A DNA stretch of 54,444 nucleotides from the NCBI RefSeq assembly GCF_030611305.1, contig NZ_JAUWQB010000013.1, positions 1-54,444 on the forward strand, written 5' to 3'. Below, piece by piece: positions 1 to 54,444 of this stretch. The DNA is from Desulfobacula sp. (GTDB lineage Bacteria; Desulfobacterota; Desulfobacteria; Desulfobacterales; Desulfobacteraceae). A program made the position numbers and the translations under genes. The notes beneath the pieces were generated by a model. The model made no database searches. It had not been told where the DNA came from and was given only the letters and a program-made list of their open reading frames with translations. Positions within the stretch are counted from its first letter, which is position 1; every line of letters starts with the position of its first letter.

Positions 1-60
1 GGGTGAAAGCCGATGAAGAATCATGTGATTGACAAATTGGGTTCTAAGATCATGGCCCAT
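1..60 (-). CDS. N-terminus of a probable tyrosine recombinase/integrase (clipped by window edge)
   Basis: Read on the minus strand, an ATG at 60-58 follows an excellent AAGGAGG ribosome site seven bases upstream. It opens a 20-codon frame that runs off the window, beginning MGHDLRTQFV and continuing to HRLSP. The pattern LRxxFxxxMxxxxLSP is typical of the SAM-like core-binding domain at the start of phage-integrase/XerC-like recombinases. The family call is inference from only 20 residues. A different short N-terminus could look similar. Confidence 0.4.
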   Translation of the reverse strand, partial: MGHDLRTQFVNHMILHRLSP

Positions 61-425
61 TGTAATACCTCCTTGATAAAAATTAATAAAACCGGCCGAT
101 GATTAAGCCGCAGGAAGTATTGTAGATTTATTTTGAAAAAAAGAAAATGTTGATTGAATTTTAGCAGTTGGGACGCACACTTCCGCGAAGCGGTTCAGTT
201 CATAAACAAAGTGGCTACTCTTGGGCTGTTCTCAATTCCCCTTGTTTTCGAAATATTTTTAGCAAACAATTTAAACTAATTCTGGAAATGGTCTAAAAAC
301 CCTAGTATGCTCTAATTTATTATTTTCAAAATTCAATTATTTCCTTGACAGAAAGTTTTAGGTAATTATACTAATTTAGACTATAAAACGATTTTAGTTC
401 AAAAACTTAATAAGGGGATAAAATT
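61..425. other. Intergenic region between divergent genes
   Basis: This stretch separates the minus-strand recombinase-like start from the TetR gene. It holds the minus-strand ribosome site at about 68-75, a small hairpin (CCGC-gaa-GCGG) near 183-193, and the TetR promoter at 345-372. No open frame with a convincing start was found. It is AT-rich. Confidence 0.6.
345..372 (+). promoter_or_regulatory. Sigma70-type promoter of the tetR gene
   Basis: TTGACA at 345-350 and TATACT at 367-372 are separated by 16 bases. They lie 53 bases upstream of the TetR ATG, which has its own AAGGGGAT ribosome site. The -35 is perfect and the -10 has five of six consensus bases. Confidence 0.65.
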
Positions 426-1010
426 ATGAAACCTGAAAAAGTTATATCTATTCTGGATACTGCAAAAAAAATGTTTGGACGCTATGGTCTCAGAAAGACA
501 AGTATAGACGAGGTTGCTCGGATGGCGCGTGTAGCCAAGGGTACGATATACAACTACTTTGGCAGCAAAGACCAGGTTTACCTCGAAGTCCTTCGCCGGG
601 AAACTAATGATATCATGAATAAGGTTTCATCTTCGGTGGCTCAGGAAGTTTCACCAAAGGATAAGCTTTCCGCATTTGCGCGTGCCAAGTTTAAATATAT
701 GCGGCAGGCAATAAATATTCTTAATCTTGACCGGGAAGGGATAGAGAACCTCTTACCCAGTGCTGAAAGCATCCGCAGTGATTTTATTGAGCGTGAAGTG
801 AATTTAATCCATTCAATTTTAAAGGAAGGTATGGAAAAGGGTATGTTTCGCATTAATGATACTTTTTTGGCAGCAAGGGGTATTGCTTATGCCTTGAGGG
901 GGTTTGAGCTTAACTGGCTGGTGCAGGAAAGCCAGGAAAAGATTGAGTATTATCTGGATGAATTAATGAATATTATTTTTTTCGGTATGGTGTGCAAAGA
1001 AAAACATTAA
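426..1010 (+). CDS. TetR/AcrR family transcriptional regulator
   Basis: This 194-residue protein has the standard TetR layout. The N-terminal DNA-binding domain covers residues 1-55, with the helix-turn-helix signature VARMARVAKGTIYNYFGSKD. A divergent helical ligand-binding domain follows. The recognition helix TIYNYF is typical of the family. It stands at the head of a same-strand run with the CmpB/HD protein and activase, and the RND efflux operon lies about 8 kb downstream. TetR proteins often repress efflux genes, but nothing here ties it to one target. The ligand is unknown. Confidence 0.9.
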   Translation: MKPEKVISILDTAKKMFGRYGLRKTSIDEVARMARVAKGTIYNYFGSKDQVYLEVLRRETNDIMNKVSSSVAQEVSPKDKLSAFARAKFKYMRQAINILNLDREGIENLLPSAESIRSDFIEREVNLIHSILKEGMEKGMFRINDTFLAARGIAYALRGFELNWLVQESQEKIEYYLDELMNIIFFGMVCKEKH

Positions 1011-1069
1011 AGCAGCAGCAAGCGGATTTGTTTTTGTGAATTTTTTAACTATCAATATAGGTTCGTAAA

Positions 1070-2098
1070 ATGGAAATAAGTATTTTGTATATATTCTTTT
1101 CTTTTTGCCTCTTTTCTATAATGGGATGGATTCTGGAAGTTTCTTACAGGTCTCTGTGTGCAGGGCGGTTTGTCAATCCCGGTTTTTTGAAGGGGCCATT
1201 CCTTGTTTTGTATGGAACGGGTTCTCTGATGCTTATGGGTTGTATCTTTCTTTTTAATCTTTATGATGTTAATTTTATTATTAAAATTTTCACCTATTTT
1301 ATCGCTATAACAGGTCTGGAACTGATTTGCGGGTTAACAGGCACTGGTTTGTTTAACATCAGGCTGTGGGACTATTCAGATCAGTTCCTCCATTACAAGG
1401 GGCATGTCTGCCTGAAATTTTCCATTTACTGGGTTTTTCTGGCGTTTGGCTTTGAATATTTCTTCTTAGCATCCTATCAAAACATTTTTAATTCTATTTC
1501 ACCGGTGTTCAAAAACCTATCCACAGCTGTGTTAATTTCAATAATAACCATTGATTTTATTGGGGCGCTTCTTACGAATATTATATCTTCCAAATCACTG
1601 GAAGAGAAAGAAATAATTGAACTTGAGTTTATTAACCTATCAAGGCCGCTGCTTGAAAATCCGCAACTAAAAGCCCTTTCTCAATGTAACCATCATAGGG
1701 GTAAGACAAGACTGGAACATGTAAAGGAAGTTGCATATCTAAGTTTTCAGTGGAGCAGGAAATTGTCTCTGGACTCTAATGCAATTGTTCGAGGGGCTTT
1801 GCTTCACGACCTTTTTTATTATGACTGGCAGCATGAAGGACCAAGGTTTCATGGCTTCAGGCACCATAATATCGCTTTGAAAAATGCACACAAATTAACA
1901 GACCTTTCTAAAAAAGAAGAGGATATTATTAAAAAACACATGTGGCCTCTCACCGTTGTCCCTCCGGTTTACATGGAATCTCTTATCGTTTCAGTAATAG
2001 ATACGTTTTGCTCTGCAAGGGATTATATCAATTTTAAAGGACACAAAAAAACACGTAAACCGATTACAGCTTTGGACAGTTCAGGATTGGGAGAATAA
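1070..2098 (+). CDS. Membrane protein with CmpB-like (DUF1113) N-terminus and HD hydrolase C-terminus
   Basis: Residues 1-175 contain about five hydrophobic segments and the motif GRFVNPGFLKGPF...YG. That motif is characteristic of the 'putative ABC-transporter type IV' (CmpB, formerly DUF1113) family. Residues about 205-325 are cytosolic and carry HD-superfamily hallmarks: HHRGKTRLEHV, LLHDLFYYDW, and later RHH and KHMWPL. HD domains are metal-dependent phosphohydrolases, but the substrate cannot be told from sequence. The gene ends six bases before the activase ATG, so the two are probably co-transcribed. Fusion of a membrane domain to HD suggests sensing or signalling at the membrane (inference). 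Confidence 0.75.
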   Translation: MEISILYIFFSFCLFSIMGWILEVSYRSLCAGRFVNPGFLKGPFLVLYGTGSLMLMGCIFLFNLYDVNFIIKIFTYFIAITGLELICGLTGTGLFNIRLWDYSDQFLHYKGHVCLKFSIYWVFLAFGFEYFFLASYQNIFNSISPVFKNLSTAVLISIITIDFIGALLTNIISSKSLEEKEIIELEFINLSRPLLENPQLKALSQCNHHRGKTRLEHVKEVAYLSFQWSRKLSLDSNAIVRGALLHDLFYYDWQHEGPRFHGFRHHNIALKNAHKLTDLSKKEEDIIKKHMWPLTVVPPVYMESLIVSVIDTFCSARDYINFKGHKKTRKPITALDSSGLGE

Positions 2099-2103
2099 CT
2101 GTT

Positions 2104-5100
2104 ATGACAAAGGATATGACAGATTTCTGCTTAACTGGAATTGATATAGGCTCTACAACAGCAAAGGTTGTTATATACGATGGAAACGGCAGCATGATTT
2201 TTTCCCGTTACTGCCGCCATAATGCCAGGACCGTAGAAACTATACGTCAGATATTTAAAGAAGCCCAGCAAGAGTTAGGTGATATCAAACTTGATCTGGC
2301 AGTAACCGGATCAGCTGGGATGGGTGCTGCCGAGATTTTTGGACTGCCCTTTGTTCAAGAGGTAGTGGCTTCTGCCTGCTTTATAAAAAAATATTATCCA
2401 AACGTCAGGACATTTGTTGAGATAGGCGGTGAGGACTCCAAAATAATATTTTTTGATACTCAATTTAGGCCGGATATCAGGATGAACGGGAGTTGTGCCG
2501 GAGGCACAGGGGCTTTTATTGATCAGATGGCAGCCCTTTTGAATGTTGATGTCATGGAACTTAATACTTTGGCAAAAAAGGCGGAAAATATCTATCCCAT
2601 TGCATCCCGGTGCGGGGTCTTTGCCAAGACCGATATCCAGGATTTACTCAGCCGCCATGTCTCCAAAGAAGATATTGCAGCTTCCGTATTTCATTCAGTT
2701 GCCCTGCAGGTGATTACAGCTTTGTCCCATGGCCGTGATATAGATCCGAAAATACTAATCGGCGGCGGGCCGCTTACTTTTTATCCTGAACTGCGTAAAG
2801 CTTTTAAAAACGTTCTTAAAATAGATAATCCGGGTGATTTAATTATTCCCGACCGTCCGGAACTTATTCCTGCCATGGGGGCCGCCATAAACAGGGAGAG
2901 CAGTCTTTACCAGGCCAGAATCAGTGAAGTTTTGAAGGTGTCTAAAAAAGGGTCGAACCAGAAAATAAACAATTCTATCAACTTCGTTCCAGAATCAACT
3001 TCAACTGTAAAAAGACTCCCCCCCCTGTTTAAAAATAAAATTGAGGTTGAATTATGGCAGGAAAGACACAACAAAACCTGTGTATCCAGAATAAATATAG
3101 AAGAGACAAGAGACAAAAAACTTTTTTTAGGCATAGATTCCGGTTCTACGACCACAAAAATTGTGGTTACTGACGAACAGGGACGTTTTGTAATTGGTCA
3201 TTACGGGGCTAACAATGGCAACCCTATACAAGCTGTCAAAGAAGGACTGTCTTATCTTAAAGGAAAATTTTTAAAGCTTGGATTTTTACCTCATATCGTT
3301 CGAACTGTAGCGACAGGATATGGAGAAGGCCTTATCAAGTCCGCTTTCGGGCTAAATGATGGCGTTGTTGAGACAATGGCGCATTACCAGGCAGCCAAGC
3401 GCTTTGACCCGGATGTTTCATTTATTCTGGATATCGGCGGACAGGATATGAAAGCTATTTTTATCCGTGACCATGCAATTTCCGATATCCAGGTTAATGA
3501 GGCCTGCTCATCAGGATGTGGCTCCTTTATAGAGACTTTTGCCCATTCTCTCGGGCACACAACCTCTGATTTTGCCACAATCGCATGCGAAAAAAACGCA
3601 CCATTTGATCTTGGAACCCGTTGCACGGTTTTCATGAATTCCAGGGTCAAGCAGGCACTTCGAGAAAATGCAAGTGTTTCAGATATTTCAGCAGGGCTTG
3701 CTTATTCTGTGATCAAAAATGCACTTTATAAAGTTCTCAAACTGAAAAATACTGCTGAACTAGGGAATAAAATCGTTGTTCAGGGGGGGACATTTCGCAA
3801 TCAGGCTGTGCTGCGGGCATTGGAACTTCTGCTTGACAAAAAAGTCGTTCGGTCTGATATCTCCGAGCTGATGGGAGCATATGGCTCAGCATTGACGGCC
3901 ATTAATAATCATCGCCTGAAACCGAACGAATCAATAGTATTTAATGGTATTGAAAATCCGGATACAGGGACCCAATTTTCAAAAAAGGAAATCCGCTGCA
4001 ATGGATGCGAAAACCAGTGTGCTGTATTAAAACTTATCTTTTCCAATGGAAATCATTTTTTTACCGGGAATCGGTGTGAAAAGTATTTTAGCAATAATGC
4101 CAAGATAAACCACAGGGGTGAAAATCTGATAACAGAGCAAACAGGGCTTCTTTTTGACCGCAATATGAAACCTGAAGGCGATCCGATCCTCACATACGGC
4201 ATCCCCCGCTGTCTGAATATGTATGAGAATTTTCCCTTTTGGAACACATTTCTAACATTTTGTGGATTTAAAGTTGTTCTTTCCTCGCCTTCTAATTTTA
4301 AGCTGTACGAAAAAGGAGCACCAAGCGTGATGTCCGAAAACATCTGCTTTCCGGCAAAGCTTGCCCACGGACATATTGTTGATCTCATAGAAAAAAAAGT
4401 GGGCAGGATTTTTTACCCCACTGTGGTTTATGAGCAAGAAGAATATTCCGACGCTTTAAACAGCTTTAATTGTCCGGTTGTCACCGGGTATCCCGATCTT
4501 TTAAAGAGTGCCGTTAATCCCAATGGGAAATATAATATTCCCCTTGATAATCCTCCCATCAGCTTTAAAAACAGTCAGCTCCTAAAAAAACAGCTTTATC
4601 ATTTTTTTAAACAATTCAGCGTAAATTTCAAGACCGTGTCAAAGGGAGTGGAACAAGGGTTTGCAGATCAAAAAGCGTTCAAAAAACAACTTAAAGCCAG
4701 GGCAAAAACCTTGATAAACAAGGCAAAAAAAGAAGGGCGGATGGTTATTGTCCTGGCCGGCCGACCTTACCATATAGATCCTTTAATCAACCACGGCATT
4801 GGAGATTTTCTCACAGAACTTGGGGTGGATGTTATCAGCGAAAATGCAGTCCCCCATGGCATTAGCCAGGCCCTTGGCGACGTCAGTGTTCTTACTCAAT
4901 GGGGCTATGTCAACAGACTGTATGGCGCTGCAGAATGGGTTGCCAAAAACCGAAATGTCCAGCTGGTTCAACTGACCTCTTTTGGGTGCGGCCCCGATGC
5001 CGTATCAGCAGATGAGGTCAGGGAAATTATCAGGGGCAGCGGGAAGGTTTACACTTTAATAAAAATGGATGAAATTGCCAATCTGGGTGCAGTTAAGATA

Positions 5101-6582
5101 AGGCTGCGTTCTATGCTGGAAGCAATTAAAGAGAATATAACCAGGTCACACACGGACCAGGGAAATGGAAAAAAAGCAAACAGAATTTTTATGCAGAAAG
5201 ACAGAGGAAGAACCCTTATTGCACCCTATTTTTCTCCTTTTTATTCTTCACTGATCCCGGCTGCATTCAGGCCTCTTGGTTACCGTGTGGATATACTCCC
5301 GCCCCAGGACAGGGCCTCGGTGGAATTAGGCCTTAAGGCTGTAAACAACGATATGTGCTATCCAACCATACTTGTTGCAGGCGACATAATTAAAGCCTTT
5401 AAATCAGGCAGATATGATCCGTGCAAGACAGGGGTAATCCTGACCCAGACAGGAGGTCAGTGCAGGGCATCCTCTTATGTTTCCCTTATCAAAAAAGGGT
5501 TGGCTGATGCAGATCTGGCCGATGTTCCGGTAATTAGCATATCTGCCGGGGAGATAAATCACCAGCCCGGATTTGTCATCAATGAAAAAGAGCTTGTGAA
5601 AAGACTGGGCCTTGGCGTTATTTTTGCCGATCCCCTGGCCCGGATGTATCTTTCTACTATTGTCCGGGAAGAGATTCCGGGAACCTCAGCAGCTTTGCAT
5701 GCCAAATATTTATCCAGGATGGAACCGGGTATTGAAAAAGCCGATTATCATTATCTGTTAAATCTTCTTAAAAGGGCCGTGGACGATTTCAATAGAGTCA
5801 GGATTAAAAATAAGCCTGTTCCCAAAATTGGAATCGTAGGTGAGATATTTGTTAAATATAACTTTTTTTCAAATGGAAATATTATTGAGTGGCTTTCAGA
5901 TCAGGGAGTAGAAGTGGTTCTCCCGTCTTTGCAAAGTTTTTTTGCCCAGAGGTTTGTCAATGAATCATTCAACCAGAAAGCATTTTTTAAATTTTCTCCT
6001 GCGGACAATATCAAAACCAGACTACTGGAAATTTATGCAAATTATCATTTGTTTCGTATTGACAGGGTTATGCAGGACTTTCGTTTTTACCGAAAGCACC
6101 ATAGTTTAAAAAATCTGGCTGAAAACACAAGTGAAGTGGTCAGCCTGGCTAACCAGTTCGGTGAAGGATGGCTGTTAACAGCCGAAATGATCGCCATGCT
6201 TAATGAAAGGATCGGCAACATAGTCTGTCTTCAGCCATTTGGCTGTATTGCCAACCATATCACCGGCAGGGGTGTTGAAAAAAAATTGAAGGTCATGTTC
6301 CCTTATTTGCATTTGCTTTCCCTTGATATGGATGCCGGGGTCAGTGAGGTTAATGTTTTAAACAGACTGCATTTTATGGTTGACGGAGCCAAAGAAGAGA
6401 TGGCTCATGGGACAAAGACGATGCCCCAGCCGGAACCGGCCGGACAGTTCGCAATCCCCCATTTCCTGCCCGGTGATTTAAATAGTTTGACAAATTATAT
6501 ACCGCTGGAAGTTGAAAAATGGAAATCCTGGGTGTCTGGACTGGAACTGAGAAAAAAAGCGGGCAGTTTTATTCACAGGTAA
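2104..6582 (+). CDS. Large double-domain acyl-CoA dehydratase activase-like protein (BcrAD/BadFG + DUF2229)
   Basis: The 1492-residue protein contains two ASKHA ATPase units of the BcrAD/BadFG/HgdC family. The first starts at about residue 11 (GIDIGSTTAK, then GGEDSKII and NGSCAGGTGAF). The second starts at about residue 345 (GIDSGSTTTK, then GGQDMKAIF and EACSSGCGSF). Each carries the conserved cysteine that holds a bridging [4Fe-4S] cluster in characterised activases. The C-terminal half is DUF2229/HgdB-like, with CNGCENQC, a Cys at SENICFP and CYP motifs. Known relatives drive ATP-dependent one-electron reduction of 2-hydroxyacyl-CoA dehydratases or benzoyl-CoA reductases. No separate dehydratase subunits are nearby, so the role is open. 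Length is normal for the fused class found in anaerobes. Confidence 0.85.
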   Translation: MTKDMTDFCLTGIDIGSTTAKVVIYDGNGSMIFSRYCRHNARTVETIRQIFKEAQQELGDIKLDLAVTGSAGMGAAEIFGLPFVQEVVASACFIKKYYPNVRTFVEIGGEDSKIIFFDTQFRPDIRMNGSCAGGTGAFIDQMAALLNVDVMELNTLAKKAENIYPIASRCGVFAKTDIQDLLSRHVSKEDIAASVFHSVALQVITALSHGRDIDPKILIGGGPLTFYPELRKAFKNVLKIDNPGDLIIPDRPELIPAMGAAINRESSLYQARISEVLKVSKKGSNQKINNSINFVPESTSTVKRLPPLFKNKIEVELWQERHNKTCVSRINIEETRDKKLFLGIDSGSTTTKIVVTDEQGRFVIGHYGANNGNPIQAVKEGLSYLKGKFLKLGFLPHIVRTVATGYGEGLIKSAFGLNDGVVETMAHYQAAKRFDPDVSFILDIGGQDMKAIFIRDHAISDIQVNEACSSGCGSFIETFAHSLGHTTSDFATIACEKNAPFDLGTRCTVFMNSRVKQALRENASVSDISAGLAYSVIKNALYKVLKLKNTAELGNKIVVQGGTFRNQAVLRALELLLDKKVVRSDISELMGAYGSALTAINNHRLKPNESIVFNGIENPDTGTQFSKKEIRCNGCENQCAVLKLIFSNGNHFFTGNRCEKYFSNNAKINHRGENLITEQTGLLFDRNMKPEGDPILTYGIPRCLNMYENFPFWNTFLTFCGFKVVLSSPSNFKLYEKGAPSVMSENICFPAKLAHGHIVDLIEKKVGRIFYPTVVYEQEEYSDALNSFNCPVVTGYPDLLKSAVNPNGKYNIPLDNPPISFKNSQLLKKQLYHFFKQFSVNFKTVSKGVEQGFADQKAFKKQLKARAKTLINKAKKEGRMVIVLAGRPYHIDPLINHGIGDFLTELGVDVISENAVPHGISQALGDVSVLTQWGYVNRLYGAAEWVAKNRNVQLVQLTSFGCGPDAVSADEVREIIRGSGKVYTLIKMDEIANLGAVKIRLRSMLEAIKENITRSHTDQGNGKKANRIFMQKDRGRTLIAPYFSPFYSSLIPAAFRPLGYRVDILPPQDRASVELGLKAVNNDMCYPTILVAGDIIKAFKSGRYDPCKTGVILTQTGGQCRASSYVSLIKKGLADADLADVPVISISAGEINHQPGFVINEKELVKRLGLGVIFADPLARMYLSTIVREEIPGTSAALHAKYLSRMEPGIEKADYHYLLNLLKRAVDDFNRVRIKNKPVPKIGIVGEIFVKYNFFSNGNIIEWLSDQGVEVVLPSLQSFFAQRFVNESFNQKAFFKFSPADNIKTRLLEIYANYHLFRIDRVMQDFRFYRKHHSLKNLAENTSEVVSLANQFGEGWLLTAEMIAMLNERIGNIVCLQPFGCIANHITGRGVEKKLKVMFPYLHLLSLDMDAGVSEVNVLNRLHFMVDGAKEEMAHGTKTMPQPEPAGQFAIPHFLPGDLNSLTNYIPLEVEKWKSWVSGLELRKKAGSFIHR

Positions 6583-6625
6583 TAGCAATGTTACCATTAA
6601 TTTTTAGTTATAGGAGACACAAATC

Positions 6626-7771
6626 ATGTCAAAAAATCAGATAAAAAATCGTATTGTAGAGGAGTTAAGGAAGGCTAAAGAGGCAGGGCAAATTACCACT
6701 AAGATGGTGCATGAAATTTTAGAGGAGGCCGTGTCCGATGTTATGGGCGAAAGCAAAGAAGGTGTTGCCCAGCTACGCTTAGTCGTCAAAGATGCTGTGG
6801 ATGCTGCCATGACAGGTCTTAAGGAGACCGGAGCAGGTACAAAAGAATTCGTGGAAGGAGCTGTAGAAGGAGCTATTGCCGGTGCTCGAAGCCATGGAGA
6901 ACAGACTGTTGAGGCCACTTGGCAGGAAGTCTGGCAACTGGAAACACGACTTGCAGAAGAAAGGGCTCAGCTGGCTAAAGATTTGAGAGAAGGCCTGGAA
7001 GGCGCCAAAGATGCCGGTGAGACCTTATCCGAAGATGTTAAAAAATGGGTAGGCTCTGCTGTGGTTGATGTAAAACTGAAAAGCACTCAGCTTCTAGGAT
7101 TAACAAAACAGACTGTTAAAGAAGCGGTTAAAGAGGCTATTGAGTCTGGCCAAGATGTGAAAGAAACCGTGACCCAGATTGCCAGCGATGCCACCGAAAA
7201 AGCTCTGGAAGAAGGCCGATTCACAGCGGACAGGGTGGAGATAATCGCTGAGAAAGTATTGTCCGGGGCTGTGGAGGCTGCCGAGGAGGCCGGTAAAGAG
7301 ACTAAAAAAGTTGTTCATGGCGCTTTTGAGGGAACTCAAAAGGGAATTATTTCAGCAATAGAATCTGTTGAAGACAGGACAAAGGAATTTGCCCATAAGG
7401 ATCTTGCCCGGACAAAGGAAGAGCTTGAAGTGATTGAAGAGCTTTTTCTGGAAACAACCCGAAAAATTGCAATACGTTCCGGAGAGGTGGCAAAAGATGT
7501 ATTAACCGATCTTACCGACCAGGCACAGAAAACGACCTCTGCCTTAAGACAAAAAGCTCACAATGCTGCTGAAAAAACCGCTGACAAAGTGGCTGGTAAG
7601 TTGAAAGAGGCCGGTAAAGATGCGGTTAAAGCAACCGCAAAAGCGGCACATGCCGTGGCTGGTGAAGCCAAAGAACTTGGGAAAAAATCTGTATATGTTG
7701 CAAAGGGGGCGGTTTCCGGAATGTGGAAAGGAGCAAAGGATGCTTTAACGAAAGAAAAAAAGGATCAGTAA
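6626..7771 (+). CDS. Alanine/glutamate/lysine-rich helical repeat protein (apolipoprotein/LEA-like)
   Basis: This 381-residue protein has no signal peptide and no hydrophobic segment. It is built from charged amphipathic helices with recurring short units such as VKEAVKEAIESG, VEGAVEGAI and SGAVEAAEEAG. Glycine-alanine breaks recur at roughly 11 to 20 residues, and the C-terminus is strongly basic (KKSVYVAKGAVSG...TKEKKDQ). Such composition is shared by apolipoprotein-like, LEA-like and phasin-like proteins that coat membranes, granules or DNA. I do not recognise a characterised family. A good ribosome site (ATAGGAGACAC) precedes the ATG. It sits between the activase and the LpxR-like protein. 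Confidence 0.65.
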   Translation: MSKNQIKNRIVEELRKAKEAGQITTKMVHEILEEAVSDVMGESKEGVAQLRLVVKDAVDAAMTGLKETGAGTKEFVEGAVEGAIAGARSHGEQTVEATWQEVWQLETRLAEERAQLAKDLREGLEGAKDAGETLSEDVKKWVGSAVVDVKLKSTQLLGLTKQTVKEAVKEAIESGQDVKETVTQIASDATEKALEEGRFTADRVEIIAEKVLSGAVEAAEEAGKETKKVVHGAFEGTQKGIISAIESVEDRTKEFAHKDLARTKEELEVIEELFLETTRKIAIRSGEVAKDVLTDLTDQAQKTTSALRQKAHNAAEKTADKVAGKLKEAGKDAVKATAKAAHAVAGEAKELGKKSVYVAKGAVSGMWKGAKDALTKEKKDQ

Positions 7772-7832
7772 ATGCTTAAAATAAGGGTTTACCATTATAT
7801 AAGAATTGAGGGGAAAATAGATTTTCAATGAT

Positions 7833-8885
7833 ATGTGGTTGAAACAAATTGTATTCAAATCTCTGGTATTACTGCTGTTGCCAATGAGCATTACACTTGC
7901 CTTGGGTCCAGGGTCATGTGAAGCTGTAGAAGATGAGGGAACATTTAGTTTTTATTTTGAAAATGACTTGTTTGCGGACACTGACTATGGCTATACCAAC
8001 GGTGTCAAATTGTCCTGGATTTCACCCGATTTGACCGGTTATGCGAGAAGCGACAGCCTGCCTGACTGGAGCTTGCCGGTTATACGCAGGCTGCCTTTTA
8101 TAAATGAGCAGGGGTTGCAGCGAAATGTTGGCCTTTCCATCGGACAAAACATGTATACACCAGGGGATATTTCTATCGATGATCTGATTGAAGATGACCG
8201 CCCATACGCGGGGTGGACCTATTTCGGCATCGGCTTGCACAGCAAAAATGAGCGTCGGTTAGATTCGATGGAGATCCAGCTCGGTATAGTAGGCCCTTAT
8301 TCCTTTGCCGAACACACACAAAAACTGGTCCATAAATTAAGAGGTTGTCAAACCCCCAACGGCTGGGACAATCAAATCAAGAACGAGCCCGGTCTTGCTG
8401 TCGTATATGAGCGGAAATGGCGATCTTTTTACAGCAGGGGTGGTGGTTTGGGTTTGGATCTCATCCCCCGTCTGGGTGGTGCATTGGGTAATGTTTACAC
8501 CTATGCCAACGCAGGAATTGAAGCCCGTATTGGATGGAATATACCCAGGGATTTCGGAACATCTCTTATTCGGCCGGCAGGTGATTCCAACGCTCCTTTG
8601 AATACCCGGGACCCGCGTCTGTCCGGTAGTCAAGATTTCAGTCTCTATGTTTTTACCATGGTAGACGGGCGTGCCGTACTACGCAACATTTTTTTAGATG
8701 GAAACACTTTTACAGACAGCCACAATGTCGATAAAAAATATTTTGTGGGTGATGTCGGACTGGGAGTCGGACTGATAATTGATCGTTTTAAGCTTTGCTA
8801 CACTCACGTTTTACAAACAAAAGAATTCAAAGGACAGGAAGATAACCAGACCTTTGGTTCCATCACATTAGCCTTTACTTACTGA
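7833..8885 (+). CDS. LpxR-family outer-membrane lipid A deacylase
   Basis: Of 350 residues, the first ~30 form a signal sequence. The mature protein then starts with FYFENDLFADTDYGYTNGVK, the LpxR (DUF2219) opening that supplies the catalytic Asn-Asp pair. The spacing Q-x3-H in HTQKLVHK matches the Gln118/His122 pair known from Salmonella LpxR, followed by GWDNQIKNEP. The protein ends in LAFTY, an aromatic C-terminus as expected for a beta-barrel. LpxR removes the 3'-acyloxyacyl group of lipid A. Here it sits beside an RND pump and patatin hydrolase, suggesting an envelope-maintenance block (inference). The ribosome site before the ATG is weak. Confidence 0.85.
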   Translation: MWLKQIVFKSLVLLLLPMSITLALGPGSCEAVEDEGTFSFYFENDLFADTDYGYTNGVKLSWISPDLTGYARSDSLPDWSLPVIRRLPFINEQGLQRNVGLSIGQNMYTPGDISIDDLIEDDRPYAGWTYFGIGLHSKNERRLDSMEIQLGIVGPYSFAEHTQKLVHKLRGCQTPNGWDNQIKNEPGLAVVYERKWRSFYSRGGGLGLDLIPRLGGALGNVYTYANAGIEARIGWNIPRDFGTSLIRPAGDSNAPLNTRDPRLSGSQDFSLYVFTMVDGRAVLRNIFLDGNTFTDSHNVDKKYFVGDVGLGVGLIIDRFKLCYTHVLQTKEFKGQEDNQTFGSITLAFTY

Positions 8886-8974
8886 GCCGAATCTTAGAAT
8901 GGGTTATTAATGAAATAAAGTTGTTGGATAGCAACAATGTAAACTTTTCAACCAACACAAGGAGTATTAGTTAA

Positions 8975-10441
8975 ATGAAAAATTTTAAACAGGTATCTGT
9001 CATAATACTGATGCTGTGTTTAGGGATTGCAATGAATCCGGGTGCAAAACCTGTTTTTGCTCAAAACCGTAATGGCGGTGCTTTTGATTTTGCGAGCCGG
9101 TCAAACACCGTTTTCGGTCTTGGCAGCAGAATATCCCATGAAGGCATTGAGATGCTTTTACCCTTCAGGCAAAACGGAAAACTTCGCCTGGCCTTAATAG
9201 ATTGCATTGATATTGCATTGGAAAGAAATCTGGATATTCATCTTATTGAGGAAAGCCTGGCCCAGGCTGATGCCGATATCACCCGAGCTTGGTCAGCCAT
9301 GCTCCCTTTTATGGGTGCTGAGGCAAATTATACAAAGCTTGACGAAGAATTGGCCTTTGGGCTGGGTCCTGTCTCCATGACATTCATGGACAGGGATATT
9401 TATAAGGCCGGTATTGTACTCCGGCAGCCTGTTTTTACAGGCGGCAGGCTTAATGCAGGCCGCAAGGCGGCCAGGTACGCCAGGGATGCCCGCATTGAGG
9501 ATAAAAAAAGTATTGAAGAAGAAATTGTCTTTCAGGTCACCAGAGTTTATCGAACCGCACAGGTGGCCGAAGCATTTCATAATGTTGCTGTTGAGGCGGT
9601 TAATCTCCTTGAGCAACATGAGCATGATGTTTTCATTCTGGTTCGTGAGGGTGTTAATCCGGAGGTAGATCTGCTTCGGACAAAAACTGATCTTGCCAAT
9701 GCGAAAAAAAATCTCAATGCTTCTGCCAATGCTTTTGATATTGCATTGTCCGGGTTGAAAAATCTTATGGTTATCGATTTGGAAGAGCCTATTTTTTTAA
9801 CTCAGAGGCTTGGTCACCCTCCCAAACCAGCAGGCGATCTTTCTAAGTTTACCAGTCGGGCAATTAAAGAACGATCGGAACTTTCGTCTTTAAAATATCA
9901 GATCAGCGTGGCTGAACAGGGATTAATAGCTGCCAAGGGGAAATATCTCCCAACGATTGCTCTGGAAGGCCGCTATGACTACATTAAAGGTGACATTCGT
10001 GAGATGGATGGAGATTACCACTGGACCTTTGGTATAGGGGCTGAAGTTCCTCTCTGGAACTGGGGAAAAACCAGAGCGGATATTATTAAAGCCCGATCCG
10101 GTGTTAATCAGATAAAAATTAAGTATAAAAAGATTGAAGAACAAATTTGTCTTGAGGTGCGTAAGGCTTTTCTGAACCTTGAAAATGCGGAAAAAAATAT
10201 TACCGCATCAGAAGCTGCCCTGAAAACATCCGGTGAAGCTTACCGCATGGAAAAGGCTCGTTACCAGGCCGGGGAAGGAACCAATACGAATGTTCTGAAT
10301 GCCCAGACAGCTCTCAGCCGTGCCGAGGCAAATAATGCCCAGGCTCTTTTTGAGTACAATGTGGCCTTGGCAGCGCTTGATAGGGCAACTGGAGTTAATA
10401 TAAAAAAAAATGATTTAAAGCAAAAGGAGCAGACTAAATGA
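8975..10441 (+). CDS. TolC-family outer-membrane efflux protein
   Basis: The 488-residue protein has a signal peptide (cleavage near residue 29, VFA/Q). Two outer-membrane efflux protein repeats of long coiled-coil helices plus beta strands follow. Typical phrases are ALERNLDIHLIEESLAQADADI and the second-repeat A..E.R.A.G..T..NVLNAQTALSRAEAN, with a final ALDRATG. It exports through the outer membrane as a trimer. The gene opens the efflux operon: its stop overlaps the adaptor start by four bases (ATGA). An AAGGAG ribosome site lies ten bases before the ATG. Confidence 0.9.
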   Translation: MKNFKQVSVIILMLCLGIAMNPGAKPVFAQNRNGGAFDFASRSNTVFGLGSRISHEGIEMLLPFRQNGKLRLALIDCIDIALERNLDIHLIEESLAQADADITRAWSAMLPFMGAEANYTKLDEELAFGLGPVSMTFMDRDIYKAGIVLRQPVFTGGRLNAGRKAARYARDARIEDKKSIEEEIVFQVTRVYRTAQVAEAFHNVAVEAVNLLEQHEHDVFILVREGVNPEVDLLRTKTDLANAKKNLNASANAFDIALSGLKNLMVIDLEEPIFLTQRLGHPPKPAGDLSKFTSRAIKERSELSSLKYQISVAEQGLIAAKGKYLPTIALEGRYDYIKGDIREMDGDYHWTFGIGAEVPLWNWGKTRADIIKARSGVNQIKIKYKKIEEQICLEVRKAFLNLENAEKNITASEAALKTSGEAYRMEKARYQAGEGTNTNVLNAQTALSRAEANNAQALFEYNVALAALDRATGVNIKKNDLKQKEQTK

Positions 10442-11610
10442 AACGAATCATTTTGTATATTTTTGTTGCTGCAATTGTGGCGGGTGCGGTATTTTTTATC
10501 CTTCAACTTACATACAAGAGTGAAAACAATATAAAAGTGAGTGAAACTGTTATACCGGTGAAGGTTGAGTACGCAGCCCTTCATGAATTTCAAGATACCT
10601 CCAATGCTGTGGGTACGCTCAGAGCGAGAGAGGTCAATCCTCTGAGTCCAAAGGTTGCCGGGAACGTAGATGACGTTTTGGTGGATATTGGCGACAGGGT
10701 CAAGGCAGGACAGGTCGTTATTGTGCTGGACCGCACCAGCTTTCAATTGGGTGTTAATCAGGCAAAGGCAGCATGTCAGTCCGCAAAGGCGGCTATAGCA
10801 CAGGCAAGGTCACAATTTGACCAGGCCCAAAAAGAATACCATCGCGCCACCAGGCTTTTGGCTGGAAAAGTCATCCCCCAGAGCCGCTTCGATGCCACGG
10901 AAGCAGCATATAACACAGCCATGGAGGCGATGGCTGTGACAAAGGGAAACTACAATCAATCTTTGGCTGTTCTTGAAACAGCCCGGGAGCATTTAAAAAA
11001 CGCTCAGATTCGATCTTCCATTACCGGAATCGTTGTGGATAGAAATGTAGAAGTGGGTCAATCAGTGGCCCCGGGTGTTCAGGTTCTTAAAATCATTGAT
11101 CAAACTGCAATAAAAGTGGATGTTGAACTCCCGGAAAAAGACTTTGGGCGTATTAATATTGATGATCAGGCAGTGGTATCGGTGGATGCTTACCAGGGAC
11201 AGGATTTTCCCGGAAAAGTAACGATGATCAATCCAATGGTTGACCCAAGGGTGCGAACCTTTCGGGTCAGGATTGAAATATCCAACCCTTCCGGCAGGCT
11301 GGTGGATGGAATGTTCGCCAGGGTGAAACTTTTGACCGGGCGACGCACAGCTTTGGCTGTTTCCCGTGATAGTCTTCACCGGCTGCCGGGGAGCGGTACC
11401 TTTTATGTGTTTATTGTACAAGGGGACAAGATAAAAAAACAATCCATAAAGATAAAAAAAATGGGTGATAAATATGCAGAGGTGCTGGAAGGTCTGGTCA
11501 AAGGTGAAAAAATCGTCGCAAGCGGCGCCGGACGACTACGTTCGGGGATAAGAGTAACTGTTCCCGCTGAAACAGCCGGTGAAATAAAAAATACACAGAA
11601 GGAGAAATAA
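10438..11610 (+). CDS. RND efflux periplasmic adaptor (membrane fusion protein)
   Basis: This 390-residue protein has an N-terminal membrane anchor at residues 2-24. The lipoyl-like half VLVDIGDRVKAGQVVIVLD, an alpha-hairpin rich in Ala/Gln (about 95-175), and the second lipoyl half SSITGIVVDRNVEVGQSVAPG follow. A beta-barrel and the membrane-proximal domain close the protein. This is the HlyD_D23/MFP order of adaptors that bridge an inner-membrane RND pump and a TolC channel. It overlaps the outer-membrane gene and is two bases from the pump gene, so the three are one operon. Confidence 0.9.
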   Translation: MKRIILYIFVAAIVAGAVFFILQLTYKSENNIKVSETVIPVKVEYAALHEFQDTSNAVGTLRAREVNPLSPKVAGNVDDVLVDIGDRVKAGQVVIVLDRTSFQLGVNQAKAACQSAKAAIAQARSQFDQAQKEYHRATRLLAGKVIPQSRFDATEAAYNTAMEAMAVTKGNYNQSLAVLETAREHLKNAQIRSSITGIVVDRNVEVGQSVAPGVQVLKIIDQTAIKVDVELPEKDFGRINIDDQAVVSVDAYQGQDFPGKVTMINPMVDPRVRTFRVRIEISNPSGRLVDGMFARVKLLTGRRTALAVSRDSLHRLPGSGTFYVFIVQGDKIKKQSIKIKKMGDKYAEVLEGLVKGEKIVASGAGRLRSGIRVTVPAETAGEIKNTQKEK

Positions 11611-11612
11611 CA

Positions 11613-14600
11613 GTGAATCTTTCTGAAATGGCAGTAAAACGACCGGTTACAATAATAATGATTTTTGCCGCGCTTGTCATGATTGGAACGGTTGCATTTT
11701 TCAAGCTTAACCTGGATCTGCTGCCTGATATCGAACCCCCTGCAGTGAGTGTTATTACCCCATATCCCGGGGCTTCTGCTGTAGACGTAGAGTCTGAAGT
11801 CACCAAGTATCTTGAAGACCAGCTTTCCACAACACCCGATCTGGACCGGCTGGAATCAAAATCCAAGGATAATATATCCATTGTCACTTGTATATTCGAT
11901 TGGGGCACAGACCTGGATGTGGCGGTCAACGATATCCGGGAAAAGATTGATCTGGCAAAGTCGGATATTGCAGACGGTGCCAAAGAACCCTTTATTTTCA
12001 AGTTCAGCAGCTCCATGGTTCCGGTGATGGTTCTGACTGTTACAGCCAAGGAGAGCAGCCCGGATCTTTACCGGATCGTGGACAAAATGGTTGCCGATCC
12101 TATAAAGCGTATCTCAGGTGTGGGAGCGATTCTCTTTATTGGCGGACAGGAGAGACAGATAAACGTCCATTTTGATCGTGAGAGCCTTGAGGCCTACCAC
12201 ATTTCCGTCCAGCAAATCCGAAAGGTGCTTGCCACTGAAAATCTTAACCTTCCCGCCGGCACTGTTAAGGTGGGGCAAAAAGAACTTCAGATCAGGGTGG
12301 CGGGCCGTTTCAAAGATGCCATGGAAATTGCAGACATTGTCATCGGCAGCCACAACGATACGCTTGTACGTCTCAGGGATGTGGCCGATGTCAGTGATGC
12401 TTTTGAAGAGTCCCAGGAATGGGCATGGTCAGGCAATCTTCCCGGGATTGCAGTGATTATTCAAAAACAGTCCGGTGCCAATACAGTAAAAGTCATCAAC
12501 CACATTAAAGACAAATTAAAAACATTGGAAGACAGCCTTCCCGCAGATATCCAGGTTCATACCATCATAGACAACTCTTACCACATTAAGAATATGATTC
12601 AAAACCTGGCTGAAGCCGCCATTGTCGGGGGCATACTTGTTGTCATCATTTGTTTCCTTTTTCTTCGCAGGTTTCGATCCAGCCTGATAGTGACCATGTC
12701 GATCCCTTTATCCATTATCGCTTCCTTTCTCGGGCTCTATTTCATGGGATATACTTTTAATGTCATTTCTCTTTTGAGCCTTGCCATCGCCATGGGTATG
12801 GTAGTGGATGATGCCATTGTGGTGCTTGAAAATATAATCCGGCATATTGACGGGGGAGAAGATCCAAAAACAGCTGCCATTACAGGGGCCTCCGAGGTAG
12901 GCTTGGCAGTGGCAGCATCGGCCTTGAGCATTGTGGCTGTTTTTATTCCGCTCCTTTTTGTCAAGGGGATCGCGGGGATACTCTTTACTCAGCTAGCCTT
13001 TATCATGATTATCGCCATGTTAACCTCCTATTTAGTATCTATAACCTTGACGCCAATGGCCTGTTCCCGATTGATTCGTCCTTTAAGCGAAAGAAAAACA
13101 AACAAGGTGTTTGAATGGAGTGAACGGATATTTACTAATATTGAAGCAGGATACTCCCGGCTTATCGAACGTGTGTTGAAGCACCGTTTGATATCACTTG
13201 GCCTGATATGCCTTGTATTTTTTGGAAGCCTGACTTTGATTCCTGTTGTGGGGACCGAATTTTTCCCGGAAGTTGATTCAGGTGAAGTGGAAGTGGTACT
13301 TGAAATGGCTGAAGGAACCCGTGGTGAAGTCACAGCTGAGACAACGGAGCAGATGCTCAATGCAGTCAATGCAATTCCTGAGATGGAAGCTTCTTATGCT
13401 GTTGCAGGACAGACAAAAAAAGGCTTTTTAACAGCACTTGGTTTTGATGAAGGAACAAATATCGGACGTATCGGCGGACGTCTTACTGACAAGGAAGAGC
13501 GCAACCGCGACGCAAAAACGATAGCTGATACACTTCGTAGACGGGTCATGGAACTGCCGGGTGTTTCAAAATTTTCAGCCAGTGCCGTCAGCTCAATTCA
13601 AAAGGCTTTTCTGGGCGGCGGGCAGGCCATCAGCATAGAAGTACTAGGCCACAACATTGAAGAGACCAACACAATAGCTGAACAAATTCGCCTGATAACG
13701 GAAAGTGTGCCTGGAACGGTGGATATTTCAGTGAGCAGAAAATTATTACGCCCGGAAATTCGTGTCCGGCTTGACCGGGATAAGGCGGCCTCATTAGGGT
13801 TGAATGTTGCTATTGTTGCTGATGCTCTCAGAACCAACTACTATGGATTTGACAGCACAAAATTAAGAGCGTCGGGAGATGATTTTGATATCGAACTGCG
13901 TTTGAAGAAGGACGAGCGGCAGAGCATTCTTCAGATCGGAGAGACCCCCATAACGACCATGAAAGGACAGATTGTCAAGCTTCGCAATGTAGCAGCCATC
14001 GAAGAAGCATTTGGACCCGTGGAGATTGATAGAAAGAATCGTATCAGGATCACCCACGTCCGGGCAGGTGTTCAAGGTAGAGTTTTGGGAGATGTTGTGC
14101 GTGATATTCGAGAAAAAATGTCAACTCTTGAGCTGCCCCCCGGTATTTCCATCGAATGGGGAGGGGAGGTGGAAGAGCAGAGAAAGGCCTTCAATGATCT
14201 GATGCTCCTTTTAGTACTTGGTGTAGCTCTTGTTTATATGATTATGGCCGGGCAGTTTGAGGATTTTAAAGATCCCTTTATCATCATGTTTTCTGTTCCC
14301 TTTGCCTTTGTAGGGGTGATCTGGGCTTTTGTGCTTACTGGAACCGCACTTAATGTGATAACCTTTATAGGTATCATCATGCTCATGGGAATCGTGGTAA
14401 AGAATGCTATAGTATTTGTGGATTACACCAGACAGTTGAAGGCCCGGGGAATGAGTCTTCATGATGCTATTGTTACCGGAGGCAAAACACGTCTTCGTCC
14501 TGTGCTTATGACCAGTCTTACCACCATTTTCGGCATGCTTCCCCTGGCACTTTCCCGGGGAGAGGGAGCGGAAATCTGGAATGCCCTGGGAATTACAGTG

Positions 14601-14723
14601 ATCGGGGGGCTGCTGGTCAGTGGCCTTGTAACACTGGTTCTTATCCCGATCGTTTATTATATAGTTCATAAACCTCGATCTAAAGCAAAGATAAAAAAAA
14701 TTAATAGTAAACAAAGTGTTTGA
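11613..14723 (+). CDS. RND (AcrB/MMPL-superfamily) efflux pump
   Basis: The 1036-residue length, the N-terminal MAVKRPVTIIMIF helix and twelve predicted membrane helices with two large periplasmic loops define the HAE/RND family. Helix 4 keeps the proton-relay aspartates (GMVVDDAIVVLENI) and helix 10 the lysine (GIVVKNAIVFVDYTRQL). The start is GTG, chosen because AGGAG lies eight bases upstream and the N-terminus then matches the family. The substrate is not predictable; dyes, antibiotics, lipids or solvents are all possible. Confidence 0.92.
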   Translation: MNLSEMAVKRPVTIIMIFAALVMIGTVAFFKLNLDLLPDIEPPAVSVITPYPGASAVDVESEVTKYLEDQLSTTPDLDRLESKSKDNISIVTCIFDWGTDLDVAVNDIREKIDLAKSDIADGAKEPFIFKFSSSMVPVMVLTVTAKESSPDLYRIVDKMVADPIKRISGVGAILFIGGQERQINVHFDRESLEAYHISVQQIRKVLATENLNLPAGTVKVGQKELQIRVAGRFKDAMEIADIVIGSHNDTLVRLRDVADVSDAFEESQEWAWSGNLPGIAVIIQKQSGANTVKVINHIKDKLKTLEDSLPADIQVHTIIDNSYHIKNMIQNLAEAAIVGGILVVIICFLFLRRFRSSLIVTMSIPLSIIASFLGLYFMGYTFNVISLLSLAIAMGMVVDDAIVVLENIIRHIDGGEDPKTAAITGASEVGLAVAASALSIVAVFIPLLFVKGIAGILFTQLAFIMIIAMLTSYLVSITLTPMACSRLIRPLSERKTNKVFEWSERIFTNIEAGYSRLIERVLKHRLISLGLICLVFFGSLTLIPVVGTEFFPEVDSGEVEVVLEMAEGTRGEVTAETTEQMLNAVNAIPEMEASYAVAGQTKKGFLTALGFDEGTNIGRIGGRLTDKEERNRDAKTIADTLRRRVMELPGVSKFSASAVSSIQKAFLGGGQAISIEVLGHNIEETNTIAEQIRLITESVPGTVDISVSRKLLRPEIRVRLDRDKAASLGLNVAIVADALRTNYYGFDSTKLRASGDDFDIELRLKKDERQSILQIGETPITTMKGQIVKLRNVAAIEEAFGPVEIDRKNRIRITHVRAGVQGRVLGDVVRDIREKMSTLELPPGISIEWGGEVEEQRKAFNDLMLLLVLGVALVYMIMAGQFEDFKDPFIIMFSVPFAFVGVIWAFVLTGTALNVITFIGIIMLMGIVVKNAIVFVDYTRQLKARGMSLHDAIVTGGKTRLRPVLMTSLTTIFGMLPLALSRGEGAEIWNALGITVIGGLLVSGLVTLVLIPIVYYIVHKPRSKAKIKKINSKQSV

Positions 14724-14799
14724 AATAAAGAAAATAATATTCAATATTAACATAAGACAATGGATATTCTTTAATATCGGAAGGTTGTAAATAATAACC

Positions 14800-15759
14800 A
14801 TGATAAATATTTTCCATAAAAAAAAGAAGATTCCTTCCAAAAAAGTGGGTTTGGCCCTGGGTAGCGGGTCTGCCCGTGGTTGGTCTCACATTGGAGTGAT
14901 TCGAGCCCTGACCGAAGCCGGTGTTAGGGTGGACTACGTTGCCGGCACCAGTATCGGCGCACTGGTGGGAGCTGTCTATGCATCCGGTAAAATTGATGCT
15001 TTAGAAGAGGTGGTCCTGCAGCTTGACTGGAAGAAAATCGCTTATTTGTTTGATGTTGTCTTTCCGAAATCGGGTCTTATTGATGGAAAAAAAGTTTCCG
15101 GTTTTATTCAAAACCATGTGAAGGGAATAAACATCGAAGACCTTTCCCTACCTTTTTGTGCGGTGTCTACAGATCTGACCACTGGCAACGAGGTAGCGAT
15201 AAAAGACGGGAATATTATCGAAGCGGTCAGGGCCAGTATTTCAATACCCGGAATATTTACACCGGTTAAAAAAAATGGTACATTTATTGTTGACGGCGGG
15301 CTGGTCAACCCGGTCCCTGTAAGTGTGGTGAGGGAGATGGGTGCTGATTTTGTAATAGCGGTTGACCTTAACCATAATAGTATTGAAAATACAGGATCAG
15401 GCAAGATCACTGATATAGATTCGAATAAAAAGTTTTTGAAGAAAAAAAATCGACTGGGTCAGGGGGAAAATAAAGTCGTAGACGCTTTGAATAAAAGGAT
15501 TAAAGCAGTTGATTTCCCTGCCTTAACCCATGTAAAAGAGTGGATGAACAAAGAACCTATGCCGAGTATTTTTGAAGTGCTAACTTCTTCGATAAATATC
15601 ATGGAAGAACAGATTACTGCCATAAAGCTAAAAACCGATCCACCGGACATTCTTATTCAACCCAATCTGGGACACCTTAAGTTTCTTGAATTCAACCGGG
15701 CCAAAGAAGCGATTGACGAAGGATATAAAGTGAGCCGGGATAAAATAAAAAATTTTTAA
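14800..15759 (+). CDS. Patatin-like phospholipase (RssA/NTE family)
   Basis: The 319-residue protein has all patatin motifs. These are the oxyanion glycine stretch GSGSARGWSHIG near residue 20, the nucleophile elbow GTSIG near residue 49, and the catalytic Asp in DGGLVNPVP near residue 165. The short bacterial family hydrolyses acyl esters of phospholipids. No signal peptide is seen, so it is cytosolic or membrane-peripheral. The ribosome site is weak (GGAAGG about 15 bases upstream). It is 15 bases ahead of the UbiB-like gene, implying co-expression. Confidence 0.88.
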   Translation: MINIFHKKKKIPSKKVGLALGSGSARGWSHIGVIRALTEAGVRVDYVAGTSIGALVGAVYASGKIDALEEVVLQLDWKKIAYLFDVVFPKSGLIDGKKVSGFIQNHVKGINIEDLSLPFCAVSTDLTTGNEVAIKDGNIIEAVRASISIPGIFTPVKKNGTFIVDGGLVNPVPVSVVREMGADFVIAVDLNHNSIENTGSGKITDIDSNKKFLKKKNRLGQGENKVVDALNKRIKAVDFPALTHVKEWMNKEPMPSIFEVLTSSINIMEEQITAIKLKTDPPDILIQPNLGHLKFLEFNRAKEAIDEGYKVSRDKIKNF

Positions 15760-15774
15760 CAAAAGGAGGATGGT

Positions 15775-17469
15775 TTGGCATTATTTAAAATTGGTGGTAT
15801 CGGGCGTACATATCGCCATATACAGCGATATCGGCATATTATAACCATACTTTTCAAATATGGTTTCGGAGATGTAATCGATAAATTAAAAATTGAACAA
15901 TACCTGGAAATCGGGTGGCAAATGGTCTCACGCAAACGCCGGGAAAAGATTGAGTCGCTTTCCCGGGCGGTAAGGGTGCGGATGGCTTTGGAGGATCTGG
16001 GGCCTACATTTATCAAGATGGGTCAGATTCTTTCCACACGACCCGACCTTCTGCCCGCAGAATTTATCCGGGAACTGCCCAAACTTCAGGATGAAGTGCA
16101 CCCGTTTTCCCTTTCCGAAATAAAAGATATTATAGTAAAGGAGTTGCATAAGCCCGTTGAGCAGATATTCTCGCATTTTGAAGAACAGCCCCTGGCTGCA
16201 GCTTCCATAGGTCAGGTTCACAAAGCCAGAACATTTGACGGACAGGATGTGGTAGTGAAGGTTCAGCGGCCTGGTATTCAGAGCACTATTCAGGTGGATC
16301 TGGAAATCATGCTCCATCTTGCCGGTTTGATGGAAAAGCATCTGGAGGGCTGGGACATTCAGCAGCCTAGTAAGATTGTGGAGGAATTTGCACAAACCCT
16401 GGAAAAAGAACTTGATTACAGTCTGGAAGCGGCTTATATGGAGCGTTTTGCCAGGCAGTTTGAAAAAGAACCAACAGTTCACGTTCCAAGCATTTTCCAT
16501 GAAGCTTCAACCACCCGGGTATTGACTATGGAATGTATTACCGGTGTAAAAATTTCTGACATCGAACAACTGGAGCAAAAAAGTCTTGATCGCTCAAAGA
16601 TTGCCCGCCGGGGATTTGATCTGATCATGAAGCAAATATTTGAACATGGTTTCTTCCATGCAGACCCGCATCCCGGCAACATTTTTGTGCTTCCCGATAA
16701 TATCCTCTGCTATATTGATTTTGGCATGATGGGCCGCATTGATTTAAAGACCAGGGAAGATTTTGCAGATCTGATAATGAATATTTCCCAGCGAAATGAA
16801 GTAAAAACCACTGATGCTCTCCTTAAACTGCTGGTCTCGGAGGATGCACCTGACTACCACTCCCTGGCCGGGGATGTGGCCGACTTTATGGATCAGCACT
16901 GTTATCGTCCGCTCAAGGAAGTTGAGCTGGGGAAATTGCTGAACCAGCTTCTCGAAATAACGGCAAGGCACCGCCTTAGCATACCTCCGGATCTTTTTCT
17001 GATGATCAAGGCTCTCAGCACGGTGGAAGGTATTGGCCGGGCACTGGATTCGGATTTTGATGTCATTGAACAGGCAGGTCCCTTTGTACGACAGATTCAG
17101 TTAAATCGCTTTAACCCGCGTCGGATTGCAAGTGGTATGGCAGATTCCGGTACCGACCTTTTTCAACTCTTAAAAGAGATCCCGGGAGAAGTTCGAGAAA
17201 TTCTGGGAATGGTAAGAAAGGGAAAAGTAAAAATAGAATTTGAGCACAAGGGACTGGAACCCATGTATTCCGCCAATGACCGTATGAGCAACCGGCTTTC
17301 CTTTGCAATTGTATTGGCTTCCCTGGTCATTGGATCAGCACTTATCGTTCTTTCCGATATTCCCCCTAAGTGGCATGGAATGCCGGTTATCGGTCTTGCA
17401 GGCTTTCTGCTTGCCGGCATGATGGGTTTCTGGCTTCTTATATCAATTATGAGGCGCGGGAGGCTGTAA
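15775..17469 (+). CDS. UbiB/AarF/ABC1 family atypical kinase
   Basis: The 564-residue protein begins with TTG, supported by AAAAGGAGG five bases upstream. It carries the family's KxGQ motif (FIKMGQILSTRPDLLP), the alanine-rich nucleotide loop AAASIGQVHKA, the catalytic HADPHPGNIF and the metal-binding IDFGMMG. Two membrane helices close the C-terminus (about residues 500-560). In model organisms UbiB supports isoprenoid-quinone biosynthesis or lipid extraction. Here it could serve menaquinone or membrane lipid turnover together with the patatin (inference). Confidence 0.9.
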   Translation: MALFKIGGIGRTYRHIQRYRHIITILFKYGFGDVIDKLKIEQYLEIGWQMVSRKRREKIESLSRAVRVRMALEDLGPTFIKMGQILSTRPDLLPAEFIRELPKLQDEVHPFSLSEIKDIIVKELHKPVEQIFSHFEEQPLAAASIGQVHKARTFDGQDVVVKVQRPGIQSTIQVDLEIMLHLAGLMEKHLEGWDIQQPSKIVEEFAQTLEKELDYSLEAAYMERFARQFEKEPTVHVPSIFHEASTTRVLTMECITGVKISDIEQLEQKSLDRSKIARRGFDLIMKQIFEHGFFHADPHPGNIFVLPDNILCYIDFGMMGRIDLKTREDFADLIMNISQRNEVKTTDALLKLLVSEDAPDYHSLAGDVADFMDQHCYRPLKEVELGKLLNQLLEITARHRLSIPPDLFLMIKALSTVEGIGRALDSDFDVIEQAGPFVRQIQLNRFNPRRIASGMADSGTDLFQLLKEIPGEVREILGMVRKGKVKIEFEHKGLEPMYSANDRMSNRLSFAIVLASLVIGSALIVLSDIPPKWHGMPVIGLAGFLLAGMMGFWLLISIMRRGRL

Positions 17470-17564
17470 ACTGATATAGCTGGAAAAAATATGATCTTTG
17501 GACAAAGTTGGTTTATATTAAAAAGTGGACCTCCGTTTCTTTGCGAACGGCATTTCTTGTAATC

Positions 17565-18059
17565 TCATTGCAGATCTTCCCGGCAACTGGTATTGGCACC
17601 TTCAAAAAAATCGATTTCCATCTCAAGATCTCGAAGGCATTTGCTTTGTTCATGCGAACATATCCTGGCCCACGCAATAACACTGATCCAGCCTACAGCA
17701 GCAAAGGAAAGGAAGACGGCAGTTCTTTCTTGAAAATGGCTTGTAATAGCCCATACTGCCAACAGACCTGCTAAAACTCCGGCAATCAGCCAGGCGAATA
17801 GATGGCAATTGCACGAATCTCGCTCCGGGACTGGAGGAGAGAACCAAATCTGCTTCCCGATCTCAGCCCGCTCAAATTGAGAATTATTAAGACCTGCTTC
17901 GATTATCCTATCCTTGAACTTGACAATGACAATTTTCTTTTCGGGTTGACCACCGAGAGGTTCCGTCATTTTTTTCTCGATCACTTCACCCTTGATCTTC
18001 AGGGAACAAAGAAGATCAGCGAGGCGGTTTTCCTGAAACTTGCAGATATTATTTCCCAT
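17565..18059 (-). CDS. Small two-helix membrane protein of unknown function
   Basis: This 164-residue frame lies on the minus strand and is preceded by a strong GAGGAGG ribosome site. Residues about 90-135 form two hydrophobic segments (LFAWLIAGVLAGLLAVWAI and TAVFLSFAAVGWISVIAWA). The N-terminus is soluble and charged, and several cysteines are scattered in CNCH, RICSHE and SKCL. I recognise no family. It converges with the UbiB-like gene, leaving a gap of about 95 bases with no obvious terminator hairpin. Confidence 0.6.
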   Translation of the reverse strand: MGNNICKFQENRLADLLCSLKIKGEVIEKKMTEPLGGQPEKKIVIVKFKDRIIEAGLNNSQFERAEIGKQIWFSPPVPERDSCNCHLFAWLIAGVLAGLLAVWAITSHFQERTAVFLSFAAVGWISVIAWARICSHEQSKCLRDLEMEIDFFEGANTSCREDLQ

Positions 18060-18174
18060 CTTTATTCCTCCTCAATAAGAAACTGTTGGCACCTCTTTTT
18101 TGAGGGCATTCTTCCGACCCTCATACTATAAAATAAGGCGGTGTGATCAACGATATCCGGAGAAGATCAATTGT

Positions 18175-18203
18175 TATATTACACCTTTTTATGTTAGTGA
18201 CAA
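18175..18203 (-). promoter_or_regulatory. Possible sigma70 promoter for the small membrane protein
   Basis: On the minus strand TTGTCA (18203-18198) is followed after 16 or 17 bases by TAATAT or AATATA. It lies about 115 bases upstream of the membrane-protein start. The match is moderate and the region is AT-rich, so this is tentative. Confidence 0.3.
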
Positions 18204-18305
18204 ATAAAACTGTTCGATTTTACCATAGAAGCTGTTTCCATGTTAAGGGCAAAGTTAATTTTTTGTTAATTTAAGTTTTTAATGATTTGTGATTCCAATT
18301 TTATC

Positions 18306-18625
18306 ACTGATGCCAGCGGAAGCAAAAATCGATTCTGAGGATGGGCCTTCATGCCGTGACAATGGTTGATATAGCCAAGGAATCTGAATTTTCTGTAGGG
18401 ACAATGTATAAATTTTTTAAAAACAAAGAGGAGGTTTACAAAGAATTAATTTTAAAAAAAGTATCTGAATTTCACACTGCTCTCAACGAGGCCATTGCAA
18501 CGAAAGAAACAGAAATTGAAAAAATCAACTTATGGATCAAAGAAAGATTCAGAATGTTTTATATTATAGCGATTCTCATAAATACGTTCCTAAAAAAGTT
18601 AAAAAAAATCTATACTTTTGATTAA
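18306..18625 (+). pseudogene. Decayed TetR-family regulator
   Basis: The frame from 18341 begins MGLHAVTMVDIAKESEFSVG and then reads TMYKFFKNKEEVYKEL, which is helices 2-4 of a TetR DNA-binding domain. Helix 1 is missing from that frame. In the frame one base off, the preceding codons read AEAKIDSEDG, close to the AEKxFSEDG expected just before GLHAV. A one-base change in the GGGCC run at about 18343-18347 would restore the join. The product stops at 94 residues without a ligand-binding domain. It therefore looks like a frameshifted, truncated relic. A short expressed TetR-like peptide is possible but less likely. Confidence 0.6.
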
Positions 18626-18855
18626 CTTTGAGAGCTATTAAAATATAATGCAAAATTATATAAATCAAACACCAATTCTTTGTGCATATGCAGTGACAAT
18701 AGGAAGGTGCTGGACTGTGAATCCGTCTATATCTGATAGATTTCCATTTTTACCTCAATGTTTTTTGTTATCATTGAAGTGTATCATAATAAAGAATTAT
18801 AGAGACAAAAGGACATAAATTTTAACAAAGCGACGTAACGCATAGCAACATAAGT
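18626..18855. other. Non-coding gap downstream of two convergent genes
   Basis: This AT-rich stretch lies between the TetR relic and the 3' end of the sigma54 activator. I see no ribosome site with an open frame and no convincing terminator hairpin. It may be residue of the decayed regulator. Confidence 0.5.
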
Positions 18856-20241
18856 CTATTTTTGCAGACTATGCTTTTTAATTAAACTATAGAGGTTTGC
18901 TCTTGAAACCCCCAAATTTTTTGCAGCTCTGGATTTATTCCAGTTATTTGATATAAGCGCCGACTCAATCAATTTTCTTTCAATTCCATCTCTTGACGTT
19001 TTTAAGACATTTATTTGATTTTCAGTTGAAGATTGTAAAGGTTTTAATTTCCAGAAAGCCACGAGGTAATCCGGTAAATCATCGACCAGGATGCACTTTT
19101 TATTGCTCATTTGAACAGCTCTTTCCATAACATTTCCCAACTCTCGAATATTTCCCGGCCAATCCCAGTTGGAAAAAATATTCATAACGGCTGGGTCTAT
19201 TTCGTTAATATTAAAACCATATTCCTCGTTGAAAGATTCAAGAAAATGTTGGGCAAGCGGCGCAATATCCTCCTTTTTATTCCTTAGTTCTCCAAGGCTA
19301 AGGTTAAGAACACTCAAACGATAATATAAATCACTTCTAAATGATCCTTCTTTAATCATTTGTTCCAGGTCCTTGTTTGTAGCTGAAATTACACGGAAAT
19401 CAAGCTTGATGACTCTGCTCCCCCCTATTCTTTCTATTTCGTGATTTTGTAGAACTGTCAATAGTTTTGGTTGCATGGATATGTTTAGTGATGAAATTTC
19501 ATCTAAAAAAATTGTTCCATGGGTTGCAAGTTCAAATTTACCAATTCTTACGCCTTTTTTTGCACCTGTGAAGGCACCTTCTTCATAGCCAAAAAGTTCA
19601 CTTTCCAAAAGATCAGCAGGGATTGCTGCACAGTTAATACGGATGAACGGACCATCTTTTCTGTTGCTTGTCAGATGGATAGCATGTGCATAAAGTTCTT
19701 TCCCAGTACCTGTTTCTCCAGTGATTAGCACAGGGGAATTACCCTTGGAATAATTTTTGGCCAGTTTCCTGTTTGTGACAACTTTGTCACTTACACCGAT
19801 AATATTTTCAAAGGTATATTTTGCTGTTCGCAAGTGGCGAAGTTCCTTATCATAATATTGTAATCTATTTTTCAATAAATCGTATTTATCCAAAAGGGTT
19901 TGTATTTCCTTTACATCTTTCATGCTTATAATGGATAGTGCCCCTATAGTTTCATTGCCTATCTTGAGGGGGATACGATGAACAATTGCATGGCTCCCTT
20001 TTATTGTTTTGAAAGGCCAGTTGAATTTTGGAATACCTTTTGTCAAAACCTCCATTAATTCTTTATGATGAGGCATTATCGAATAATGCTTTCCTATAAT
20101 TTCAGAATTCTTTATTCCTGTCAGTTCTTCATTTATTTTAGCTCTGAATACAGCGGTGCCATTTTTATCGATAATGCATATTCCAATGTATGGATTGTTT
20201 ACCAAAGCATCAAATAATTGAATTTTTTCATCATTGTCCAT
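18856..20241 (-). CDS. Sigma54-dependent activator with PAS sensor (EBP1)
   Basis: The 461-residue protein has three domains in order. A PAS sensor covers about residues 8-115. An AAA+ domain covers about 145-375, with Walker A GETGTGKE, the sigma54-contact loop GAFTGA, Walker B GTIFLDEI and [10 protein letters not shown] Fis-type helix-turn-helix covers about 425-458 ([20 protein letters not shown]). It transcribes away from cassette copy 1, whose start coincides with its own 5' end. The PAS domain could bind the carboxylate or acyl-CoA inducer (inference). Its likely targets are the three -24/-12 promoters at 20487, 23268 and 41539. An AAAGG-type ribosome site precedes the ATG. Confidence 0.92.
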
Positions 20242-20311
20242 ACTATAAGCCTTTCTCTAAAAAATTGAATTTTTCTCACAAAATAATCATAGTTTACAAA
20301 AAACAGACAAA

Positions 20312-20349
20312 AATGTCAACTAATGTTACATGTAAAATTAATATGCATT
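20312..20349. promoter_or_regulatory. Probable enhancer (UAS) for EBP1, copy 1
   Basis: The perfect palindrome TTACATGTAA (20326-20335) is flanked by AATATGCATT (20340-20349) and AATGTCAACT (20312-20321). The centres are 14 bases apart. Copy 3 has the same layout with perfect flanking palindromes. It lies about 140-175 bases upstream of the -24 element, a normal enhancer distance for a sigma54 activator. Confidence 0.65.
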
Positions 20350-20486
20350 CAAATCTTCAATGATTTAAACCCTTTACAAAATATGACAAAAGAACATGTC
20401 TTAATTTCATTTTTTTTGTACCATCGATTTTTTATTAAGTGCTGTAAATACAAGTACTTATACGCAATTAAATATAATTGATGGAC

Positions 20487-20502
20487 TGGCACAAAGATTG
20501 CT
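20487..20502 (+). promoter_or_regulatory. Sigma54 (-24/-12) promoter, copy 1
   Basis: TGGCACAAAGATTGCT matches the consensus TGGCACN5TTGCW, with GG and GC exactly ten bases apart. It points toward the pseudogene and MFS gene. Confidence 0.8.
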
Positions 20503-20623
20503 GTAGTTGTCAGTAGCAGTATCTTTGACAAAATAATATGCACTTAAGATACTCTAAGAATATCGGCTTATTCATAATGATGTTCGACAGGCTGTTACAG
20601 AATGCAAGACTCAACAAGCTTGG

Positions 20624-20670
20624 CCACAATATATAGTTGTTTATCGAAAAATGGTCAGTATATATTGTGG
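20624..20670. repeat. 12-bp perfect inverted repeat
   Basis: CCACAATATATA (20624-20635) and its exact complement TATATATTGTGG (20659-20670) are separated by 23 bases. It sits just after the point where promoter cassette copies 1 and 2 diverge. It could be a hairpin, an operator or the remains of a small mobile element. Confidence 0.5.
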
Positions 20671-20718
20671 TTTTCTAAGGGTGTTTTTAGTTCTCGTCCC
20701 ATGTTGGATCATTTTCTC

Positions 20719-20742
20719 GTTCCCACGCGCCAGCGTGGGAAC
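20719..20742. repeat. REP-like palindrome
   Basis: GTTCCCACGC-GCCA-GCGTGGGAAC is a perfect 10-bp stem with a four-base loop. This GTTCCCACGC motif resembles short palindromic repeats scattered in many proteobacterial genomes, often spread by RAYT transposases. That identification is from memory. It lies 31 bases upstream of the pseudogene start. Confidence 0.55.
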
Positions 20743-20773
20743 TAGGTAAAAAATCAATTATTGAGGTGATTAA

Positions 20774-21240
20774 ATGGAATTAACCCGAATTATTGCTGAT
20801 TTTATTATTGAAACTAAACAGGCCGATATCCCCCAAAGTGTTTATGAACACGCTAAAATTGCCTTGCTGGCCCTTGCCGAGTATAATAAAAAAAACGGAA
20901 TCGATTTTTTAACTGCCTATATTATCGGCTTTAAAGCCGGTGTGGTTATTGGTGAATGCGCGGGCATGGATCATTATATGCACGGCTGGCATGCGACATC
21001 CACAATCGGACATTTTGCTGCCGTCTGATGGGCTTAAATATCAAACAGACTCAATATGCCCTTGGCTGGAACAGTCTTTGCCTTTTACTGGTTACAGAAA
21101 TTAGTGATAAGGATAAAACCGCCACATTTGTGGGCCTTGCATCCACCATAGCCTGGATTACCCTGGCTTTCTTTTGCATCTGCAACCTTATTTTAATCTT
21201 TGTCTTACCAATAAGCAAAACTGTTGACACAAATATGTGA
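20774..21240 (+). pseudogene. Chimeric pseudogene: MmgE/PrpD fragment fused to MFS tail
   Basis: The first 84 codons match the start of the intact MmgE/PrpD protein at 39999. After KIALL, however, the text jumps to LAEYNKKNGIDFLTAYIIG, skipping roughly 80 residues. After GHFAAV a frameshift occurs, and the next frame resumes MGLNIKQTQYALG. At about 21064 this joins WNSLCLLLVTEIS, which matches the C-terminal part of the MFS carrier at 38723. That tail has a second deletion between STIAW and FFCI. The relic therefore carries at least two internal deletions, one frameshift and one gene-to-gene join. A good AGGTGA ribosome site survives. Confidence 0.85.
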
Positions 21241-21285
21241 ATTTATAATTAAAGCAATTTTAAAAAAATGGAGGTTTACTGAATT

Positions 21286-22524
21286 ATGAGCTTACCAAAT
21301 TCCAAAGGTATTGAAAAATTTTCCGGTTATAGATGGATAATTCTGGCTCTGACTTTTTTCCTACAGGCAGGGGCTTCATTGGCTGTTTTTTCATTTGGCC
21401 CCCTTGCGCCTTTCCTTATAGACGATCTGGGTATCACAAGGGCCCAGGTCGGTATGTTCACATCCACAATTTATTTTGGAATGGTTCTTTTTAGTACACA
21501 CGCGGGCTGGCTTACCGACAAGCTTGGTATCCGCCTCTTCCTGCTGGCGGGACCAGGATCCATGGGCCTGGTTTTTTTAAGTTTATCTCTTACCCACTCT
21601 TTTATTCCAGCTTTGTTAATTGTTTTCATAGCAGGAGTCGGTTATCAGTTTATCAACCCCACCACTGTCAAAACTTTATCTCAATGGTTTCCTCCCAATA
21701 TGCGAGCTACTGCAATAGGCATCAAACAATCCGGCATCTCTTTTGGAGGCGCAGTCGGCGCGGTCGTTATCCCCGTCATGGCCCTTGCCTGGGGCTGGCG
21801 AGGCACAGTGATTGCCATTGGAATCGCCATATTGGCAGTAGTTATCCTGAGCTGGATTTACTATCGTGAACCATCTTCCGGGGTAAAAGCTTCCAAGAGT
21901 GAGCTTATTACCATGAAAGGACTTTTACACACCATCACACAACGCAATCTTGTTTTGCAAGGTGTCGCGGGCGCCATGTATTGCGTTCCAAGTGTTGTGA
22001 TTGCCACTTACCTTGTACTTTATCTCAAAGAGACTCTTTCAATTTCACTTGTTGTGGCTGGAACCTGCCTGATGGTAGCCCAATTCGGCACTATTGCCGG
22101 ACGTATTCTTTGGGGAGTCATAAGCGATCGCTTTTTTGCCGGTAAACGTAAAATCGTCATGATAATTATGGGTATTTTTATTACCATTATGGCCTTGATT
22201 ACTATGTTAATTTCTTCCACCAGCCCACTTTGGCTGATATATCCGATATTTGCCATTTTTGGCTTTTCTACGGGCATTCATGGTCTGCATGTTACCTTTC
22301 TTGCTGAACTTGCCGGCGAAAAGATGGCTGCCACAGGTGTTGGCTTTGGAGCAGCAATATCAGCGATTGGCATGGTTATAGCGACCCCTGTATTTGGCTA
22401 TATTGTTGACAGGACCAATTCTTATACTATAGCGTGGTTATTCCTTGCTATCATTGGAATCATCGGAGTAGTGCTGATCTGTTTTGTCAAGGAAGGAAAA
22501 ATAGAATTGAGTACGTCTGCCTGA
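21286..22524 (+). CDS. MFS transporter (probable carboxylate carrier)
   Basis: The 412-residue protein has twelve predicted membrane helices. It shows the MFS loop 2-3 motif GWLTDKLGIRLF, its repeat-half counterpart GRILWGVISDRFFAGKRK, and GIKQSGISFGGAVGAVV in helix 5. It is an intact relative of the carrier at 38723. Its position after cassette copy 1 suggests induction with the catabolic operons (inference). The substrate is probably an organic acid, given the neighbours. The ATG follows a GGAGG site with a 12-base gap. Confidence 0.85.
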   Translation: MSLPNSKGIEKFSGYRWIILALTFFLQAGASLAVFSFGPLAPFLIDDLGITRAQVGMFTSTIYFGMVLFSTHAGWLTDKLGIRLFLLAGPGSMGLVFLSLSLTHSFIPALLIVFIAGVGYQFINPTTVKTLSQWFPPNMRATAIGIKQSGISFGGAVGAVVIPVMALAWGWRGTVIAIGIAILAVVILSWIYYREPSSGVKASKSELITMKGLLHTITQRNLVLQGVAGAMYCVPSVVIATYLVLYLKETLSISLVVAGTCLMVAQFGTIAGRILWGVISDRFFAGKRKIVMIIMGIFITIMALITMLISSTSPLWLIYPIFAIFGFSTGIHGLHVTFLAELAGEKMAATGVGFGAAISAIGMVIATPVFGYIVDRTNSYTIAWLFLAIIGIIGVVLICFVKEGKIELSTSA

Positions 22525-22545
22525 AACAAATAAACTTTTTAGATA

Positions 22546-23030
22546 ATTAAATTATCAATTCAAGTAGATGCAAAATCACTTGCGGCAAAATATTTAAGAA
22601 ATGGCTGGGGCAGCAGGGCAGCGGTTTTTCACACAATCAGTGATCTTTTCGCAAAAGACCTGTCTGAAGAGGAATGCCAAAGAATTTGTATGGTACTGGA
22701 TCCTTTTCACGGTGTTGCAACAGCTATTTATGAGGGTGGGAAAGCCTTTGGAGTAACTGTTTGCGGCGCATTAAGCGGGGCTCTTGCCGGGTTTGCTTAA
22801 AGATCTGCCCTTTAATTTTTGGGTGGAAGGAATGCAGCCTGATGGATTTTTAGGAAAGGTGATGAATGATCCAGCAGTATCGCCGGAGCAAAAAGTAAAG
22901 CTTTATTATGAGAAATGCGGTTCTTTATATGGGGCTTATTACCGGATGGTATTAAATTTTAAAGAGCATTTTGGCACCACTGACTGTTTTGAGCTGGAAA
23001 AACCCCATATTTCTCAAGGGCTATATAAGC
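22546..23030 (+). pseudogene. Broken C_GCAxxG_C_C family gene
   Basis: From 22561 one frame reads QVDAKSLAAKYLRNGWGSRA and continues to VCGALSGALAGFA, then stops. From about 22784 the next frame continues GLLKDLPFNFWVEGMQPDG to FGTTDCFELEKPHISQGLY. VCGA...G and FGTTDCxEL are hallmarks of the C_GCAxxG_C_C (PF09719) putative redox family. No start codon is visible, the frame breaks at about 22784-22800, and the 3' end runs into promoter cassette copy 2. It is thus truncated at the 3' end and probably at the 5' end. Confidence 0.75.
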
Positions 23031-23091
23031 CTTTCTCTAAAAAATTAAATTTTTCTCACAAAATAATCATAGTTTACAAAAAACAGACAAA

Positions 23092-23129
23092 AATGTCAAC
23101 CAATGTTACATGTAAAATTAATATACATT
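23092..23129. promoter_or_regulatory. Probable enhancer (UAS) for EBP1, copy 2
   Basis: AATGTCAACC (23092-23101), the perfect palindrome TTACATGTAA (23106-23115) and AATATACATT (23120-23129) are spaced 14 bases centre to centre, as in copies 1 and 3. Confidence 0.65.
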
Positions 23130-23267
23130 TAAATTTTCAATGATTTAAACCCCTTACAAAATACGACAAAAAAATATGTCTTAATTTCATCTTTTTTTGT
23201 ACCATCGATTTTTTATTAAGTGCTGTAAATACAAATACTTATACGCAATTAAATATAATTGATGGCC

Positions 23268-23283
23268 TGGCACAAAGATTGCT
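23268..23283 (+). promoter_or_regulatory. Sigma54 (-24/-12) promoter of module A
   Basis: TGGCACAAAGATTGCT has GG and GC exactly ten bases apart. It lies about 185 bases upstream of the mutase start, in the right direction, and no sigma70 promoter of comparable quality is visible. Confidence 0.85.
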
Positions 23284-23467
23284 ATAGTTGTCAGTAGCAG
23301 TATCTTTGACAAAATAATATGCACTTAAGATACTCTAAGAATATCGGCTTATTCACAATGATGTTCGACAGATGTCACAACCGGCTATCTGCAACGGATG
23401 TATTAATTGTAATAATTTTTTTTTAATACTACCAGGTTAACTAAGGTCTTTCAGGAGAACAGATGTA

Positions 23468-25117
23468 ATGGATGATACAAAAAAGATTATCAAAGAAAAA
23501 GAAAAATGGTTTTCTCGACAAATCGACAGTTCAAAGATAAAGGATAGAACCACATCCTGGGGGCTGGACTTAAATGTTGTTTATACGCCTGAGGAGATGT
23601 CTGATGGAGACTATATAACGGAAATCGGTTTTCCGGGAGAGTTTCCATTCACACGGGGGGTCTATCCAAGTATGTATCGGGGAAGATTGTGGACAATGCG
23701 GCAATATGCCGGCTTTGGTAATCCAGAGGCAACAAATGCTCGTTTTCGATCTCTGTTAGACCAGGGCCAATCAGGCCTTAGCGTTGCATTTGATCTACCC
23801 ACACAGATCGGCTATGACTCGGATGATCCACGTGTAGAGGAAGAGGTCGGACGAGTTGGCGTCGCTGTCGACACCCTGAAAGATATGGAAATTATTTTTG
23901 ATGGCATTCCTCTGGATAAAATCACCAGCTCTTTTACCGTTAATCCAACTGCAGGGATTATTCTGGCGATGTATGTGGCAATAGCCCAGAAAAGAGGAAT
24001 TGCACTCGATAAGATTGGAGGAACACTTCAAAATGATTTATTAAAAGAATATCTGGCCAGAGGGACTCAGATGTTCCCCCCCGATCCATCTCTTCGGCTC
24101 ATAGGCGATATTATTGAATATTGCAATAGTGATGTTCCCAAAATGAATACCATCAGCATCTGCGGTTATCATATGCGCGAAGCGGGATGCAGTCTTGTTC
24201 AGGAGGTTGCCTATTGTCTTTCAAACGCTATCATTTATATAGAGGAAATGCTCAAAAGAGGAATCCATATTGATGAGTTTGCTCCACGTTTGAGTTTTCT
24301 CTTGTGTTGTGGAATGAATATTTTTGAAGAAGTGGCCAAGTTTCGGGCGACCCGGCGACTGTGGGCCAAGATGATAAAAACCAGATATCACGCAAAAAAT
24401 TCCAAGTCAATGATGCTGCGGATGTTCAGTGGATGTTCAGCTACTGCTTTTACCGACAGGGAACCCCTGAACAACATCGCCAGGGGTGCCATCATGAGCC
24501 TTGTAGCAGTTCTTGCAGGCAATCAGGCAATTCACACTACTGCCTATGATGAAGCCTATACAATTCCAACCGAAGAAGCTACCAGAATTGCGCTTCGAAC
24601 TCAACAGATTATCGCCTATGAAACTGATGCAACTGCTGTAGCCGACCCAATGGGAGGATCATACTTTCTGGAGCACCTGACAAATGAAATTGAAAAAGAA
24701 GTTGAAAAAGAGATGGCCCGTATTGAAGCTAATGGCGGTATGATGAAAGGTATTGCCGAGGGTTCTATCCAAAAAGATATTGCAAGACAGGCATATGAGC
24801 AGGCCAAAAAAATTCAATCCGGAGACACACCTGTTGTTGGCGTTAATAAATTTGTCTCAGATGCAGATGAATATGATGTTGATATACATCAGGCAGATCC
24901 GGATGTGATAAAACATCAAGTGCAACGTCTTAAAGAAATAAAAGCGAAACGAAATACTAAGCAGGTGCATCTGTTGCTGGATGAAATCCGGAGAACCGCG
25001 GCATCTTCAAACAATCTAATGGGGCCAATACTTGCAGCAGTACACGAATATGCCACAATGGGAGAAATTTGTAATGCTTTAAAAGATGTATTCGGGGAGT
25101 ATCAGGAAAACTTTTAA
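23468..25117 (+). CDS. B12-dependent acyl-CoA mutase, large subunit (methylmalonyl-CoA mutase type)
   Basis: This 549-residue catalytic subunit lacks the B12 domain. By my alignment to Propionibacterium methylmalonyl-CoA mutase it keeps the CoA-funnel stretch TRGVYPSMYRGRLWTMRQYAGFG (equivalents of Tyr75, Met78, Arg82, Arg87, Tyr89). It also keeps the GGTLQND threonine and glutamine, the arginine in EYLARGT (Arg207), GYHMREAG (His244) and APRLS (Arg283/Ser285). Tyr89 plus Arg207 is the signature for substrates carrying a second carboxylate. Isobutyryl-CoA mutases have Phe and Gln instead. It carries out a carbon-skeleton rearrangement together with a small subunit, probably 25202-25615. The ATG follows AGGAG. 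Confidence 0.9.
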   Translation: MDDTKKIIKEKEKWFSRQIDSSKIKDRTTSWGLDLNVVYTPEEMSDGDYITEIGFPGEFPFTRGVYPSMYRGRLWTMRQYAGFGNPEATNARFRSLLDQGQSGLSVAFDLPTQIGYDSDDPRVEEEVGRVGVAVDTLKDMEIIFDGIPLDKITSSFTVNPTAGIILAMYVAIAQKRGIALDKIGGTLQNDLLKEYLARGTQMFPPDPSLRLIGDIIEYCNSDVPKMNTISICGYHMREAGCSLVQEVAYCLSNAIIYIEEMLKRGIHIDEFAPRLSFLLCCGMNIFEEVAKFRATRRLWAKMIKTRYHAKNSKSMMLRMFSGCSATAFTDREPLNNIARGAIMSLVAVLAGNQAIHTTAYDEAYTIPTEEATRIALRTQQIIAYETDATAVADPMGGSYFLEHLTNEIEKEVEKEMARIEANGGMMKGIAEGSIQKDIARQAYEQAKKIQSGDTPVVGVNKFVSDADEYDVDIHQADPDVIKHQVQRLKEIKAKRNTKQVHLLLDEIRRTAASSNNLMGPILAAVHEYATMGEICNALKDVFGEYQENF

Positions 25118-25201
25118 CCGGAATATTTTCTATTAGTGAAGCATAACTGACAGTACAATAGAAATCATCTATTAACAAATATAGTTAAAGGAGACCAAAA
25201 A

Positions 25202-25615
25202 TTGCAGAACCAAACTTTCCCCTTAAGAGTATTATTGGCTAAGCCTGGATTGGACGGGCATGATAAGGGAGCCAAAATCGTGGCTACTTTGCTTCGTGAT
25301 GCCGGTGTGGAAGTTATCTATACCGGTCTGAGACAAAGTGTTGACCAAATTATATCAGTAGCGATCCAGGAGGATGTTGACGTAATTGCCCTTAGCATAT
25401 TGTCAGGCGTCCATCTTGAAATAAGCCGTAAGATAATGAACAAACTCAGGGAAGAAGGTGTAGATACAATACCGGTCACTATAGGAGGCGTTATTTCAAA
25501 AAAGGATATTAAAGAGCTGAAAAAAATAGGCATTACCGAAGTTTTTCCTGTTGGTTCATCATTCGACAGCATTCTTGAATTCTTTAAATCAAGAACTAAA
25601 AAAGTTGAAATTTAA
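25202..25615 (+). CDS. B12-binding small subunit of acyl-CoA mutase
   Basis: The 137-residue protein is a stand-alone cobalamin-binding Rossmann domain. DxHxxG is present as KPGLDGHDKG, supplying the lower-axial His, followed by ALSILSG and TIGGVIS. The start is TTG, supported by AAAGGAG eight bases upstream. Its position 84 bases after the mutase large subunit, in the same orientation, makes it that enzyme's natural partner. It is clearly paralogous to 38328-38726. Confidence 0.93.
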   Translation: MQNQTFPLRVLLAKPGLDGHDKGAKIVATLLRDAGVEVIYTGLRQSVDQIISVAIQEDVDVIALSILSGVHLEISRKIMNKLREEGVDTIPVTIGGVISKKDIKELKKIGITEVFPVGSSFDSILEFFKSRTKKVEI

Positions 25616-25630
25616 AATCGGAGACAGACA

Positions 25631-25720
25631 ATGGGAAATATAAAATTAGGATATTCAGGAGTTGAGATTACTTCAGGTATAAATTTTAAAGAAAAGGTGT
25701 TTCTATGGAATGGAATATAG
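25631..25720 (+). CDS. Possible 29-residue leader ORF overlapping the CoA ligase start
   Basis: A short frame starts with ATG after GGAGACAGACA, reads MGNIKLGYSGVEITSGINFK and ends inside the first codons of the ligase. The overlap could couple translation, because the ligase's own ribosome site (GGTG) is weak. It resembles nothing I know and may be chance. Confidence 0.2.
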   Translation: MGNIKLGYSGVEITSGINFKEKVFLWNGI

Positions 25721-27261
25721 GTTGCATTGCTTCAAAACGAGCTACTACAACGCCGAATAAAACTGCGATGATTTATGAAGACCATCCGATTACATATAAA
25801 GAACTTAATGACGGGGCTAACCGCTTTGCCCACTTTCTTCAGGAAAAAGGCTTAAAAAAAGGTGATCATATTTCAGTATTTTTGTTAAATTGTCCTGAAT
25901 TAATTGAAATATACTTTGCCGCAGCAAAGCTGGGAATCGTTTTTGTTCCGATGAATTTCCGCCTGGTTGGTCCTGAGTTGGAATATCAGCTTAATAATTG
26001 TGATTCACGACTGCTTGTTTTTCATGATACTCTCTTTAAGAACCTTGAGCCTGTCTTATCTTCAATTAAAGTGGAAAGAGATAAATTCCTTTTTATAAAG
26101 AGCGAAACACCGGATTGTTCTGGTTGTCCTGAATGGGCGATTGATTACGCTGATGTGATAGAAAGTTATCCGACGGACGAACCATTGCCCAATGAACCGA
26201 TTTTAATGGATGATCCCCTTGCTATTCTGTATACTTCAGGGGTTACCGGTTTGCCAAAAGGCGCTGTTTTATCACACAGCCAGACCTATTTTAAAAATTT
26301 TCAGATCATAATGTATACTGATATGCGATCTGAAGACATTTTTCTTACTCAATTGCCCTTATTTCATTCCGGCGGTCTTTTTATAACTGCAACGCCTGTA
26401 TTCTGTCGTGGTGCAACTCTTATAATGAGGCAACGTTTTAATGCTGAACAGTTTGCATTGGATATTGGAAAATACAAGGCCACCATAGTTTTTGCACTGA
26501 CTACTATGTGGAGATTTGTTCTACAATCAGAAAAACTCGATTCTGCGAATACCGGTAGTATCAGGGTTACTATGGGAGGAGGTGAACGGACTCCTTTAAC
26601 CCTTTTTGATGAACTGGCCGAAAGGGGAATTCACCTGCAAAACGGTTTCGGGCAGACTGAAAACTCTTATATGATGCTTATGCCTAAGAAATATATATTT
26701 TCTAAAAAGGGATCCATAGGCAAACCCGGCTTTTTTACCGAGGTATGGATAGAAGATTCAGATGGGAAAAAACTTCCACCTGGAAAAAAAGGTGAAATAG
26801 TTGCAAAAGGTCCCACAGTAATGAGCGGGTATTGGAAGCTGCCTGACAAAACTTCCGAAGCCATCAAAGACGGAGTGCTTCATACGGGGGATTATGGATA
26901 CATGGATGAGGATGGATTTTTTTATATCGTAGATAGAGCAAAAGATATGTACAGGACCGGAGGTGAAAATGTCTACCCTGCTGAAGTTGAAAAGGTTTTA
27001 GCCAATCATCCCAAAATCTTTAATGTATCTATTATCGGTGTTCCTGATGAAAAATGGGGTGAAGCGGGTATGGCCTTTATTATTCCGGAAGAAGGTAAAA
27101 GCCTGACCAGTGAAGACGCGTTAGATTATCTCAAAGGCAAGGTGGCCAAATATAAGTTCCCACGCCATTTTAAATTTGTAGATTCTCTTCCCATGACTGC
27201 CACGGGTAAGATAATGAAGGTTAAATTAAAAGAAAAATATGGTGTTCGATTGGATGCTTAA
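25705..27261 (+). CDS. AMP-forming acyl-CoA ligase, module A
   Basis: This 518-residue member of the ANL superfamily has the phosphate loop YTSGVTGLPKGA (about residues 173-184), GFGQTE in the adenine region, HTGDYGYMDEDGFFYIVDRAKD at the hinge, and the catalytic lysine in TATGKI near the C-terminus. It activates a carboxylic acid to its CoA ester using ATP. It is a close paralogue of 44830-46395, and both have Val in place of the usual second Thr of TSGTTG. The substrate is unknown. The neighbouring TRAP genes and mutase suggest a branched or dicarboxylic acid. Confidence 0.9.
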   Translation: MEWNIGCIASKRATTTPNKTAMIYEDHPITYKELNDGANRFAHFLQEKGLKKGDHISVFLLNCPELIEIYFAAAKLGIVFVPMNFRLVGPELEYQLNNCDSRLLVFHDTLFKNLEPVLSSIKVERDKFLFIKSETPDCSGCPEWAIDYADVIESYPTDEPLPNEPILMDDPLAILYTSGVTGLPKGAVLSHSQTYFKNFQIIMYTDMRSEDIFLTQLPLFHSGGLFITATPVFCRGATLIMRQRFNAEQFALDIGKYKATIVFALTTMWRFVLQSEKLDSANTGSIRVTMGGGERTPLTLFDELAERGIHLQNGFGQTENSYMMLMPKKYIFSKKGSIGKPGFFTEVWIEDSDGKKLPPGKKGEIVAKGPTVMSGYWKLPDKTSEAIKDGVLHTGDYGYMDEDGFFYIVDRAKDMYRTGGENVYPAEVEKVLANHPKIFNVSIIGVPDEKWGEAGMAFIIPEEGKSLTSEDALDYLKGKVAKYKFPRHFKFVDSLPMTATGKIMKVKLKEKYGVRLDA

Positions 27262-27412
27262 AATGAATAATCCATTGATGACAAATTGATAGGTGCTCTG
27301 ATAATTCAAATGGTCTTGATATATAGCCTGCTATATAAAAAGATAAAAAATAGAATTGTCCGGAGGAAAAATCATTTAACTACTAAAATTGTTTTTTAAA
27401 CAAGGAGGAAAA

Positions 27413-28438
27413 ATGTCAATCAAACAAAATTTTAAATGCCTGTATCCCTGCTTAATCATCGCAGTTGCATTAATGTTCACATTTTTTATTGCACCAGCAC
27501 AAAGTAGTGCTGCGGAGAAACAAATTCTTGTGAAAATGGTGGGAACTCTCCCGGTTCATCATCACTTAACCAAAGCGCTTGAAATGTTTCGTGATATTGT
27601 TGAAAAAAAAGCAGGTGATCGTGTAAAATTTCAACTGTACCCGGCACAGCAGTTATACAACGACAAGGACCTTGTCAATGTATTGCCCAAAGGGGCGGTT
27701 GAAGGCGCAATAATTAACTCTGGTTTCTGGAGCGGAAAGGTGCGTGCTGAAGGTCCTATGTTCTTTCCACTTTACTCTTCAAGCAGGGATCAATTTTATA
27801 AACTTTTTGAAAGCAAAGCATGGGATCTTATTAAAAAAGATTTTGAGGAAGAGGGAAATATAAAAGTATTAAGTATGATTGAGTATGGCAGTTCCACCAT
27901 TATTTCAAAAACTCCAGTCAGGACACTGGAAGATTTCAAGGGCTTGAGAACACGGGCATATGGAATGTATCCTGCAATTTTTATGCAGTCTGTTGGGGCA
28001 TCACCGGTTGTCATGAGTTCAGGTGATGTTTATTTAGCCTTGCAGAGAAAGACGATTGATGCTGCAATGTCAGGAGTGAGTAGTTTTGTTGATCGTAAAT
28101 GGTATGAAGTTTCTAAATATTTCTTATCCATTAACGTTTGTTATAGCACTCCATTCTTGTGTGCTTTTAATCTGGATTTCTGGAATAAACTTCCCGCTGA
28201 TTTGCAAAAGATTTTTCAAGATGCAGCCATAGAGACTCAGGAGTGGACAAAAAATTATACTTTGGAATCAGACGTAAGATATAGGAACCTGTTAAAGGAA
28301 AAGGGCTGTACAGAAATACAAATAAGCGATGAAGAGCTCGCTCGTTGGAGTGAAAAAGCGGTTCCTGCTCTTGAGGCTGAATACATAAAACACTATGGAG
28401 CGAAAGCCCGGCAGATTCTTGACTTACTGCCGAGATAG
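27413..28438 (+). CDS. TRAP transporter substrate-binding protein (DctP), module A
   Basis: The start at 27413 is chosen over an in-frame TTG at 27389 because AAGGAGG lies just upstream of it. The 341-residue product has a signal peptide ending near AQSSA. The TRAP DctP fold is shown by QLYPAQQLYNDKDLVNVLPKGA, then LRTRAYG (the arginine that binds the ligand carboxylate) and SSGDVYLALQRKTIDAAM. It captures an organic acid in the periplasm for the fused permease at 30028. Confidence 0.9.
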   Translation: MSIKQNFKCLYPCLIIAVALMFTFFIAPAQSSAAEKQILVKMVGTLPVHHHLTKALEMFRDIVEKKAGDRVKFQLYPAQQLYNDKDLVNVLPKGAVEGAIINSGFWSGKVRAEGPMFFPLYSSSRDQFYKLFESKAWDLIKKDFEEEGNIKVLSMIEYGSSTIISKTPVRTLEDFKGLRTRAYGMYPAIFMQSVGASPVVMSSGDVYLALQRKTIDAAMSGVSSFVDRKWYEVSKYFLSINVCYSTPFLCAFNLDFWNKLPADLQKIFQDAAIETQEWTKNYTLESDVRYRNLLKEKGCTEIQISDEELARWSEKAVPALEAEYIKHYGAKARQILDLLPR

Positions 28439-28485
28439 TTTTCTGATCTGACAAGATTGCAGTATTTTTTTTATAAACCCGGTCA

Positions 28486-28615
28486 TCCCGTGAGTATAGG
28501 AACAAAAAGGGCTAACCTGTGAATGCGGATTTGCACATCAAGGTTGATAGAATAAGCCTGAAACGCAAGTTCGACCCATTGGCGTGGCGGCCTCTTAGAT
28601 CATGAACTCACGGGA
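28486..28615. repeat. 10-bp perfect inverted repeat bracketing a 110-bp segment
   Basis: TCCCGTGAGT (28486-28495) and ACTCACGGGA (28606-28615) are exact complements. The segment they bracket (about 110 bases) has higher GC than its surroundings and no open frame. It lies between the dctP and mmgE genes. It could be a tiny mobile-element relic or a long-range hairpin. Confidence 0.4.
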
Positions 28616-28639
28616 GGCTGGAAATAATAGAGGATATTC

Positions 28640-29959
28640 ATGAACATTACAAAAAAAATAGCTGAATATGTATATAAAACTAATATTTCCGATATACCGC
28701 AGGATGTATTGGATACAGCTAAGCTGTGTTTTCTTGACTGGCTGGGAGTTACCATTGCAGGGGCAAAAACCGAGTTCGGCGAAGTAGCGCAAGGCTATCT
28801 TTCCCTTAACTCAAAACACGGAATTGCAAGTATAATCGGGAAAAATCAAAAAGCAGATCTGCAAAATACTGCCCTTATAAATGGAATATTCTCCCATGCG
28901 CTTGACTTTGATGACTATCATATGACAACCATATTGCATTCTACTGCCCCAACTTTTCCTGCAATACTTGCAACGGCTGAATATGCGGAATCAAACGGTG
29001 AAGAATTACTTTTGGCATTTGTTCTTGCTCTCGATGTAACTCTAAGGCTCGGAAAGGGCGTGCATCGGATTCATTATGACAGGGGATGGCATATTACTTC
29101 AACAATTGGTCGATTCGGGGCTGTTGCAGGTGTTGCACGTCTTCTCCATCTTGATACCGACACTATAATCAATGCCCTTGGTATTGCCGGCACAACTGCC
29201 GGAGGTCTGAGAAATGTATTCGGCTCCATGTCAAAGCCCTATCATGTGGGAAAAGCTGCTATGGACGGATTGATGGCCTGTTTTTTTGCACAAAAGGGTC
29301 TTGACAGTTCAGCAGATATCTTTGGTGGGAAACATGGCTTTTTTGATCTTTTTACTGAAAATCCGGATTATAACACTATAATTAAAGGTATAGGCAAAGA
29401 TTTTTTATTAAATGAGATTTGCTTTAAAACCTATCCGGCACCATTGTGAGTGCATTCAACCACAGATCTCATGGTTGAGATCCGGAAAAATGAAAGTCCT
29501 GTTATATCTGATATAGAAAAAATAGAGATAGAAATTGATAATTTACCCCTTGATGCTGCCGGCATAATAGAGCCCAAGACTTTGCATGAAGCACGGTTCA
29601 GCATATATTTTCTTGCAGCTCTTGCCCTTACCGAAGGAAAGGTGACAGTGGAAAATTTTACAGAGAAAAAGGTTCTGGACCCTGAACTTGTTGTTTTAAG
29701 AAGAAAAATTAAGGCAACAGGCCTTTCTGATATCGGGCTTAGTTCAAACGTTGCAATTCATATGAAAGACGGCAAAATTTATAGACGATATACCCCTGAC
29801 CCTAAGGGGTCTTTAGAGAAGCCCCTGAGCCCTGAAGAACTAAAAGATAAGTTCAGGACTACAAGTGGCCTGCCATCTGAAACAGCCGACAAGGTAATTG
29901 AAAAAATAATGGGATTGGAAAGGATTAAATCTACAAATGAGATATTATCTTTAGTTTAG
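28640..29959 (+). pseudogene. MmgE/PrpD family gene with an in-frame UGA
   Basis: Codons 1-269 and 271-439 form one continuous MmgE/PrpD protein of normal length (439 versus 446 for the paralogue at 39999). It is broken only by TGA at 29447-29449, in YPAPL-UGA-VHSTTDL. Everything else, including LDWLGVTIAGA, SHALDFDDYHM and RGWHITSTIGRFG, is intact and in frame. The family includes 2-methylcitrate dehydratase and cis-aconitate decarboxylase. The stop is either a simple nonsense mutation or a selenocysteine codon, since a hairpin follows 15 bases later. The paralogue has Ala at that place, which argues against Sec. A pseudogene is the safer call. Confidence 0.7.
29465..29482 (+). promoter_or_regulatory. 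Hairpin just downstream of the in-frame UGA
   Basis: GATCTCA-TGGT-TGAGATC is a perfect 7-bp stem with a GGU-containing four-base loop. It starts 15 bases after the UGA at 29447-29449. Bacterial SECIS elements sit at a similar place and show G-U in the apical loop. Without a Sec-specific test this is only suggestive. Confidence 0.3.
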
Positions 29960-30027
29960 AACTCCGGTACTTTAATATCAAAGAAATTATGGAAATAAAA
30001 AAAAATAAAAAAAATGGGGTAAATTTT

Positions 30028-31953
30028 ATGACAGATAACATACAAAAACAATCAGGCTGGGCAAAGGTGGGGAATGCTATTGATTCGATAACCGACTCTG
30101 CAGGAGCTATCGCAGGCTTTGCCATGCTTTTCGTTGCGGTTATCATTACTTACGAAGTAATCATGCGACATTTTTTCAAAGCCCCTACTATCTGGACATA
30201 TGATATTTCAGGTTACATACTTGTATGGTTCGGTTTTTTATCTTCTGCTTATGGTCTGAAACAGGGGGGGCATATTCATGTGGATATTTTAGTCGGTAAA
30301 ATGAGACCCCGAACAAAAATACCCCTTGAGATTATAGCATATGTTTTATGTTCTCTTTATGCTCTCATCATGTTCGTATATAGCTGGCAGATGGCTATGG
30401 ATGCTTTTCATCATAATGAAACTGCTCCAACAATTTTACAGGCTCCAATGTGTTTGGTTGAACTTGGTATAGTGATCGGAACATTTTTATTGAGCCTTCA
30501 GGCATTGCGAATGCTGATTGTAAAAATATCAGAATGGATTCAGTCAACGCGGATTAAAGAAGATTCAAAAGATAGTTCAGGCATTATCAATAACCCCTGG
30601 CTTATTCTTCCTTGTTATTTAATTCTTTCCGCTCTTGGAATTTGGTGCTACGTGGTCAGTCCCGGTATAGGACTCGTATTTATTATGATTATTCTGCTTT
30701 TTGCAGGAGTGCCGGTATTTACATCCCTCGGAATTGTCGGAACTCTGGGTCTTTTTATCCTTCTGGGCTCACAATCAGGGCTTCCCCAGACAGCTGCCAT
30801 CGGCTTAAAGTCCCTGGATAACTTTATCCTGCTGGCGGTTCCATTGTATATATTGGTCGGGCAAATCCTCATGGAAAGCGGCATTGGTAAAGAATTGTTT
30901 GATATTTGTGTTAAATGGTTTGGACACTTACCTGGTGGCATGACAGTCGCTGCTATAGGCGCATGCGCTATTTTTGCCGCAATTTCGGGTTCAAGTGTTG
31001 CAACCGCCGCTACGGTAGGGATGGTTGCCATTCCGGAAATGCTGAAACGAAGCTATGATCCAAAACTGGTATATGGCACAATAGCATCCGGAGGTACGCT
31101 GGGAATACTTATTCCACCCAGTGCTGCTATGATTATTTATAGCTCTATAACAGATGAATCTACAGGTGCTTTGTTTATGGGAGGTGTAATTCCGGGGATT
31201 ATTATGGCCATCCTTTTTGCATTGTTTGCAGTCATTTTTTGTGTCTATACAGGACGATATGAAAAAATAGAACCTTTTTCATGGAAAGAAAGATTTGTTG
31301 TTTTTAAAGATTCTTTTTGGGGATTGATGACACCTGTAATTATAATCGTTACAATTTATACCGGTGTTTGTACACCCACAGAAGCTGCTGCCCTGGCAGT
31401 TGTTTATGCTCTGGCTGTATCTCTTTTTCGCGGCAAAATCAAACCTAAAGAGCTTAAGAGAATGATGGCTAAAAGTACTCGTACTTCTACAATGATTCTG
31501 ATGATTGTTGTTGGAGCCCTTCAGTTAGGTATGATTACTACTTTCTTGCAGGTGCCGCAACGCGCGGTTGCCCTTGTGGGAGCTCTTGATTTTCCTGTCT
31601 GGGTAATCATGGGGCTGCTGTGTTTAATTTTCGTGATCCTGGGCATGTTTCTCGAAGTAGTATCTATTCTTTTGATTACCATGCCGATTGTTCACCCTTT
31701 AATTATACATATGGGTTTTAATGGAGTATGGTTTGGAGTATTTATTGTTCTGCTGATGGAAATGGCATTAATTACTCCCCCTGTTGGTTTAAATGTTTAT
31801 GTAATTCAGGGGATCGCAAATGCCCGAATGTCCGAGGTGATTTTAGGAGTACTCCCTTTCATGGCATTGCTTCTGGTCGGTCTTCTTCTCTTGTGGTTTT
31901 TTCCGCAGCTTGTTCTTTGGTTTCCGGGCACTATGGGATTGGGAGGTCTATAA
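30028..31953 (+). CDS. Fused TRAP transporter permease (DctQ-DctM), module A
   Basis: The 641-residue product (start at 30028; an upstream in-frame ATG at 29989 has no ribosome site) joins two units. A four-helix DctQ part spans about residues 1-180 and includes YEVIMRHFFKAPTIWTYDISGY. A DctM part spans about 200-640 and includes GVPVFTSLGIVGTLGLFILLG, SGSSVATAATVG, TLGILIPPSAAMIIY and TPTEAAALAVVY. Fused Q-M permeases are a known subgroup. It works with the binding protein at 27413. Module B keeps the two parts as separate genes. Confidence 0.9.
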   Translation: MTDNIQKQSGWAKVGNAIDSITDSAGAIAGFAMLFVAVIITYEVIMRHFFKAPTIWTYDISGYILVWFGFLSSAYGLKQGGHIHVDILVGKMRPRTKIPLEIIAYVLCSLYALIMFVYSWQMAMDAFHHNETAPTILQAPMCLVELGIVIGTFLLSLQALRMLIVKISEWIQSTRIKEDSKDSSGIINNPWLILPCYLILSALGIWCYVVSPGIGLVFIMIILLFAGVPVFTSLGIVGTLGLFILLGSQSGLPQTAAIGLKSLDNFILLAVPLYILVGQILMESGIGKELFDICVKWFGHLPGGMTVAAIGACAIFAAISGSSVATAATVGMVAIPEMLKRSYDPKLVYGTIASGGTLGILIPPSAAMIIYSSITDESTGALFMGGVIPGIIMAILFALFAVIFCVYTGRYEKIEPFSWKERFVVFKDSFWGLMTPVIIIVTIYTGVCTPTEAAALAVVYALAVSLFRGKIKPKELKRMMAKSTRTSTMILMIVVGALQLGMITTFLQVPQRAVALVGALDFPVWVIMGLLCLIFVILGMFLEVVSILLITMPIVHPLIIHMGFNGVWFGVFIVLLMEMALITPPVGLNVYVIQGIANARMSEVILGVLPFMALLLVGLLLLWFFPQLVLWFPGTMGLGGL

Positions 31954-32053
31954 TTATTTATATTTAACTGAACAGACGTCAGCAATAAAAATAATAGCGA
32001 AATGATGCTATGGATAATAAAATAATCACTAAAATAAATCGAAGGATGCCAAA

Positions 32054-32569
32054 GTGAAAACAAACATCAATAAGATACTCTTTACAACAGACCTTTCCAG
32101 TAATTCACGATACGCCTTTAATTATGCGGCAAGTATCGCAGGTCATTATGGAGCAAGCATTGTGATCCTTCACGTAATGGAAAATATACCACAGGGCGCC
32201 GAAGCCCTTATTTCCGGGTTTCTTGGTGAAGACAAAATGAACGAGCTTGCCAAAGCAAATGAACAGAACGCACGCTCTGCCCTCATTGGGAAAAAAAGTG
32301 AAAGCATGATGATCAGACAAGCTTTGGATGCTCTCAGTCAGGATACCGTGGTCGGCCGTGATGAAGGGGTTGTAACCGATGAAATTATCGTTACTAAAGG
32401 GGATGTAGCCGAAGAAATTATTAACCAGGCCAATGACTGTGACATGATAATAATGGCTTACCGTTCAAGAAACATGCTGGCCGATACGATAGTTGGCGAT
32501 CATACCAGGCGGGTACTCAGGCGAAGCAAAAAGCCTGTTTTGCTGGTGCCAATGCCGGATGAAAAATAA
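32054..32569 (+). CDS. Universal stress protein (UspA family)
   Basis: The 171-residue protein starts with GTG after GAAGGA. It has the Usp fold pattern ILFTTDLSSNSRYAFNYAASIAGHYGASIVILHV and the nucleotide-binding ending IIMAYRSRNMLADTIVGDHTRRVLRRSKKPVLLV. The ATP-binding G-2x-G-9x-G motif is altered: the first glycine position reads AYRSRN. The protein may therefore be of the non-ATP-binding class. Usp genes next to TRAP transporters are common. Confidence 0.85.
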   Translation: MKTNINKILFTTDLSSNSRYAFNYAASIAGHYGASIVILHVMENIPQGAEALISGFLGEDKMNELAKANEQNARSALIGKKSESMMIRQALDALSQDTVVGRDEGVVTDEIIVTKGDVAEEIINQANDCDMIIMAYRSRNMLADTIVGDHTRRVLRRSKKPVLLVPMPDEK

Positions 32570-32619
32570 GCTGCAATATGCTTTTGAAATTTTTTAATAA
32601 ATTGTGAGGGCTAAAGATT

Positions 32620-33579
32620 ATGAAAAATCGTGTAACCGAGATACTGGGTATAGACCTGCCTTTAATTCTGGGCCCGATGCGTTTGATCACTTTAGGAGAG
32701 GTGGCTGCTGCCTTCTCCAACAGCGGAGGCTTTGGCCAGATTGCTGCCTCAGGGCTTTCAACCGACAGGTTGCGATCAGAACTTAAAAAAGCCAAGGAGC
32801 TTACAACTAAACCTTTTGGAGTTAATATTCCTATATATCGACCCAATGCTTATGATGCACTTGAAATTGCTGTTGAGACAGGGCTTAAAGCTGTTACCAC
32901 CTGTGCAGGTGATCCGGCCAAGTTGATCGGACGTATTAAAGAAGCAGGTCTTAAAGTTTTTCATAAAGCAGCTACCGTAAAAATGGCTAAAAAGGCTGAA
33001 GCTGCAGGCGTAGATGGAATAATTGCTACAGGATTTGAGGCTGGGGGCCATGTAGGAAGAGAGTGGGTAACCAATTTTTGTCTTATTCCCCAATTGTCGG
33101 ATGCCTTGAAAATACCGATAGTCTCTGCTGGTGGTGTGGCGGATGCAAGGGGTCTGCTGGCAGCTTTTGCCCTGGGTGCTGAGGGTGTTGAGATTGGAAC
33201 CGTCATTTTATCCACCCGTGAATGTCAGGTACCTGATTTTTTTAAACAGCTTATCCTAGATGCAGGAAGCGATTCTACTATACTTCTTGGTAAAAAAGCG
33301 ATGCCCATGCGTGTTTTGAGGAATAAGGCTGCAGAAAGTATTGGCGGGCCGGATAAATCAAAAGAAGACAGGAAATTGGACTCACAGGGAGACAAAAAAT
33401 ATGTTGCTGAAGAAGGCGTGGATGCCGACAATGCAATAATGCCATGCGGTCAGATTTCCGGCTTGATAAGGGAGATAAAAAGCGTGAAAGAATTGCTGCC
33501 GGAAATGATGGAAAAAGCACAGATATTGTCTTCCCAATTGCGGGATGTATTTCAAGACAAAAACGATTCGGGCAGATAG
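32620..33579 (+). CDS. Nitronate monooxygenase-like flavoprotein (NPD/FabK family)
   Basis: The 319-residue FMN TIM-barrel protein has LPLILGPMRLIT, GFGQIAASG, GFEAGGHVGR with the conserved His, and PIVSAGGVADARGLLAAFALGAEGVEIGT. The family holds nitronate monooxygenases and FMN-dependent enoyl-ACP/acyl-CoA reductases. In an anaerobic acyl-CoA locus an enoyl-CoA reductase-like or isomerase role is more plausible than monooxygenation (inference). The C-terminal 60 residues (SIGGPDKSKEDRKLD onward) are unusually charged. Confidence 0.8.
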   Translation: MKNRVTEILGIDLPLILGPMRLITLGEVAAAFSNSGGFGQIAASGLSTDRLRSELKKAKELTTKPFGVNIPIYRPNAYDALEIAVETGLKAVTTCAGDPAKLIGRIKEAGLKVFHKAATVKMAKKAEAAGVDGIIATGFEAGGHVGREWVTNFCLIPQLSDALKIPIVSAGGVADARGLLAAFALGAEGVEIGTVILSTRECQVPDFFKQLILDAGSDSTILLGKKAMPMRVLRNKAAESIGGPDKSKEDRKLDSQGDKKYVAEEGVDADNAIMPCGQISGLIREIKSVKELLPEMMEKAQILSSQLRDVFQDKNDSGR

Positions 33580-33637
33580 GATGGTTGTGAAATAATCCAC
33601 GACCGATGATTGTTATTTAGAACATTTACAAGGGGGC

Positions 33638-34438
33638 ATGATGAAAATGGAATATGTTTTACTTGATAAAAAAGATGGAATTGGAACCATTACCCTTAAC
33701 AGGCCAGAAAGATACAATGCTTTTGCAGGAGGAATGAGAGAAGAAATTCTGGAAGCGGTACAGGAAACGTGTTCTGATCCCGATATTCGCGCAATTGTTA
33801 TTACCGGTAATGGGAAAGCCTTTTGTGCGGGTGGAGATGTGAACGAGTTTGTCAGCGGAAACAGCAAGGCGCTTTCTGATGCTGATATTGCTACTTCCGA
33901 TAGACTCACCATGTGTAAGGCTGTTCTTGCTATAAATGCGGGAGAAAAACCGGTAATTGCCGCAGTAAATGGTGTTGCAGCCGGTGGCGGTTGTAATCTC
34001 GCCCTCTCCTGCGACATCAGAATTGCCAGTGAAAAGGCAAAGTTTGGACAGGTTTTTACTCGCAGAGGTGCATTCCCCGATTGGGGCGGCATTTATTTTT
34101 TACCCCGCCTTGTTGGATATGCCAAAGCTGCGGAATTACTTTTTTCAGGAGAAATAATTGATGCCCGGGAGGCCTTTAAAATAGGAATGGTAAATAAAGT
34201 TATCCCCCATGATAAATTAATGGAAGAGACATATAAAATGGCTGAAAGGATTGTAAAAAATGCACCAATTCCTATTGCCTTTATTAAACGGGGTCTTCAA
34301 AATTTTTACAAGATGGATCTTAGCCAGGCTGTTGATTACGAGGCATATGTATTAGGCATGACCTTGAAAAGTGAGGATTTTATGGAAGGGTTTAACGCCT
34401 TTCTGGAAAAAAGAGAACCGGTTTTTAAAGGCAAATAA
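33638..34438 (+). CDS. Crotonase-fold protein, PaaG-like isomerase candidate
   Basis: The 266-residue crotonase-superfamily protein has the oxyanion-hole segments AFCAGGDV and AAGGG. Of the two hydratase glutamates (rat Glu144/Glu164), the first is Asn (GGGCNLAL) and the second Phe (FGQVF). It does carry Asp in GAFPDWGGIYFLPRLVG, matching the IPDCGG aspartate of PaaG-type ring/enoyl isomerases. A hydratase is therefore unlikely, and a double-bond isomerase is the better guess. Its stop overlaps the next start (TAATG), so the two are translationally coupled. Confidence 0.8.
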   Translation: MMKMEYVLLDKKDGIGTITLNRPERYNAFAGGMREEILEAVQETCSDPDIRAIVITGNGKAFCAGGDVNEFVSGNSKALSDADIATSDRLTMCKAVLAINAGEKPVIAAVNGVAAGGGCNLALSCDIRIASEKAKFGQVFTRRGAFPDWGGIYFLPRLVGYAKAAELLFSGEIIDAREAFKIGMVNKVIPHDKLMEETYKMAERIVKNAPIPIAFIKRGLQNFYKMDLSQAVDYEAYVLGMTLKSEDFMEGFNAFLEKREPVFKGK

Positions 34439-35223
34439 TGGTAACTTTGTTGAAAGAAATTATCCGGAAAGATGATGGCAGGATAAGTACAATTTTCTTC
34501 AATCGCCCGGAAAAAAGAAATGCTTTAAATGCAGATGCTCTTTTCCAACTGGGTGATATCGTAAATCAGATAGAAAGAGAAAATAAGATAAGGGTACTTG
34601 TCTTAAGGGGAGCAGAGGATAAAAATTTTTCTGCCGGCGTGGACCTTTCCTGCGGAAAAAATAATTTCAAACGGATGATTGAAGGTCTGGAATATTGTCT
34701 TAACAGCCTGATTAATTTTTCTCAGCCGATGATCAGCATGATTTACGGTCCTGCCATAGGAGCAGGGCTGGACATTTCGGTAATATCGGATTTTAGGATT
34801 GCTGCCAACGGCGCCAGTTTTGGCGCTCCTTTGGTCAAACTGGGAAGAACATATTACTACACGGCTATCAGGCGGCTCACACGCCTGATCGGGCTGGCCG
34901 GAGCAAAGGAGATTTTGTTGACAGGGAGGCTGATAGATGCCAGGCGTGCATTGGAAATCGGGCTGGTTAATCAGTTAGTCCATGAGGATGACCTTGAATC
35001 CGCGGTAGGTTTCCTTGCAAATGAATTGGCGGAAGATACCGCCCCCCTGGCAGTGAAAGTTACCAAACTCACAATAAAAAAACTTTTTGAGGAAACGCCA
35101 CTTGATCCGTCGTTGGAAGACGAACTTAAGCGGTTTGCAGATGAAATAAATCAGAGCGAAGATGCTAGGGAAGGGATAAATGCTAAAATTGAAAAGCGCA
35201 AACCGGTTTTTTCAGGGAGGTAA
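34438..35223 (+). CDS. Crotonase-fold protein of unknown reaction
   Basis: The 261-residue protein shares the fold (RPEKRNALNADAL, NFSAGVDLS, GPAIGAGLDISVISDFRIA). The Glu144 position is Asp and the Glu164 position Leu (SFGAPLVKLG), and the usual P-x-GG loop is replaced by RTYYYTAIRRL. It cannot be a classical enoyl-CoA hydratase. Decarboxylase, hydrolase or isomerase are possible. It overlaps the preceding crotonase by one base and is two bases ahead of the small ORF at 35226. Confidence 0.75.
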   Translation: MVTLLKEIIRKDDGRISTIFFNRPEKRNALNADALFQLGDIVNQIERENKIRVLVLRGAEDKNFSAGVDLSCGKNNFKRMIEGLEYCLNSLINFSQPMISMIYGPAIGAGLDISVISDFRIAANGASFGAPLVKLGRTYYYTAIRRLTRLIGLAGAKEILLTGRLIDARRALEIGLVNQLVHEDDLESAVGFLANELAEDTAPLAVKVTKLTIKKLFEETPLDPSLEDELKRFADEINQSEDAREGINAKIEKRKPVFSGR

Positions 35224-35225
35224 TT

Positions 35226-35690
35226 ATGCCAGTTGATAATGATAATTTTCAAGTTAAAACACCCAGGGAAGCACTCTCCCTTTTAAGTCAGAAAATGTTC
35301 AACAAATATGGTAAAGAAGCACTCTTGGAAATTGAAGACGTCTGGTACAAACTCGGATGTGCTGTTGGAAAAAAGATGAAAAAGAAATTGCCTGATACCA
35401 ATTTAATAACAGTTGCAAATAGTTTTGTTGACGGTGGTCACAAACGAGGAGCTAAGGTAGACGTGCTTGAGTTAACCGAAAATAAGTTTCATCTGAGAGG
35501 ATACCACTGTGCGATCGGTCTTAATGGAAAGGGAAAGAAGCTCTGCTGGGCATGTATGGGGATAGATCGCGGCCTTTTTGAGACAGCTACGGAAAATGAT
35601 TTAGAAATGAAGATAATTAAAACCCTTTCAGATAATGATGAATATTGTGAATTTGTGATCAAGCGATTAATAAAAAAACCTGGAGATTAA
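35226..35690 (+). CDS. Small protein, possibly ATC-hydrolase (PF14196)-like
   Basis: This 154-residue soluble protein is coupled to the crotonase pair. Recognisable features are YHCAIGLNGKGKKLCWACMG and the ending DNDEYCEFVIK, with conserved-looking Cys residues. They resemble the L-2-amino-thiazoline-4-carboxylic acid hydrolase family and related small-ligand proteins. The family call is uncertain. In such loci these proteins may act on a CoA thioester or as a ligand-binding accessory (inference). Confidence 0.4.
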   Translation: MPVDNDNFQVKTPREALSLLSQKMFNKYGKEALLEIEDVWYKLGCAVGKKMKKKLPDTNLITVANSFVDGGHKRGAKVDVLELTENKFHLRGYHCAIGLNGKGKKLCWACMGIDRGLFETATENDLEMKIIKTLSDNDEYCEFVIKRLIKKPGD

Positions 35691-35787
35691 CGACAACTTG
35701 CAATTGATGATATAAAAAAATGCTACAGGACAATTTGTACACGAAGCTAGTAATTCTTAAAAAAATTAAACATTTGGGGACAAAAAT

Positions 35788-36600
35788 ATGGACTTTGAAA
35801 CGATTATGCTGGTTAAAAAAAAACATATAGCGACATTGACCTTGAACAGACCGGAAAAAAGTAATGCGATCAACAGGAAGATGATGGAAGAACTTGGAGA
35901 AGCGATTGAGGATGTGGCCGGAGATGACGAAATGAGGGCTTTGCTGCTTACAGGAGCAGGTAAGGCTTTCTGTGGCGGAGCTGATCTTGATATAATGCCG
36001 GGTGGTGGAGATGTAAAAGATCTTGCGGAACTTGGGGTTGAGACATTAAGACGCTCATTTCTCTTTAAAGCATCAAAAAAAATTATTCTCGGGATTCAAC
36101 AGATGGAAAAACCGACCATTGCCATGATAAATGGTGTATGTGTGGGCGCTGGATTTGATCTGGCCCTATCGTGTGACCTGAAAACAGCAAGTGAAAAGGC
36201 AAAATTTATGTGCGGATTCGTAAAGCTTGGCCTTTTCCCGGGTTTTGGAGCAGCCTGGCTTTATCCGAGATGCATGGGAGTGACAAAAGCATTTGAGATG
36301 CTTTTTACAGGAGATATGTTGAAAGCACAGGAAGCAAAAGAAATCGGAATGATTAACAAATTGGCATCACCGGAAAAACTTGAAGAAATTACTCTTGAAA
36401 TGGCTACAAAAATTGTCAATGGTCCGCCTGTCGCAATAAGATTGATGAAGTCACAAGTATACAGGGGAATGGGAAGTGATTTAAATGCTGCTCTGGATGA
36501 CGCTGCTGTCTGTGAATCAATTACACTTGCGTCAAAAGATCATATTGAAGGAATTACTGCCTTTCGAGAAAAAAGAGCGCCATTATTTGAAGGAAAATAA
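35788..36600 (+). CDS. Crotonase-fold protein, third paralogue
   Basis: The 270-residue protein has AFCGGADLDIMPGGGDV and GVCVGAGFDLALSCDL. The Glu144 equivalent is Asp, the Glu164 equivalent Phe (FMCGFVKLG), and the loop reads LFPGFGAAWLYPR, without the PaaG aspartate. It thus differs from both neighbours in the active site. The three probably catalyse different steps on one CoA-ester pathway. The gene ends 27 bases before the carboxyltransferase start. Confidence 0.78.
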   Translation: MDFETIMLVKKKHIATLTLNRPEKSNAINRKMMEELGEAIEDVAGDDEMRALLLTGAGKAFCGGADLDIMPGGGDVKDLAELGVETLRRSFLFKASKKIILGIQQMEKPTIAMINGVCVGAGFDLALSCDLKTASEKAKFMCGFVKLGLFPGFGAAWLYPRCMGVTKAFEMLFTGDMLKAQEAKEIGMINKLASPEKLEEITLEMATKIVNGPPVAIRLMKSQVYRGMGSDLNAALDDAAVCESITLASKDHIEGITAFREKRAPLFEGK

Positions 36601-36627
36601 TTTAAATTTTTGAGGAGAGACATCTTC

Positions 36628-38193
36628 ATGGATAAAAAGACCGAAGATAGAATCAGACAACTACGTGAAGTAAAGGCTGCCGCATTAAAAGGTGGTGGTG
36701 AAAGAAAAATTGAGATCCAGCATAAGAAAGGAAGAATGACAGCGCGGGAAAGGTTGGACTATTTGCTGGACGACAAAAGTTTTACCGAGTTTAATATGTT
36801 GTTGTGTCATATGGACGGCGCACCGGGCGATGGTCTTGTCAGCGGTGTCGGCACTATAAATGGAAAAAAAGTATGCGTGTATTCCCAGGACCCAACAGTC
36901 AAAGGAGGCTCTATAGGCGCGCTTCACGGTTATAAAATGTACAAGACAGTAGAACAGGCGCTACAGATGGGCATTCCTCTTGTCGGCCTTCATGATTCGC
37001 CAGGGGCAAGGCTTCCCAAGATAAAAGAGAGTAAAACCGCCCTTGGAGATATGATGGAGAAAAGTGGAGGTTCGATTTTTTATCCCAATACGCAGGCTTC
37101 TGGTGCTATCCCTCAGATATCGGCTATCCTTGGCAGTTGTGCAGGAATTTCTGTTTATTCACCTGCATTGACTGATTTTATATTTATGGTGGATAAAACC
37201 AGCCATATGTATATTACAGGTCCCGCCATGGTTAAATCTGTCATGGGCGGTGATATCAGCCATGAAGAATTAGGTGGTGCGAAAATTCATTGCAAAATCA
37301 GCGGCGTAGCAGATAAAAGATTTAAAAATGAAAAAGAATGTCTGGACGGCATAAAAGAACTTTTGAGCTATCTTCCTCCTAATATGAATGAAAAACCGCC
37401 CCAAAAAGCCATGACGGATGATTCTGAAAGATTAATGGATGATATACTGGATACCATTCCCCCACAATCCAACAGGCCCTATGACATGCACAAGATTATT
37501 AACAAAATTATTGATGGAGGCAGCTTTTTTGAAATAAAACCTGAATTTGCTACAGAAATAATTGTTGGATTTGCCCGTCTTAATAATGAAACAATTGGAA
37601 TTGTTGCCAACCAGCCCATGGTGCTTGCCGGGAGCCTGACAAGCAACAGCTCGGATAAACAGGCAAGATTTATGAGATTTTGTGATTGTTTCAATATCCC
37701 TATAATTCTGCTTGTTGATACACCTGCATATATGCCTGGTGCACCTCAGGAACGCTTTGGAATCATCAGACACGGCGCCAAAGTTCTGTATGCTCTTTGT
37801 GAAGCAAACGTTCCGCGGATAGCCGTTGTTCTGAGAAAATCTTATGGTGGCGGGAATCTGGGTATGGGAGTCGTCTCCGGTATGGGGACAGATCTTGTTT
37901 ATTACTGGCCAACTGTTGAAGTGGGTGTATTGGGACCGAACGCCTCGGTAGAGCTTTACTTTGGCAAGGAAATCCGAGAATCAAATAATCCTGAAGCGGT
38001 TAGAACAAAAAAGCTATCTGAATTCACCGAGAAATATTCAAATCCCATGCGTGAAGTGTCAGCAAACTGGGGGATTGATGATGTTATCGAACCTAAAGAA
38101 ACCAGAAAGATTTTAATTAAAGGATTAAATTTTCTTTCTTCCAAAAAAAGGCCGGTCAGGCACACTAAACACCATGGAAACATTCCCCTGTGA
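36628..38193 (+). CDS. Biotin-dependent carboxyltransferase (methylmalonyl-CoA decarboxylase alpha / PccB-like)
   Basis: The ATG at 36628 is preferred over an in-frame TTG at 36610 because TGAGGAGAG lies at the right distance. The 521-residue protein has the two crotonase-like halves of the acyl-CoA carboxylase beta family. These are HKKGRMTARERLDYLLD, GAHPGARLPK-type text as LHDSPGARLPK, GSCAGISVYSPALTDF, RFMRFCDCFNIPII and VVLRKSYGGGNLGMG. No biotin carboxylase gene is present. Delta, beta and biotin-carrier subunits of a sodium-pumping decarboxylase lie at 49314-51109. It is therefore probably the alpha subunit, transferring CO2 from a malonyl-type CoA ester to biotin. Confidence 0.85.
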   Translation: MDKKTEDRIRQLREVKAAALKGGGERKIEIQHKKGRMTARERLDYLLDDKSFTEFNMLLCHMDGAPGDGLVSGVGTINGKKVCVYSQDPTVKGGSIGALHGYKMYKTVEQALQMGIPLVGLHDSPGARLPKIKESKTALGDMMEKSGGSIFYPNTQASGAIPQISAILGSCAGISVYSPALTDFIFMVDKTSHMYITGPAMVKSVMGGDISHEELGGAKIHCKISGVADKRFKNEKECLDGIKELLSYLPPNMNEKPPQKAMTDDSERLMDDILDTIPPQSNRPYDMHKIINKIIDGGSFFEIKPEFATEIIVGFARLNNETIGIVANQPMVLAGSLTSNSSDKQARFMRFCDCFNIPIILLVDTPAYMPGAPQERFGIIRHGAKVLYALCEANVPRIAVVLRKSYGGGNLGMGVVSGMGTDLVYYWPTVEVGVLGPNASVELYFGKEIRESNNPEAVRTKKLSEFTEKYSNPMREVSANWGIDDVIEPKETRKILIKGLNFLSSKKRPVRHTKHHGNIPL

Positions 38194-38327
38194 TGGTTTG
38201 TGTTTCAGATGGGAGGACAAATTATAACCCCGTGAATAAGGAATTTTCAGTCAGATAATGGATAGAGAGGCGACTACAAGGGTGTTAGCTATGGAAAAAA
38301 ATTTATTTAAATACATGGAGAATTTTA

Positions 38328-38726
38328 ATGAACGAAGAAGGAAAAATCAGAGTACTGGTTGCCAAACCCGGGCTTGACGGGCATGAACGTGGTGCATGGG
38401 TTGTTGCTTATGGGCTGAGAGATGCCGGTTTTGAGGTTGTCTACACCGGATTACGGCAGACACCTATGGAGGTTGCAACTGCAGCTATACAGGAGGATGT
38501 CAATGTGGTAGGGCTCTCCATCCTTTCCGGTGCCCATCTTAGTTTAAGCAGAGCTGTCATCGAGAATCTCAAGGCTCAGGGTGGAGAAGATATTATTGTT
38601 ATGGTTGGCGGAGTTGTTTCAGATGATGATATTCCAAAATTGAAAGAGATGGGTGTCTCTGAGGTTTTCACTTCGGGAAGTTCCATCCAGTCAATCGCTG
38701 AGTTCATTCATTCTGTGACTTCTTGA
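38328..38726 (+). CDS. B12-binding small subunit of acyl-CoA mutase, second copy
   Basis: The 132-residue cobalamin domain has KPGLDGHERG (lower-axial His), LSILSGAHLS and VGGVVSDDD. It is a paralogue of 25202-25615. It is separated from the nearest mutase large subunit (46471) by nearly 8 kb. It may serve that enzyme or either one. Its stop overlaps the possible TTG start of the MFS gene. Confidence 0.92.
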   Translation: MNEEGKIRVLVAKPGLDGHERGAWVVAYGLRDAGFEVVYTGLRQTPMEVATAAIQEDVNVVGLSILSGAHLSLSRAVIENLKAQGGEDIIVMVGGVVSDDDIPKLKEMGVSEVFTSGSSIQSIAEFIHSVTS

Positions 38727-39994
38727 ACTCAGAGGCCATTCAAGGAATAAAAATAAAATTGAAAAATAAAATTCACTATCGCTGGATTGTTCTTCTGATA
38801 TTTGTTTCATCTCAGCTCGTTCTTTCCATCGCAGGATATGGCTGGGGAGCCCTTGCTCCTTTTTTAAAAAAACTTATGTCATTGAATAGTACCCAGATAG
38901 GCAGCATCGGCTCCATTTTTTATTTTGCTGCAGCTTTGTCAGCGTTACCTTCAGGTATGTTGGTTGATCTTTACGGAGTAAAAAAAGGCCTTATCGGGTG
39001 GCTGGGGATTACAAGTGTTCCCCTACTGCTTCTTAGTATTTTTAAACCCATTTTCCCAATTTTTATTATATTGGCGGCAATAAGTGGATTGGGCTATGGC
39101 ATTGGCAACCCTGTCTGTTCCAAGGGATTGTTCTTATGGTTTGACCAGAATATAAGGGGGCTTGTATTTGGAATAAAGCAATCTGCCGTGACAGTTGGCG
39201 CAGCGGTCTCCGGCATACTTCTGGTTTATCTTGCCGATAAAGTGGGTCCCTTTAATGCTCTTGGCATCATTGGTCTGGCTATTTCCGTAATGACCATTTT
39301 ATCATTAATTTATTATCATGATCCAATTCACCCTGAAAATATTTCCAATAATACAACTGCTCTTAAAAGGGGAAAATTTCTTTCCGAATTTGGTGAGCTT
39401 TTTGCCAATAAGCCCTTTTTCTATCTGTCTCTTATCATGGCATTGCTTGGCCTGGCTCAGGGTGTGGTTATCAGTTTTCTCATCCTTTATGCTACTGAAA
39501 AATTGGGATATTCACTTTTGGAAGCCGGCTCCCTTTTGACCCTTGTAATGATCAGCGGTGCTGTGGGTCGGATACTATGGGGTTTTATTAGTGACCGCCT
39601 GTATGGCGCCCGTCGCAAACCGGTTCTAATTATTATATCCACACTGGCTGTCCTTACTATAACCGCATTGGCCGTGTGGGACGTTACATGGCCCAAATGG
39701 CTGTTGATACCCGTGCTCATGGGGTTAGGGCTTTCAACCGCCGGATGGAACAGCGTTGCGTTGGTGCTGGTAACCGAGATCAGTACAGAATCAAGAACAG
39801 GCACTTCAGTGGGCCTGGCCTCTACTATTGCATGGTTTGGTCTTGCGTCCGGGCCTATTGCCTTTGGAAGTATAATAGATCACTTTGGATATTTTTATGC
39901 CTGGAGAGCAATGGCGTTTTTTTGTATTTTTTCTTTAATTCTCTGCTTTTTGTTGCCAATTAATGAAGCAGTCAACAATGTTACAGGAGATTAA
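38723..39994 (+). CDS. MFS transporter, module B
   Basis: The protein of up to 423 residues has twelve membrane helices. It shows the MFS signatures GMLVDLYGVKKG and GRILWGFISDRLYGARRK, and GIKQSAVTVGAAVSG in helix 5. The start is uncertain. TTG at 38723 overlaps the B12 subunit stop, and another TTG near 38759 has AAGGA upstream. A fragment of the C-terminus of this family is fused into the pseudogene at 20774-21240. The likely cargo is an organic acid or its exchange partner. Confidence 0.85.
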   Translation: MNSEAIQGIKIKLKNKIHYRWIVLLIFVSSQLVLSIAGYGWGALAPFLKKLMSLNSTQIGSIGSIFYFAAALSALPSGMLVDLYGVKKGLIGWLGITSVPLLLLSIFKPIFPIFIILAAISGLGYGIGNPVCSKGLFLWFDQNIRGLVFGIKQSAVTVGAAVSGILLVYLADKVGPFNALGIIGLAISVMTILSLIYYHDPIHPENISNNTTALKRGKFLSEFGELFANKPFFYLSLIMALLGLAQGVVISFLILYATEKLGYSLLEAGSLLTLVMISGAVGRILWGFISDRLYGARRKPVLIIISTLAVLTITALAVWDVTWPKWLLIPVLMGLGLSTAGWNSVALVLVTEISTESRTGTSVGLASTIAWFGLASGPIAFGSIIDHFGYFYAWRAMAFFCIFSLILCFLLPINEAVNNVTGD

Positions 39995-39998
39995 AATT

Positions 39999-41339
39999 AT
40001 GAAACAAGAACAAATGGATTTCAGCCGTAGAATAATACGATTTATTACAGAAACAAACACTAAAGATATTCCCCCTGAAATTTATGAACATGCTAAAATC
40101 GCTTTTCTAGACTGGCTGGGGGTCACGCTTGCAGGCAAGGACGATCCTCTGGTAGAAAAACTGATCAGATATGCCGATTTAATGGGAGGAAATAAGCATG
40201 GGACTCTTATTGGTCGGAGAATAAAAAAAAGCCTCAGTCAGGCGGCTTTGATAAACGGGGCTGCATCCCATGCTCTGGATTACGACGACACATTGATGAC
40301 TTATGTCGGTCATCCAACGGTCACCATGATTCCGTCATTGCTGGCTCTATCAGAATGGAAAGAAAAAAGCGGTATTGATTTTCTGACAGCATATATTATC
40401 GGTATGGAAGCAGCTTCTGTCATTGGTACTTGTGCCGGCATGGATCATTACATGCATGGATGGCACGCCACATCCACCATAGGACATTTCGCTTCTGCTG
40501 CTGTCTGCTCCCGGTTGCTGGGGTTAACTGGAGATCAGACGTTTTACGCTTTTGGCATCGCCGGAACCCAGGCATGCGGCCTTAAAATATCCTTTGGCAC
40601 CATGTGCAAACCCTTCCATGCCGGCCGGGCATCCCAGGCCGGGCTTATGGCAGCCCTGCTGGCTGCTGACGGTTTTACTTCTGCCCATAACATTCTGGAA
40701 GGCCCCAAGGGGTTTTTCCATGTTCTTAATGGAGAGGTAAAAGAAGATATTGTTAAAAACTTGGGGGAAACATGGAATATTAAAAATCTGGCTCAAAAAT
40801 ATCATGCATCGTGTCATGCCACTCATTCCGCCATTGAAGCAGCAAGAAGCCTTGTCCGGCGGGAGAGAATATCAATTGATAAAATAAAATCCATTAGAAT
40901 CCACACCTCAGAGCTGTCTCTGGGCATAGTGGGCAATGCAGAACCCAAAACCGGCCTGGAAGGAAAATTCAGTGTTATTTATTGTGTAGCCAACGCTCTT
41001 TTAAAAGAAAATACAGGTATGCAGGCATTTACAGATGAAGTGGTGATGGATCCGGCAGTCCGGACATTCATGGAAAAAATATCAATTAAGTTAGACAAAG
41101 ACATGGCTGCTCTGGGGGCCAGGGTCGAAATCGAGACAGATTTGGGGGAAATTTATTCCATGATTACGGATATTATAAAAGATATACCTGACCTTGGGGT
41201 AAAGAGATCGAAAATAAAAGATAAATTCATTGATTTGAGCAAGCCTGTTCTTGGAGATAAAAAAACTGAAGAAATATTGGAGAAGGTGTTCACTTTAGAG
41301 AAAATTGATAATTTAAAGCCCTTTATTGAAGACCTTTAA
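39999..41339 (+). CDS. MmgE/PrpD family protein, intact copy
   Basis: The start at 39999 is preferred over an ATG at 39963 because ACAGGAG is upstream and it abuts the MFS stop. The 446-residue protein has the family text KIAFLDWLGVTLAGKDDP, NGAASHALDYDDTL, YMHGWHATSTIGHF and KYHASCHATHSAIEA. Members dehydrate 2-methylcitrate or decarboxylate cis-aconitate, and others have no known reaction. It is the full version of both the pseudogene at 20774 and the UGA-containing gene at 28640. Presence in both modules suggests it acts early on the imported acid. Confidence 0.9.
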   Translation: MKQEQMDFSRRIIRFITETNTKDIPPEIYEHAKIAFLDWLGVTLAGKDDPLVEKLIRYADLMGGNKHGTLIGRRIKKSLSQAALINGAASHALDYDDTLMTYVGHPTVTMIPSLLALSEWKEKSGIDFLTAYIIGMEAASVIGTCAGMDHYMHGWHATSTIGHFASAAVCSRLLGLTGDQTFYAFGIAGTQACGLKISFGTMCKPFHAGRASQAGLMAALLAADGFTSAHNILEGPKGFFHVLNGEVKEDIVKNLGETWNIKNLAQKYHASCHATHSAIEAARSLVRRERISIDKIKSIRIHTSELSLGIVGNAEPKTGLEGKFSVIYCVANALLKENTGMQAFTDEVVMDPAVRTFMEKISIKLDKDMAALGARVEIETDLGEIYSMITDIIKDIPDLGVKRSKIKDKFIDLSKPVLGDKKTEEILEKVFTLEKIDNLKPFIEDL

Positions 41340-41351
41340 AGCCAAATTTTA

Positions 41352-41389
41352 AATGTACATTAATATTACATGTAAAATTAATGTACATT
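41352..41389. promoter_or_regulatory. Triple-palindrome enhancer (UAS) for EBP1, copy 3
   Basis: Three perfect 10-bp palindromes stand in a row: AATGTACATT (41352-41361), TTACATGTAA (41366-41375) and AATGTACATT (41380-41389). The centres are exactly 14 bases apart. This is the cleanest version of the operator shared by all three cassettes. Confidence 0.75.
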
Positions 41390-41538
41390 TAAGTTCTCAA
41401 TGATATAAACCCTTTACGAGATACACATAATAATGATGTATCATGTTTTTTAAATTTTATCTTTTTTTGTATTATTGATCTTCTATTAAACACTGTAAAT
41501 ACAAATGGTTATATGCAATTAAATATAATCGGGAGAAC

Positions 41539-41554
41539 CGGCACAAAGATTGCT
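41539..41554 (+). promoter_or_regulatory. Sigma54 (-24/-12) promoter of the module B TRAP-ligase-mutase operon
   Basis: CGGCACAAAGATTGCT has GG and GC ten bases apart and the same core as copies 1 and 2. It is about 80 bases upstream of the dctP start. Confidence 0.8.
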
Positions 41555-41634
41555 TTTGGTTGCCAGTAGGGGTAGTACTCTAAAACTTGACCATATAGGA
41601 TAGAATTTTTTACTAAAAAAAGGAGAGAAACAAA

Positions 41635-42732
41635 ATGGAGAATTTCATTAACAAAAAAACAATGTTTTTGTGCTTGCTAATAACGATTGTGACCTTTGCA
41701 TTTATCGGTTTGAAGTTAACGGATGTGGCAGCCGCATCCGAGAACAAGCCGGTAATCTTAAAGATGTCAACCTATTTAACTCCATCTTATAAAGATGGAT
41801 TCTATGCGAATAAAAGGATGGTAGATTATATCAATCTTCATGGTAAAAAGTGTAACCTAAGCGCTGAATTTTTTCATTCCGGTACTGTCTATAAAGCCAA
41901 GGAACTTTTGCCCAGTTGTATGACGGGTTCGCTCGATATCGGAGGCTTGGTAGCACCCTATGTCGAAGGCAGCATACCTGCCCTCGGTGTTTCGTCTTTG
42001 CCCTTTGCCTGGGAGAGTTTTTACGTCCATAGAGATGGCACCAGAAGAGGAAGTCCATATTTTAATTTCCTGGCTGATGAATATGCTCAACGTGGACTTG
42101 TGCTTCTTTCCCAGTCTCCTGTGGGGCCTCAGGAATTTATCAGCTCTAAGCCCCTATTAAAACTGGAAGACTGGAAAGGCCTGAAGGTCAGGGTATCCGG
42201 GGCGGTGTATTCTAAAGCCATGCAGACAATCGGTGCAGTCCCTATTTCCATGCCCTCGGGTGAGGTTTATACTTCACTTCAAAGAGGCGTTGTGGATGCT
42301 GCCCAGGGACTTGATATAACCTTTAAAGCTCGTAAGCTCTATGAAGTTACCAAGCACCAGATAAATTTTAGCTGTTTTGATATGGAATGGACAATTTTCA
42401 TGAACAAAAAGAAGTTTGACAGTCTATCCAAGGACCAGCAAAAAGTTGTAATGAATGCGGCCGAAATATGTGGACATGACATGAGTACGTCTGAAGTCCT
42501 TGGAGGTTTTATGGGGTTGAGATCCAGCCTTGAAAAAAAGAATGGCATTAATCAGATATATTACTCAGAGAATGAGTACAAACGATTTAAAAAAGCAATG
42601 GAACCGGTAGTAGAATGGTGGACCAAAAAAGTTGGCAAGGAGACGGCCCAAAAGGCCTTAAGGGCTGTGCGTGACAGTCAAGACGTGGGAATACCGAGCT
42701 GGGGAAAGCTCGATTTAATCCTTCCTGAGTAA
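41635..42732 (+). CDS. TRAP transporter substrate-binding protein (DctP), module B
   Basis: The 365-residue protein has a signal peptide (hydrophobic residues 9-30, cleavage near VAAA/SEN). The TRAP DctP pattern follows: LPFAWESFY, then LKVRVSGAVYSKAMQTIGAVP with the ligand-binding Arg, then MPSGEVYTSLQRGVVDAAQG. It differs considerably from the module A protein, so it may bind a different acid. AAAGGAGAG precedes the ATG. Confidence 0.9.
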   Translation: MENFINKKTMFLCLLITIVTFAFIGLKLTDVAAASENKPVILKMSTYLTPSYKDGFYANKRMVDYINLHGKKCNLSAEFFHSGTVYKAKELLPSCMTGSLDIGGLVAPYVEGSIPALGVSSLPFAWESFYVHRDGTRRGSPYFNFLADEYAQRGLVLLSQSPVGPQEFISSKPLLKLEDWKGLKVRVSGAVYSKAMQTIGAVPISMPSGEVYTSLQRGVVDAAQGLDITFKARKLYEVTKHQINFSCFDMEWTIFMNKKKFDSLSKDQQKVVMNAAEICGHDMSTSEVLGGFMGLRSSLEKKNGINQIYYSENEYKRFKKAMEPVVEWWTKKVGKETAQKALRAVRDSQDVGIPSWGKLDLILPE

Positions 42733-42743
42733 GCGGTTTTCAC

Positions 42744-42781
42744 AAATTTCCCGATCCCGCTATCACGGGATCGGGAAATTT
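42744..42781. terminator. Strong hairpin between dctP and dctQ
   Basis: AAATTTCCCGATCCCG-CTATCA-CGGGATCGGGAAATTT is a perfect 16-bp stem. It ends in a short T stretch rather than a long one. It probably works as a partial terminator or an mRNA-stabilising element that raises binding-protein levels over the permease. A full stop is less likely because the permease genes continue in the same direction. Confidence 0.75.
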
Positions 42782-42886
42782 AATGGAGACGTCTACAGTC
42801 CATCAAAAAAAGGATATGCAAAAAAGGCCTTATTCGCTTTGCATAATAACATTAAGGTAATGCCGTTGGCTTGTAAGGAGGTATCA

Positions 42887-43435
42887 ATGAAGGCTGTTGT
42901 AAGTATCGGACGAAACATGGGCAAGGCAATTAACCAGGTTTGCCAATTCGGGCATCTGCTGGGAGAAATCGCCGTATTGATATTGTTACTTATGGTTTCC
43001 TATACTGTGGTCATGAGATATTTTTTTAATAATCCACCCATATGGACAGAGGAAATAGGCTGTTACCTTTTTATCTTCATAATCTGGATTTCAGTGGGTG
43101 GTGTACTGAAAGAAGATCGCCATATTACTTTTGATTTGGTATTTGAATATATTTCTCCGAATACGCAGATCTGGCTTAAAATCGTGACCTCTTTTGTAGG
43201 TCTTTTGTTTTGTGTTGTTCTTGCCTGGTATGCTACCAGGTATACATTTTTTCAATATCAATTCAACCTTGAGTCTTCCACATTGTTATCCATGCCGTTG
43301 TGGATACCCTATATGACCATACCTGTGGGGGGAATTATAATCAGCCTGCAGTTCCTGGTCAAAATTGCGGGATATTTCTCTTTTCTGTCAGGCCAGAAGA
43401 ATAAACAAAAGGAGAATATGAATCATGGAGCCTAA
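42887..43435 (+). CDS. TRAP transporter small permease (DctQ), module B
   Basis: The start at 42887 is chosen over 42839 because AAGGAGG sits five bases upstream. The 182-residue product has four membrane helices and the DctQ motif YTVVMRYFFNNPPIWTEEIGCYLF. It ends eleven bases inside the dctM gene. It forms the membrane complex with 43425-44729. Confidence 0.9.
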   Translation: MKAVVSIGRNMGKAINQVCQFGHLLGEIAVLILLLMVSYTVVMRYFFNNPPIWTEEIGCYLFIFIIWISVGGVLKEDRHITFDLVFEYISPNTQIWLKIVTSFVGLLFCVVLAWYATRYTFFQYQFNLESSTLLSMPLWIPYMTIPVGGIIISLQFLVKIAGYFSFLSGQKNKQKENMNHGA

Positions 43436-44729
43436 CTTAGTTCTCATAATATGCATAGTGATTTTGTTTGGTCTATTGCTCGCAGGTAGCCCTATCTTTG
43501 TAGCTCTGGGAACAGCAAGCATTCTTGGCATTTTCCTGTTAGGGGGGCTGAGTGCAGTCTACCGTTTGCCTTCAATAATTTTCTCACATCTTGACAACTT
43601 TATTCTGCTTTCTGTGCCGCTTTTCCTGCTGATGGGTCAAGTTCTCTTTTTTTCAGGGATAGGTGCGGATCTATATAAATCCGGAAACAAATGGTTTTCG
43701 GGAGTCAGGGGGGGGCTGGCAATGGCAAGCACGATTTCTTGCGCTGTTTTTGGTGCCATGTGTGGTGTAAGCCTGGCTGCTGCCGCGGCTATCGGATCAT
43801 TCGCTATCCCGGAAATGAAAAAAATGAATTACGATCCCGGATTCGCTGCAGGCACAGTCGCCGCTGCGGGTGCCTTAGCCATGCTCATTCCGCCGAGTCT
43901 GTTGTTTATCCTATACGGTGCCATAGCTGATGTATCGGTCGGCAAACTGTTTATCGGTGGTATAGTGCCCGGCATTATTCTGGCTTTAATGATGTGCGGT
44001 TATGAATGGATAGCAGTAAAAAGGAATCCGCTCATGGCCCCTATGATAAAAGAAAACGTAACCTGGAAAGATAAGTTTTCTTCCCTAAAGAGGTTATGGC
44101 CTGCATTGATTCTCATATTTTTAGTGCTGGGAACCATTTATCTTGGTGTTTGCACTCCTACAGAGGCCGGAGCCATTGGTTCGATGGGCGCCATTTTTAT
44201 ATCCGTTTTTATTTATCGTAGTCTCACGTGGGAAAAATTTCGGCTTATTTTTAATTTTACGACTCGAACAACAGCGTCGATAATGCTTATCTTTTCTTGC
44301 GGGGTCTTATTCAGCGTGCTCCTAACCATGCTGAGACTCCCGGACAAGCTGTCTGAATTTGCCATTGCAAGCGGATTGCCTGGATGGGGGATTATTATTA
44401 TGTTGTGTTGTATGCTTCTGATTCTTGGTATGTTTGTGGACGGTGGAACAGCAGTTATAGTCACCACCCCTATTGTACTGCCAACAATAATCTCAGCAGG
44501 TTATGATCCGTTGTGGTGGGGAGTAATCCTGATATTGAATCTTGAGATGGCCGTAATCACGCCTCCTGTGGGGTTAAACCTTTATGCAATCAAGAGCATT
44601 GCCAATGATATAGCAATGAAAGATATTATTCGAGGATCTTTGCCTTTTGTCATTGTTGAGATGCTTTGCCTGGCACTATTTATAATTTTTAAAGACCTTG
44701 CCCTGTGGCTACCCAGAATGATGGGATAA
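43425..44729 (+). CDS. TRAP transporter large permease (DctM), module B
   Basis: The 434-residue protein has the DctM helices and motifs: GLLLAGSPIFVALGTASILG, SVPLFLLMGQ, GAMCGVSLAAAAAIG, AMLIPPSLLFILYG and GVCTPTEAGAIG. It is the ion-coupled transport subunit. Its start overlaps the dctQ gene and GGAG lies ten bases upstream. Confidence 0.92.
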   Translation: MEPNLVLIICIVILFGLLLAGSPIFVALGTASILGIFLLGGLSAVYRLPSIIFSHLDNFILLSVPLFLLMGQVLFFSGIGADLYKSGNKWFSGVRGGLAMASTISCAVFGAMCGVSLAAAAAIGSFAIPEMKKMNYDPGFAAGTVAAAGALAMLIPPSLLFILYGAIADVSVGKLFIGGIVPGIILALMMCGYEWIAVKRNPLMAPMIKENVTWKDKFSSLKRLWPALILIFLVLGTIYLGVCTPTEAGAIGSMGAIFISVFIYRSLTWEKFRLIFNFTTRTTASIMLIFSCGVLFSVLLTMLRLPDKLSEFAIASGLPGWGIIIMLCCMLLILGMFVDGGTAVIVTTPIVLPTIISAGYDPLWWGVILILNLEMAVITPPVGLNLYAIKSIANDIAMKDIIRGSLPFVIVEMLCLALFIIFKDLALWLPRMMG

Positions 44730-44829
44730 CAGAAGATCCTGCAATACGTTTGAGGTTTGATGAATAGTCTTTTGCTCATAAAATCAACATCTTTAAATGG
44801 CTTACAATGTTAAATATAGGGGAAAATAG

Positions 44830-46395
44830 ATGTCTGCTCGACAATGGAATATTGGTAGCATAACAAAAAAAAGAGCAATGCTTTCACCGGATAAGACGGC
44901 AATTATCTATGAAGGTAGAACAATAACTTACAAAGCGCTCAACGATGGAGCAAACCGCGTTGCCCATTATCTCCAGGAAAAGGGTTTAAAAAAGGGTGAC
45001 CGGATTTCGGTTTTGCTTTTTAACTGCCCGGAATTCCTTGAGGTTTATTTTGCCGCAGCTAAATTAGGTATTATTTTCGTTCCTCTTAATTTTCGTTTGA
45101 TCGGGCCGGAATTGGAATACCAGCTCAACAATTGTGAATCGCGCCTGTTGGTGTTTCATGATACACTTATTGAAAATATTGAATCTGTGCGCTCAAATAC
45201 CAAGGTGGATGAGGATAAGTTTTTATACCTGAAAAGTGGCCTTCCTAACTGTGCCGGGTGTCCTGAATGGGCGACTGATTACAAAAAAATTGTGGAAAGC
45301 TGCTCCATGGCAGAACCGATACCCCGGGAACCGATATATTTTGATGATCCCCTGTGTATCATGTATACATCCGGGGTAACTGGAGCGCCCAAGGGTGCTG
45401 TTCTCTCCCATCAACAAACTTATTTCAAAAATTTTCAAATCATCCTTTACACTGACATGAGTGTTGATGACAGATTTCTTGCACAATCGCCGCTGTTTCA
45501 TTCGGCAGGGCTTTTTTTCTTGGCAACACCGGTTCTCTGTTGCGGGGCAACAATGATCGTAAGGCAAAGTTTTGAACCTGAACAATTTACTATTGACATT
45601 GGAAAATATAAACCCACGATAATCTTTTGCATGACTGCCATGTGGAAAATGATATTGGAAACCAAACGGCTGGACAGCGTGGATACGACGGGTGTAAGGG
45701 TTGTTGTCGGAGGCGGAGAGAAGACTCCTCTGAGTCTTTTCGATGAGCTGAGCTCGAGAGGGCTTCATATGCAGATGGGCTACGGCCAGACTGAAAATTC
45801 TGTAATGATGATTATGCCCAAAGAATATGTTGAAAAGAAGAAAGGTTCTATTGGAAAACCGGGTTTTTTTACCGACGTATGGATAGCACACAAGGATGGC
45901 AAAAAGGCCGCACCGGGTGAAATAGGTGAAATAGTAGCAAGAGGTCTCCCTGTGATGAGTGGTTATTGGAATATGCCAGATATGACGGCCAAAACAATTG
46001 TGGACGGAGTACTCCACACGGGCGACCTTGGCTATATGGATGAGGACGGTTTTTTTTACATTGTAGACAGGGCAAAGGATATGTACAGGAGCGGCGGAGA
46101 AAATATTTATCCCGCCGAGGTTGAAAAAGTGCTTCTCAATTACCCCAAGATCCTCAATATTGCTATCATTGGGGTTCCTGATGAGAGGTGGGGCGAAACA
46201 GGCAAGGCCTTTATTGTACTCAGAGCAGGTGAAACACTCACAAGGGAGGAGGCCACTGAATTTTTAAAGGGAAAGGTGGCCAAGTACAAATACCCGCGCT
46301 ATCTGGAATTTGTCGATCAGCTCCCCATGACAGCAAGTGGAAAAGTCAAAAAGGCGGATTTGAAAAAAAAATATGGCGTTCGTCTGAATGCCTGA
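44830..46395 (+). CDS. AMP-forming acyl-CoA ligase, module B
   Basis: This 521-residue ANL enzyme has the loop YTSGVTGAPKGA, GYGQTE, HTGDLGYMDEDGFFYIVDRAKD and the catalytic lysine in TASGKV. It is very similar along its whole length to the module A ligase, with shared stretches such as NRVAHYLQEKGLKKGD. The two arose by duplication and probably activate related acids. GGGGA lies upstream of the ATG. Confidence 0.9.
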   Translation: MSARQWNIGSITKKRAMLSPDKTAIIYEGRTITYKALNDGANRVAHYLQEKGLKKGDRISVLLFNCPEFLEVYFAAAKLGIIFVPLNFRLIGPELEYQLNNCESRLLVFHDTLIENIESVRSNTKVDEDKFLYLKSGLPNCAGCPEWATDYKKIVESCSMAEPIPREPIYFDDPLCIMYTSGVTGAPKGAVLSHQQTYFKNFQIILYTDMSVDDRFLAQSPLFHSAGLFFLATPVLCCGATMIVRQSFEPEQFTIDIGKYKPTIIFCMTAMWKMILETKRLDSVDTTGVRVVVGGGEKTPLSLFDELSSRGLHMQMGYGQTENSVMMIMPKEYVEKKKGSIGKPGFFTDVWIAHKDGKKAAPGEIGEIVARGLPVMSGYWNMPDMTAKTIVDGVLHTGDLGYMDEDGFFYIVDRAKDMYRSGGENIYPAEVEKVLLNYPKILNIAIIGVPDERWGETGKAFIVLRAGETLTREEATEFLKGKVAKYKYPRYLEFVDQLPMTASGKVKKADLKKKYGVRLNA

Positions 46396-46470
46396 AATTA
46401 GGACCAGGCCATAAAAATTTCTATAGAACAAAAAAAATGTATTACGGGAAAGGTAAAGGGTAATTTAAAT

Positions 46471-48228
46471 ATGAAGAAAGATTTGAACAAAATTGGTAGG
46501 GCAAAAGATGAATGGCAGAAAGAAACTGTCGAAGCACGGCTTAAGAAATATAACTTAAATAAGTGCCCAACAAAATTTTATACTCCATTGGATGTAAAAG
46601 AATTCGATTTTTTGGAAAAAATCGGGTTTCCCGGGCAATACCCCTATACAGCAGGGAATGATCCTGTTCCAAGATGGCAGGCTCTGGCCGAATCCGAGGC
46701 AAAGGCCAGTTTTAATTTTGAATGGGGTGGAGCATCTTCAAGCGGTGCCGGAAAATATGCGGGGTTTGGAACGTCTGAGGATTACCGGGACTACCTTCTC
46801 AGAATGCATGAACTGGGACGCAGGGGAGGTCCTAATTTCGCCTTTGATCTGCCCACACAATGTGGTTATGATTCTGATAACCCCAGAGCTATAGGTGAAG
46901 TTGGCAGGGTCGGGGTTGCCATAGACAGCTTTCAGGATTTTGAAACCGTGTATGAAGCCTATACCGGGGAGCTGGAGATGGATAAGGTTGCTTCAAATTT
47001 TACCATTAATGCTCCGGCGATTGTAATTATTGCCATGTTTGCAGCTCTTGCTGAAAAAAGAGGTGTTTCCTTGGATAAACTGCGGGGCACCCCCCAGAAT
47101 GATATTCTTAAGGAGTATGTAAGCAGGGGGACATATATTTTCCCTCCTCGTCCTTCTCTCAGACTGTTTCGGGATACGCTGGCTTTTTGCACAAAACATA
47201 TTCCTAAAATGAATGTTACCAGTATCGGCGGTTATCATATGCGTGAGGCAGGCGCCAGCAGGGAGCAGGATCTCGCTTTTAGCATGGCAATTGGAGCAGC
47301 TTATCTGCAGTCTGGTATTGATGCCGGATTGGATATTGACGAGTTTGCCCCGAAATTTACCTTTAATGCTTTTGGCGGAAGTATGGAAATGTATGAGGAG
47401 ATCGCATTCCAGCGAGCTGCCAGGAGGATGTGGGCCACAATGTTAAAAGAACGCTTTGGAGCAAAAAATTCAAAGAGTATGATGATCCGTCAAATTATGA
47501 CAGCTCATATTGGATGTTCCAGCACAACGCTTCAACGCCCTTTGAATAATTTGTGCAGAACAATTGTCGGAGGTGTCGCAGGAGGAATGTCCGGTGGTGT
47601 CCCCTTTGCTGCTATGCCTCCGTATGATGAACCACTGGGTTTAGGACACAGCCTGGAGGCTCAGCAGTTGGGCCATGATGCAACACGTATTTTAATTTAC
47701 GAAGCCAGGCTTGGAGAGGTCACCGATCCCTGGGCGGGATCTTATTTTATGGAGTCTCTTACGGACAGAATTGAGGCCTCCGCTATGGAGGAATTTGAAA
47801 AAATTGAAAAAATGGGTGGTGCGGTTGCCGCAATTGAAAACGGCTATATACAACGGGAAATAGCCAAAAGTGCTTATGCCAGGCAGAAAAAAATTGAAAC
47901 TCAGGAACAATTTGTCGTTGGCGTAAATTGCTTTAATGGTGCCAACGAGATTAATGTGATGACCGAACGAAGCGTTCCTGATGTCTATTCTTCGGAATTG
48001 ATGAACACCGCTGAAAATCGCCAGAAAGAAAGTCTATCAAAGTTAAAAAATGAACGGGACAACAAAGCTGTCTCTGAAGCCCTTAAAGAATTGACGGCAG
48101 CAGCAAAAAAATCAGAAGATAATCTTATGCCTGTTGTAATTAAATGCGTAAAAACTTATGCTACTCTTCAAGAGATCTGTGATGTTTTCAGGGATGTTTT
48201 AGGAGAGGCCGAACCCTCAACAATTTAA
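46471..48228 (+). CDS. Divergent B12-dependent acyl-CoA mutase, large subunit
   Basis: The 585-residue catalytic subunit lacks a B12 domain. The barrel core is conserved: KYAGFG (Tyr89 equivalent), FDLPTQCGYDSDNPR, GTPQND, EYVSRGT (Arg207) and GYHMREAG (His244). The segment that builds the CoA funnel in canonical enzymes (TRG-Y..MY..R.WTMRQ) is absent. About 40 residues starting TAGNDPVPRW and ending GGASSSGAG take its place. APRLS becomes APKFT (Arg283 to Lys, Ser285 to Thr). Arg207 argues for a carboxylated substrate, and the new funnel argues for an unusual acyl chain or partner. It needs an external B12 subunit. Confidence 0.85.
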   Translation: MKKDLNKIGRAKDEWQKETVEARLKKYNLNKCPTKFYTPLDVKEFDFLEKIGFPGQYPYTAGNDPVPRWQALAESEAKASFNFEWGGASSSGAGKYAGFGTSEDYRDYLLRMHELGRRGGPNFAFDLPTQCGYDSDNPRAIGEVGRVGVAIDSFQDFETVYEAYTGELEMDKVASNFTINAPAIVIIAMFAALAEKRGVSLDKLRGTPQNDILKEYVSRGTYIFPPRPSLRLFRDTLAFCTKHIPKMNVTSIGGYHMREAGASREQDLAFSMAIGAAYLQSGIDAGLDIDEFAPKFTFNAFGGSMEMYEEIAFQRAARRMWATMLKERFGAKNSKSMMIRQIMTAHIGCSSTTLQRPLNNLCRTIVGGVAGGMSGGVPFAAMPPYDEPLGLGHSLEAQQLGHDATRILIYEARLGEVTDPWAGSYFMESLTDRIEASAMEEFEKIEKMGGAVAAIENGYIQREIAKSAYARQKKIETQEQFVVGVNCFNGANEINVMTERSVPDVYSSELMNTAENRQKESLSKLKNERDNKAVSEALKELTAAAKKSEDNLMPVVIKCVKTYATLQEICDVFRDVLGEAEPSTI

Positions 48229-48231
48229 TCT

Positions 48232-49197
48232 ATGACAGGGAAAAATCCTATGACCAAAGAGTTGACAAAATTGATTGGAGAAATGGAAAGTGGGTCTGTT
48301 CGTGCCTTGGCAAGGCTGATCTCTCTGGTTGAAAATCGGAGAGATGGGTGGATGGATGTAATGAGAAAGATTTATCCGCTGACGGGTAAAGCCCGGGTGG
48401 TGGGGATTACCGGTTCTCCAGGGGCTGGCAAGAGTACCTTGACTGACCGTATGATCGCTGATCTGGTTGATAAAGGGTTAAGTGTTGGAGTTATTGCAGT
48501 GGATCCTTCCAGTCCTTTTTCAGGTGGAGCATTGCTTGGAGACCGGCTCCGAATGAAAAAAACCAGTCTTCTTGAAGGGGTTTTTGTCCGGTCAATGGCA
48601 ACCAGAGGTGCTCTTGGTGGGTTGAGTCTTGCTGCCCGAGATGTAATCAAAATTATGGATGCCTCTGGCAAAGACATTATTCTGGTGGAAACAGTGGGAG
48701 TCGGGCAGGCTGAGGTGGAGATTGTTAGAGCGGCTGATTTGGTAATGGTAGTCTGCGTACCTGGTATGGGGGATGGCATTCAGGCAATTAAAGCCGGAAT
48801 TATGGAGATTGCGGATATCTTTGTTGTCAACAAAGCAGATAAGGAAGGAGTTGACAGAGCAGTGGGTGATATTCAGGGGATGCTGGCTCTCAGTTCGTTT
48901 AATGATTCTCCGACAATTCCAGTAATGAAGACAACTGCGGTTACGGGTGAAGGGGTACAAGCGTTAATAGAAACTCTTTTGAAATCCATTAAATTCCAAA
49001 AAGCTGATCCGATAAGGCAGAAAGAGCGTATCAGAGAAGAAATTCTGGGACTTATGGAAAGGGAAGTTTCCCGGGTACTGCACCGAAATTGGGTAAAAAA
49101 TGGGAAATTAGATAATGCCCTCAAAAAGATATTGGCTCAGGAAATTGACCCTTATTCCATTGTAGAAGAAATGGTTGTTCCGCTAATACAGGTTTGA
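48232..49197 (+). CDS. meaB: MeaB/ArgK-type G-protein chaperone of B12 mutase
   Basis: The 321-residue GTPase has P-loop GSPGAGKST, DPSSPFSGGALLGDRLRM, ETVGVGQAEVEI and NKAD, the standard MeaB order. MeaB loads and protects B12 in methylmalonyl-CoA-mutase-type enzymes. Its location three bases after the divergent mutase supports that enzyme being a true B12 mutase. The start may be 48232 or 48250; the second has AGGGA upstream. Confidence 0.93.
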   Translation: MTGKNPMTKELTKLIGEMESGSVRALARLISLVENRRDGWMDVMRKIYPLTGKARVVGITGSPGAGKSTLTDRMIADLVDKGLSVGVIAVDPSSPFSGGALLGDRLRMKKTSLLEGVFVRSMATRGALGGLSLAARDVIKIMDASGKDIILVETVGVGQAEVEIVRAADLVMVVCVPGMGDGIQAIKAGIMEIADIFVVNKADKEGVDRAVGDIQGMLALSSFNDSPTIPVMKTTAVTGEGVQALIETLLKSIKFQKADPIRQKERIREEILGLMEREVSRVLHRNWVKNGKLDNALKKILAQEIDPYSIVEEMVVPLIQV

Positions 49198-49313
49198 ATT
49201 TATTTGGTCATAAAACAGCGATTATTTTTCAACGCACTTTAATAATAAATTGATAAAATTAAACAGGAGCAGACAATGGATTTTCAGCTGTCAAAAAAGA
49301 TGGAGAGCAATTT

Positions 49314-49448
49314 ATGACAAATGCATCGACGATTTTTATTTCAGGTATCGCAGGAGTTATGGCCGGAATGACCCTGCTCTATTTATCCTTGAAGATCACC
49401 TCTCTGATTGTAGACAAACTGGAAGCATCGGGTTCCGATAAAAAATAG
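49314..49448 (+). CDS. OadG/MmdD-like delta subunit of sodium-pumping decarboxylase
   Basis: This 44-residue protein has one membrane helix near its N-terminus (IFISGIAGVMAGMTLLYLSL) followed by a short charged tail (KLEASGSDKK). GGAGA lies seven bases before the ATG. Size, single helix and position directly before the beta subunit fit the OadG/MmdD family. These subunits hold the membrane and soluble parts together. The Pro/Ala linker of longer members is missing, so the family call rests on context. Confidence 0.6.
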   Translation: MTNASTIFISGIAGVMAGMTLLYLSLKITSLIVDKLEASGSDKK

Positions 49449-49536
49449 AACCTGAAAACTGAAAATGTCATATCGCCTGAAGGGCAAAACGATGGATATT
49501 AAGCGCAATGCAGATTTTAGATGAAATATTAAACCA

Positions 49537-49554
49537 AATGTATAACTATACATT
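49537..49554. promoter_or_regulatory. Palindrome upstream of the decarboxylase beta gene
   Basis: AATGTATA-AC-TATACATT is a perfect 8-bp inverted repeat 23 bases before the beta-subunit ATG. Its outer half-sites AATGT/ACATT match those of the EBP1 operators, but the spacing is wider. It may be an operator or an mRNA hairpin. Confidence 0.35.
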
Positions 49555-49577
49555 ATTTATGTTAAAGGATTATTGAC

Positions 49578-50699
49578 ATGTTTGACGCAATACAGTCTCT
49601 TTCTGCGACCACCGGTTTCTGGAATCTGACTCCCGGGATGGTATTTATGTGGGCCGTTGGTCTGGTGCTGATCTACCTGGCCATTTCCAAACAGTATGAA
49701 CCCCTGCTTCTGCTGCCCATCGGTTTTGGTATTATCCTTGCCAATCTTCCCCTGGCAGGGCTCATGGAACCCGGAGAGGGGCTTTTATGGAAATTTTATG
49801 AATACGGCATTCAGTGGGAGGTGATACCTCCTCTGATTTTTCTAGGGCTGGGGGCTCTCACCGATTTTGGGCCCCTGCTCGCCATGCCATCCCTGATTTT
49901 TCTTGGTGCTGCCGCCCAAGGCGGAGTGTACCTGACCTTTTTTATTGCCAACAGCCTCCTTGGGTTTGATTTAATGGAATCGGCCACCATTGGTATTATT
50001 GGCGGGGCTGACGGACCCACTACCATTTTTCTGGCATCCAAACTTGCTCCCCATATGCTGGGTATCTGTGCAGTGGCCGCTTACTCCTACATGGCTCTGG
50101 TTCCCATTATTCAGCCTCCGGTGATGAAGGCACTCACCAGTGAAAAAGAAAGAAGAATCCGCATGAAAAAAGGGCGCAAAGTCAAAAGATTGGAAAAATT
50201 ACTTTTCCCCATTATTGCCACCTTTGTTATAGTCCTCATTGTTCCAGCCTCTGCACCACTGATTTCCATGTTCATGGTCGGTAACCTGTTCCGGGAGTCT
50301 AATGTGGTGGAGCGGTTGACAAAAACATCCCAGGAGGAACTGCTTAATATTGCCACTATTTTCCTGGGGCTGCCTGTCGGTGCCACCATGAATGCGGAGA
50401 ATTTCCTTCAATGGAAGGTGATTTTTGTCTTTGTGCTGGGGCTGTGTGCCTTTATTCTAAGCACAGCTGTGGGGGTGTGCATTGCTAAGGTGATGAACCT
50501 GTTCAGAAAAAACAAGATTAACCCTCTGCTTGGCGCTGCCGGCGTTTCTGCGGTTCCCATGGCTGCTCGTGTGGTTCACAAGGTGGGACAGGAAGCCGAC
50601 AAAAAGAATTACCTTCTCATGTATGCCATGGGCCCCAATGTGGCAGGTGTCATTGGTACTGTCATTGCTGCCGGTATCTTTTTAACACTGTTGCAGTAG
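49578..50699 (+). CDS. Sodium-pumping decarboxylase beta subunit (MmdB/GcdB/OadB family)
   Basis: The 373-residue integral membrane protein has the family opening TPGMVFMWAVGLVLIYLAISKQYEPLLLLPIGFG. The ion-coupling signature GIIGGADGPTTIFLASKLAP includes the key Asp. AYSYMALVPIIQPPVMKALT and GVSAVPMAARVV follow. It decarboxylates carboxybiotin and exports sodium ions. With the delta, biotin-carrier and distant alpha genes it completes a methylmalonyl- or glutaconyl-CoA decarboxylase-type complex. Confidence 0.93.
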   Translation: MFDAIQSLSATTGFWNLTPGMVFMWAVGLVLIYLAISKQYEPLLLLPIGFGIILANLPLAGLMEPGEGLLWKFYEYGIQWEVIPPLIFLGLGALTDFGPLLAMPSLIFLGAAAQGGVYLTFFIANSLLGFDLMESATIGIIGGADGPTTIFLASKLAPHMLGICAVAAYSYMALVPIIQPPVMKALTSEKERRIRMKKGRKVKRLEKLLFPIIATFVIVLIVPASAPLISMFMVGNLFRESNVVERLTKTSQEELLNIATIFLGLPVGATMNAENFLQWKVIFVFVLGLCAFILSTAVGVCIAKVMNLFRKNKINPLLGAAGVSAVPMAARVVHKVGQEADKKNYLLMYAMGPNVAGVIGTVIAAGIFLTLLQ

Positions 50700-50893
50700 A
50701 TGTCGCTCGACCAGTACCGGAAAAAATTTATAGATTTCTGGTGAGAAGCAAGGTAGAGGAAGCAAAACCATACTAAGAAAAAAGATGTAGAATGGACTGG
50801 AGAGAGTGCCTTGATTATCATTAGACAAACCGGGTGGATGCTGACATGGATGCCACCATCCCATATTTGAGTTATTAATTAAAGGAGAATTCC

Positions 50894-51109
50894 ATGAGTG
50901 AAGAGTTGTTGGCCCCCATGGCCGGAAAAATTGTTCAGGTTAACGTAAAGGTTGGTGGCAGTGTGAAGGAAGATGACGAGGCTATGGTCATTGAAGCCAT
51001 GAAAATGAAAACACCTATCTATATCCCCTGTGATGGTAGCGTTGTCAGGATTAATGTAAACGAGGGTGACGACGTTGAAGAGGACGATGTTCTTCTGATC
51101 GTTGAATAA
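50894..51109 (+). CDS. Biotin carrier (gamma) subunit
   Basis: The 71-residue protein is a bare biotinyl domain with the biotinylation motif EAMKMKT (Lys near residue 36). Symmetric half-motifs lie before it (MAGKIVQVNVKVGGSVKEDD) and after it. AAAGGAG precedes the ATG. It lacks the Pro/Ala linker typical of MmdC, being only the carrier domain. It shuttles CO2 between the carboxyltransferase and the beta subunit. About 195 bases without a recognisable gene separate it from the beta subunit. Confidence 0.92.
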   Translation: MSEELLAPMAGKIVQVNVKVGGSVKEDDEAMVIEAMKMKTPIYIPCDGSVVRINVNEGDDVEEDDVLLIVE

Positions 51110-51325
51110 TTCGATTTGTTTTCTGATGAATGAACCCTGACCATGATCCGTTCACAACGGAACTGGAAAGGGTCGTTGTGTCCGAAAGGCCAGAAGAAAA
51201 GATGGAAGCTTGGATTTTACAGAACTCATTGAGCGCATCTTAAATAAATAAATGAGTTACAGGTTTTCGTGCTAAAGAACCTGTGTACGGTGGTCCCCAA
51301 AAAACGAACAATGTGTTAAGCTCTA

Positions 51326-51460
51326 AATCAACCCCAGAATGTTGAGTTGATCATCACTGGGCGGGAAGCGACTGAAAAAGCAGATCTGGTTACAGAAATG
51401 AAGAAAATTAAACATTATTATCAGCAAGGCGTGACAGCACGAGTTGAAATCGAAAAATGA
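51326..51460 (+). pseudogene. C-terminal relic of cob(I)alamin adenosyltransferase (CobA/BtuR family)
   Basis: The frame reads QNVELIITGREATEKADLVT followed by EMKKIKHYYQQGVTARVEIE and a stop. This closely follows the conserved CobA/CobO ending (VVLTGR..P...I..ADLVTEM..IKHP...GI.A..GIE). Upstream codons in this frame hit a stop, and no P-loop N-terminus is present. The gene is thus mostly deleted. A cobalamin adenosylation gene fits a locus with two B12 mutases. Confidence 0.75.
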
Positions 51461-51590
51461 AGAAAAAAATAGTGAATGGACCCACTTTGCTGATTCGTTG
51501 CAAGGGTCAATGGATTACAAAATAAAGAAAAGGAGTAACAAAGGGCTAATCTCGGATTTGATAAAAAGCGGGTTTTAATAGAAGAGCGTT

Positions 51591-51820
51591 TTAATAGTTC
51601 TCACTTGTAAATAAATTTATCAACTTCTTAATTTCTTGTCCAGCATTGTCACAATCAATCCAATTATCATTTGTAGCTGCTGGAATAAGTATTTTTTTCC
51701 CTTTTTGAAATAGATACCGGCAATATTATAAGCGAGCTTTTTGCCTGATGTAAATTTGTATATTAAAGATGAGAGTGGGTCTTTTGGCAATCGGTTAAAG
51801 CCTTCGAAGGATGAAGCCTC
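51591..51820 (-). pseudogene. Unidentified decayed fragment downstream of the GAF-type activator
   Basis: On the minus strand, codons read FNRLPKDPLSSLIYKFTSGK and AYNIAGIYFKKGKK. After a run of seven A/T bases at about 51692-51698, the text continues in another frame as ILIPAATNDNWIDCDNAGQE and IKKLINLFTSENY to a stop. No start codon is present. It looks like the frameshifted end of a lost gene, but no family is recognised and chance cannot be excluded. Confidence 0.25.
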
Positions 51821-53362
51821 CTAAGCGGTCTTCCCAAAAGGAATTTTAAGCTTTTTCATTCGTTTTCGGAGGGTGGAAGGATGAATATTGAGTACTTTTG
51901 CTGCTCCTTTTTCACCTTCTACACGGCCATTGCAGAGATCGAGAACACATCTTATATGGCGGGACATCGCCGCATTGAGTTCAAGTGATTCAACTGGGAG
52001 TTCATCAGCCGAGATATTATCAGTTTTTGTTTCTACAGGTTGATGCATTCCAATTTCCTTGAATTCAAGAAGATCGCCCTGATCAAGGATAAGGGAACGT
52101 TCCACTGCATTCTCAAGTTCCCGTATATTACCCGGCCAATGATACGCCATAAGCCGATCAATGGCAGACGGGGTAGGGGCAGGAACAATTAGGCGTTTCA
52201 TTTCTTTTGATTTTTTTTTAATAAAATGGTGTACGAGAGCAGGGATATCCACTGTATGTTCACGTAAAGGCGGGATGGTAACAGGAAAAACTCTGAGTCT
52301 GAAAAAGAGGTCAGCCCGGAATCTATTTGTTTCCATCATTTTTTCAAGGTTTCTGTGTGTGGCTGCAATGACCCTGATATTGACCCGGATGGTCTGGGTT
52401 CCACCGACCCGGTCAATCTCTTTTTCTTGAAGAACGCGCAAAAGTCTTATCTGGGCTTCAGGTGTAAGTTCTCCTATTTCATCCAGAAAAAGGGTTCCCC
52501 CATGGGCACGTTCGATGCGCCCCCGTTTTTGTGAAACAGCCCCTGTAAACGCACCTTTTTCATATCCAAACAATTCACTGTCCAGAAGTGTGGTAGGGAT
52601 TGCCCCGCAGTTCACCCGGATAAAAGGACCGTCTCTGCGCAGGGATAAATTATGAATGGCATTGGCGATCACCTCTTTGCCGGTGCCTGTTTCACCAAGA
52701 AGCAGTACAGGACTCTCCAAGGGAGCGACCTGGCGGACCATTTCCATCACACTCTTTAATCCCAGATCAGCACCAATCACGTCTTCTCCTGTAATTCTGC
52801 ATAGTTCATCCTGAAAATACCTGTTGTCGTCGGTAAGCAAATCCTTTAGATTCTTGAGTTCCCGGTATCTGACGCTGTTGGTCAGAGCGATGGCACAAGG
52901 TTTAGTCAAAAGGCTTAAAAGACGGACATGATCAGACGTAAAATTTTGTTCCCCATTATTAAAAATACTGAAAACACCCAGCATTTTTTTTTCTAGAACC
53001 AAGTCCATAACAACAGCAGACAAATCAGATGCATTAAGTTTTTGAGCAAAAGAGCTGGTCACCGGATCATCCCCGAGTCGATCAACTATCCGAACCCGGC
53101 GCGACCGTTGCTCTTGAACTTGTTTGCGCCCTTTCGCAGATAATTGGGTTTTCATTGAAGTGGCCTCACTATGTTCAGGAGTCGCAAGGGCAACGGTTTC
53201 AACCACACCGGTATCACGGTGATATACATGAAATCCCATATGACCGACCGGAATAAATTCGCAAACATATAAAAGGCACTGTTGTAGCGCTCTTTCAATA
53301 TCAAGGCTCCCGCAGATTTTCAGTGTGGCTTCCCTGAAAAAATCTTTTTCATCAAATGACAT
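51821..53362 (-). CDS. Sigma54-dependent activator with GAF sensor (EBP2)
   Basis: The start at 53362 (MSFDEKDFF) is preferred over 53395 because TTTAGGGA precedes it. The 513-residue product has a GAF-type sensor (about residues 10-180). An AAA+ domain (about 205-435) has [26 protein letters not shown] and [10 protein letters not shown] Fis-type helix-turn-helix (about 475-510) reads [20 protein letters not shown]. The GAF domain probably senses a small metabolite. It is divergent from the hydroxyacyl-CoA dehydrogenase, whose promoter region has a -24/-12 element, making that gene a likely target. Confidence 0.92.
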
Positions 53363-53408
53363 AATTTCCCTAAATAATATTTTAATATGGGTCAAAAATC
53401 ATTTTCTA

Positions 53409-53471
53409 CCCTATCTTCCAGTTTATTATAAAACAGGAAAATAGGACAGGGTTTTCTTTGCTATAGGACAG
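53409..53471. promoter_or_regulatory. Repeated motif, probable enhancer of EBP2
   Basis: ATAGGACAG occurs twice in the same direction (53441-53449 and 53463-53471). An inverted relative, CCCTATCTTCC, lies at 53409-53419 and forms an imperfect inverted repeat with GGAAAATAGGACAGGG around an AT-rich centre. The cluster lies 50-115 bases upstream of the -24 element at 53522. Confidence 0.5.
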
Positions 53472-53521
53472 AAATATTTTAATCGCCGTATAAATACCTG
53501 TTTTTAAAGGAATTTCCGCAA

Positions 53522-53537
53522 TGGTATGATTTGTGCT
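53522..53537 (+). promoter_or_regulatory. Candidate sigma54 (-24/-12) promoter of the 3-hydroxyacyl-CoA dehydrogenase gene
   Basis: TGGTATGATTTGTGCT keeps GG and GC ten bases apart but departs from TTGC at one base. It stands 46 bases before the ATG, and the divergent activator supports the call. Confidence 0.6.
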
Positions 53538-53583
53538 CTCTATCTAACAGAAAAGATAAAAACCTATTGAGGAGAAAATATCA

Positions 53584-54441
53584 ATGGAAATTAAAAAGAT
53601 ATGTGTTTTAGGCGCAGGAATTATGGGTGCCGGGATTGCTCAAACAGCAGCTGTGGCTGGCTTTAATGTTAGTATTCGGGACATGGAAGCTCATCTTGTG
53701 GAAAATGGAATGGCTTCCGTCAAAAGCAATCTGGCCCGTGCGGTTTCGAAAGGAAAAATGGAAAAAAATGAAGCAGATAAAATCATGGGCCGTATTAAAG
53801 GTACCATTGACTTAAAAGAAGCCGCCCAGGATGCAGATATGCTAATTGAAGCCATTATTGAAGTCATGGAAATCAAAAAGCAGGTATATAAAGATCTTGA
53901 TACCATCTGCAAAAAAGAAACGATCTTTGCATCCAACACTTCGGGTCTTTCCATCACGGAAATTGCAAGTGTTACACAAAGGCCCGGACAAGTTATCGGT
54001 ATGCATTTTTTCAACCCGGTTCCTGTCATGAAGCTGGTTGAATTGATTAAGGGATTTTCCACCACAGAGGAAACCATGGGCATTGCCAAAGCATTTGTTG
54101 AAAAAATAAAAAAAAGCTCCATTGAAGTAAAAGAAGCCCCTGGGTTTGCAGTAAACCGTATTCTCTGCCCCATGCTCAACGAGGCTATTTTTGTTCTTTC
54201 CGAAGGCATTGCTGATGCCAAAGATATCGATGACGGGATGACCCTTGGGGCCAACCATCCCATAGGTCCCCTTGCATTGGCAGACATGGTGGGCCTGGAC
54301 ACCATTCTTTTTGTCATGGAGGGATTCCACAAAGAGCTGGGGGAGGATAAATACCGCCCTGCTCCCTTGCTAAGGAAAATGGTCAGGGCCGGTTATCTTG
54401 GCAGGAAAAGCGGCAAAGGATTTTACGATTATACAAAATAA
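53584..54441 (+). CDS. hbd: 3-hydroxybutyryl-CoA dehydrogenase (3-hydroxyacyl-CoA dehydrogenase)
   Basis: The 285-residue protein has the NAD fold [17 protein letters not shown] at residues 8-24. The family core [12 protein letters not shown], then [15 protein letters not shown] with the catalytic His, and [10 protein letters not shown] follow. The ending [11 protein letters not shown] is typical. It oxidises (S)-3-hydroxyacyl-CoA to 3-oxoacyl-CoA with NAD+. TTGAGGAGA precedes the ATG. Control is probably separate from the two TRAP modules, through EBP2. The gene is complete three bases before the window end. Confidence 0.94.
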
Positions 54442-54444
54442 ATA

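Follow-up and report, generated by a model that had tools for sequence, protein, structure and literature searches.

Three crotonase-fold proteins without the hydratase glutamate pair in a B12-dependent mutase gene cluster of Desulfobacula sp.

Gene content of the locus

The window analysed here is the whole 54,444-nucleotide stretch of contig NZ_JAUWQB010000013.1 from Desulfobacula sp., and all genes described below lie on its + strand. Three of them encode crotonase-fold proteins, ECH1 (33638..34438; 266 aa), ECH2 (34438..35223; 261 aa) and ECH3 (35788..36600; 270 aa). Their matches to PF00378 (225.9, 147 and 197.5 bits, respectively; cut-off 27) make all three members of the crotonase superfamily, and the predicted structures of ECH2 and ECH3, the two proteins modelled, match crotonases. 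The original prediction described the three as paralogues, which holds at the superfamily level only: ECH1 and ECH3 are 43% identical and ECH2 shares ~31% with either, and judged by sequence they are not one family. Directly upstream of ECH1 is the gene for an NMO/FabK-like flavoprotein (32620..33579), a pair seen again in G152 (L075). ECH2 and ECH3 are separated by a 154-aa ORF (35226..35690) without a crotonase match, which weakly matches the C-terminal part of MsvR (29.1 bits, cut-off 220); this ORF adjoins ECH2 also in G133, L036 and L037.

ECH3 is followed by a carboxyltransferase of the MmdA/PccB type (36610..38193), which may be the alpha subunit of a malonyl-type decarboxylase that pumps Na+. 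Further downstream are an OadB-type Na+-translocating decarboxylase beta subunit (49578..50699), a biotin carrier domain with the AMKM motif (50894..51109) and a 44-aa one-helix protein without a Pfam match (49314..49448), OadG-like by position and look only. This set resembles the Na+-translocating methylmalonyl-CoA decarboxylase, composed of MmdA, an OadB-type beta subunit and a biotin carrier: the carboxyltransferase scores 594.7 bits against the mmdA model and the OadB protein 514.3 bits against its Pfam model. However, the score of the carboxyltransferase falls short of the mmdA cut-off (998.8), its gene is 11 kb away from that of OadB, and three crotonases are added. Assignment of the carboxyltransferase to a carboxylase is disfavoured, the best biotin carboxylase-like match being on another contig (C13) and OadB and the biotin carrier in the window, as is a glutaconyl-CoA decarboxylase type (95.7 bits versus 511.7 for a propionyl-CoA carboxylase beta chain).

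The window also encodes two large subunits of B12-dependent acyl-CoA mutases. mutB (46471..48228) is followed by a MeaB-type mutase chaperone GTPase (48232..49197), and a B12-binding small subunit (38328..38726) was assigned to it because a homologue of the latter adjoins mutB in L042. mutA (23468..25117) is accompanied by its own B12-binding small subunit (25202..25615). The nearest solved relative of MutA is 2-hydroxyisobutyryl-CoA mutase, HcmA (524 bits), but MutA and MutB both have the Tyr and Arg of human methylmalonyl-CoA mutase (MCM) where HcmA has Ile and Gln, which makes their substrate residues MCM-like, of the dicarboxylate type. Two AMP-forming acyl-CoA ligases (25705..27261 and 44830..46395), a TRAP dicarboxylate-type transporter consisting of DctP, DctQ and DctM (41635..44729) and an MmgE/PrpD family protein (39963..41339) are encoded nearby. 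A TGA at 29447 was considered as a selenocysteine codon and disfavoured, since Ala or Gly occupies this position in six relatives.

Active-site residues and their conservation

The catalytic columns were defined on Glu113/Glu133 of PDB chain 5zai, which we take to be Glu144/Glu164 of the rat hydratase. HMMER alignments to 5zai and MAFFT alignments both bear out the residues originally proposed for these positions, namely Asn/Phe in ECH1, Asp/Leu in ECH2 (Asp112/Leu132) and Asp/Phe in ECH3 (Asp124/Phe144), so that the hydratase-defining pair is absent from all three. In the alignment with relatives, the column of the PaaG aspartate holds Asp in ECH1 (within FPDWGG), Tyr in ECH2 and Gly in ECH3; the claim that, among the three, only ECH1 has this Asp thus stands. 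Over the three places, N/F/D, D/L/Y and D/F/G differ from the V/G/G of MenB.

Absence of the pair is no rarity: 9 of the 17 PF00378 ORFs of the same genome lack Glu/Glu and 8 have it, and three ORFs drawn at random would all lack it with P ~0.12, so that the absence alone is weak evidence. What goes beyond chance is the fixation of each constellation in its orthologues. The residue set is kept in all orthologues found, which are 59-78% identical: 4/4 for ECH1, 10/10 for ECH2 (nine alignment rows plus G133 from a separate comparison) and 5/5 for ECH3. L039 and L040 have near-identical rows and count almost as one. Glu occurs at neither position in any orthologue examined, and the Glu164 place is occupied by Phe or Leu throughout.

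ECH1 and ECH3 group with PaaG

The phylogenetic tree, built without two of the other fourteen crotonase-fold ORFs of the genome (L015, L017), a fragment (L082_3816), a duplicate (L076_1005) and three ECH3 relatives fetched later (L112-L114), places ECH1 and ECH3 in one group with PaaG, with support of 82/92, below the bar of the tree tool itself. ECH1 shares with PaaG, a 1,2-epoxyphenylacetyl-CoA / Delta3,Delta2-enoyl-CoA isomerase, a small polar residue, Phe and Asp at the three places (N/F/D, compared with T/F/D in E. coli PaaG and Ser/Phe/Asp136 in Thermus PaaG). Two papers name different catalytic residues for PaaG, Asp136 (PMC7497051) versus a single glutamate (PMC4498308), and the alignments favour Asp; PDB 6sla has Asn at this place. 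With Asp at the Asp136 place and Glu at neither 144 nor 164, ECH1 has the residues of a PaaG-type enzyme, but it is 36% identical to E. coli PaaG and scores 216.6 against the PaaG equivalog TIGR02280, below the cut-off of 345.15. We propose with moderate confidence that ECH1 is a PaaG-like double-bond isomerase, in which the Asp would shuttle a proton and thereby shift the double bond.

ECH3 differs from PaaG in lacking the Asp, with Gly at the Asp136 place in 6/6 rows. The ECH3 gene is followed by that of the carboxyltransferase in 5/5 genomes with an ECH3 orthologue. With at most moderate confidence, ECH3 may be isomerase-like and linked in function to the carboxyltransferase; it has a single acid at the pair positions, Asp124 in place of Glu144, and would work beside the biotin carboxyltransferase/OadB decarboxylase.

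A possible relationship of ECH2 to YgfG/ScpB

In the same tree, ECH2 falls into a clade with E. coli ScpB/YgfG, 4k2n and one crotonase from a mutase contig (96/81). The node joining ScpB and ECH2 itself reaches 84/0, on a long ScpB branch and with the bootstrap not settled. Tyr139 of ECH2 aligns with YgfG Tyr140, presumably a catalytic residue of YgfG, which is kept in 9/9 ECH2 rows, and Glu164 is absent. Neither of the residues that we take to define the YgfG/ScpB family is kept, His66 being replaced by Val, Gly or Ile and Glu113 by Asp; these differences and the low node support count against a YgfG-like role. ECH2 is 32% identical to ScpB and scores 142.6 bits against the equivalog NF008506 (cut-off 257). 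The ECH2 model superimposes on 1ef8 with Z 30.1 and rmsd 2.5 over 255 aligned residues, and its scores are nearly equal for hydratases, EchA6 and YgfG. Assigning the reaction from structure was rejected, as the Z values given by Foldseek and VIA-align for hydratases, EchA6, YgfG and PaaG differ by a few units and the fold is thus uninformative about the chemistry.

As in the E. coli scpA-argK-scpB operon, ECH2 has mutase and MeaB neighbours, but its clusters, those of the window, L040 and L041 among them, also contain ligases and TRAP or TTT-like transporters. In L042, the gene for the mutB small subunit is followed by that for the large subunit and then directly by ECH2, an order resembling that of scpA-argK-scpB, and the contig stops ~240 bases past ECH2. 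A mutB homologue of at least 50% identity is present in 7 of the 10 ECH2 genomes, the window included (same contig as ECH2 in four, another contig in three), and was not found at this level in G133, G146 and G149; in G148, G151 and G152 mutases are so numerous that the presence of mutB tells little. With moderate confidence, we propose that ECH2 converts the product of the mutase as a YgfG-like enzyme, its oxyanion hole stabilising an enolate; it would most likely be a decarboxylase, or else an epimerase. The suggestion of an isomerase plus decarboxylase- or hydrolase-type enzymes can tentatively be retained for ECH1 and ECH2, on account of the PaaG constellation of the former and the clade, Tyr140 and mutase neighbours of the latter. 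ECH3 is left unassigned, and nothing was found that points to a hydrolase.

A fairly unlikely alternative is that each of the three isomerises unsaturated or cyclic acyl-CoA intermediates (Delta3/Delta2 or dienoyl-type), with decarboxylation left to the biotin/OadB enzyme only. The grouping of PaaG with ECH1 and ECH3, the fact that the window encodes a carboxyltransferase, OadB and a biotin carrier, and the constant adjacency of ECH3 and carboxyltransferase are consistent with it, but ECH2 groups with YgfG rather than PaaG, keeps Tyr140 and directly follows the mutase in L042. It is less probable still that ECH2 is an epimerase of the substituted malonyl-CoA formed by the mutase and provides the biotin carboxyltransferase with the stereoisomer it can decarboxylate. 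Asp112 and Tyr139 could form an acid/base pair, mutase, ECH2 and carboxyltransferase are encoded together on a single contig in G150 and G151 as in the window, and none of the three matches of the genome to the epimerase model TIGR03081 lies on the contig of the window or reaches the cut-off. However, the best of these, on C2 (97.5 versus 114.95 bits), may be the epimerase, and we know of no crotonase-fold malonyl-CoA epimerase. The contig of L042 carries no carboxyltransferase, which has little weight against an epimerase since it ends just after ECH2.

The three proteins are unlikely to be plain hydratases

The expectation that automatic pipelines would name the three proteins hydratases is plausible in that the best NCBIfam matches are 'enoyl-CoA hydratase' for ECH1 and ECH2 and 'crotonase/enoyl-CoA hydratase family protein' for ECH3. 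Yet all are below cut-off, as are the best 25 of 73 (ECH1), 71 (ECH2) and 72 (ECH3) models, and naming by equivalog models was rejected. Among 21 mutase-bearing stretches fetched, many of them chosen because a crotonase nearby was already suspected, eight contain a crotonase-fold ORF. Seven of the eight fall outside the ECH1, ECH2 and ECH3 types, and Glu/Glu is present in three of these (L086, L087, L089). A rule that a crotonase beside a mutase is a non-hydratase was rejected on this ground; a mutase neighbour by itself implies no such function, which counts against our preferred reading.

It is very improbable that any of the three is an ordinary short-chain hydratase whose acids have shifted, with Asp in place of Glu144 and another group in place of Glu164: the hydratase names of the best NCBIfam matches, the presence of 5zai in the top three PDB matches of each protein, the Asp of ECH2 and ECH3 at the Glu144 place and the Glu/Glu crotonases on mutase stretches speak for it, but Phe or Leu occupies the Glu164 place in all orthologues examined and, according to PMC5651017, neither the Glu112 nor the Glu132 mutant of AcuH has detectable activity. 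The view that these proteins are unlikely to be plain hydratases is accordingly well supported by the AcuH mutants and the orthologues, and we firmly predict that none of the three is one.

A possible pathway for substituted dicarboxylic acids

From the residues, their conservation, the tree placement and the gene neighbours we infer the following reactions and substrate. The reading that we prefer, albeit tentatively, is that the three non-hydratase crotonases are encoded in a gene cluster for the breakdown of a dicarboxylic acid, branched or substituted, that the cell imports, with ECH1 an isomerase, ECH2 a likely decarboxylase and ECH3 isomerase-like. The acid would be taken up by the TRAP transporter and activated by the acyl-CoA ligases, the B12 mutases and MeaB would rearrange the succinyl-type into a malonyl-type CoA ester, the malonyl-type carboxylate would be lost and the remaining acyl-CoA oxidised. 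Against this reading counts that the biotin/OadB decarboxylase of the window could carry out the decarboxylation, making ECH2 redundant.

A bolder and rather doubtful proposal is that ECH2 (Asp/Leu/Tyr) and ECH3 (Asp/Phe/Gly) represent two undescribed crotonase types that process the alkylmalonyl-CoA produced by dedicated B12 mutases. They would belong to an unstudied anaerobic pathway in which substituted dicarboxylic acids are used and decarboxylation is coupled to a Na+ gradient; under the same proposal, such mutases would have expanded to at least a dozen in the genomes of some uncultured deltaproteobacteria. No paper on such a cluster was found among titles and abstract beginnings in the openly accessible literature, which does not prove it unpublished. 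Hydratase labels on all three proteins, likely from pipelines, would make the cluster resemble plain beta-oxidation. Read instead as isomerase- and decarboxylase-type enzymes beside B12 mutases and a sodium-pump-type decarboxylase, these three small proteins, each with defined and assayable predictions, would point to a pathway by which uncultured anaerobes use branched dicarboxylic acids.

Active-site residues and their conservation

The genes ECH1 (33638-34438), ECH2 (34438-35223) and ECH3 (35788-36600) are present on the forward strand, and all three proteins exceed the PF00378 cut-off by a wide margin. When aligned by HMMER to 5zai, an enzyme with both glutamates whose Glu113 and Glu133 define the glutamate-pair columns (which we take to be equivalent to Glu144/Glu164 of rat enoyl-CoA hydratase), they have Asn/Phe, Asp/Leu and Asp/Phe, respectively, in these columns. 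Identical residues were obtained with MAFFT, using the other crotonase-fold ORFs of the genome and Escherichia coli PaaF, PaaG, CaiD, MenB and ScpB from the K-12 record. The alignments thus confirm the original prediction: the hydratase glutamates are missing from all three crotonase-fold proteins at 33638-36600, and only the first carries the PaaG-like aspartate. The residue at that place is Tyr139 in ECH2 and Gly in ECH3. In the hydratase AcuH, mutants of either glutamate gave no detected activity (PMC5651017).

Crotonases without the glutamate pair are common: among the 17 PF00378 ORFs of this genome, the pair is present in 8 and absent from 9 in the MAFFT alignment, and three ORFs taken at random would all lack it with a chance of ~1 in 8. 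Accordingly, the finding rests on conservation rather than on absence. The searches recovered ECH2 orthologs from ten genomes (the window, G133 and those of stretches L035 to L042, with G120, G130 and G359 taken as the genomes of L035, L041 and L036), and the Asp/Leu pair and Tyr of ECH2 are invariant in all ten (nine aligned together, G133 separately). The Asp/Phe/Gly set of ECH3 is invariant in five of five orthologs (≥71% identity; the window, G133, G145, G146 and G147) and also in a 55% identical relative in G150, and the Asn/Phe and PDWGG residues of ECH1 in four of four (≥69% identity; the window, G149, G150 and G152). Both ECH1 and ECH2 are near-identical between G149 (L039) and G150 (L040), which are hardly independent counts; given this near-equality to the Syntrophaceae stretch L040, the Proteiniphilum-labeled L039 may be misbinned. 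With the pair absent and the residue sets kept in orthologs, there is good support for the view that none of ECH1, ECH2 and ECH3 is a plain hydratase.

The distribution of ECH2 and ECH3 is patchy. Own genome included, ECH3 has matches in 3 of 145 genomes (E 1e-60) and ECH2 in 4 of 145 (E 1e-45) and in 5 of 389 genomes of the class (E 1e-80). The other genomes with matches belong to the same order, none to the same genus; the named carriers are metagenome-assembled genomes labeled Deltaproteobacteria, Desulfobacterales and Syntrophaceae.

Family relations and predicted activities

The three proteins belong to more than one family: identity is 43% between ECH1 and ECH3 and ~31% between ECH2 and either of them. 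In a 46-row tree, in which the bar of the tool is passed by 15 of the 43 inner branches and the bootstrap had not settled, ECH1 and ECH3 fall into a group of 16 rows that includes PaaG of E. coli and of Thermus (82/92, under that bar). At the glutamate-pair and PaaG Asp places, ECH1 has Asn/Phe/Asp where E. coli PaaG has Thr/Phe/Asp and the Thermus enzyme Ser/Phe/Asp136 (Asn at the Asp136 place in the 6sla chain as deposited). Since Asp136 is the proton shuttle of Thermus PaaG (PMC7497051), ECH1 is best read as a predicted PaaG-like isomerase, although it scores below the PaaG equivalog cut-off (216.6 versus 345.15).

The clade of ECH2 also contains ScpB/YgfG of E. coli, 4k2n from the PDB and a crotonase encoded on a mutase contig of G148 (96/81). 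Its Tyr139 occupies the place of YgfG Tyr140, presumably catalytic, and the second glutamate place likewise lacks Glu; unlike in YgfG, Asp replaces Glu113 and His66 is absent. No paper on a catalytic Tyr140 of YgfG was found in the literature searched. Because the node joining ScpB and ECH2 is weak (84/0) and the ScpB branch long, the relation of ECH2 to the decarboxylase should be taken as a lead that falls short of proof. The only acid in the ECH3 set is Asp124, which stands at the Glu144 place, and the set as a whole matches none of the six aligned references. AlphaFold2 models of ECH2 (pLDDT 88.1, pTM 0.86) and ECH3 (83.2, 0.84) have the crotonase fold; ECH2 matches 3p5m (Z 31.3), EchA6 (30.6) and YgfG 1ef8 (30.1; rmsd 2.5 over 255 residues), and the best matches of ECH3 are 3pea and 4lk5 (both Z 33.5). 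With top-ranking structures this similar in score, the modeled fold leaves the reaction undecided.

Gene neighborhood

The window holds two sets of genes in the same direction, each for an acyl-CoA ligase, a TRAP transporter, an MmgE/PrpD protein and a B12-dependent mutase. One MmgE/PrpD gene (28640-29959) is interrupted by an in-frame TGA (29447-29449); as this position is Ala or Gly in six relatives and a conserved Cys close by is missing, decay seems likelier than recoding. Remnants of another MmgE/PrpD gene (Pfam, 43.1 bits) and of an MFS transporter at 20774-21240 are a decayed duplicate resembling the 38723-41339 region (MFS part, likeness by eye). Sigma-54-type activators on the minus strand (18856-20241 and 51821-53395, by eye from translations) flank the cluster, and a 154-aa protein with a weak MsvR C-terminal match (35226-35690; 29.1 bits) adjoins ECH2, as it does in G133, L036 and L037.

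Both mutase large subunits, mutA (23468-25117) and mutB (46471-48228), align Tyr and Arg with those of human methylmalonyl-CoA mutase (which we take to be the Tyr89 and Arg207 of the literature, with the role assigned to them there), where 2-hydroxyisobutyryl-CoA mutase has Ile and Gln. These residues suggest that the substrates would be acyl-CoAs with a second carboxylate. Also encoded are an MmdA/PccB-type carboxyltransferase (36610-38193), an OadB-type beta subunit (49578-50699), a biotin carrier and MeaB (48232-49197); a 44-aa one-helix protein without a Pfam match lies where a small OadG-like subunit might sit. With these components in the window and the best biotin carboxylase-like match of the genome on another contig, the simplest reading is a predicted Na+-pumping malonyl-type decarboxylase.

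Linkage across genomes

ECH3 is followed by the carboxyltransferase gene in five of five genomes, with gaps of ~10 to 250 bases. The NMO/FabK-like flavoprotein gene (32620-33579) precedes ECH1 in the window and G152, but not in G150. Among the ten ECH2 genomes, the mutB large subunit (≥50% identity) is present in seven. The ECH2 contig itself carries mutB in at least four (the window, G150, G151 and G152) and, in the stretches read, a carboxyltransferase in at least five (the window, G133, G145, G150 and G151) and MeaB in at least five (the window, G133, G146, G150 and G151), all lower bounds, as several contigs are short. The presence of mutB is weak evidence in G148 (L038), G151 (L041) and G152 (L042), which hold 30, 17 and 12 mutase matches (E 1e-50 or better). 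As a rough yardstick, with a query different from mutB, PF01642 has matches in 133 of 146 class genomes, 1 to 6 each except for 9 in G130 (9 of 22 candidates scored), which appears to be G151.

The closest arrangement is in L042, where the small and large mutB subunits and ECH2 are consecutive, recalling E. coli scpA (mutase), argK (MeaB) and scpB (YgfG). No other matches to the window's genes were found in the 11 kb read; the contig ends ~240 bases past ECH2, so a following gene is possible there. A mutase neighbor as such was rejected as a mark of a non-hydratase: of seven other crotonases on mutase stretches, three have Glu/Glu (L086, L087 and L089) and four lack it (L079, L088, L090 and L092). 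By eye, a related cluster on one G150 contig (L040, L074) encodes a TctA/B/C-like tricarboxylate-type transporter, an old-yellow-enzyme-like reductase, an acyl-CoA dehydrogenase, a thiolase, a MaoC-like hydratase and a 4-hydroxybutyryl-CoA dehydratase-like protein.

Most likely, the three proteins serve a branched dicarboxylic acid pathway, with ECH1 as an isomerase, ECH2 as a YgfG-like decarboxylase or epimerase acting on the mutase product and ECH3 as an isomerase-like enzyme associated with the carboxyltransferase. No described system matching the mutase-crotonase-decarboxylase grouping was found in the literature searched; the grouping recurs across genomes and is directly testable.
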